This document shows positions 1 through 34,587 of a stretch of DNA of 34,587 bases, piece after piece; within the stretch, counting starts at the first letter, position 1, and each line of letters opens with the position of its first letter. The DNA is from Bacteroidota bacterium (lineage in GTDB: Bacteria > Bacteroidota > Bacteroidia > UKL13-3): the NCBI GenBank assembly GCA_027491355.1, contig JAIXWI010000015.1, positions 1 to 34,587 of the forward strand, in the 5' to 3' direction. A model generated the notes under the pieces. The model was given only the letters and a program-made list of their open reading frames with translations. It did no database searches and was not told where the DNA came from. Position numbers and translations under genes: made by a program.

Positions 1-178
1 GCTGCGTCAGACGCGCGAAGAACAAGGACGCAGATAGATTTTAAGCCGATTGGCGGAGGTCTTGATTTTTGGGGTACCTTTTTTATCAAGAAAAAAGGTA
101 CGAAAACATGACTTTTAATTGATTCTCGTTCAAAAGCAGCAAACTCTTTTTTTTAATTATTATCAAGACAAAAGAAGG
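1..178 (+). repeat. Hairpin-rich intergenic repeat, copy A (cut by left edge)
   Basis: Bases 1-111 are identical to 374-484, and similarity continues imperfectly to about 178. The copy may extend left of the window. It contains an 11-bp perfect inverted repeat, GTACCTTTTTT (74-84) and AAAAAAGGTAC (91-101), around a 6-base loop ATCAAG. A 7-bp one, CTGCGTC (2-8) and GACGCAG (27-33), lies near its left end. One forward frame is open from base 1 to a TGA at 109-111 and would end in FWGTFFIKKKGTKT, but it has no start codon inside the repeat. From memory, such peptide tails recur around Bacteroidota genomes; that is not checked here. Most likely a dispersed non-coding element. Confidence 0.8.
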
Positions 179-373
179 AACAAATAGAAAAAACTCTCAA
201 ACGGCCAATCACGCAAGACTAATCAAAATCTCATCCAAAAGAAGATATCAATCGGATGTTCCGACCATTGTCAATCGGCGCACAAAATCACCAGTACTTG
301 TTGTGGGAAGGCCTGCAGCAAGCGAATGCCAAAGCAACAAGTCATAGTTCCATATTAAACAGAAATTTAGATT
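179..373. other. Non-coding spacer between the two repeat copies
   Basis: No open frame of useful length, no RNA gene and no strong promoter was seen in this AT-rich spacer. The octamer TCAATCGG occurs twice (248-255 and 271-278), and CAATCGGC (272-279) is complementary to GCCGATTG inside each repeat copy. At this length that could be chance. The stretch 552-609, between copy B and the end of the porin gene, is likewise empty. Confidence 0.5.
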
Positions 374-551
374 GCTGCGTCAGACGCGCGAAGAACAAGG
401 ACGCAGATAGATTTTAAGCCGATTGGCGGAGGTCTTGATTTTTGGGGTACCTTTTTTATCAAGAAAAAAGGTACGAAAACATGATTTTTAACGGATTACT
501 GTTCAAAAGCAGCGAACTTTTTTTAAGTTTTTATCAAGAAAAATGAAGCAA
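374..551 (+). repeat. Hairpin-rich intergenic repeat, copy B
   Basis: Second copy of the repeat at 1-178, in direct orientation and offset by 373 bp. The first 111 bases are identical; the remainder carries scattered substitutions. The 11-bp hairpin is at 447-457 and 464-474. The open frame through it ends with a TGA at 482-484 and is closed on the left by a TAG at 368-370, with no ATG, GTG or TTG between, so it is not a self-standing gene. It lies about 60 bp downstream of the 3' end of the minus-strand porin gene, where the hairpin might act as an mRNA end structure. Confidence 0.8.
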
Positions 552-609
552 TGAATAATATACCACCACAACACAATTTACACAGATAACTAATCCATTC
601 CCTAAAAAA

Positions 610-2481
610 CTATTGATACATTCGCCATTTAATCCCTAATTTAAAAACCCGAGTAGGGAGTGGGTAATGAGGGCTTGCATAAAATCCTCCTTGAATCAAA
701 TCCATGTTGGCATGTTCCAATTTGGCAAACAAAACTGCTTTTTTAACCTGTCCGCAGATAAACAAATCAACCAATGGATAATTACCAATGAGTGTATTGT
801 TTTGAATATAGAAGGTTTTACTAACAGGATTCCAATTGTTTCCATAATAAGCAGTATTGTACCAAAAATCTATTCCTGCCTGAATTAATAAAACTTTTTT
901 GAAGATTCGACCATTCAAATACCACCTGCCTTTAGCTGCAAAATCTGGTATTTGAATCACGTTGTTATTACTTTGTTGGAGCAATATACTTTGCTCTAAA
1001 AATAAAATTCCCAATTGAAAAGTTTTAGTTATTTCAATGTTGTTCACTGAAATGACTTTGTTGTTTTGAACTGGTTTATTGAACTGGTTTACATAAACCC
1101 AATTGTTTAATAGGAAAGATTGGATTTGAATAGAAAAATTATGTCTGAAACCAGTAGTTTGGATACCTGCGAAAAGCTTGCTAACCTGCATCTGTTTCAG
1201 AGAATATTCCCAGCTAAATGCATTGCTATAAAAACGCATGAACTGTTCGTTTGGTCTATAGGCCAGTTGTTCTAATCCTGCTTTAACTGATTGTCCAAAT
1301 AAATTCAAAGTCATGTCCCCTTTTAATTTGAAATCTCCCAAATTGTAACCCAATACATTTAATTCAGTATTGCCTGAAAAGCCGATGTCGTTTTTAGCAT
1401 TTGCCCGGCGTTCAATGCTACCATCTATAATTACATTGTAACCATTTTGCGAAAAACCATGTTGGTTCCATTCAAAAATTTCTTGCGTCAACCCAATTTC
1501 CGAAAAATAATTTTTCCTAAAAAAACCACCGTTTATTCTATTGCGAAGGGTACTTGATTGCATTGAATCACTGAATTCAAAAGTCGAACCACTCAATGCC
1601 GGGAAAAGTGTCGCACTTGAGTCTCCTGCAAGATTATCAAAGAAAAAACCATCTTTTTTATATTGAATGCTATGTGAGATGTATGCACTAGGTTCAATGC
1701 ATTTAAAACTATCTTCACCCTGTTGGATGAAACTTTTTTTACCCAAATAATAAAATTGTCTGGTATAAAAATCATATGATTTGAACCTACTTTGTGCACC
1801 TTTTAATTGAACTGCAGCAGATTTATTCGTTCCTCTTAGTGTTTCAAATATGGAGTCGCTGATAATGCCTCCATTTTCATCGTGGACGCCCATATTCCAA
1901 TTCAAACTGGAAAGTATCCGGTATCTGTTGTTTTTACTTAAATAGCTGCCAAATACTTGTGTAAAATACCCACTGGTAAATTGTCGCATGTAATTTCCTA
2001 AATTCAAAATTCTAGAGTAATCAACACCAATATTGATTCTTGGGCTTATGTTGACAGTAAATTTGGTATCTAAATTGATCAATGAATTTGGCCCTTGAGC
2101 ATAATTAAAATCAACTGTAGGTATTTTTGTTTGGTAATAATTGGTTTGATTGGCAAATTTATAATACAACCAATATGGGTTGTTGTTAAACTGAAATCCT
2201 ATGTTTTTAGGAACATCAAAAGCTAAATTTCTTGTTGGGCTTAATTGAAATCCAAAATCTTGAAAGGCAATTAAATTTCTGTATCCTGCATGAAACTGCT
2301 CTGTTTTAACCAAACTGGTATCTTCGGCTTCATATCCAAGACCTCTGCATAGTTTGTACTCTGATTGTTTATTGGTTAACTGTTTGGCAGCTTTAAATGA
2401 TATAAAATCTGGGTGTTGAGCCCTTATTTGAAAGGTAGTTAAAAATAACAAGAACCACAACAAGATTTTTTTGTTGGGCAC
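610..2481 (-). CDS. Putative outer-membrane porin (Porin_10/DUF4289-like)
   Basis: About 623 residues. A classical signal peptide (PNKKILLWFLLFLTTF, then QIRAQ) is followed by a protein rich in aromatic and amphipathic beta segments, with no TonB plug. The C-terminus (HYPLPTRVFKLGIKWRMYQ) has the alternating pattern and near-terminal aromatic residues of an outer-membrane barrel and resembles the Bacteroidota 'putative porin' family, whose members are about 600-700 residues. I start it at a GTG (2481-2479), one base after the TAG of the upstream gene. The longer frame from a TTG at 2514 would overlap that gene by 32 bases and put 11 polar residues before the signal peptide. Last gene of a four-gene unit with two secreted proteins upstream. 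Substrate unknown; the family assignment is by recognition, not by a search. Confidence 0.72.
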   Translation of the reverse strand: MPNKKILLWFLLFLTTFQIRAQHPDFISFKAAKQLTNKQSEYKLCRGLGYEAEDTSLVKTEQFHAGYRNLIAFQDFGFQLSPTRNLAFDVPKNIGFQFNNNPYWLYYKFANQTNYYQTKIPTVDFNYAQGPNSLINLDTKFTVNISPRINIGVDYSRILNLGNYMRQFTSGYFTQVFGSYLSKNNRYRILSSLNWNMGVHDENGGIISDSIFETLRGTNKSAAVQLKGAQSRFKSYDFYTRQFYYLGKKSFIQQGEDSFKCIEPSAYISHSIQYKKDGFFFDNLAGDSSATLFPALSGSTFEFSDSMQSSTLRNRINGGFFRKNYFSEIGLTQEIFEWNQHGFSQNGYNVIIDGSIERRANAKNDIGFSGNTELNVLGYNLGDFKLKGDMTLNLFGQSVKAGLEQLAYRPNEQFMRFYSNAFSWEYSLKQMQVSKLFAGIQTTGFRHNFSIQIQSFLLNNWVYVNQFNKPVQNNKVISVNNIEITKTFQLGILFLEQSILLQQSNNNVIQIPDFAAKGRWYLNGRIFKKVLLIQAGIDFWYNTAYYGNNWNPVSKTFYIQNNTLIGNYPLVDLFICGQVKKAVLFAKLEHANMDLIQGGFYASPHYPLPTRVFKLGIKWRMYQ

Positions 2482-2482
2482 A

Positions 2483-3889
2483 CTATTGGAATTTAATGAG
2501 TTTACGAACTTCAATTTGGTTTTCGGTTTTCAATTTCAAAATGAATTGATTGCTAACAAAGGCACTCAAATCCAATTCAAAAGTAGTTTGGAACACTTGT
2601 TTTTGCAACAAACTTTTACCTTCAATGTCAAACAATTCCAGTTCAACTGAGTTGAAAGTATGATTATTGAACTCCAAATTAACGATTCCATTGCTTGGAT
2701 TTGGAAAAACCAATACTTCATTTGCGATCTTATTTTTATTGATACCCGTAATTGCAGGATCAGGTTTTAAAACAAAAAGACCTTCGCCCATATCTAAAAT
2801 TGCAATGTTGCCAGATTTAAAGTAGGGGTGAACTCCCCAACAACCTTTGTAACCTTCATATGATAAGGGTGGCCAATTTGATGAATGGAAGTATGCTACT
2901 GGATATATATCCAAAGGATTGGTAAGGTCAAAAACATACAATCCATCATGGTAATAAGAAACATAAGCAAAATTGCCAACATACCATGCATTATGTGCTG
3001 TAGCACCCGAATTACTTTGAAATGAATTGACGAATTTAGGATTTTTAACATCGGTTAAATCATAATATTTAATGGATAAACCACTTGGGATTTCATCAGT
3101 AAAAATCATTTTTTTTCCTGTTTTATCTAAGCAACTGCTGTGATTATAGCCATTTTGAGGGTATTGAGAAATGACACTGATTAAATTGGGTTCAGCAGCA
3201 TTTCTTACATCATAGATATACAAACCAGCGTACTCAGCAGAACAATAGATGGTATCGTTTCTCGCATACAGTTCATGTATGGTTTTAAAAGCCGCGCTGC
3301 CATCTGGCATTTTTGGAGACGTGATGCTCCCAATTTTTACAGGTTCAGCTGGATTCACTATAGATACAATGTCAACTGCACCAACTGATCCATTGTTGTA
3401 TCTATTGGTACACATATACAACCTGCTACTTAGCGAATCAATAAAAATGCTATGGGTATTGTGTGCCAAGCTATCACTTTCATATACCAAATGGACTGAA
3501 TCGGGTAGGTATTGTAAGTCAAAAATTTGTAGTTTACCTCTGTTTTTATTGTCACTGACACAGTATACATAATGGCTGTAACATTCAAAATCACGGTTTA
3601 CCATACTTGAACAAGCGCCATATTTTACAGTTACTACTTTGGGGGCATTGGCTTCACTGATATCAAAAAAATAGATACTATCGGCGCTTCCAGCAATGAC
3701 ATATTCTTTGTTGTTCTGTAAATCTGAATAACCTGTTAAATCATTCCAAATTTGGTAACCATCGTTTTTATTCAAGCTTGTATCATTCCAGTGACCAAGT
3801 AATTTTAATCCCATGCTTTGTTGGGCGAATAAGTTGTTGTAAAGAATAACAACCAATACAATGCTTAAAAACGAGAATGGCTTTTTCAA
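2483..3889 (-). CDS. Secreted choice-of-anchor B (LVIVD-repeat) protein with T9SS sorting domain, paralog 1
   Basis: 468 residues. A signal peptide ends near residue 22 (LYNNLFAQ). The body, about 30-385, has repeating blades such as SIYFFDIS, GLYIYDVRN and GLYVFDLTN, as in LVIVD/choice-of-anchor B proteins, which are predicted beta-propellers. Residues 392-468 begin VFPNPSNG and form a type A T9SS C-terminal sorting domain, so the protein should cross the outer membrane and be anchored or released at the surface. The start is a TTG at 3889, one base after the TGA of the upstream gene. An in-frame stop at 3904-3902 and the immediately following signal peptide leave no better start. It is clearly homologous along its length to the next gene upstream, so the pair is a tandem duplication. 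Ligand and function unknown. Confidence 0.85.
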   Translation of the reverse strand: MKKPFSFLSIVLVVILYNNLFAQQSMGLKLLGHWNDTSLNKNDGYQIWNDLTGYSDLQNNKEYVIAGSADSIYFFDISEANAPKVVTVKYGACSSMVNRDFECYSHYVYCVSDNKNRGKLQIFDLQYLPDSVHLVYESDSLAHNTHSIFIDSLSSRLYMCTNRYNNGSVGAVDIVSIVNPAEPVKIGSITSPKMPDGSAAFKTIHELYARNDTIYCSAEYAGLYIYDVRNAAEPNLISVISQYPQNGYNHSSCLDKTGKKMIFTDEIPSGLSIKYYDLTDVKNPKFVNSFQSNSGATAHNAWYVGNFAYVSYYHDGLYVFDLTNPLDIYPVAYFHSSNWPPLSYEGYKGCWGVHPYFKSGNIAILDMGEGLFVLKPDPAITGINKNKIANEVLVFPNPSNGIVNLEFNNHTFNSVELELFDIEGKSLLQKQVFQTTFELDLSAFVSNQFILKLKTENQIEVRKLIKFQ

Positions 3890-3890
3890 A

Positions 3891-5282
3891 TCAAGGCTGT
3901 TTTATGAATGATTGGTGAAAATTCAACCGATTAGATTTCAAATACAATACGTAGCTACCTGTTTTCAAATCTGTAATGTCAATTTTAGATAAAGTATTGA
4001 ATGTTCCTTTTAAAACTAAAACGCCCAAATTGTTATAGATTTCATAATAATCAAAATACTCAAAAGTATGAACATTTAATTCATTAGCAGCGGGGTTAGG
4101 GTAAACTTGAATTTTGGGATCATCCTTGTAGACAAGGTTTATTCCACAAAATTGACTATCCACTTTCAATACATAAATGCCATTTGTTAGATCACTTGCC
4201 AATATAATTTTGCTTGGTAAATAGGGATAAATGCCCCAACAACCTTTGTATCCTCCATAAATTTCTGGTTCAATTGGGTGGGTATCATACCAAGCTACTT
4301 TTTGTGGATCGTAAGGGTTTTTGATGTCATAAATTACAAAACCATCGTGATAGGAAGAAACATATGCAAAATCACCTAACCAGTATGCATTATGAGACAT
4401 GGCTTGATCAGAGGAGTTGAAACTACTTACAAATTTAGGATTGGTATAATTGCTGATGTCAAAAATTTTTATATCTAGTGATCTGTCTTCATCCGTAAAC
4501 ATGATGTATTTTCCAGTTTTATCTAGCCAAGAACTGTGGTTGTATCCTTGTTCTGGATAGGATGTAATACTGCCTAAAATTTGTTGATTTTGCGCATCTT
4601 TCAGTTTAAAAAAATAAAGACCATTGTACTCAGCACTTAAAAAACAAGTATCATTTCTAGCATACATTTCATGCACTTTATTAAACAAAAATCCGCCGTT
4701 TGGTTTAATTGGCACAGCCAGTTTAAAGAGTAGAGTAGGAGCCTCTGGTTTTTCTAATGACAAAACATCCATTGCAGAAAAGCCAACAGGTAAAGTGTTT
4801 GAACACATGTATAACCTTTTTAAAACACTGTCAATAAAAATTGTATGAGTGAATTTTCCTAATTTAGAACTGGCATATACTTCTTGAACCGAATCAGGTA
4901 AATACTGTAAGTCGAAAATTTGAAGCCTTCCATCTCCATTTGCTTGGTCTGATACGCAGTAAACATAGTGGCTGAAAGTTTCAAAATCTCTGTTTTTTGC
5001 TTGAATTGATCTACCACTTTTTACTTGTATCAATTTCAATTCTGTTGGATTGCTCACATCAAAAAAATAAATTGAATCGGTAGTGCCACAAATGGCATAT
5101 TCTTTTTTTCGAATGGGATCATACCAACCTGTCAGGTCGTTCCAAATATCTGTCCCATCAACTTTTGGTAAGTCTGGATTGTTGTAGTGGGACAATTTAA
5201 TTACCCCTTGAGAAATAGACTGAGAGTGAGTCATAAAACCCAAGACAAAAGTAAAAAAAACAAAAAAGCTGAATCTATACAT
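3891..5282 (-). CDS. Secreted choice-of-anchor B (LVIVD-repeat) protein with T9SS sorting domain, paralog 2
   Basis: 463 residues from the ATG at 5282, which shares its A with the TGA of the upstream gene (TGATG); a TTG three bases earlier is less likely. A signal peptide (YRFSFFVFFTFVLGFMTHSQ) precedes propeller-like repeats (SIYFFDVSN, GLYFFKLKD, GFVIYDIKN). Residues 391-463 begin IQVYPNPAAN and form a T9SS sorting domain. It shares with paralog 1 the blocks IWNDLTG, FSHYVYCVSD (YSHYVYCVSD there), LQIFDLQYLPDSV, HEMYARND (HELYARND) and YKGCWG. Both probably act on the cell surface. Overlapping or one-base junctions on each side argue for translational coupling in one transcript. Confidence 0.85.
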   Translation of the reverse strand: MYRFSFFVFFTFVLGFMTHSQSISQGVIKLSHYNNPDLPKVDGTDIWNDLTGWYDPIRKKEYAICGTTDSIYFFDVSNPTELKLIQVKSGRSIQAKNRDFETFSHYVYCVSDQANGDGRLQIFDLQYLPDSVQEVYASSKLGKFTHTIFIDSVLKRLYMCSNTLPVGFSAMDVLSLEKPEAPTLLFKLAVPIKPNGGFLFNKVHEMYARNDTCFLSAEYNGLYFFKLKDAQNQQILGSITSYPEQGYNHSSWLDKTGKYIMFTDEDRSLDIKIFDISNYTNPKFVSSFNSSDQAMSHNAYWLGDFAYVSSYHDGFVIYDIKNPYDPQKVAWYDTHPIEPEIYGGYKGCWGIYPYLPSKIILASDLTNGIYVLKVDSQFCGINLVYKDDPKIQVYPNPAANELNVHTFEYFDYYEIYNNLGVLVLKGTFNTLSKIDITDLKTGSYVLYLKSNRLNFHQSFIKQP

Positions 5283-6403
5283 CAAATTTCAATTTTATAA
5301 GTATGGTGTACCTTTGTTGTTTGAGCACCTAAAGCTTTGAACAATGCATGCATTTTAGGATTAAAGTCGCCAATCCAAGCTAATTCAGCAGAAACAAATT
5401 GAGGTTTCTTTTGAATGGCTTCATAAAATTTCATGATCAAACCAGTTTCTAATCCAAGGTTCTGATAGGCAGGAATTACTCCAAAAACAATTCCTCTTAA
5501 ACGGTTGATTGTTCCAAAGTATTTGTACCAAATAAATTTCAATTTTCCTATCCAATTTAGTTTGCCATTTACATGTTTGAAAATTTGGTTTACATCAATC
5601 ACATTCACATAAAATCCTGCTGGTTCATCATTGGCATATACAAACCAAATAGCTTCCTCCATTAAAATTGGTTTCAAAGACCGCAAAGTTGTTTCAATCC
5701 TATTCTTGGTCATAGGAACAAAATCTGGCCTATTGGCCCAGGCAAGGTTGTATATGTGAATAAAATCTGAAGCAAACTTTTCGAGTTCACTGATTTTAAA
5801 GTGCGCATAATGATAATTGGAGTTTTGGAATACCCTTGTTGCTAGTTTTTCAAATCTTTCTCGGTTAAAATCTGAGTACCTGATTTCAGATGTTGTTTGC
5901 TCGGTATGTAATTTAAAACCATACGCTAGAAAGAACTTTTCATAATAAGGAAAGTTGAAGTTTTCCTGATAGGAAGGATTCTTGAAGCCTTTAACCATCA
6001 AACCCCAAAACTTATCTTTTTCTCCAAAATTAATTGGACCATCAATAGCTGAACAACCCTGTTTTTTTAGCCAATCTTTTGCGGTATCAAACAGTAAAAA
6101 AGCAGCTTTTTCATTTTCAATACACTCAAAGAAACCAATTCCTCCTGTCTTATTTTGTTGGTTTGTTTGATGAAAATCAGAGTAAAAGGCAGCAATTCTT
6201 CCAATAATTTGTTCTTGTTCGTCCAATAAGATCCAACGGATGGCGTTTCCATTTTGAAATGCACTGTTGTGTTCGATTGAAAAAATTTCATTGATATCAT
6301 TGTCCAAAGGGCATACCCATTCAGGTTCTTTGGCATATAACTTTCTTGGTAAATCTAAAAATAAAGTATTTTGAAGATTGGTATGTACTGTTTCAATTTT
6401 CAT
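5282..6403 (-). CDS. GNAT-like N-acetyltransferase family protein
   Basis: 373 residues, starting at the ATG at 6403 (MKIETVHTNLQ). The frame is open 21 codons further upstream, but that stretch looks non-coding. The N-terminal half contains GRIAAFYSDFHQ, GGIGFFECIEN and AIDGPINFGEKDKFWGL, and the C-terminal half contains a second acyltransferase-like part (FYVNVIDVN, GVIPAYQNLGLETGLIMKFYEAI). This resembles the large cytoplasmic GNAT-type proteins related to YghO. No signal peptide or membrane segment is seen. It is the first gene of the unit that continues with two secreted propellers and a porin. Acceptor substrate unknown; a role in modifying an envelope precursor is only inferred from context. 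Confidence 0.7.
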   Translation of the reverse strand: MKIETVHTNLQNTLFLDLPRKLYAKEPEWVCPLDNDINEIFSIEHNSAFQNGNAIRWILLDEQEQIIGRIAAFYSDFHQTNQQNKTGGIGFFECIENEKAAFLLFDTAKDWLKKQGCSAIDGPINFGEKDKFWGLMVKGFKNPSYQENFNFPYYEKFFLAYGFKLHTEQTTSEIRYSDFNRERFEKLATRVFQNSNYHYAHFKISELEKFASDFIHIYNLAWANRPDFVPMTKNRIETTLRSLKPILMEEAIWFVYANDEPAGFYVNVIDVNQIFKHVNGKLNWIGKLKFIWYKYFGTINRLRGIVFGVIPAYQNLGLETGLIMKFYEAIQKKPQFVSAELAWIGDFNPKMHALFKALGAQTTKVHHTYKIEI

Positions 6404-6449
6404 TTCACAACGAAGAAAATGGTATATTCTGAATTCTACAAGGAACACT

Positions 6450-6480
6450 TTTGCGCAATACATCAATATTGTTTAATTTG
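6450..6480 (+). promoter_or_regulatory. Candidate Bacteroidota-type promoter for the redoxin operon
   Basis: TTTG (6450-6453) lies 19 bases upstream of TTAATTTG (6473-6480). The Bacteroidota consensus is TTTG, 17-23 bases, TAnnTTTG, so this has one mismatch. Transcription would start near 6485-6488, inside the palindrome at 6482-6500, giving a very short leader before the ATG at 6500. Confidence 0.4.
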
Positions 6481-6481
6481 C

Positions 6482-6500
6482 TGACTTAATTTTTAAGTCA
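6482..6500 (+). promoter_or_regulatory. Palindrome overlapping the redoxin start codon (possible operator)
   Basis: TGACTTAA (6482-6489), three T bases, then TTAAGTCA (6493-6500) form a perfect 8-bp inverted repeat. Its last base is the A of the ATG of the redoxin gene. It sits at the start site predicted from the promoter at 6450-6480 and in the intergenic region shared with the divergent minus-strand unit starting at 6403. It could be a repressor site, or an mRNA hairpin that hides the start codon. Confidence 0.45.
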
Positions 6501-7039
6501 TGTTAAACATTGGAGACAAATTGCCAGCATTCAGCCTTAAAGGCTATGACAATAAAATTTATACCCATTATGACTATGCCGACAAATATGCCCTAGCTGT
6601 AATTTTTACCTGTAACAGTTCTCCTATATCAAAGGCATACGCTAAAAGGTTGGTCAATTTATTCGAGAAATATGAAGGTGACAATTTAGGAATTGTTGGT
6701 ATCAATTCTAATGATCCCATACAGTCACCAGAAGATGATTTTGAACACATGCAGTTAGTTGCAGAAAAATTAGGTTTAAATAAATTACATTTCTTGTTTT
6801 TACAAGACAATGAGCAAAAAGCTGCACATTCTTTTGGTGCAAAAGTAAATCCTGAAGTGTTTTTATTTAATAGAAAGCGTGAATTGGTATACAAAGGAGC
6901 CATCGATGATGCATGGGAAAATGAAGCAATGGCTACAATGGTTTATTTAGAAGATGCTATTGAAGAAGCTTTGGATGGTATGGAAATAGATTATCCTGAA
7001 ATACCTGCTTTTGGAACCCCAATAATTTGGAAAAAGTAA
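6500..7039 (+). CDS. Thioredoxin-fold redoxin (AhpC/TSA-like) lacking the second active-site cysteine
   Basis: 179 residues, no signal peptide, cytoplasmic. The N-terminal GDKLPAFSLKGYDNK and the later GAKVNPEVFLFNRKRELVYKG are typical of the redoxin/AhpC-TSA group of thioredoxin-like proteins. The family motif usually reads FTCNHCP. Here it is FTCNSSP with only Cys38, and the C-terminal region that commonly carries a GC pair reads FGTPIIWKK. So this is probably a one-cysteine enzyme or a non-canonical member. It is the first gene of a plus-strand run with the SDR gene only 2 bases downstream. Exact substrate not recognisable. Confidence 0.75.
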   Translation: MLNIGDKLPAFSLKGYDNKIYTHYDYADKYALAVIFTCNSSPISKAYAKRLVNLFEKYEGDNLGIVGINSNDPIQSPEDDFEHMQLVAEKLGLNKLHFLFLQDNEQKAAHSFGAKVNPEVFLFNRKRELVYKGAIDDAWENEAMATMVYLEDAIEEALDGMEIDYPEIPAFGTPIIWKK

Positions 7040-7041
7040 AG

Positions 7042-7851
7042 GTGAGCCTAAAAAACCAAGTCGTACTTATTACAGGAGCATCTTCAGGTATAGGAGAAGC
7101 CACAGCATATGCATTTGCAAAAAAAGGTTACAATTTAGTTTTGGCCGCAAGGTCTGTTCAGGCCTTGGAACAAGTTAAATCTAATTGCATTCAAATTGGT
7201 GCTAAATGTGAAATCATAGCCACAGATGTTGCAAATGAAGCTGCTTGTAAGCATTTAATTGAGCAAACCATTCAATATTTTGGTACCATACACGTACTCA
7301 TCAACAATGCTGGCTTGTCTATGCGTGCTTCATTAGCTGATGCCTCATTAGCGGTATTGCACCAACTCATGGATGTCAATTTTTGGGGCACTGTTTATTG
7401 TACCAAATACGCACTTCCTTATGTTTTAAAAGAAAAAGGGTCAATTATTGGTATCAGTTCAGTGGCTGGAATTAAAGGCTTGCCGGGTAGAACAGGGTAT
7501 GCTGCCTCTAAGTTTGCGATGAATGGTTTTTTAGAATCGCTTAGAATTGAAAATAAACACAAACATTTACATGTTGGTATATTGGCACCTGGTTATACTG
7601 CTTCAAACATTCGCAATGTCGCACTCAATGCAAAAGGCAATAAACAACAAGAAAGCCCATTAAAAGAGTCGGAATTGATGCAGCCTGAAACAGTAGCTAT
7701 GCACATCACTCGTATGGTTATGAAACGAACCAATTTCCAAATTTTAACCACTCAAGGTAAATTGGTTTATTGGCTCAATAAATTTCTTCCAAGCTTGGTT
7801 GATAGTTTAATTTACAAAAAAGTTTCAAAAGAAAAAGACAGTCCTATCTAG
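7042..7851 (+). CDS. Short-chain dehydrogenase/reductase (SDR family)
   Basis: 269 residues from a GTG at 7042-7044, which follows the redoxin stop by two bases and has AAAGG just upstream. The frame is open to a TTG at 7027, but that would overlap the redoxin gene. Rossmann motif TGASSGIG at 11-18, NNAG at 88-91, catalytic Ser139/Ser140 (GISSVAG), Tyr153 and Lys157 (YAASK). These are the classical NAD(P)-dependent SDR landmarks, and the length is close to family norm. A hydrophobic C-terminal part (LVYWLNKFLPSLV) may touch a membrane, as in SDR7-like enzymes. Substrate unknown. argS begins 9 bases after its stop. Confidence 0.88.
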   Translation: MSLKNQVVLITGASSGIGEATAYAFAKKGYNLVLAARSVQALEQVKSNCIQIGAKCEIIATDVANEAACKHLIEQTIQYFGTIHVLINNAGLSMRASLADASLAVLHQLMDVNFWGTVYCTKYALPYVLKEKGSIIGISSVAGIKGLPGRTGYAASKFAMNGFLESLRIENKHKHLHVGILAPGYTASNIRNVALNAKGNKQQESPLKESELMQPETVAMHITRMVMKRTNFQILTTQGKLVYWLNKFLPSLVDSLIYKKVSKEKDSPI

Positions 7852-7860
7852 ATTTTTAAC

Positions 7861-9645
7861 ATGAAAAATATACAAGAATCAATAAAAGAAATACTTGCAA
7901 ACGCAGTTAATCAATTGTACCAAATAGATTGGAAGCCTATGCAAATTGTTATAGAAGCTACCAGTGCAGATTTTGAAGGCGATTTTACCTTTGTTGTATT
8001 TCCTTTACTCAAAATTTCTAAAAAAGGGCCTGAACAAACAGCCAATGAAATTGCTGAATACTTGAGAAAAGATACTACTGTTATTGCATCCATAGAAGTT
8101 GTTAAAGGATTTGTCAATTTAACTGTTCAAACCTCCTACTGGACAAATTTTACACTTTTAAATGCACAAAATATTAGTTTTGGGTATTCCACACCTCAAT
8201 CCAAAGAAAATGTTTTGGTTGAATACTCTTCACCCAATACCAATAAACCCCTACACCTTGGACATATTCGGAACAATTTATTGGGATTCTCAGTCATACA
8301 AATTTTAAAAGCCAATGGTTACCATGTAAAATCTTGTAATTTAATCAATGACCGTGGCATTCATATTTGTAAATCTATGTATGCATGGTTACAACAAGGA
8401 AATGGAGAAACACCAGCTTCAGCTCAAATGAAAGGCGATCATTTGGTTGGAAAGTATTATGTGGCTTTTGAAAAACAACACAAATTAGAAAAAGAAGCAC
8501 TCATACAAAATGGATTGGACGAAGAAACCGCTTCCAAACAAACCAAATCAATGCTTCAAGCCCAAGAACTACTTAGAAAATGGGAGGCCGGAGACCAAGC
8601 TACAATTGATGTATGGAAAACAATGAATGGATGGGTATATGAGGGTTTCAATGCAACTTATAAACAATTAGGAGTTGAATTTGACCAGTATTATTACGAA
8701 TCAGAAACGTATTTATTGGGAAAAAAATTAGTAGAAGAAGGGCTCCAACAAGGTAGCTTTTTTAAAAAAGAGAATGGATCTGTATGGGTTGATTTAACAG
8801 CCGATGGATTGGATCAGAAATTGTTACTAAGAGCAGATGGAACTTCTGTATACATTACACAAGACATGGGAACTGCAGCTCTCAAATACAACGATTTTAA
8901 ATACGACAAATCAATATATGTTGTAGGCAATGAGCAAGATTATCACTTTAAAGTTTTGCAATTGATTTTAGCCAAAACCAATAAGCCCTATGCAAGTGGT
9001 ATTTACCATTTGAGTTATGGAATGGTAGAGTTACCAGAAGGTAAGATGAAAAGTAGGGAGGGTACAGTGGTAGATGCAGACGACTTGATGCAAGATATGT
9101 TTGACAATGCAAAACAAATTACAACCGATTTAGGTAAAACAGAAGGTTTGAGTTTAGATGAGCAAAATCAATTGTTTCAAACAATTGGATTGGGTGCACT
9201 TAAATACTTTTTATTAAAAGTAGACCCAAAAAAGAAAATGATGTTCAATCCAAAAGAATCCATCGACTTTCAAGGTAATACCGGACCATTTATTCAATAT
9301 ACCCATGCACGAATAAAATCTGTTTTAAGAAATGCCAAAGACACAAGTTTTGAATTTGATTCAAATCAAGTAAAACTAAGTGCTTTTGAAAAAAACATGG
9401 TAAAGGGCTTGCATCAATTTCCAGGTATTGTGGATGAAGCAGCCCGAGACTTAAGTCCAGGAGTCATTTGTAATTATTGTTATGATTTGGCAAAGTTGTT
9501 CAATCAATTGTATCACGAACATTCAATCCTTAAAGAACAAGACGAAAATCAACGCAAATTCAGATTGATACTCTGCATGTTTACAGCTCAGGTTTTAAAT
9601 AGAGCAGGTGCCTTGCTTGGCATTCAAATGCCTGAAAGAATGTAA
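7861..9645 (+). CDS. argS: Arginine--tRNA ligase
   Basis: 594 residues, the usual length for ArgRS; charges tRNA-Arg with arginine in the cytoplasm. An N-terminal Add-1-like domain (about 1-110) precedes the class I catalytic core, with SSPNTNKPLHLGHIRNN around the HIGH-type motif HLGH (132-135). The KMSKS counterpart is GKMKSREGT (394-402). The anticodon-binding helical domain includes QYTHARIKSVLRN, and the protein ends in the typical RAGALLGIQMPERM. It lies within a compact plus-strand run; the downstream lipoprotein ATG begins one base after the TAA. Nothing is missing. Confidence 0.97.
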   Translation: MKNIQESIKEILANAVNQLYQIDWKPMQIVIEATSADFEGDFTFVVFPLLKISKKGPEQTANEIAEYLRKDTTVIASIEVVKGFVNLTVQTSYWTNFTLLNAQNISFGYSTPQSKENVLVEYSSPNTNKPLHLGHIRNNLLGFSVIQILKANGYHVKSCNLINDRGIHICKSMYAWLQQGNGETPASAQMKGDHLVGKYYVAFEKQHKLEKEALIQNGLDEETASKQTKSMLQAQELLRKWEAGDQATIDVWKTMNGWVYEGFNATYKQLGVEFDQYYYESETYLLGKKLVEEGLQQGSFFKKENGSVWVDLTADGLDQKLLLRADGTSVYITQDMGTAALKYNDFKYDKSIYVVGNEQDYHFKVLQLILAKTNKPYASGIYHLSYGMVELPEGKMKSREGTVVDADDLMQDMFDNAKQITTDLGKTEGLSLDEQNQLFQTIGLGALKYFLLKVDPKKKMMFNPKESIDFQGNTGPFIQYTHARIKSVLRNAKDTSFEFDSNQVKLSAFEKNMVKGLHQFPGIVDEAARDLSPGVICNYCYDLAKLFNQLYHEHSILKEQDENQRKFRLILCMFTAQVLNRAGALLGIQMPERM

Positions 9646-9646
9646 A

Positions 9647-11002
9647 ATGAAGCCCATATTTTTTTTATATTTTTTGTTATGGAGTCTATTTGCTTGTAGT
9701 CCAATACGTGAATACCAAAAAAAAGGGGATGCCTTTTACCAACAAATGGACTATGACCTGGCTGCCACCTATTACTACAATATTTTAATACTAGATTCAT
9801 CCAATGTCGTTGCCAAAGAAGCATTGACCAAAACAGGAAATCTAGTTTTGGCTTCTAAATTCAGTCGTTTTGGAAATTTGATTACGCAAAATAGAAACAG
9901 CGAAGCCATTGAACAGTTCCTAAACAATAAACGTTATTATGAAAAGTTAAAAAAAGTACAAGTTTACTTGAATTGGCCAAGTATGTATGATGGTTTATTT
10001 GAAGATGCAAAATTTGATTTGATTACTCAAACAATGGAAGCTGTTCACTCAAACATTTTACAAAACAAATACGACAAAGCGGAATTGCTTTTAGAGCAAA
10101 TTGCTATGTATGAAAATGTCTTTGCAAGTGCAACAGTTACCAGACTTCGAACGTGTACCGATGCATTTGTAAAATATGCACAACAACTGAATCAACAAGG
10201 TAAAGCCTACAAGTCTTATCAAATTATAAAAAAAATTAACTCATTTTTGCCATCAACCCCGCAATCTAATTCGTTTTTAAACAGCCTCGTTGAGTCTTTA
10301 TTGAAGCGGATGGCCATTTTACCAATTGAAGAGCAGGTAGAGGCCAATGAATTGGCAAAAATGTTTGCTAGTAAGCTATATAAACAAATGGGTTCTGTTC
10401 AACCAGATATCATTCAATTGATCCCATCTAACAAGGTTCAATCAATTCTTACAGACTCCATCAGGCAAACAAGTGCCGTTGAAACTATCTCGAAAGAGAT
10501 GCTCAAACAAGGCATTCAGCTCTATCTTCAAATTGCAATCAATGATTACAAAGAAACTTCTGAAATGCCTCTTGTTCCAGATTCTCTAATTGGTTTTGCA
10601 GCTTATTCTCAACAAATTGAAGACAAAGAAAAGCCATTATCAATTGCTGTAGTTCGTTTCAAGACGGTTAAGTATGCAAGTATTAAAAAGTTGAATCAGA
10701 TTACTTCACGTATCACATACAGATTGGTAGATTGTGCCAGTCAAATGTTGATTGCAGAAAATAGTTTTTCGCTCAATTTTGCAGATTCATTTAATGCGTA
10801 TTATTACAATGGTGATTTGAGTAACTTGTATGAGAATTTACCTGCTGGTAATCAAATGCCAGAAAGAAACACATCTTTTCATGAGCAGTTCAATTTGGTT
10901 AATAAATCAATTAAAACTCTCAACGTTTTAAGAGATGAGCTGGCGAATGAATTTGTTAAAAACGTCATTGAAGACATCCAAATTTACTTAAAACAAGACT
11001 AA
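9647..11002 (+). CDS. Lipoprotein with N-terminal TPR-like segment, function unknown
   Basis: 451 residues. The ATG at 9647, one base after the argS stop, begins a lipoprotein signal (KPIFFLYFLLWSLFAC) with the lipid-bearing cysteine at position 17. The frame is open back to 9608 inside argS, but that extension would bury the signal peptide. After the cysteine, YQKKGDAFYQQMDYDLAATYYYNILIL resembles a tetratricopeptide pair; the rest is helical and Gln/Asn/Lys-rich with no enzymatic motif that I recognise. It probably sits in the periplasm or on the outer membrane. Being translationally close to argS may simply reflect compact genome layout. Confidence 0.75.
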   Translation: MKPIFFLYFLLWSLFACSPIREYQKKGDAFYQQMDYDLAATYYYNILILDSSNVVAKEALTKTGNLVLASKFSRFGNLITQNRNSEAIEQFLNNKRYYEKLKKVQVYLNWPSMYDGLFEDAKFDLITQTMEAVHSNILQNKYDKAELLLEQIAMYENVFASATVTRLRTCTDAFVKYAQQLNQQGKAYKSYQIIKKINSFLPSTPQSNSFLNSLVESLLKRMAILPIEEQVEANELAKMFASKLYKQMGSVQPDIIQLIPSNKVQSILTDSIRQTSAVETISKEMLKQGIQLYLQIAINDYKETSEMPLVPDSLIGFAAYSQQIEDKEKPLSIAVVRFKTVKYASIKKLNQITSRITYRLVDCASQMLIAENSFSLNFADSFNAYYYNGDLSNLYENLPAGNQMPERNTSFHEQFNLVNKSIKTLNVLRDELANEFVKNVIEDIQIYLKQD

Positions 11003-11074
11003 ATGGCATCTTTATATTGTCTTGATATTAAAAACAAGTCAAAATGACTGTATTTTAAAATTGGTATTTGAATT

Positions 11075-11086
11075 GTTTAATTAAAC
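11075..11086 (+). promoter_or_regulatory. 12-bp palindrome upstream of hsp20
   Basis: GTTTAATTAAAC is a perfect 12-bp palindrome ending 13 bases before the hsp20 ATG. It could be an operator for the heat-shock gene. It is AT-only apart from its ends, so chance is not excluded, and I saw no CIRCE element or convincing TAnnTTTG box in the 97-base gap before hsp20. Confidence 0.25.
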
Positions 11087-11099
11087 CAAAACTCATTTT

Positions 11100-11534
11100 A
11101 TGTTAACACAATTCAAATTTCAACACAACAATTTGCTATCTGATCGCATGATGGATGCACAAATAGCCGAAATTTTTAATTTACCTAAAAAGTCAATTCA
11201 ACCCGAGAAGTTTCAACCCAATTTGGATGTCTTTGAATCTAAAAATGCATATCAGTTAATGTTTGCATTACCAGGGTTTCAAAAAGAAAATTTAAAAATT
11301 GAAATTGATAAAAATTATTTATTATTGCAGGGTGAAAGGCATCTGAATGCCTCTGAAAACGAAACAAAACAACACTTGCTTGAAAGTTTTTATGGTAAGT
11401 TTTCAAGAAAAATTCAACTTCCAGAACAAATTAATATCAATTCATTAGAAGCTGAATTTAAAGATGGTATTTTAACCATCAGTATTCCGAAAACTGAACT
11501 GAAACAAAACAAGTCCCAAGTTGTTATAAGATAA
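11100..11534 (+). CDS. Hsp20/alpha-crystallin family small heat-shock protein
   Basis: 144 residues, as usual for bacterial small heat-shock proteins, which bind unfolding proteins as ATP-independent holdases in the cytoplasm. A variable N-terminal arm (1-40) is followed by the alpha-crystallin domain, about 42-135: PNLDVFESKNAYQLMFALPG, LLLQGERH, FSRKIQLPE and LEAEFKDGILTISIPK. The last is the conserved GILTI-type strand; the C-terminal tail holds VVIR. A 97-base gap upstream and a terminator downstream make it a single-gene transcript, or the last gene of the 6500-11002 run. Confidence 0.95.
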   Translation: MLTQFKFQHNNLLSDRMMDAQIAEIFNLPKKSIQPEKFQPNLDVFESKNAYQLMFALPGFQKENLKIEIDKNYLLLQGERHLNASENETKQHLLESFYGKFSRKIQLPEQININSLEAEFKDGILTISIPKTELKQNKSQVVIR

Positions 11535-11535
11535 T

Positions 11536-11603
11536 TCAAGTTAGGGGTAGCTTGAGTTTTCATAGGTTAAAGGCCCGGTTATTTATAGCCGGGTCTTTTT
11601 TTT
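11536..11603 (+). terminator. Intrinsic terminator after hsp20, with an extra hairpin
   Basis: The main hairpin pairs 11572-11581 with 11586-11595: GGCCCGG against CCGGGTC, then three weaker pairs, loop TTTA. It is followed by eight T bases (11596-11603), a textbook rho-independent terminator. A smaller hairpin just before it pairs 11536-11543 with 11548-11555 around GGGG. Confidence 0.88.
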
Positions 11604-11605
11604 AT

Positions 11606-11639
11606 TTTATCCATACATGTTAGTAAATGCTTAAATTTG
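11606..11639 (+). promoter_or_regulatory. Candidate promoter for ribF
   Basis: TAAATTTG (11632-11639) matches the TAnnTTTG -7 box exactly. A weak TTTA at 11606-11609 stands 22 bases upstream as a possible -33 box. Transcription would start within a few bases of the ATG at 11648, which favours that start over the ATG at 11627 inside the promoter. It directly follows the hsp20 terminator. Confidence 0.4.
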
Positions 11640-11647
11640 TAGCCAAG

Positions 11648-12592
11648 ATGAAGGTGTACAATTCTATAGCAGAGATGCCACAAATTACCAATGCTGTAGT
11701 AACGCAAGGTACTTTTGATGGTGTTCATTTAGCTCACCAACAAATTTTAAAGAGATTAAAGCAAATTGCCAATGAAACCAATGGTGAAACTGTGCTCATT
11801 ACTTATGAACCCCATCCTAGAATGGTACTGTTTCCAGACGACCATGGTTTAAAACTCATTTCAAGTTTAGAAGAAAAAATAGCATTACTGGCTCAACAAG
11901 GTATTGATCATTTACTCATTTTACCCTTTACAATAGCATTTTCAAGGTGGAGTTCGCTTCAGTTTATTAAATCCATTATAGTAGATGCTATTCGAACCAA
12001 GCATTTGGTAATTGGCTATAACCACCGATTTGGTAAAAACAGAGAAGGGAGCTTTGAACATTTAAAATCATATTCCTCAGCTTATGGATTTGATGTTCAA
12101 GAAATTCCAGCTCAAGAAATAGCTAATTTAGCCATCTCATCTACCAAAATTAGAGATGCACTTCACAAAAGTAATTGCAAATTAGCCAAACAATACCTTG
12201 GCTACCATTATACGTTCTCTGCTTTAGTTGTTATGGGAAAGCAATTGGGAAGGCAAATTGGATTCCCTACAGCAAATCTTCACTTAACGGATAGCGATAA
12301 AATTGTTCCTGCAAATGCTGTTTATGCTGTTTATATTGAAATAAACGAACAATTTTATAAAGGAATGATGAATATTGGCAACAATCCAAGTATTCCAGGT
12401 AAAGCACATTCAATTGAAGTCCACATTTTTGATTTCAATGAAGACCTTTACAATCAAAGGATAAGGGTTCATTTTGTTGATAAACTAAGAAATGAACTAC
12501 AATTTAATTCGCTAGAAGATTTAAAAACTCAACTCAATAAGGATAAATTGCAAGCTATCGCTGTCTTAGAACAAGATCCTTATGAAGTTTAA
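11648..12592 (+). CDS. ribF: Bifunctional riboflavin kinase/FAD synthetase
   Basis: 314 residues. It converts riboflavin to FMN and then FAD in the cytoplasm, supplying among others the FMN site of NuoF encoded in this window. The FAD synthetase domain has GTFDGVHLAH (21-30; the family normally has GH at the end, here AH) and ISSTKIR (163-169). The riboflavin kinase domain has GKQLGRQIGFPTANL (197-211), followed by GMMNIGNNPSI and the IEVHIFDFNEDLY block. I chose the ATG at 11648 (MKVYNSI, the usual family start); an in-frame ATG at 11627 would add seven residues. Its last 11 bases overlap the next gene, suggesting coupling. Confidence 0.95.
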   Translation: MKVYNSIAEMPQITNAVVTQGTFDGVHLAHQQILKRLKQIANETNGETVLITYEPHPRMVLFPDDHGLKLISSLEEKIALLAQQGIDHLLILPFTIAFSRWSSLQFIKSIIVDAIRTKHLVIGYNHRFGKNREGSFEHLKSYSSAYGFDVQEIPAQEIANLAISSTKIRDALHKSNCKLAKQYLGYHYTFSALVVMGKQLGRQIGFPTANLHLTDSDKIVPANAVYAVYIEINEQFYKGMMNIGNNPSIPGKAHSIEVHIFDFNEDLYNQRIRVHFVDKLRNELQFNSLEDLKTQLNKDKLQAIAVLEQDPYEV

Positions 12593-13550
12593 AGTTATTG
12601 TATTCAGTATATTTTTAAGTCTGGTTTCCCAGTTTGGTTACGCCCAAGTACTCACAGATCCAGACATTGCTACACCAGATTCACTACAAATCAGTGAAAT
12701 TGAAGAAGAAGAAGAGGAAGAAGCAGAATCTGAAGAATACGATAGTTTGGTTGTATCTCCTTCAAATAAATATTGGGACTTTATCAGACCTCGTAATTTT
12801 TATTTTGATACTGCTTTTGCCCCAGCTTCTCAGTTTTATGCCAAATGGGATACCATTACCATTAATCCATACAAACAAGATTTAAAAGCCATGGAAGATA
12901 CCATTAACTTGGTATTGGGTAATTATGATGATTGTGCGTTTCACCCTCCAGCAATTGGCGATTTAAGTTCAGGATTTGGCTTCAGAAAATGGGGTAGAAG
13001 GCTCAAATTTCATTTTGGAACAGATATTAGAATGGAAGTTGGCGACCCTGTTTATGCCGCTTTTGAAGGTGTAGTTAGAATTGCTAAAAGGAGTGCAGAT
13101 TACGGATACGTTGTATTAATCAGGCATAACAATGGTTTAGAAACATTGTATGCGCATTTCTCTCAATTGTTGGCCTATCCAGGGCAGCCTGTAAAAGGTG
13201 GAGACATCATAGGATTAGCAGGTAGTACCGGACGTTCAACAGGCCCTCATTTACACTTTGAGGTGAGGTTCAAAGGCGAAAAAATCAATCCTTCTACACT
13301 GATACATTTTCCTACTGGTTCATTGTTAGCAGATACTTTTCAGGTAGAAAAAGGATGTTTTAAGCATTTGTATGAAGTTAAATCTGCAAAACTAAAAGCG
13401 CAAGTTCCTAAATATACCAAAGCCAAAAAGAACGATACCATCAAGAAAATTGCTGCTAGGTATGGCTTAAACTCTAAAAAGTTAAGTAGATTGAACAGGG
13501 TTTCTACTAAAACCAAACTTAAAAAAGGTAGAAGAATTAGGTTGCGTTAA
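12582..13550 (+). CDS. Secreted M23 metallopeptidase with C-terminal LysM domain
   Basis: 322 residues, a likely peptidoglycan endopeptidase. A signal peptide ends near residue 22 (LVSQFGYAQ). It is followed by a very acidic linker (about 40-55, mostly Glu), then an M23 (LytM-type) domain. Zinc-binding residues are visible as His144 and Asp148 in HFGTD and His223/His225 in HLHFE, within GSTGRSTGPHLHFEVRF. The motif set is complete, so the enzyme should be active. The basic C-terminus (about 275-322: KNDTIKKIAARYGLNSKKL, then LKKGRRIRLR) is a LysM module that would hold it on the wall. It overlaps ribF by 11 bases and converges with the hydrolase gene, their 3' ends overlapping by 14 bases. 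Confidence 0.92.
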   Translation: MKFKVIVFSIFLSLVSQFGYAQVLTDPDIATPDSLQISEIEEEEEEEAESEEYDSLVVSPSNKYWDFIRPRNFYFDTAFAPASQFYAKWDTITINPYKQDLKAMEDTINLVLGNYDDCAFHPPAIGDLSSGFGFRKWGRRLKFHFGTDIRMEVGDPVYAAFEGVVRIAKRSADYGYVVLIRHNNGLETLYAHFSQLLAYPGQPVKGGDIIGLAGSTGRSTGPHLHFEVRFKGEKINPSTLIHFPTGSLLADTFQVEKGCFKHLYEVKSAKLKAQVPKYTKAKKNDTIKKIAARYGLNSKKLSRLNRVSTKTKLKKGRRIRLR

Positions 13551-14310
13551 CAGCTTTTAAAAAATTCAATACCAAATTTTTGAGTCGAACAGGTTGGTCT
13601 GCATGTACCCAATGACCAGCATTCTCTATGGTTTCTAGTTGATATCTTGGAAACAAGTCCTTCATTTGATAACTGTCAGTGTCTTGAATATATATAGAAT
13701 TGCCACCCCTAATAAACAGGGTATCACCTAAAAAATGCCTGTTTGGCGCAATGGCTTGAACCACTTGCTCGTAATCTCTTAACAACACGGGTACATTCAT
13801 TTTCCATTGATAGTGTCCTGTATCGTTACGGTCTAAATTTTTCATGATGAATTGCCTTACTCCAAAATCAGGTAAATAGGGTAATAGAGCAGCTTCAACT
13901 TCTTTGCGAGATTGCATGCCTTCTAAGTTTACTTCTTGCAAAGCTTTTAAGACATCATCATGACCTCTTTTGTACAATTTAGGTGCAATATCCGCCACTA
14001 TCAATTGATGAACGATGGTTGGGAATTGCAATGCAAATTCCATGACTACTTTTCCACCCATTGAATGCCCCATTAAATGAACCATCTTCAAAGCATGGGT
14101 TTGAATAAATGTGTGTAAGTCATCTACCATATCTTGAATGGTATGAGTAGGAGCATGGAATGACTTTCCATGGTTTCTTAGGTCTAGTGTATAAACTTTA
14201 AAATATTGACCCAACTCATTGGCAATAGAATGCCAATTATCAAGAGAACCTAAAAAGCCGTGTAAAATGAGCAGTGGCTGTCCGTTGCCATAAACTTTGT
14301 AATTCATCAT
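13537..14310 (-). CDS. Alpha/beta-fold hydrolase (YbfF-like esterase)
   Basis: 257 residues from the ATG at 14310; a second ATG follows at once, and a GTG three codons upstream (14319) is a less likely start. No signal peptide. The oxyanion segment LILHGF (14-19) and nucleophile elbow GHSMGG (81-86, Ser83) are followed by a late NAGHWVH with His near 233. These are the landmarks of small esterases such as YbfF; TLDLRNHGKS and VADIAPK also fit that group. Substrate probably an acyl ester or thioester, unknown. A terminator-like hairpin lies about 11 bases upstream of its start, leaving no room for a separate promoter between. Confidence 0.88.
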   Translation of the reverse strand: MMNYKVYGNGQPLLILHGFLGSLDNWHSIANELGQYFKVYTLDLRNHGKSFHAPTHTIQDMVDDLHTFIQTHALKMVHLMGHSMGGKVVMEFALQFPTIVHQLIVADIAPKLYKRGHDDVLKALQEVNLEGMQSRKEVEAALLPYLPDFGVRQFIMKNLDRNDTGHYQWKMNVPVLLRDYEQVVQAIAPNRHFLGDTLFIRGGNSIYIQDTDSYQMKDLFPRYQLETIENAGHWVHADQPVRLKNLVLNFLKAVNAT

Positions 14311-14320
14311 GTTGTTCACA

Positions 14321-14343
14321 AAAAAGCCGGATAAACCGGCTTT
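14321..14343 (-). terminator. Terminator-like hairpin between TPR gene and hydrolase
   Basis: On the minus strand AAAGCCGG pairs with CCGGCTTT (14336-14343 with 14323-14330) around a 5-base loop, and the run of T continues past the stem. It lies 3 bases beyond the TPR stop and about 11 bases before the hydrolase ATG. It probably ends most TPR transcripts while some read through. Confidence 0.75.
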
Positions 14344-14346
14344 CTC

Positions 14347-15993
14347 TTATTTTAATTCACTCAATACTTTTTTTGCATTTGCATTTTCTGGATCTAATTC
14401 TAACACCTTTTTGTAATTTTCTCGGGCTTTGATTTTATTATCAGCTACTTTATCACGTACCAAGTAATAATATCCCAAGTAACTGTATGCGTTGATTAAA
14501 TCTTTTTTCCATTTGTCTTTATTGGCTTCATATTTGGCAGGGTCAGCTGTTTGTAATTCTATGTATTTATCCATTAAAGGTTTTGGTGTATCTGTTTTAG
14601 ATTCAGGATCCAAAGATGATAAACTCATGCCTCTCCAATAATAAGCTTCAGCATAATCTGCCTTCATTTCATTTACTCTGGCAAATGCTGAATCTGCATC
14701 TAGGTATGACTTGCCAAAATAGTAAGCTTTACCCATCAAGTAATAATCAACAATACTTGGCTTTTTTGCCAAACCTATGTATTTCTTGAACATGTCGCCA
14801 GCGTCTTTGAACTTTTTTTGTTTGTTTAGCAACTTCGCAATATCAGCATAAACTTCTACCTGAGTCGGATCAATTGACAAAGCTTTACTCATATGAGCAG
14901 CTGCCAATGAGTCTTTGCCAACCACCTTTGCTTCTAAACGGCCCAAGTACAAGTAATCAGTAGAAGTAATTTTACTGGTATCAGTTTTACTGAAATAATA
15001 ATTCAATGCTTCCAAGCCAGCATTGGCTTTTACTGTATCGGTTTTAGTAGCAATGATTTCATAAACTGCATATGCCTTTAACTTGTAGAGTAAAATATTC
15101 TTTTTATCTGTTTTTTGTATTTCTTCAATTTTTTCTAAAGCCGATTCATAGTCTTTACTCAAAAACAAAATTCTAGCAAACCTGATTTGGTTTGCGCTAC
15201 TTGGTTCAGAGTTGTTCAAATAATTGCTGTATGCTTCTTTTGCTTTAGCAAAATTGCGTTTTGCATAGTGCAATTCAGCTTGGTATTTCCAGGCAGAAGC
15301 ATAATTTGGGTCTTTTTCGAAGGCCCTGTTTAAATCCGTTTGTGCGGCCTCGTAATTCTTTACCCTTAACCAAATCACAGCCACTCTAGAATAAGCTTTT
15401 GGGTTGTTAGGTTCAAGTGCGATGGCTCTTTCATAAAAAGTTGCAGCATTTCCACCATCGTTTCTTTCTAAATAAACATCCCCAGCAGCAATCAAAAAAT
15501 TATAATTCTTTTTATTTTGTTCGTAACCCATTATTACTAATTGCTCGGCAGAATCTAGCATTTTGTCTTGGGCATTGTTCACCATACCTGCGGCAACCAA
15601 TTCTAATGCTTGAATATCGGTTACCACGCCATTTCTGGTTTTACTAAATGAAAGGGCTTTGTTGAATTGCGCTAGCGCTAAATCTTTTCTACCTTCCATC
15701 AATCTCAATTCTCCTAAGCCAGCGTAGTTACTTGCATGAGTAGGGGCATTGACAATACCATTTTGGTAGGTCAACTCAGCCGAATCCAATTGAATTAAAT
15801 TGGTATATGTTTGACCTAAATAATAATACAACATACCATTGCCTGGTTCTTGTTGTATCATCGATTTAAAAATGGTTCTGGCTTGTTCATATTTTTCAAA
15901 ATCCAATGCTTTCAAACCAGCTTCCATTTGTTGGGCCCTGATACTTTGAAAGCTTAGTAAAAATAATGCTAAAAATACATTGATGGTTCTCAT
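14347..15993 (-). CDS. Secreted/periplasmic tetratricopeptide-repeat protein
   Basis: 548 residues. A signal peptide ends around residue 20 (FLLSFQSIRAQ). The rest is an almost continuous chain of TPR units, for example YEQARTIFKSMIQQEP, NAATFYERAIALEPNNPKAY, YEAAQTDLNRAFEKDPNYA, AAAHMSKALSIDPTQVEVY and the last ARENYKKVLELDPENANAKK. These helical repeats are protein-binding scaffolds; no enzymatic domain is present. The gene starts 8 bases after the PstS-like lipoprotein gene and belongs to the string downstream of tonB, so a role in the envelope together with that protein is a reasonable inference. Partner unknown. Confidence 0.88.
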   Translation of the reverse strand: MRTINVFLALFLLSFQSIRAQQMEAGLKALDFEKYEQARTIFKSMIQQEPGNGMLYYYLGQTYTNLIQLDSAELTYQNGIVNAPTHASNYAGLGELRLMEGRKDLALAQFNKALSFSKTRNGVVTDIQALELVAAGMVNNAQDKMLDSAEQLVIMGYEQNKKNYNFLIAAGDVYLERNDGGNAATFYERAIALEPNNPKAYSRVAVIWLRVKNYEAAQTDLNRAFEKDPNYASAWKYQAELHYAKRNFAKAKEAYSNYLNNSEPSSANQIRFARILFLSKDYESALEKIEEIQKTDKKNILLYKLKAYAVYEIIATKTDTVKANAGLEALNYYFSKTDTSKITSTDYLYLGRLEAKVVGKDSLAAAHMSKALSIDPTQVEVYADIAKLLNKQKKFKDAGDMFKKYIGLAKKPSIVDYYLMGKAYYFGKSYLDADSAFARVNEMKADYAEAYYWRGMSLSSLDPESKTDTPKPLMDKYIELQTADPAKYEANKDKWKKDLINAYSYLGYYYLVRDKVADNKIKARENYKKVLELDPENANAKKVLSELK

Positions 15994-16001
15994 GATTTTT
16001 C

Positions 16002-16934
16002 TTATTGTGTTAGTTCAATGGTTCTAATGGCGGCCCTAGATGGAACCAAACCTGATTTTAAAATGATGCGTTGTCCTTGGTCGCCTGATATAAAACTAGC
16101 AAAGCCTGTGCCAAGCCCAGATTTTGCTTCTCTACTTACTAAAAATACTTCTCTCCAAAATGGATACTGCCTCAAATGAATATTCGCTTGTATGGGTTTC
16201 CAGGTAATACTTTCATATTTGATTTGAGTAGGCACAATGTCTGCAACCTTTACTTGTTTATAAAAATACCTCACTAAACTGTCATCCGGATCACTGATCC
16301 AGCTGATACCTATAATACCAATTGCATGTGGGTTCTTTTCAACATAATCAATGACATCTTTATTGGAATTCACTGCAAAACATTGTTTACTTAAATTTGA
16401 ATTCAAGCCCAAGCTGTCTTTTAATAGCCTGATTGCGCCTGAAGCAGGATTGTCAAATACCACTTGAATGGCACCATTGTGCTTCGGGTTAATTTGGCTC
16501 CAATTACTGTAGGTTCCATTCAAAATTTGTTTGATTTGAGCTACTTGAAACAAGGTATCTTGATTGGATTTATTTAAAATGAAGGCAATGGCATCATAAG
16601 CAATTTTAATTGACCTTGAGCGACTTATTTTTTGTTCTTTGAGTTGGCTTTCCTCATCTATATTCATTTTCCTGGTAACAAATGCCATTCGCGCACTGTC
16701 TTTTAAAACCAAATCAATGGCTGCTTGCTCGCTCGTAAAAACCAAGTTAATTTTTGCATTTGGATACAATGATTCAAAAACTTCTTTTTCTGCTTCAGCT
16801 ATAGGCCTGAGGCTCTCATCACAACTAACTGTAATCTGTCCAGAAGTAGGGGTGTCTATTGCTTTTGGTTTTTCGTCTTGACAAGACAATGCAACGAGAC
16901 TGAGCCCAAATAAGAATAAAACAAACTGTCTCAT
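16002..16934 (-). CDS. PstS-like periplasmic binding protein, lipoprotein
   Basis: 310 residues. A short lipoprotein signal (RQFVLFLFGLSLVALSC) puts the lipidated cysteine at 18, followed by the acidic run QDE. The body is a PBP-like domain of the phosphate-binding type: GQITVSCDESLRPIAEAE, MAFVTRKM, IKIAYDAIAFILNK, IKQILNGTYSNW and GIIGISWISD. Members of the Pst family bind phosphate, but no permease, ATPase or PhoU gene is nearby, so the ligand is not certain. The ATG overlaps the stop of the 55-residue gene upstream (ATGA); the TPR gene follows after 8 bases. The position behind tonB suggests an envelope or TonB-related role. Confidence 0.82.
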   Translation of the reverse strand: MRQFVLFLFGLSLVALSCQDEKPKAIDTPTSGQITVSCDESLRPIAEAEKEVFESLYPNAKINLVFTSEQAAIDLVLKDSARMAFVTRKMNIDEESQLKEQKISRSRSIKIAYDAIAFILNKSNQDTLFQVAQIKQILNGTYSNWSQINPKHNGAIQVVFDNPASGAIRLLKDSLGLNSNLSKQCFAVNSNKDVIDYVEKNPHAIGIIGISWISDPDDSLVRYFYKQVKVADIVPTQIKYESITWKPIQANIHLRQYPFWREVFLVSREAKSGLGTGFASFISGDQGQRIILKSGLVPSRAAIRTIELTQ

Positions 16935-17098
16935 GATTTGTAAAAACGATACAATCTAATGAATCCGTAAATAATCAAACCAACTGAAACGATGTTTCTT
17001 GAGGTGATGCTCATTTCACTCAAAATTGGATATACAAAAACCAATACACCCAATACAATGTATAAAACACCCATAATGGCATGCAAATAACGAATCAT
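16931..17098 (-). CDS. Small two-helix membrane protein, 55 residues
   Basis: An ATG at 17098 opens a 55-codon frame ending in the TGA at 16933-16931, which overlaps the next gene's ATG (ATGA). Two hydrophobic helices are evident: about 7-24 (AIMGVLYIVLGVLVFVYP) and about 36-50 (IVSVGLIIYGFIRLYRF), joined by a short polar loop and with a basic C-terminus. The tight junction, the fitting membrane topology and its location between tonB and the PstS-like gene make it a probable real gene. Function unknown; it may be a small partner of the following lipoprotein or of the TonB motor. Confidence 0.7.
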   Translation of the reverse strand: MIRYLHAIMGVLYIVLGVLVFVYPILSEMSITSRNIVSVGLIIYGFIRLYRFYKS

Positions 17099-17128
17099 AA
17101 TTTAGTATTTAGTTCCATTGGTATCCAT

Positions 17129-17192
17129 AAAAAAACCTGACTTATTGAACAGCAATTGCAGGCTGCAACTACGTGTAAAACAAGCCAGGTTT
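17129..17192 (-). terminator. Terminator of the exbB-exbD-exbD-tonB operon
   Basis: On the minus strand AAACCTG at 17192-17186 pairs with CAGGTTT at 17139-17133, extended across one mismatch by three more pairs, enclosing a 38-base loop that itself has a small TTGCA/TGCAA hairpin. Seven T bases (17135-17129) follow. It begins 8 bases past the tonB stop. The next gene on the strand starts only about 30 bases further on. Confidence 0.7.
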
Positions 17193-17199
17193 ATTCAAA

Positions 17200-17997
17200 T
17201 TAGTTTAATTGGAATCTGATAGGTAAAGTAAATTTTACATACACAGGTTTACCATTTTGTTTACCTGGAGTCCAAGGTGGCATTGATTTAACAACACGAA
17301 GCGCCTCTTCATCTAAACCCCAGTTCAGTTTTTTACCAACTTGCTCTAGTTGCGATATTTTACCGTCTGCGCCTACCACAAAAGTTAAGATAACTTTACC
17401 CTCAATGCTATTTTCTCTTGCCAAGGGTGGATACTGTATATTTTTACTTAAGTATTTATACATTTCTTCTGTACCTCCGGGAAATTCAGGCATTTGTTCA
17501 GCAAAAGTCATAATTTCAGGTGCATCACCATCGCCATCACCTTCAACTAAACTGGCATCAACTCCATTAGGGTCACCTTCTACTGTGGCTGCACCTGCAT
17601 CTTTGTCTTTCATGTCTTCTTGTGCAGGTGGTGGCTCGTCTTGAGGAACTTCTTCATCTGGTTTAATTTCTGGTGGAGTAAATTTTACCGTACTTTTAAG
17701 AGGTGGAGGGGGTTCTGTTGGTGGTGGAGGGGGTTCATTTTTATCAATTGGTGGTGGCTCCTCCAAGGTATTGACTTCAGTCACCTTCACTTCATTTTCC
17801 TTTGGAATCTTTGATTTGATGTAATTGATAATAACAGGAGCAGAGATACAAGTAGTAAACAACAAGATAGAGAATACAATTCCCTTCAAGGTGTTTTCAT
17901 CGCTTTTTTTACGCAGTACGTAAGCACCATATGATTGATTCCTACCTTGGAAGATGAGATCAACCCATTTGTTTTCGAAAATGTTAACTTTTGCCAT
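17200..17997 (-). CDS. tonB: Energy transducer TonB
   Basis: 265 residues. It spans the periplasm and passes energy from ExbB/ExbD to outer-membrane TonB-dependent receptors. The cytoplasmic N-terminus NKWVDLIFQGRNQSYGAYVL is characteristic of Bacteroidota TonB. One membrane helix lies at about 40-60 (IVFSILLFTTCISAPVIINYI), then a Pro/Glu-rich rod at about 78-130 (EPPPPPTEPPPPL). The TonB C-terminal domain, about 165-265, contains PEFPGGTEEMYKYL, YPPLARENSIEGKVILTFVV and MPPWTPGKQNGKPV. Last gene of the motor operon, 11 bases after the second exbD, followed by a terminator. Confidence 0.96.
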   Translation of the reverse strand: MAKVNIFENKWVDLIFQGRNQSYGAYVLRKKSDENTLKGIVFSILLFTTCISAPVIINYIKSKIPKENEVKVTEVNTLEEPPPIDKNEPPPPPTEPPPPLKSTVKFTPPEIKPDEEVPQDEPPPAQEDMKDKDAGAATVEGDPNGVDASLVEGDGDGDAPEIMTFAEQMPEFPGGTEEMYKYLSKNIQYPPLARENSIEGKVILTFVVGADGKISQLEQVGKKLNWGLDEEALRVVKSMPPWTPGKQNGKPVYVKFTLPIRFQLN

Positions 17998-18008
17998 GTC
18001 TTGATTTT

Positions 18009-18662
18009 TTATTTAACAGCCATTGCAGTTTGAATCAACTCTTTTTCAATATCAGTGATATCAACAATTGCATACCTACCAATATTGCATATCAACATTT
18101 CGTCTAAAATGTCAACTAAGTTTTTATACTTAGCTTTATCATCTGCTTTGATAACGACAATCAGTGCATCTTTGTTGTTTTTGATTGCAGAAATATTTGC
18201 ACGCATGGTGGCCTCATCAATTTTATTCAATCGGTACATTTCTTTGTAGATTGGAATTGAATCTAAATTGTTGAATCCTTTAGCAGCTAATAATTCTTTG
18301 TTTTTGGTCAATAGGGTAGAGCGTATGCCCGATTTACTGAAATTTGTAATGACTGGAGTTTCTGGCTCTCCAGTTTTTTCATTAATAAAATAATAAACAA
18401 TCTTATCGTTTTCTGTCAATAAAACGGTGATTGCTTGTGATGCTTTTACCTTGGTTTTATCTACTTCTTCAACTTTGTCTTTCACAGGCATGTTGATTTC
18501 CATAGTTTTTGGTTTGTTCATGGAAGTGGTTAACATGAAAAAGGTGATGAGTAGGAACCCTAAATCTACCATGGGTGTGAAATCTACCCTTGTAGAGAGT
18601 TTCTTACCTTTTGGTTTACCACCTTTTTTATGGCCACCGCCACCGCCTTCTATTTCTGCCAT
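18009..18662 (-). CDS. exbD: ExbD/TolR family biopolymer transport protein (second copy)
   Basis: 217 residues. A Gly/Lys-rich cytoplasmic tail (EGGGGGHKKGGKPKGKK) precedes a single membrane helix, about 28-47, with the essential aspartate Asp33 in TPMVDLGFLLITFFML. The remaining 165 residues are a periplasmic domain, longer than in enterobacterial ExbD (about 140 residues in total). It forms the ion-conducting stator with ExbB and drives TonB. It is six bases from the other exbD and differs greatly from it in sequence, which suggests specialised or hetero-oligomeric subunits. Confidence 0.93.
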   Translation of the reverse strand: MAEIEGGGGGHKKGGKPKGKKLSTRVDFTPMVDLGFLLITFFMLTTSMNKPKTMEINMPVKDKVEEVDKTKVKASQAITVLLTENDKIVYYFINEKTGEPETPVITNFSKSGIRSTLLTKNKELLAAKGFNNLDSIPIYKEMYRLNKIDEATMRANISAIKNNKDALIVVIKADDKAKYKNLVDILDEMLICNIGRYAIVDITDIEKELIQTAMAVK

Positions 18663-18668
18663 AGTATT

Positions 18669-19271
18669 TTATTCTACCGGTTCGGTATTTAAGTTGGTTA
18701 TAAAATTAAATCGGTTTACTTTCTTATCCTGCAAAGTAGCAATGACTTGCTTCACAATTGGATAATTCGTTTCCTGATCACCTTTAATGGCAACGCGTAC
18801 ATTGTTGTTCACTAAACGAGATTGCCAAACCCAATCAGCCAATTCGTTGTTCAATGAATCTGCTGGTATACCTTTTTGTTGAATTTTAGCTCTTTCTTCA
18901 GTTTTCAATGCCAACAATTCTCTCAGTTGACCAAAAGGAACACCAAAACTAGACATTAATGAAAAGCTTTTGATTTCTTCAGGAGTGAAAGTAACTTGTT
19001 TCAAAGCTCCCATTTTTTTAATGAGTTCTTCTTTGTATTGCTGACCTTCCAAATCAAAGAACACCCTTCCATCGCCGGAAATGGTAATGGTCATTATATC
19101 GATATCTGGCAATGGCACTTCTGCTATGGATGAAGGAGCATTGACAGTTACCGGTTCGTCCGGTTTAAATTGCGTTGCTAGCATAAAGAACGTCAAGAGC
19201 AGGAAAGCTACGTCAGTCATAGCTGTCATGTCTACAGAGGTGCTTTTACGCGGCACTTTAACCTTTGGCAT
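18669..19271 (-). CDS. exbD: ExbD/TolR family biopolymer transport protein (first copy)
   Basis: 200 residues. A short basic N-terminus (PKVKVPRKSTSVD) is followed by one membrane helix with the proton-carrying Asp20 in MTDVAFLLLTFFMLATQF. The periplasmic part, about 40-200, ends in VRVAIKGDQETNYPIVKQVI, the ExbD fold signature. It acts with ExbB at the inner membrane to couple proton flow to TonB. It lies 42 bases downstream of exbB, and the second exbD follows. Having two ExbD genes before TonB is a common Bacteroidota arrangement. Confidence 0.94.
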   Translation of the reverse strand: MPKVKVPRKSTSVDMTAMTDVAFLLLTFFMLATQFKPDEPVTVNAPSSIAEVPLPDIDIMTITISGDGRVFFDLEGQQYKEELIKKMGALKQVTFTPEEIKSFSLMSSFGVPFGQLRELLALKTEERAKIQQKGIPADSLNNELADWVWQSRLVNNNVRVAIKGDQETNYPIVKQVIATLQDKKVNRFNFITNLNTEPVE

Positions 19272-19313
19272 AGTGTTAAATTAATGTTTGGGAATCCGAA
19301 TTTAAAACAAATA

Positions 19314-20138
19314 TTATTTGTGCTTTTCGGCAAAAGTTTGAACAATGCTAAATCCAGCTTCATCGATGGTGTAAGTAACTTTATCGATTTTAGTGGTGAA
19401 AACGTTGTACATAATAATGGCTACAGCAGAGTTGGCAATACCTAAAGCTGTGTTGATCAAAGCTTCAGAAATACCATTTGCTAATCCTACTGAATCTGGA
19501 GCGCCACCTGTTCCCAAAGCTGAGAACGCACGAATCATACCTAATACTGTACCCAATAAGGCAATTAAAGTAGAAACTGAAGCCATCGTTGCTATGATTA
19601 CCAAGTTCTTCTCTAACATAGGTAATTCTAAAGTTGTAGCCTCCTCTAATTCTTTTTGAATGGCCAATACTTTTTGATCCTTGTCCATACCAGATGTTGC
19701 TTCCATTTCTTTGTACTTAACCAAAGCAGTTCTAACAACATTAGCTACAGAACCTTTTTGTTTGTCGCACTCAGCAATTGCAGCATCAACATTGTTAGCT
19801 GAAAGGTGTCCTTTTACTTTTCTAACAAACGCTTCTGCATTTCCAGTTCCTTGCGCTTTTCCAATTGTCAAGAATCTTTCAATTGAGAATGTTAAACTCA
19901 TCAATACCAAAGAAAGCAAAATAGGTACGATAAAACCACCTTTGTAAATCAATCCCAAAACGTGTCCAACACCTTCTTCAACTGGGTGATTAGCAGGGTC
20001 TCCACCTTGGAAGTTAGATGAATTACCCAATACAAATTTGTAAATCAAAATACCGGTAATTACCAGAATTGGAATAGCGAAAGAAGCGAATTGACTCTTT
20101 AATGCGCTTTCTTTTTTAGGAGCTGCTACCTTGTTCAT
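19314..20138 (-). CDS. exbB: MotA/TolQ/ExbB proton channel protein
   Basis: 274 residues. Four hydrophobic helices are visible: about 18-38 (FAIPILVITGILIYKFVLG), 65-87 (GGFIVPILLSLVLMSLTFSIE), 178-205 and 225-248. The last two contain the signatures LIALLGTVLGMIRAF and ISEALINTALGIANSAVAII of the MotA/TolQ/ExbB channel. The extra N-terminal helix is usual in Bacteroidota. It forms the pentameric channel around ExbD in the inner membrane. First gene of the operon; the leader just before the ATG is almost pure A and T on the coding strand, with no Shine-Dalgarno. Confidence 0.95.
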   Translation of the reverse strand: MNKVAAPKKESALKSQFASFAIPILVITGILIYKFVLGNSSNFQGGDPANHPVEEGVGHVLGLIYKGGFIVPILLSLVLMSLTFSIERFLTIGKAQGTGNAEAFVRKVKGHLSANNVDAAIAECDKQKGSVANVVRTALVKYKEMEATSGMDKDQKVLAIQKELEEATTLELPMLEKNLVIIATMASVSTLIALLGTVLGMIRAFSALGTGGAPDSVGLANGISEALINTALGIANSAVAIIMYNVFTTKIDKVTYTIDEAGFSIVQTFAEKHK

Positions 20139-20166
20139 TTTTTTTATTTTTATTTTTTAATTGTTG

Positions 20167-20197
20167 CAAAAAAAGTCATTTTAATTGAAATACCAAG
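20167..20197 (-). promoter_or_regulatory. Candidate promoter of the exbB-exbD-exbD-tonB operon
   Basis: On the minus strand CTTG (20197-20194) is followed after 19 bases by TTTTTTTG (20174-20167), one mismatch from TAnnTTTG. The predicted leader to the ATG at 20138 is about 20 bases, AT-only. The 114-base gap behind nuoN shows no strong terminator hairpin, so read-through from nuo is also possible. Confidence 0.4.
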
Positions 20198-20252
20198 CCA
20201 AGAAATGTGAAATAATTATGAATAAGCCTATTGTTAATTAAAGTCTCCTAGA

Positions 20253-21623
20253 TTAAAACAAACTTGTAATCATTGAAGGCATAATCCCAATCAATAAAGA
20301 AACGATTAGGCATAACCACATCACTAATTGATTAGTCAACGAAATTTCTATTTTGGTTTCATTAGCAGGTTTAGCATACATGGCAATTACTACTTTCATA
20401 TAGTAATAAATTCCAATCATTGAGCTGATAATACCAATGAGGACAAGGTAAAAGTGGCCATTTTGAAGGGCTTCACTGAAAATATAGAATTTACCAAAAA
20501 AACCAGCAAAAGGCGGAATGCCAGCTAAACTTAACATTGTTGAAGTGAGGCAAGCAGCTAAAATCGGGTTCTTCTTTCCTAGTCCATTGAATGCACTGAT
20601 GGTTTCTGATCCTGTGGACTTAAAAACAGCCATTGCTATAGAAAAAGCTGCGATGGTAGACAAAGCATAGCCAATTCCGTAATAAAGTATTGCAGTACTT
20701 GGAAAGGCTGCAGCGCCAACTAAGCCTATGAGCAGGTAACCTGCATGGGAAATTCCTGAATAAGCCATCAATCTTTTGAAATTCTCTTGAGCAAGTGCAG
20801 AGAGATTTCCTGTAAAAAGCGATACAATGGCAACGAGAATGATTAACCATTCAAATTTAATCGGAATCAAATATCCGAAAACATGTAAAAACTTATAAAA
20901 TGCAGCAAAACCAACAACCTTTACCAAAGTACTCATGAACGCAGTAATGATACTTGGCGCACCTTCGTATACATCAGGTGCCCAAAAATGAAAAGGGGCA
21001 GCTGAAACTTTAAAGAATAGTGCAAACAAAACCAATAATAAACCAGTCAAGAACATTGGAGAAACCTCAGTACCATTTGCATAATCTCCCAAGCTATTTA
21101 AATCAAAACTTTGGGTTGCCCCATAAATCAAGGCAATTCCAAATAACAAGAATCCTGAAGCAAACGAACCCATTAAAAAGTATTTGAAACCAGCTTCATT
21201 TGATTTGGCATCAAATCTTTTACTACCAGAAAGGGCATACAATGAAATACTTAATGTTTCAATACCTATAAAAAATAAAACTAAATTGGCATATCCCAAC
21301 ATCATTTGCGCTCCACACAAAACAAATGTCATGATGGTCATGTAATCACTGATATGGTGTGCCTCGTCGGCGTAATACTCTGATGCCAACATCGCTATCA
21401 AGAGGGTAATGAAAATTGCTAAAGCATTGAAAGCAACAGTAAAATTACTTGTTTCTAGCATATTCCCCATGTAAGAACCTGGCTGGTTCCAATCATGTAT
21501 GTTGATACCAAAAATCAAACTTAAACCCAATATCAAAACAGGGCTGATCCATTTGCGAAGTTTAAGCACTTCTAAAACCATCAATCCAAATCCAAGAACA
21601 GAAGTATAAATAAGTGTATTCAC
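20253..21623 (-). CDS. nuoN: NADH-quinone oxidoreductase subunit N
   Basis: 456 residues, about 13-14 membrane helices; one of three antiporter-like proton-pumping subunits of complex I. The conserved membrane glutamate is Glu122 in FFIGIETLSISLYAL, and typical blocks are FHFWAPDVYEGAPSIITAFM, RLMAYSGISHAGYLLIGL and LAGIPPFAGFFGKFYIF. It begins with GTG (21623-21621), 7 bases after the nuoM stop; no ATG gives a better fit. Last gene of the nuo operon, and nothing is missing. Confidence 0.96.
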   Translation of the reverse strand: MNTLIYTSVLGFGLMVLEVLKLRKWISPVLILGLSLIFGINIHDWNQPGSYMGNMLETSNFTVAFNALAIFITLLIAMLASEYYADEAHHISDYMTIMTFVLCGAQMMLGYANLVLFFIGIETLSISLYALSGSKRFDAKSNEAGFKYFLMGSFASGFLLFGIALIYGATQSFDLNSLGDYANGTEVSPMFLTGLLLVLFALFFKVSAAPFHFWAPDVYEGAPSIITAFMSTLVKVVGFAAFYKFLHVFGYLIPIKFEWLIILVAIVSLFTGNLSALAQENFKRLMAYSGISHAGYLLIGLVGAAAFPSTAILYYGIGYALSTIAAFSIAMAVFKSTGSETISAFNGLGKKNPILAACLTSTMLSLAGIPPFAGFFGKFYIFSEALQNGHFYLVLIGIISSMIGIYYYMKVVIAMYAKPANETKIEISLTNQLVMWLCLIVSLLIGIMPSMITSLF

Positions 21624-21630
21624 AGTGATT

Positions 21631-23070
21631 TTAAATTAACTTTAATAATTGGTTTACAGTTGGTTGAGTTAAATTGGTAACCATACCAGGAAAAACACCT
21701 AATATGAAAATCAATGCGATGATTCCAATTAACACAACTTTTTCATTTAAATGGAGTTTTTCCATTGGTAGGGCATCTTCTGGTACTGCTCCTAACATCA
21801 CCTCTTGGAACATTTTTAGCATGTAAACCGCACCTAAAATGATACTGGTTCCAGCAACGGCCCCTAACCATACATTGTACTTAAACAGGCTGTATAGTAA
21901 CATAAATTCACCAACAAATCCATTTGTTAATGGAAGGGCTATAGCGCCAAGTAAAACAATCATGAAGAAAGTGGCAAACCAAGGGGATTGAAGACGAATG
22001 CCCCCTAATTGATGTATTTGTAAGGTGCCTTTTCTGTTTAAAATGATATCCGCACAGAAGAACAAGCCAACTACATTGATTCCGTGTGCTAACATTTGTA
22101 CCAATGCACCTTGAATTCCCTCAAAACTCAACGTAAATGTACCAGCAGCAATTAATCCAACGTGTGCGATAGATGAATATGCAAATAATTTCTTGAGATC
22201 TCTCTGCATAATGGCAATGATAGAAGCATAAACAATACCGATAACAGAGAGTGTGATAACTATTGATTGCCATTCGTGCATCCCTGCCGGAAAAATAGGC
22301 AATAACCATCTCAATAAACTGTAAGTACCCATTTTCAGCATGATACCAGATAGCAACATGGTACCCTGAGTAGGAGCGGATTTGTAGGTGTCTGGTTGCC
22401 AAGTATGAAATGGAATAATTGGTATTTTAATAGCGAATGCAATAAAAAACAACCAAAACAACCAAGTTTGGTTACAAGAGCAGGTATGTTGGTTTGATAA
22501 AACACTCCAGTCTAATGAATGATTAGGTGAACCCATGTACAAGTATATAAACCCAAAAAGCATTAACAAGCTTCCTGCTAAGGTGTAGATGAAAAATTTC
22601 AAAGTAACTTTTGGACTGTTTTCATCTCCCCAATTGAATGCCATGAAATAAATTGGAATCAAGGCCAATTCCCAGAATATGTAATAAACAAAACCATCTA
22701 ATGCCATGAATACGCCAAGTAATGCAAAGTGCATAAAAGAGAGCAATGCATAAAAAGTAGCTACTCTTTTTGTAGTCCTATTGAAGCCGGATAGTATAAT
22801 AAATGGAATTAATAAATTGGTTAAAACTACCATTAGTAAACCAATTCCGTCAATTCCAAAATGTAGGTTAATTTGAGGCTTATTCACCCAAGGCATTTGA
22901 AATTCAAATGCTTCAGCTCCATTTTGATGAAATACTTGAAAAGCATAAATGGTAAAAAAAAGTTCAATTATACTGAAAACCAAAGCCAAAGGTTTAGCAG
23001 CTTTTTCATTTGCAAATAGCAACAAGATAGCTGCTAAAAGCGGTATAAATAATAATTCTAGACTCAGCAT
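21631..23070 (-). CDS. nuoM: NADH-quinone oxidoreductase subunit M
   Basis: 479 residues, about 14 membrane helices, a proton-pumping antiporter-like subunit of complex I. The key glutamate is Glu134 in FWELALIPIYFMAFNWG. Other family blocks are PIIPFHTWQPDTYKSAPTQG and KKLFAYSSIAHVGLIAAG. One cysteine-rich periplasmic or loop segment (HTCSCNQTW) is unusual. The ATG shares its A with the nuoL stop (TAATG). Confidence 0.97.
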   Translation of the reverse strand: MLSLELLFIPLLAAILLLFANEKAAKPLALVFSIIELFFTIYAFQVFHQNGAEAFEFQMPWVNKPQINLHFGIDGIGLLMVVLTNLLIPFIILSGFNRTTKRVATFYALLSFMHFALLGVFMALDGFVYYIFWELALIPIYFMAFNWGDENSPKVTLKFFIYTLAGSLLMLFGFIYLYMGSPNHSLDWSVLSNQHTCSCNQTWLFWLFFIAFAIKIPIIPFHTWQPDTYKSAPTQGTMLLSGIMLKMGTYSLLRWLLPIFPAGMHEWQSIVITLSVIGIVYASIIAIMQRDLKKLFAYSSIAHVGLIAAGTFTLSFEGIQGALVQMLAHGINVVGLFFCADIILNRKGTLQIHQLGGIRLQSPWFATFFMIVLLGAIALPLTNGFVGEFMLLYSLFKYNVWLGAVAGTSIILGAVYMLKMFQEVMLGAVPEDALPMEKLHLNEKVVLIGIIALIFILGVFPGMVTNLTQPTVNQLLKLI

Positions 23071-24992
23071 TATAAAATAATTTGAATGAACATAACAATC
23101 ACCATACTTAAAACCATTGCGATGAGATAAAAACCAGTGCTACCAGTTTGAATCAACCTGTAAAGTCTTCCAATGGCATCAACAAGAATAGCAGTTAAAT
23201 TGACCACCATATCTATGATTAACTTATCAACTAAAACCAGTAATAAATCACTGAGTATTACAACAGGGTTAACAATTACTTTATGATAGAACTCATCTAC
23301 ATAGAATTTATTTGCTACAACTTTGCTGATACCAGTTAATTCTGATTCGTTTTCTGGAATTTGTTGTTTTTTCAAATACAATGTGAATGCATAATAAATA
23401 CTTACCAATGCAGCCAATGTTGCAATACCCATCAATAACCATTCCTGTTCATGCGAAAGGGGTGGAGTTTCAAGTGTTACCTGTTTTGATGAATTGAAAA
23501 TAGGAGCTAAAAATGCCATCAACTGATGGGTTGAACTGAATACAGAAGGCAAACCAAAAAATCCACCAAATGCAGACAATACTGCCAAAATCATTAAAGG
23601 TAATGTCATTGAAATTGGCGATTCATGTAAATGCTGAGCCTGTTCTTGAGTGCCTCTGAATGAACCATAAAACACTAAAAACAACAACCTGAACATGTAA
23701 AATGCAGTAATCATTGAACTGATACTTAACAATGCCCAAACCAACAAGTTGTGTTCAAATGCTTTTGCCAATATTTCATCTTTTGAGAAAAATCCTGCAA
23801 AAGGAAAAATACCAGAAATGGCAAGTGTAGCAATCAAGAATGTTACAAATGTTGTTTTAATAGATTTACTCAAGCCACCCATCTTTCTGATGTCTTGTTC
23901 GCCACCCATTGCATGAATGACACTTCCTGCACCTAAAAACAACAATGCTTTGAAAAAGGCATGAGTCATTACATGAAACATACTACTTTCAAAAGCACCA
24001 AGTCCAATTGCAGCAAACATTAAACCCAATTGCGACACTGTTGAATAGGCCAATACTTTTTTTATGTCATTCTGTTTGATGCCAATAATTGCTGCAAACA
24101 ATGAAGTGGCAACACCTACAATTAAAATAACATGCAAAGTAAAGGGAGCCAAAGCAAACAATAAATTAGAACGGCAAATCATGTAAATACCAGCAGTTAC
24201 CATTGTTGCAGCATGTATCAATGCCGAAACGGGGGTAGGACCAGCCATTGCATCTGGTAACCATGTATACAAAGGCAGTTGCGCACTTTTTCCTGTGGCA
24301 CCAATGAAGAGCATGAGCGTAATAAAAATCAATATGGGTGCATCTGGTTCAAAGCCAGCCAATTGATTTTGCACATCCATAAAGTCCAATGTTCCAAAGT
24401 GAAAGATTAACGCAAAAATGCCAATTAGAAATCCAAGATCTCCAATCCTGTTCATCACAAAAGCTTTCTTGGCAGCATTGTTGTATTCAGGATTTTTAAA
24501 CCAAAAGCCAATTAGCAAATATGAGCACAAACCAACACCTTCCCAACCAATAAACATGACCGCATAATTATTTCCCATCACGAGTAATAGCATGAAGAAG
24601 ATGAAAAGGTTCAAGTAAGAAAAAAACCTTGAAAAACCTTCATCATGGTGCATATATCCTATAGAGTAAATATGAATCAAGAAGCCAATGCCAGTGACAA
24701 TAAGCAACATGATCAAGCTCAGTTGGTCAATCAAGAAGCCAAAATCAATTTGTAAATCACCCGCGGCAATCCACTTGAAGATACTGAAATTTAGCTGTTG
24801 ATCTCCTTCAAGACCCACAAATAAGTTAATGCTACATAAAAACGAACCCAATATTGCCATGCTGGCTATCCAGCCTGACATAAAGCCCAATTTTTTTCCA
24901 AACAACGACACGATTAAAAAGCCTAACAATGGGAAAAGGGGAATCATCATTGCTGGTGTAATCATTGTCAATAAATTCATTGTATTGTTCAT
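23070..24992 (-). CDS. nuoL: NADH-quinone oxidoreductase subunit L
   Basis: 640 residues, about 16 membrane helices plus the C-terminal lateral helix region, slightly longer than the E. coli protein. Family blocks: MFIGWEGVGLCSYLLIGFWF with Glu151, MAGPTPVSALIHAATMVTAG, KKVLAYSTVSQLGLMFAA and FPFAGFFSKDEIL. It is the distal proton-pumping arm of complex I. The ATG at 24992 gives MNNTMNLL; a second ATG four codons later is possible. It follows nuoK by 11 bases. Confidence 0.97.
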   Translation of the reverse strand: MNNTMNLLTMITPAMMIPLFPLLGFLIVSLFGKKLGFMSGWIASMAILGSFLCSINLFVGLEGDQQLNFSIFKWIAAGDLQIDFGFLIDQLSLIMLLIVTGIGFLIHIYSIGYMHHDEGFSRFFSYLNLFIFFMLLLVMGNNYAVMFIGWEGVGLCSYLLIGFWFKNPEYNNAAKKAFVMNRIGDLGFLIGIFALIFHFGTLDFMDVQNQLAGFEPDAPILIFITLMLFIGATGKSAQLPLYTWLPDAMAGPTPVSALIHAATMVTAGIYMICRSNLLFALAPFTLHVILIVGVATSLFAAIIGIKQNDIKKVLAYSTVSQLGLMFAAIGLGAFESSMFHVMTHAFFKALLFLGAGSVIHAMGGEQDIRKMGGLSKSIKTTFVTFLIATLAISGIFPFAGFFSKDEILAKAFEHNLLVWALLSISSMITAFYMFRLLFLVFYGSFRGTQEQAQHLHESPISMTLPLMILAVLSAFGGFFGLPSVFSSTHQLMAFLAPIFNSSKQVTLETPPLSHEQEWLLMGIATLAALVSIYYAFTLYLKKQQIPENESELTGISKVVANKFYVDEFYHKVIVNPVVILSDLLLVLVDKLIIDMVVNLTAILVDAIGRLYRLIQTGSTGFYLIAMVLSMVIVMFIQIIL

Positions 24993-25003
24993 GAACTGTT
25001 AAA

Positions 25004-25327
25004 TTACCATTTTAATTTGTTGAGTGATTGGATATCGATACTGCCGATATTTCTATAAATACTTACCATCAGCGCCAAACCAACTGCTACTTCAGCGGCT
25101 GCCACAACCATGATAAAAAACACAAAAGTTTGACCATCAGTATTGCCAGTATATGCTGAAAAACTAACAAGTAACAAGTTGACAGCATTTAGCATCAATT
25201 CAATGCACATGAGAATAATCAAAGCATTTTTTCTGAATAAAACACCCATAACACCTATTGAAAACAATAGGCAACTTAAAAATAAGTACCAGTTGGTTGT
25301 TGATTCGGGATTTGTAATTGGGTTCAT
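25004..25327 (-). CDS. nuoK: NADH-quinone oxidoreductase subunit K
   Basis: 107 residues, three membrane helices, part of the proton path of the complex I membrane arm. The two conserved membrane glutamates are Glu43 ([16 protein letters not shown]) and Glu79 ([13 protein letters not shown]), corresponding to Glu36 and Glu72 of E. coli NuoK. The N-terminus is about seven residues longer than the enterobacterial protein. The ATG overlaps the nuoJ stop (TAATG). Confidence 0.97.
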
Positions 25328-25827
25328 TATTTGATTTCTTTTTTAGCTAACAAAACGGCTGATATCATAGCAGATACAAACAATACAGACGAAATTTCAA
25401 AAGGAAGGAGGTAGTCTGTAAAAAGTTTCATTCCAATGTCTTCAGCATTGCCAATGTTTAAATAGGCTGGAGCTTGGTAATTTGCCAGTGTACTTGATTT
25501 TACTGAAGCAACTATTACCAAAAATAACAAGCCACCTGTAAATACAGCCATCAATTTAGTAAGGTTGAATTTATGAACGCTCACTTCTTGGTTCAAATTC
25601 AACAGCATTACTGTAAATAGCATCAATACCATAATAGCTCCTGCATAAACGATGATATGAATGATAGCTAAAAACTGAGCATTGAGCATGATATAGTGGC
25701 CTGCAATTGTAAAAAAGCAAACAATCAAAGACAATACACTGTAAATTGGACTTCTGGAGAAAACCACAAACAATGCTGAAATAACAGACATTGCGGACAA
25801 TAAATAAAACAAGATAGTTGATTCCAT
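25327..25827 (-). CDS. nuoJ: NADH-quinone oxidoreductase subunit J
   Basis: 166 residues, five membrane helices. The block [20 protein letters not shown] contains the pi-bulge helix of family ND6/NuoJ, and [13 protein letters not shown] and [21 protein letters not shown] are equally typical. Membrane-arm subunit of complex I. It starts 6 bases after the nuoI stop. Confidence 0.95.
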
Positions 25828-25833
25828 GTCTGA

Positions 25834-26373
25834 TTAGTTTACAATTGAATAGTCCTTTTTCCTTTTGCTGATATCGATTCGTTGGTCAATTGGTTCAACC
25901 AAAACATCCTTACCGAAAACAAAATTATTTCTATTATAGTCTGAGGGTACAATCCTGTCTGTTAAATAAATTGCATCTTTTGGGCAAGCCTCTTCACACA
26001 AACCACAATAAATACACCTTAACATATTGATTTCATATTTGGCAGCATACTTTTCTTCTCTGTAGAGCATTTCTTCCCCTTTTTTTCTTTCTGCAGCATC
26101 CATTGTAATAGCTTCAGCAGGGCAAGAAACTGCACACAAGCCACATGCAGTACAATTTTCTCTACCTTGTTCGTCTCTTTTTAAAACGTGCATCCCTCTG
26201 TAAACAGGCGCAAATGGCCTTGTAACTTCTGGATAGCGCAAGGTTGCTTTCTTTTTAAATAAGTGTTTAATTGTAATGATCAGTCCCTGAAAAATTGCTG
26301 GAAGGTAAAGCTTCTCAATCCAGTTCATTTCTTTGTGAACAACAACTTTTGATCTATTGGTTAATTGGTTCAT
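25834..26373 (-). CDS. nuoI: NADH-quinone oxidoreductase subunit I (two [4Fe-4S] ferredoxin)
   Basis: 179 residues. Two CxxCxxCxxxC clusters are intact: Cys74, 77, 80 and 84 (CTACGLCAVSC) and Cys120, 123, 126 and 130 (CIYCGLCEEAC), the N6a/N6b centres that carry electrons to NuoB. The amphipathic N-terminal helix (LYLPAIFQGLIITIKHLFKK) lies on the membrane. It starts 10 bases after the nuoH stop. Confidence 0.97.
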   Translation of the reverse strand: MNQLTNRSKVVVHKEMNWIEKLYLPAIFQGLIITIKHLFKKKATLRYPEVTRPFAPVYRGMHVLKRDEQGRENCTACGLCAVSCPAEAITMDAAERKKGEEMLYREEKYAAKYEINMLRCIYCGLCEEACPKDAIYLTDRIVPSDYNRNNFVFGKDVLVEPIDQRIDISKRKKDYSIVN

Positions 26374-26383
26374 TTGAGTACGA

Positions 26384-27415
26384 TTATAAATTAAAAAAAG
26401 TAATCACACCGCCAGTAATAAGCATATTAGCTATTGACAATGGCAATAAAACTTGCCATCCTAAGCGCATCAATTGGTCATACCTGAATCTTGGTATAGT
26501 CCATCTCACCCACATGAAGAAGAAAATGAAAAAGAAAACTTTTGTAAACAAAGCTCCTATAGAAATGATGCTGACTACATTAGCGGGTAAATGAGCAGAT
26601 AAGTATGCCAAGCCTGGGAATTGGTATCCGCCGAAATACAAACAAGAAATCACTGTTGAAGAAATAAACATATTGATGTATTCAGCAAATAGGAACAAGC
26701 CTAGCTTCATTGAAGAATATTCGGTATGGTAACCTCCAATCAATTCAGATTCAGATTCGGGTAAATCAAATGGTGTTCGGTTTGCCTCAGCAAAAGCACA
26801 AATTAGAAATATCAGAAAGCCCAATGGCTGGTAAAATACATTCCAGTTCATTCCTTTTTGAGACTCCACTATGTGTGAAAGGCTCAGAGATCCATCTGAA
26901 ATTAACAAAATTGATATAATGCTCATACCCATTGCTAATTCATAAGAAATCATTTGACTAGAAGCGCGAATGGCTCCCAATAATGCATATTTGTTGTTTG
27001 AGGCCCAGCCACCAATCATGATTCCATATACACCAACTGAAAGTACACCCATAATGTACAAAACACCAATATTGATGTCGGCAACTTGAAGCGCATATTT
27101 AGTACCATCAAATTCTAAAGGCAATCCCCACGGAATAACTGCACTGGTCATCAAAGCTGTTAGCATGAAAATACATGGACCTAGAATAAATAACCATCTA
27201 TTGGAGTGATTGGGAATGATTTCTTCTTTTAAAAACATTTTTACACCGTCGGCAATAGGTTGAAGTAAGCCAAAAGGACCAGCTCTGTCAGGACCAATTC
27301 TATCTTGTAAAAATGCAGCAACTTTTCTTTCTGCATAAGTGGAGTAGGCGGCAATTCCTAAACTGATCAGGAACAATACAAGCACCAATATGGTTTTGAA
27401 CAAAATTATTTCCAT
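26384..27415 (-). CDS. nuoH: NADH-quinone oxidoreductase subunit H
   Basis: 343 residues, eight membrane helices; forms the quinone chamber and links the peripheral and membrane arms. Signatures are AAFLQDRIGPDRAGPFGLLQ and AEANRTPFDLPESESELIGG followed by GYHTEYSSMK, plus the Arg-rich FFFMWVRWTIPRFRYDQLM. The ATG overlaps the nuoG stop (TAATG). Confidence 0.97.
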   Translation of the reverse strand: MEIILFKTILVLVLFLISLGIAAYSTYAERKVAAFLQDRIGPDRAGPFGLLQPIADGVKMFLKEEIIPNHSNRWLFILGPCIFMLTALMTSAVIPWGLPLEFDGTKYALQVADINIGVLYIMGVLSVGVYGIMIGGWASNNKYALLGAIRASSQMISYELAMGMSIISILLISDGSLSLSHIVESQKGMNWNVFYQPLGFLIFLICAFAEANRTPFDLPESESELIGGYHTEYSSMKLGLFLFAEYINMFISSTVISCLYFGGYQFPGLAYLSAHLPANVVSIISIGALFTKVFFFIFFFMWVRWTIPRFRYDQLMRLGWQVLLPLSIANMLITGGVITFFNL

Positions 27416-28395
27416 TAGTCGTTTTGTTGGTCTATTGCAATTGGACGAATTTGATTGATGGTTAATTCTTGAGGTTTTTCTAAAACTTCATAGTGATTTG
27501 CTGAGATAACAGAATGCTTATTCACATGTGCAGGGCCTTCTATTGTCCAATCTGAAGCTTTTTTTGTTTCAAATCTGCAAGTATTGCAAATGAATTCCTC
27601 CACTTCACCCCATTGGTCTTTTCTTCCAGTTACTCTTAAAATCTCATCGCCTTTTTTCCAAACAACAACTTTTCCGCTACATGTAGGACAATCTCTGTGT
27701 GCATTTTCTGGTTTGGTAAACCATACTCTACTCTTGAACCGAAATGTCTTATCAGTTAAAGCGCCAACAGGACATACGTCAATAACATTACCAGAAAAAT
27801 CGTTTTCAATTGCATTTTCAATGTAAGTAGAAATTTCAGCGTGGTCGCCTCTGTTAATGACCCCATGAACACGACCATCTGTAATTTGGTCTGCTACTTT
27901 TACACATCTGTAACACAGAATACACCTATTCATGTGCAATTGAACATAGTTACCGATATCTATTTTCTCAAAATTTCTGCGTTCAAAATCGGTTCTGGTT
28001 TTTGCAGAGCCATGTTCATAAGATAAATCTTGCAGGTGACATTCACCAGCTTGGTCACATACCGGACAATCGAGCGGATGGTTCAATAGCAAAAATTCTA
28101 CAACACCTTTACGGGCATCTGTTACTTTTTCCGAGGTGTTATTTTTCACCTCCATGCCGTCCATGACGGTAGTTCGGCAACTAGCCACAAGCTTTGGCAT
28201 TGGCCTAGGGTCTTTTTCTGAACCTTTACTTACTTCTACCAAACAAGTTCTACAGTAACCACCACTTGTTTTCAATTTGCTGTAATAGCACATGGTAGGA
28301 GGGGCTACATCCGGTCCAATCATTCTTGCGGCTTGCAAAATGGTTGTTCCATCTGCCACTTCAATTGTTTTTCCGTCTATTGTAATTTTAGCCAT
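27415..28395 (-). CDS. nuoG: NADH-quinone oxidoreductase subunit G, short form
   Basis: 326 residues, against about 700-900 in enterobacterial NuoG: the molybdopterin-oxidoreductase-like domain is absent. Ligands present are a [2Fe-2S] set (Cys36, 48, 51, 73), the His-Cys [4Fe-4S] set (His106, Cys110, 113, 119) and a third set (Cys158, 161, 164, 208). After these, CPTC (236-239) and CNTC (270-273) stand where the long form begins its catalytic-like domain; they could form a small zinc-ribbon or a modified cluster. The reading frame is clean, with nuoH coupled directly behind, so it is a natural short form, as I recall for Bacteroidota, not a broken gene. Confidence 0.93.
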   Translation of the reverse strand: MAKITIDGKTIEVADGTTILQAARMIGPDVAPPTMCYYSKLKTSGGYCRTCLVEVSKGSEKDPRPMPKLVASCRTTVMDGMEVKNNTSEKVTDARKGVVEFLLLNHPLDCPVCDQAGECHLQDLSYEHGSAKTRTDFERRNFEKIDIGNYVQLHMNRCILCYRCVKVADQITDGRVHGVINRGDHAEISTYIENAIENDFSGNVIDVCPVGALTDKTFRFKSRVWFTKPENAHRDCPTCSGKVVVWKKGDEILRVTGRKDQWGEVEEFICNTCRFETKKASDWTIEGPAHVNKHSVISANHYEVLEKPQELTINQIRPIAIDQQND

Positions 28396-28415
28396 TTTTT
28401 TAATCAGTTTGGAAA

Positions 28416-29726
28416 TTAATGGATTGCGTGTTTAGCAGTACTACTACCAACAAAAGATTCAAATTCAGCTCTGAAATGCCTGATAGCACTGGCAACTGGC
28501 CAAGCCGCAGCATCTCCCAAAGGACAAATGGTATTGCCTTCAATTTTTGATTGGATTTCCCAAAGCAAATCAACATCTGCCAATGTTCCATGGCCATCTA
28601 AAATTTTATGCAATAACTTCTCCATCCAAGCTGTTCCTTCCCTACATGGTGAACATTGTCCACAACTTTCATGATGATAGAACCTGGTAAAAGTATATAG
28701 GTTTTCTACAATACTTGTATTCTCATCCATTACGATAAAACCACCCGAACCGAGCATCGTGCCTGAGGCAAAGCCACCCTCAGCTAAACTCTCATATGAC
28801 ATGAGTCTTTTTTCGCCAGTAGGGGTTGTTAAAATTTTATCTGCTGGTAAAATGGGCACTGAAGATCCTCCTGCAACTACCGCTTTTAATTTTTTATCAT
28901 TCAATATGCCACCACAGTATTCATCACTGTAAATGAATTCTTCAACTGTGATACCCATTTCTATTTCATACACCCCAGGTTTTTTAATATGACCCGAAGC
29001 CGATATCAATTTAGTTCCTGTTGATTTGCCAATTCCAATAGCAGCATAACTGTCACCACCTTCGTTCACAATTGGAACAACAGCTGCAATGGTTTCAACA
29101 TTGTTTACTACTGTAGGGCATCCATACAAGCCAGCAATTGCAGGAAACGGCGGCTTTATTCTCGGGTTTCCTCTTTTGCCTTCTAATGATTCTAAAAGGG
29201 CTGTTTCTTCGCCACATATGTATGCTCCACCACCTACTTGTACATATAAATCAAGGTGATAACCTGTTCCTAAAATGTTTTGGCCTAACCATCCATTTTG
29301 GTAGGCTTCAGCTATTGCTTTTTCTAAAATTTGAGCAACATAATAATACTCACCCCTGATATAAATATATGATGTATTGGCACCCAATGCATAACTAGAA
29401 GTAATCATCCCTTCTACCAATAAATGAGGGATTCTAGACATTAAGTAACGATCTTTAAAAGTACCAGGTTCAGATTCATCGGCATTGCATACAAGGTACC
29501 TAGGAACACCTTCAGGTTTTGCCAAAAAACTCCATTTCATACCAGTTGGGAAGCCAGCACCGCCACGTCCTCTAAGACCAGATTTTTTTACTTCCTCAAC
29601 AATGTCTTCGGGCTTTAAGTTTTTGAGCGCTTTTTCTACAGATTGATAGCCGCCGTTGCTCCTGTATACTTCATATGATTGTATACCTGGAATGTGGTCG
29701 TTTGCAAGTAATAATTTCTTTCCCAT
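28416..29726 (-). CDS. nuoF: NADH-quinone oxidoreductase subunit F (NADH/FMN)
   Basis: 436 residues. It binds NADH and FMN, the electron entry point of complex I. The glycine-rich FMN/NADH site is GRGGAGFPTG (53-62), followed by the ADESEPGTFKDR block and GGGAYICGEETALLESLEG. The N3 [4Fe-4S] cysteines are Cys355, 358, 361 (CGQCSPC) and Cys401 (CPLGDAAAWP). It starts 2 bases after nuoE. Presence of E, F and G means the enzyme is NADH-linked, unlike the 11-subunit forms. Confidence 0.97.
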   Translation of the reverse strand: MGKKLLLANDHIPGIQSYEVYRSNGGYQSVEKALKNLKPEDIVEEVKKSGLRGRGGAGFPTGMKWSFLAKPEGVPRYLVCNADESEPGTFKDRYLMSRIPHLLVEGMITSSYALGANTSYIYIRGEYYYVAQILEKAIAEAYQNGWLGQNILGTGYHLDLYVQVGGGAYICGEETALLESLEGKRGNPRIKPPFPAIAGLYGCPTVVNNVETIAAVVPIVNEGGDSYAAIGIGKSTGTKLISASGHIKKPGVYEIEMGITVEEFIYSDEYCGGILNDKKLKAVVAGGSSVPILPADKILTTPTGEKRLMSYESLAEGGFASGTMLGSGGFIVMDENTSIVENLYTFTRFYHHESCGQCSPCREGTAWMEKLLHKILDGHGTLADVDLLWEIQSKIEGNTICPLGDAAAWPVASAIRHFRAEFESFVGSSTAKHAIH

Positions 29727-29728
29727 GT

Positions 29729-30271
29729 TTAGTATTGATTTACTTCGACCTGATCTAAATAGGTTTTCCTTGTGTTTTCTGCCTTTAATTTAGCAATTAA
29801 TTCATCTACCTTTTCAGAAGTAAGGTTTTCATGAAATTGAGCACCACACATTAACATTGGCGCAGTACCACATGAACCCAAACATTCAACTGTTTTAAGG
29901 GTAAATAGTCCATCAGGTGTTGTCTCACCTTCTTTAATGCCTAATTTATTTTCTAGATGTGCAACAATTTCGTTTGCACCTCTTAACCAACAAGAACTCG
30001 TTCTACAAACTTCTAGCAAACATTTACCTACAGGTTTTAAATTGTACATACTGTAAAATGATGCTACTTCATATACTTCAATTGGCTGAATATCAAGTAA
30101 GCTTGCAACATAATCCATCACCTCCGGACTCAACCAGCCGTCAAACTCTGCTTGTGCCAAATGTAAAACTGGCAATAAAGCTGATTTTTGTTTTCCAGCA
30201 GGATAATGACCCTTCATTTTCTGAATGAGTTCTAATACATTTTCGCTGAATTTAATTTCTTTTTTCTCCAT
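29729..30271 (-). CDS. nuoE: NADH-quinone oxidoreductase subunit E
   Basis: 180 residues with a helical N-terminus and a thioredoxin-like [2Fe-2S] domain. The N1a ligands are Cys89 and Cys94 (CRTSSC) and Cys130 and Cys134 (CLGSC). It pairs with NuoF in the NADH-dehydrogenase module. It follows nuoD by 11 bases. Confidence 0.96.
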   Translation of the reverse strand: MEKKEIKFSENVLELIQKMKGHYPAGKQKSALLPVLHLAQAEFDGWLSPEVMDYVASLLDIQPIEVYEVASFYSMYNLKPVGKCLLEVCRTSSCWLRGANEIVAHLENKLGIKEGETTPDGLFTLKTVECLGSCGTAPMLMCGAQFHENLTSEKVDELIAKLKAENTRKTYLDQVEVNQY

Positions 30272-30282
30272 GTTTGATATGC

Positions 30283-31485
30283 TTATGCGTCTAGCTCCCC
30301 AGCAATTACATTCATGCTGCTCATTGCAACAATGGCGTCACTTAAAGTTGAACCTTTTACCATTTCAGGAAAAGCTTGATAATAAATAAAACAAGGTCTT
30401 CTAAAATGAAGGCGATAGGCTGCTCTGCCTCCATCACTTACTAAATAGAAGCCTAATTCTCCATTTCCACCCTCAACAGAATGATAAATTTCACCAACAG
30501 GAACATCTGCTTCTCCCATTACTATTTTAAAATGCCAAATCAAAGCTTCCATGTTGTGGTATACTTCTTCTTTTGGAGGTAAATAAAATGAGGGTACTTC
30601 AGCAAAATATTTACCTTCAGGTAAATTATTCAATGCTTGTCTAATAATTTTTAAACTTTCTCTGATTTCTTCTTGTCTGACCATGAAACGGTCGTAAGTA
30701 TCTCCGTTGATGCCAACAGGAATATTAAAATCGAAATCAGCATATGATGCATAAGGATTCATGACTCTGACATCATAATCTACTCCTGTAGCCCTTAAGT
30801 TAGGACCCGTAAAGCCGTAATTTAAAGCTTTTTCAGCAGAAATTGGTCCAGTTCCAATGGTTCTGTCCATAAATATTCTGTTGCGCTCTAACAAGCTACA
30901 AAACTCATTGAATACCTTTGGAAAACCAGCTAAAAAGTCTTCTATTTTAGCAATCACTTCTTTGTTAAAGTCTCTTTCCATTCCACCAATTCTACCGATA
31001 TTGGTAGTCAATCGTGCACCACAAATTTCTTCGTAAATATCGTAGATTTTTTCTCTCCATTGGAATACATAAGTAAAACCTGTTAGTGCTCCTGTATCTA
31101 CACCAATTACTGAATTACAGACCAAATGATCTGCAATACGGGCCAATTCCATTACAATTACGCGCATGTAATCCACTCTTTTAGGAACTGTTACACCAAG
31201 CAGTTTTTCCATGGTCATGTGCCATCCCATATTATTAATAGGGGATGAGCAATAATTGAGTCGGTCTGTTAGTGGTGTTACTTGGTAGAAAGGACGGTGT
31301 TCTGCTATTTTTTCAAAGGCTCGGTGAATGTAACCAACAGTTTGTTCTGAATCCACGATGATTTCTCCATCCATGGTAAGAATGTTTTGAAAAATACCAT
31401 GTGTTGCTGGATGCGTTGGGCCTAGATTGAGCGTGGTATAGGCCTTTGAATGCTCTTCAAATGTGGCGTTTAAGTTGTTTTCCAT
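30283..31485 (-). CDS. nuoD: NADH-quinone oxidoreductase subunit D
   Basis: 400 residues from the ATG at 31485 (MENNLNATFEEHSKAY), 4 bases after the nuoC stop. The frame is open to a TTG at 31500 inside nuoC, which is a poorer start. Quinone-site signatures: LGPTHPATHG, HRAFEKIAEHRPFYQ, RIADHLVCNSVIGVDTGA and the late SVEGGNGELGFYLVSDG. Separate from NuoC here, not fused as in E. coli. Confidence 0.97.
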   Translation of the reverse strand: MENNLNATFEEHSKAYTTLNLGPTHPATHGIFQNILTMDGEIIVDSEQTVGYIHRAFEKIAEHRPFYQVTPLTDRLNYCSSPINNMGWHMTMEKLLGVTVPKRVDYMRVIVMELARIADHLVCNSVIGVDTGALTGFTYVFQWREKIYDIYEEICGARLTTNIGRIGGMERDFNKEVIAKIEDFLAGFPKVFNEFCSLLERNRIFMDRTIGTGPISAEKALNYGFTGPNLRATGVDYDVRVMNPYASYADFDFNIPVGINGDTYDRFMVRQEEIRESLKIIRQALNNLPEGKYFAEVPSFYLPPKEEVYHNMEALIWHFKIVMGEADVPVGEIYHSVEGGNGELGFYLVSDGGRAAYRLHFRRPCFIYYQAFPEMVKGSTLSDAIVAMSSMNVIAGELDA

Positions 31486-31489
31486 AGTA

Positions 31490-31996
31490 TTATCGGCCAA
31501 AATAACTGTCGTTTTTATCGGTTCTGTGTTGGTCTTCTAGTGGATACTCTTTTCTTAATGGGAAATATGTCATTTCGTCCACATTCAAAATACGTATCAA
31601 ATTTGGATGCCCAATGAATTCAATTCCATAAAAATCATAGGTTTCTCTTTCTTGCCAATTGGCTGATTTAAAAATAGCTGAAACGCTGTCTATTTGAGGA
31701 TTTGTTTTGGGTACAAATGCTTTGATTCTCAATCTTAAGTTATTAACGAGGCTGTGTAAATGGTATACAACTCCCAATTCTTTGCCAGCTTGATCTGGGT
31801 AGTGAATGCCACATAAATCTGTTAAAAACTGAAAAGCCATTTCAGGATGGTTGTATAAAAACTGAAATAGGCTGACTATTTTTTCAGGTTGAACCTCTAT
31901 GGTACACATTCCATAGCTTTCTTGGGCAGAAATGATTGTGCCAGGTAAACCTGATTGGATGTGTTGTAGGATTGCTTCGTTTGTTAAATTTCCCAT
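31490..31996 (-). CDS. nuoC: NADH-quinone oxidoreductase subunit C
   Basis: 168 residues, the 30-kDa-type peripheral-arm subunit. The family signature is ERETYDFYGIEFIGHPNL, followed by FPLRKEYPLEDQHR. It lacks any fusion to NuoD. The ATG shares its A with the nuoB stop (TAATG). Confidence 0.95.
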   Translation of the reverse strand: MGNLTNEAILQHIQSGLPGTIISAQESYGMCTIEVQPEKIVSLFQFLYNHPEMAFQFLTDLCGIHYPDQAGKELGVVYHLHSLVNNLRLRIKAFVPKTNPQIDSVSAIFKSANWQERETYDFYGIEFIGHPNLIRILNVDEMTYFPLRKEYPLEDQHRTDKNDSYFGR

Positions 31997-32535
31997 TATT
32001 TAATGCCGTAAGATGCCATCAATGCTTGATACTCCGGAGAGTTACGTCTTCTCAAAGGTTCATTTTTTACCAATTCTTGAATTTTGGTAATGCCATCAAT
32101 GATTTGTTCTGGTCTTGGTGGACATCCTGGAACATATACATCAACTGGGATGACCTTATCAATTCCTTGTAGAACCGAATAAGTGTCAAAAATACCTCCA
32201 CTAGAGGCGCAAGCTCCAACGGCTATTACCCATCTTGGCTCTGCCATTTGAAGATAAACTTGCCTAACAACAGGCCCCATTTTCTTAGCAATGGTACCCA
32301 TTACCATCAATAAATCGGCCTGTCTCGGAGAAAAACTTAACCTTTCTGAGCCAAACCTAGCCATGTCGTAATTTGAAGCCATTGTAGCCATGAATTCAAT
32401 TCCACAACATGAAGTTGCAAACGGAAGAGGCCACAATGAATTGGCTCTTGCTAAACCAACAGCTTTGTCCAATGAAGTAGCAAAGAAACCTTGTCCCTGA
32501 ATGCCGGGAGGCGCATCTGCAATTTGTATATCCAT
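31996..32535 (-). CDS. nuoB: NADH-quinone oxidoreductase subunit B
   Basis: 179 residues; carries the terminal N2 [4Fe-4S] cluster next to the quinone site. Ligands are the adjacent pair Cys43/Cys44 (TSCCGIEFMA), Cys109 (VGACASSGG) and Cys138 (VPGCPPRPE). I start at the ATG at 32535, which yields MDIQIADAPPGIQG, matching how related proteins begin. A GTG at 32559 would overlap nuoA by 13 bases. Three ATTG copies lie across the junction (32534-32545 on the plus strand). Confidence 0.96.
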   Translation of the reverse strand: MDIQIADAPPGIQGQGFFATSLDKAVGLARANSLWPLPFATSCCGIEFMATMASNYDMARFGSERLSFSPRQADLLMVMGTIAKKMGPVVRQVYLQMAEPRWVIAVGACASSGGIFDTYSVLQGIDKVIPVDVYVPGCPPRPEQIIDGITKIQELVKNEPLRRRNSPEYQALMASYGIK

Positions 32536-32546
32536 TGATTGATTGA

Positions 32547-32912
32547 TTATTTCTCCCACTGAAGGGCTCCTTTTTTAATGATGTATAAAAATCCTATAAG
32601 CAAAGTGCCAACAAAAATCAGCATCTCAATAAATCCAATGTTTCCCAATTGCTTAAAATTGACAGCCCAAGGGTACATAAAAACTACTTCCACGTCAAAC
32701 AAGACGAATAAAATTGCGGTCATGAAATACCTGACTGAAAAAGGTGTCCTAGCATTACCTTCCGATTCAATACCACATTCAAATACTTCCAATTTATCTG
32801 AAGTGTTTCGGCGAGGTCCGGCCAAATGACTTACAATCATTGTTGTAACCACAAAACCCAATGCAACCAAGAATTGGATAAAAATTGCTGAATATTCTGT
32901 TGTAATTGACAT
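32547..32912 (-). CDS. nuoA: NADH-quinone oxidoreductase subunit A
   Basis: 121 residues, three membrane helices. The family signature is YFMTAILFVLFDVEVVFMYPW, preceded by the loop FECGIES that lies near the quinone site. First gene of the 14-gene nuo operon, preceded by a candidate promoter and a 127-base gap to the thioredoxin gene. Confidence 0.96.
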   Translation of the reverse strand: MSITTEYSAIFIQFLVALGFVVTTMIVSHLAGPRRNTSDKLEVFECGIESEGNARTPFSVRYFMTAILFVLFDVEVVFMYPWAVNFKQLGNIGFIEMLIFVGTLLIGFLYIIKKGALQWEK

Positions 32913-32931
32913 AGTTGATTTAAGGAACGCG

Positions 32932-32962
32932 CAAAAATAGAAGATTAGATATTTTTTTTAAA
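32932..32962 (-). promoter_or_regulatory. Candidate promoter of the nuo operon
   Basis: On the minus strand TATTTTTG (32939-32932) fits TAnnTTTG exactly, with TTTA (32962-32959) 19 bases upstream as a near-match to TTTG. Predicted leader before the nuoA ATG at 32912 is about 15 bases. The rest of the gap to 33039 has only a weak 7-bp inverted repeat (32996-33002 with 33027-33033) and no clear terminator. Confidence 0.5.
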
Positions 32963-33039
32963 TGATATTTACACATAAAATGATTTAAGCTGGTGAGTTT
33001 ATCAACAAATTGAATAAAATAGGTGCATAAACTGTTATT

Positions 33040-33360
33040 TTATGAAGTTTTAAGTCTTATAATCATGTTTTCTAGGTAGTCAATTTTTGAGGTTGAAGCG
33101 GATTCTACCATTTGGCCATTTTTAATTGTTGCAAGAAACGGAAGGTTTGAAACATTCACAAAATTCCTGGTAAATGGGTTTTCTTCTGCATTGACCTCTA
33201 AAAACAATAGTTCTTCGTTGCCAATCTTGTTCGATACCTTATTATATTTTGCGGCAAACAACCTACAAACTCCACACCAATTAGCATAGAGCTTAATGAC
33301 TATTTGTGGATGGGTTTTTAAAAATTCTTGGAAACCTATGTCGTTGGTCTGATGTACCAT
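33040..33360 (-). CDS. Thioredoxin-family protein
   Basis: 106 residues, the usual thioredoxin length. Active site WCGVC (Cys29 and Cys32) in KLYANWCGVCRLFAAKY, then the cis-proline segment VSNLPFLATIKNG. The motif is not the WCGPC of standard thioredoxin, so partner and redox potential may differ. No signal peptide, hence cytoplasmic disulfide reduction is inferred. It follows mazG by 42 bases and may share its transcript. Confidence 0.9.
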   Translation of the reverse strand: MVHQTNDIGFQEFLKTHPQIVIKLYANWCGVCRLFAAKYNKVSNKIGNEELLFLEVNAEENPFTRNFVNVSNLPFLATIKNGQMVESASTSKIDYLENMIIRLKTS

Positions 33361-33402
33361 CTTTTAATGTTTAAATGGAAACACGCAATGGCTTTGATTG
33401 TT

Positions 33403-34182
33403 TTAAATACCTTTAGATTTAGCTTCATTCCAAAAAACGTCCAATTGTTCTAAACTGAGTTCGCTGAATTGCTGGTTATTTATTTTTAATTGGTTTTCAA
33501 TATACATGAACCTATTTTGAAACTTTTTATTTGTTTGCTCTAATCCATCATCAGGGTTCAATTGGTATTTTCTGGCTACATTTATAAGCGCAAATATTAA
33601 ATCGCCCAACTCTTCTTGTGCAGCAACGGTATTTTGTTGTTGAATTTCATGTTTAAACTCTTCTAATTCCTCGTAAACTTTTTCCCATACCTGCTCTGGA
33701 GTATCCCAATCAAATCCAACTTGCGCTGCTTTTTCTTGCATTCTATAAGCTTTAACAATAGAAGGGGTTCCTTTGGCAACACCACTCAATACAGATTTAT
33801 TTCCTTCTTTGAGCTTCAATTTTTCCCAATTCTCTTTGACGGCAGCTTCCGTATCCGCAACAACATCTCCATATATGTGAGGATGCCTACTGATCAGCTT
33901 ATCAGAAAGGGCATTCAGTACATCGCTGATGTCAAAAAAGTTTTGCTCACTTGCAATCTTGGCATAAAATACCAAATGTAAAAACACATCACCAATTTCT
34001 TTTTTTAAGTCAGAAATGTTGTTCTGAACAATTGCATCACTCAATTCAAAGGTTTCTTCTATGGTCAAATGCCTTAATGTTTCAAGTGTTTGCTTACGAT
34101 CCCAAGGACATTTTTCTCTTAATTCATCCATGATATCTAAAACTCTGGAAAAGGCAGCTAATTTTTCTTCTTTTGTGTGCAT
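33403..34182 (-). CDS. mazG: Nucleoside triphosphate pyrophosphohydrolase MazG
   Basis: 259 residues, typical of the two-domain MazG, which hydrolyses (d)NTPs to the monophosphate and pyrophosphate and clears damaged nucleotides. Metal-binding motifs appear in the first domain as EETFE (42-46) and EIGD (62-65), preceded by CPWDRKQT. The second half repeats the fold with EELEEFKHEI and EELGDLIFALINVARK. It starts 2 bases after the stop of the WYL gene, so the two are co-transcribed. Confidence 0.96.
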   Translation of the reverse strand: MHTKEEKLAAFSRVLDIMDELREKCPWDRKQTLETLRHLTIEETFELSDAIVQNNISDLKKEIGDVFLHLVFYAKIASEQNFFDISDVLNALSDKLISRHPHIYGDVVADTEAAVKENWEKLKLKEGNKSVLSGVAKGTPSIVKAYRMQEKAAQVGFDWDTPEQVWEKVYEELEEFKHEIQQQNTVAAQEELGDLIFALINVARKYQLNPDDGLEQTNKKFQNRFMYIENQLKINNQQFSELSLEQLDVFWNEAKSKGI

Positions 34183-34184
34183 GT

Positions 34185-34587
34185 TTAATTGGATTGGTAC
34201 AAATTTATTGTATTGGTTAATTGATTTAAAATTTCTATTCTTAGGGAGCTTGGACTTAAAACCTCAACTCTATGTCCAAAACCTAGTATGCAATTGATGA
34301 GTTCAAAACTAATCCACACCTCAATTTCTATTATAAATTGATGAGTTGAATCTTCAATTATTACTTGACTAGCATGCAAGGGCTGACTCTTAATAAATGC
34401 AGCTTCTTGAGGTGAAAATTTTAACCTAACAATTTCAGGCTTTTGAGCTTTACTTACGTGAATACCAAAAGCAAATTTATGGTAATTCAAGGCGTTGAAA
34501 CTACTTAATACCTTGAATGTATGCTTACTAGGAATCAAGCGAATAATTCTATCTAAAGCAAATGTAGTGATATCGTTCCTGGTTTCG
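34185..34587 (-). CDS. WYL-domain regulator, C-terminal fragment (5' end outside window)
   Basis: The frame is open to the right edge without a start, so only the last 134 residues are present. They include TRNDITTFALDRIIRLI, then HKFAFGIHVSKA and the terminal GHRVEVLSPSSLRIEILNQL. These fit the C-terminal part of WYL-domain transcription regulators of the YafY type, in which the ligand-binding domain follows an N-terminal helix-turn-helix. The DNA-binding domain would lie beyond 34587. It is directly followed by mazG. Confidence 0.7.
   Translation of the reverse strand, partial: ETRNDITTFALDRIIRLIPSKHTFKVLSSFNALNYHKFAFGIHVSKAQKPEIVRLKFSPQEAAFIKSQPLHASQVIIEDSTHQFIIEIEVWISFELINCILGFGHRVEVLSPSSLRIEILNQLTNTINLYQSN

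Follow-up and report, generated by a model that had tools for sequence, protein, structure and literature searches.

The core of the gene cluster in the window (the whole stretch of DNA analysed, 34,587 nucleotides of contig JAIXWI010000015.1 from a Bacteroidota bacterium) was found to be a pair, a choice-of-anchor B propeller followed by an outer-membrane barrel. Judged on the gene order kept in related genomes, this pair is real and old, and by the same measure the acetyltransferase-like (GNAT) gene in front of it is a late neighbour, outside the conserved core. Our preferred reading, held tentatively and with somewhat less than even confidence, is that a metal-dependent, esterase-like propeller exported by the type IX secretion system (T9SS) would serve the barrel, the pair deriving from an ancestral gene row. 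The genes and the sorting domains of the propellers were located as follows:

6403 to 5282, minus strand: GNAT-like protein, ATG start, 373 aa
5282 to 3891, minus strand: propeller 1, TIGR04312 choice-of-anchor B with a T9SS type A domain, predicted to be seven-bladed, 463 aa
3915 to 4106, minus strand: T9SS type A sorting domain of propeller 1, residues 393-456
3889 to 2483, minus strand: propeller 2, TIGR04312 choice-of-anchor B with a T9SS type A domain, TTG start, 468 aa
2495 to 2710, minus strand: T9SS type A sorting domain of propeller 2, residues 394-465
2481 to 610, minus strand: Porin_10 (PF14121) outer-membrane barrel, GTG start, 623 aa

A preliminary description of this DNA had proposed four coupled genes on the minus strand, and their junctions were borne out by the coordinates. 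At 5284-5280 the GNAT gene and propeller 1 share the letters TGATG, the stop TGA of the former running into the ATG of the latter; propeller 1 ends in TGA, followed by one base and the TTG of propeller 2 at 3889, and propeller 2 in TAG, followed by one base and the GTG of the porin at 2481. The four genes may thus be translated as one unit. No terminator-like site was found at any of the gene junctions on the coding strand of the window, and the three minus-strand sites of this kind lay inside the porin gene (1732), inside the GNAT gene (5743) and past the porin stop (267). A sigma-70 promoter scan of the window returned 15 sites against 29.0 in shuffles and, with fewer sites than in the shuffles, was uninformative. 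The propeller-porin junction is judged to be more than chance, because the adjacency is kept in relatives, and by gene order the GNAT junction is limited to one clade.

The label of a Porin_10-like barrel was confirmed by a PF14121 match with an E of 2.7e-95 (320.8 bits against the Pfam cut-off of 27). Propellers 1 and 2 qualified as TIGR04312 proteins by score, both well above the curated cut-off of this family (176.7 and 175.7 bits against 100), so that their naming as LVIVD/choice-of-anchor B paralogs held in its second half, while the Pfam LVIVD family passed in propeller 1 only. The match of the GNAT-like protein to PF00583 stayed below the Pfam cut-off (19.6 against 20.7 bits), and the protein is GNAT-like in this looser sense.

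The conservation of the cluster was analysed in the same 78 genomes with propeller 1, the GNAT-like protein and the porin; 47 of them, the window's own included, belong to the window's family (f1) and 31 to other families of the class, which was taken to be Bacteroidia because the named near relatives are uncultured Bacteroidia/Bacteroidetes genomes. The propeller and the porin were each found in 46/47 f1 genomes, neither being detected in G030, which is 70% complete. Both genes were adjacent and in the same order in 33/47 f1 genomes, representing 10 of the 14 genera, and apart in 12/47 (all of genera g4, g5, g6 and g12), the status of the pair being undeterminable in G030 and G036. Outside f1, the pair was present in G138 (family f36; domains checked with Pfam), in G226 and G260 (f67) and in G258 (f81). 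In the wider class sample described below, 41/48 genomes carried the propeller without the porin within 4 kb, broken contigs being counted as misses, and the reverse order, porin then propeller, was found in none of the 99 genomes. Hence, of the co-occurrence expected by the preliminary description for all four families, the propeller-porin order stood and the GNAT part did not, and propellers apart from a porin, which had been named as evidence against the cluster, were found alongside the conserved pairs.

The GNAT gene behaved differently. It was matched at E 1e-10 in 42/47 f1 genomes and absent at this threshold in five, and it lay directly before the propeller in 11/47 (g1, 4/4; g3, 7/7). 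The other 36, five of them without a GNAT match and one (G030) without a propeller, lacked GNAT beside the propeller, which contradicted its proposed place as a fixed neighbour. These 11 genomes formed one side of a porin-tree branch with an SH-aLRT support of 99; the tree held 45 of the 46 f1 porins (G041, a contig-end piece, was left out) and 15 hand-picked outside rows, with G036 labelled as carrying the pair although its contigs end between the two genes. The junction was tight in g1, and the GNAT-propeller gap in g3 reached 186 bases (L106). Additionally, 20 further GNAT loci were read, 14 from f1 and six from other families, in stretches of about 6-14.5 kb, and neither propeller nor porin was seen in these stretches. 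An AhpC gene was divergent to GNAT in 10 of the 14 f1 loci, accompanied by a short-chain dehydrogenase (SDR) gene in nine and also by an arginyl-tRNA synthetase (ArgS) gene in five; the four loci without the divergent AhpC arrangement belonged to genera g6 and g7. The corresponding genes of the window, all identified with Pfam, are:

6500 to 7039, plus strand: AhpC/TSA-like redoxin, divergent partner of GNAT
7027 to 7851, plus strand: SDR, same divergent block
7861 to 9645, plus strand: ArgS, present in the divergent block in 5/14 of the other f1 GNAT loci

Propellers 1 and 2 of the window share 43% identity. In the propeller tree, the first copies from g1 and g3 grouped apart from the second copies with one exception (G034), so that the doubling would be older than the split of these genera; loci of several genomes were omitted from this tree, e.g., G033, G037, G041, G044 and G045. 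One further match to propeller 1 in the window's own genome was weak and covered the sorting-domain end.

A wider gene order emerged from the class sample of 99 genomes, in which LpxK was found in 93, PF14121 in 86 and TIGR04312 in 59 (thresholds 1e-15, 1e-10 and 1e-25, respectively). A gene was counted as a neighbour if it lay no more than 4 kb downstream, with contig and strand shared, and broken contigs again entered as misses. By this rule, LpxK was followed by the propeller in 17/57 genomes with both genes (12 families; 14 genomes without f1) and by the porin in 14/82 (eight families; 11 without f1), and the propeller by the porin in 7/48 (f1, f67 and f81; three without f1), the share of f1 in these counts being four genomes, or three for LpxK. 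In most genomes of the class the genes were not together; the same order nonetheless recurred in many families.

When single loci were read, a gene for purine nucleoside phosphorylase (PNP) was found in the same row. The complete order LpxK-PNP-propeller-porin occurred within f1 in g8 (L082) and g9 (L083, L096), and other loci kept different parts of it: LpxK-PNP-propeller (L113, L115, L117, L128, L143, L263, L264, L266, L267), PNP-propeller (L123), LpxK-PNP-porin (L240, L242, L260, L261), LpxK-porin (L142, L241, L245, L250), PNP-porin (L244, L248), LpxK-propeller-porin (L257, L258) and PNP-propeller-porin (L259, with 4-base overlaps, gaps of -4, at both junctions). In the window's own genome, LpxK-PNP is located on a different contig, where neither propeller nor porin accompanies it (L256). 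An opposite-strand frame lay between LpxK and the next gene in L262 and L265. Pfam served to identify one LpxK and one PNP; the remaining ones were assigned by similarity clustering, which left one porin (L249) unrecognised among the porin loci read outside f1. Gaps at all read loci were measured from the longest open frames, so that the larger negative values reflect the choice of start. The open frames of the 17 LpxK-linked propellers measured 458-504 aa, short like those of the window; many other TIGR04312 members have about 800 aa. From these arrangements we infer an ancestral row LpxK-PNP-propeller-porin that would have been thinned differently in each family.

To the conserved gene order the propeller adds a conserved set of residues. 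Its model showed seven blades with a pLDDT of 88.7. An alignment of 135 rows comprised 86 from f1, 16 from other families of the class, 30 loci from a phylum search, and L233, L251 and L252. In these rows, which had been picked for their likeness to the propeller profile and contained some loci twice (same contig fetched twice), H146, H204, H249, D264 and E265 were present in 135/135, H297 in 134 (one gap) and R98 in 133. In the model, each of blades 3-6 has one of the four histidines, which sits where the innermost strand, strand A, begins or directly ahead of that point. The codons of the main residues are:

4845 to 4847, minus strand: His146, just before blade 3 strand A
4671 to 4673, minus strand: His204, just before blade 4 strand A
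4536 to 4538, minus strand: His249, start of blade 5 strand A
4488 to 4490, minus strand: Glu265, just after blade 5 strand B, aligned with Glu407 of the phosphotriesterase described below
4392 to 4394, minus strand: His297, start of blade 6 strand A

By predicted fold and by profile, the best solved relative of the propellers is the phosphotriesterase of Sphingobium sp. TCM1 (haloalkylphosphorus hydrolase, 5hrm/5ioj), and the link is a distant one. According to the title of its structure paper (Mabanglo et al. 2016, cited in PMC11656708), this enzyme is a seven-bladed propeller with a binuclear site. With the propeller model, 5hrm was ranked first by Foldseek (E 2.8e-13; best different protein 3.2e-10) and by the VIA fold search (Z 31.9, rmsd 3.3, 342 aligned residues, 17% identity), where the next propeller, of the WD40 type, had a Z of 31.3 against 31.9, a tie by the rule of the tool. 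A profile of 25 propeller domains matched 5hrm (1.4e-5) and 5ioj (3.2e-5) in the PDB, the next sequence, other propellers included, standing at 1.2; the best single stretch had an E of 6.4, none being significant, and the whole-protein value sums weak blades. The phosphotriesterase was reached at 0.05 with the narrower profile A1, and phmmer with propeller 1 returned from the PDB only a sorting-domain match and two weak rows at chance level. The propeller profile was also compared with profiles of phosphotriesterase relatives, which were taken from named plasmids and included L253 and L254; hhalign gave probabilities of 97.3 and 98.0% and scores of 27.4 and 33.9 bits, and none of 1000 residue shuffles exceeded 1.9 bits.

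In these alignments, four residues of propeller 1 were directly aligned with the phosphotriesterase, H146 with H258, H204 with H317, E205 with E318 and E265 with E407. Besides the seven blades, predicted for the propeller, both proteins have in common a His in blade 3, a His-Glu in blade 4 and a Glu in blade 5. H389-S390 of the enzyme was offset from H249-S250 by 1 to 4 columns, and its H475 from H297 by ten or more; the pairing of these residues therefore rests on blade number and on the short motifs HS and SH. All three relatives of the phosphotriesterase, among them a pair with 97% identity, carried the compared residues unchanged. The metal ligands, which we take to be among H258, H317, H389, E407 and H475, would then be partly represented in the propellers. 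Besides the low identity, two differences were found, the roles of the residues concerned in the enzyme being likewise our assumption: its blade 7 His (H545 of L253) faced I351 in the propeller alignment and had no counterpart, and E201 had no aligned acidic partner. Since both were unmatched, TIGR04312 was not assigned to the family type of the Sphingobium enzyme. Against TIGR04312, L253 gave no match and L254 an E of 0.24, and no sorting domain was matched in either. A 'TDIW' motif common to propeller 1 and the phosphotriesterase was discarded, propeller 2 and L254 being without it. Metal sites like those of carotenoid oxygenases or N2O reductases were considered as well and were absent among the best 50 matches listed in either fold search.

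Export of the propellers to the cell surface by the T9SS is suggested by their signal-like N-terminus, their sorting domains and the SprA gene of the same genome (SprA_N, PF14349, 547.5 bits). The sorting domains scored 42.3 and 43.5 bits against a cut-off of 23 for TIGR04183, and 45.9 and 45.5 against 27 for PF18962.

As to the barrel, PF14121 was found in 38/148 genomes of the phylum, one copy each, 36 of the 38 belonging to the window's class, and the class sample likewise had one copy in each of its 86 positive genomes, the frame being split in two pieces in two of these. The porin model was weak (pLDDT 65.6) and had about 22 long strands by our own count; its top fold matches were BtuB-type barrels, with the BtuB1-BtuG1 structure 8blw at rank 16. 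No plug or TonB-receptor family was found in the porin, PF14121 being its only Pfam match at E 0.1, with none in NCBIfam, and phmmer returned no match from the PDB. As a core barrel too, BamG of the Bacteroidota BAM complex was weighed as an identity for the porin; this candidate was set aside on description only, as BamG is described in PMC12578637 as a 14-stranded FadL homologue. Closer parallels are offered by Bacteroides, where BtuG2 is described as a propeller of seven blades that forms a lid over a plugged, 22-stranded barrel (PMC10404256) and XusB as a seven-bladed propeller, a DUF4374 lipoprotein for iron-siderophores (PMC13142918). As in BtuB-BtuG, a seven-bladed propeller is encoded beside a large barrel, and as described for XusA-XusB a surface propeller may work with an outer-membrane barrel. 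In contrast, the Bacteroides pair consists of the lipoprotein BtuG and the plugged, TonB-dependent transporter BtuB, and the DUF4374 family of XusB was unmatched in the window proteins, which combine a T9SS-type propeller with a PF14121 barrel. By analogy with these two systems, a surface complex of propeller and porin is plausible.

In our preferred reading, the window would consist of two older units fused end to end, the GNAT-AhpC/SDR/ArgS block and the propeller-porin pair, the latter derived from the LpxK-PNP-propeller-porin row and with its propeller doubled in this lineage. The propeller-propeller-porin block would have moved behind GNAT once, before g1 and g3 split, if the direction of change is read correctly. 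The T9SS would carry the propellers to the cell surface. We expect the propeller to be a hydrolase that depends on a metal and acts most likely on phosphate esters, because the conserved His and Glu of its innermost strands partly align with phosphotriesterase residues, and the large barrel, in which no plug was recognised, would import whatever the propeller captures or sets free. As to the substrate, a purine nucleotide or nucleoside is a guess hinted at only by the PNP neighbour; the full scheme, a scavenging system on the surface of Bacteroidia with a T9SS-anchored, metal-dependent propeller esterase cleaving a phosphate ester such as a nucleotide above a plugless barrel, with PNP processing the imported nucleoside, seems to us improbable.

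Three other explanations were weighed against the esterase reading. LpxK, PNP, propeller and porin could stand together through co-regulation or old synteny without a joint function, which is possible although somewhat doubtful. LpxK belongs to lipid A and PNP to purine salvage, unrelated functions that are nevertheless kept together, and families retain different subsets of the row, with the porin more widespread in the class than the propeller (86/99 against 59/99). The window's own genome, however, holds propellers and porin together away from LpxK-PNP, and the pair persists in 10/14 f1 genera. Alternatively, the propellers could capture a small ligand, leave it intact and pass it on to the barrel, an explanation that we regard as rather unlikely. 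The BtuG2 lid and XusB are described precedents for such a capture, and the BtuB-type fold matches of the porin model fit it, but BtuG and XusB are lipoproteins beside TonB-dependent transporters, whereas here T9SS sorting domains were found and plug families were unmatched, and the invariant His and Glu would suit catalysis or metal binding better than ligand capture. The histidines could also be structural. Finally, the preliminary description had joined GNAT, both propellers and the porin in one dedicated surface device. Its tight junction in g1 speaks for this; nevertheless, GNAT adjoins the propeller in a single clade, has its usual place in the divergent AhpC block and is separated by up to 186 bases in g3, so that gene order excluded it as a part, the four genes failed as an ancestral unit, and a device of this composition is very improbable.

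In the open-licence full-text literature, no paper naming PF14121, TIGR04312, Porin_10 or 'choice-of-anchor B' was found, nor one with lpxK, purine nucleoside phosphorylase and a porin together, and no LVIVD paper of this literature, by title or start of the abstract, was found to concern phosphotriesterases. Literature on a 'putative porin' in Bacteroidetes exists and may discuss PF14121 proteins under other names. The gene order LpxK-PNP-propeller-porin gives PF14121 and TIGR04312 a common setting, and the propeller gains a concrete His/Glu site that is open to mutation. If the likeness to the phosphotriesterase is true, the propellers would be natural relatives of an enzyme acting on man-made organophosphates, and if the esterase reading is true as well, TIGR04312 would stand beside the flame-retardant-degrading phosphotriesterase as a family of natural enzymes.

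In four loci of genus g6 (L067, L068, L071 and L079), the place of the purine nucleoside phosphorylase gene before the propeller pair was taken by a gene whose small product contains a Kazal-type inhibitor domain, as in L067:

L067, 2667-3194: small Kazal-type inhibitor-domain protein, ahead of the propeller pair (g6)

The propeller was preceded by an ApaG-domain gene and a 177-aa gene in loci L075, L077, L087, L092 and L101 (g4, g5 and g12), where it was separate from the porin.

Behind the porin, a gene for an Fe/Mn superoxide dismutase followed shortly after in several loci of the g3 kind, including L062, and its N-terminus was signal-like as judged by eye. Downstream of the porin in the window, a repeat was observed. 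The positions of the dismutase gene and of the repeat are:

L062, 17576-18325: Fe/Mn superoxide dismutase, close behind the porin (g3-kind locus)
Window, 1-110 and 374-483: 110-base repeat, downstream of the porin

This repeat had 27 matching places in the genome, whole or partial, with 90-100% identity, and several of them sat at the ends of contigs. Elsewhere in the window, the minus strand at 20253-32912 carried a series of open frames of, in order, 121, 187, 168, 405, 180, 436 ... 640, 479 and 456 aa; given these sizes and their order, we take the series to resemble the nuoA-N operon of respiratory complex I.

Finally, in the propeller tree, the second propeller of locus L106 (genome G034) was placed among the first copies. 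This clustering suggests that it arose by a new duplication or by gene conversion.
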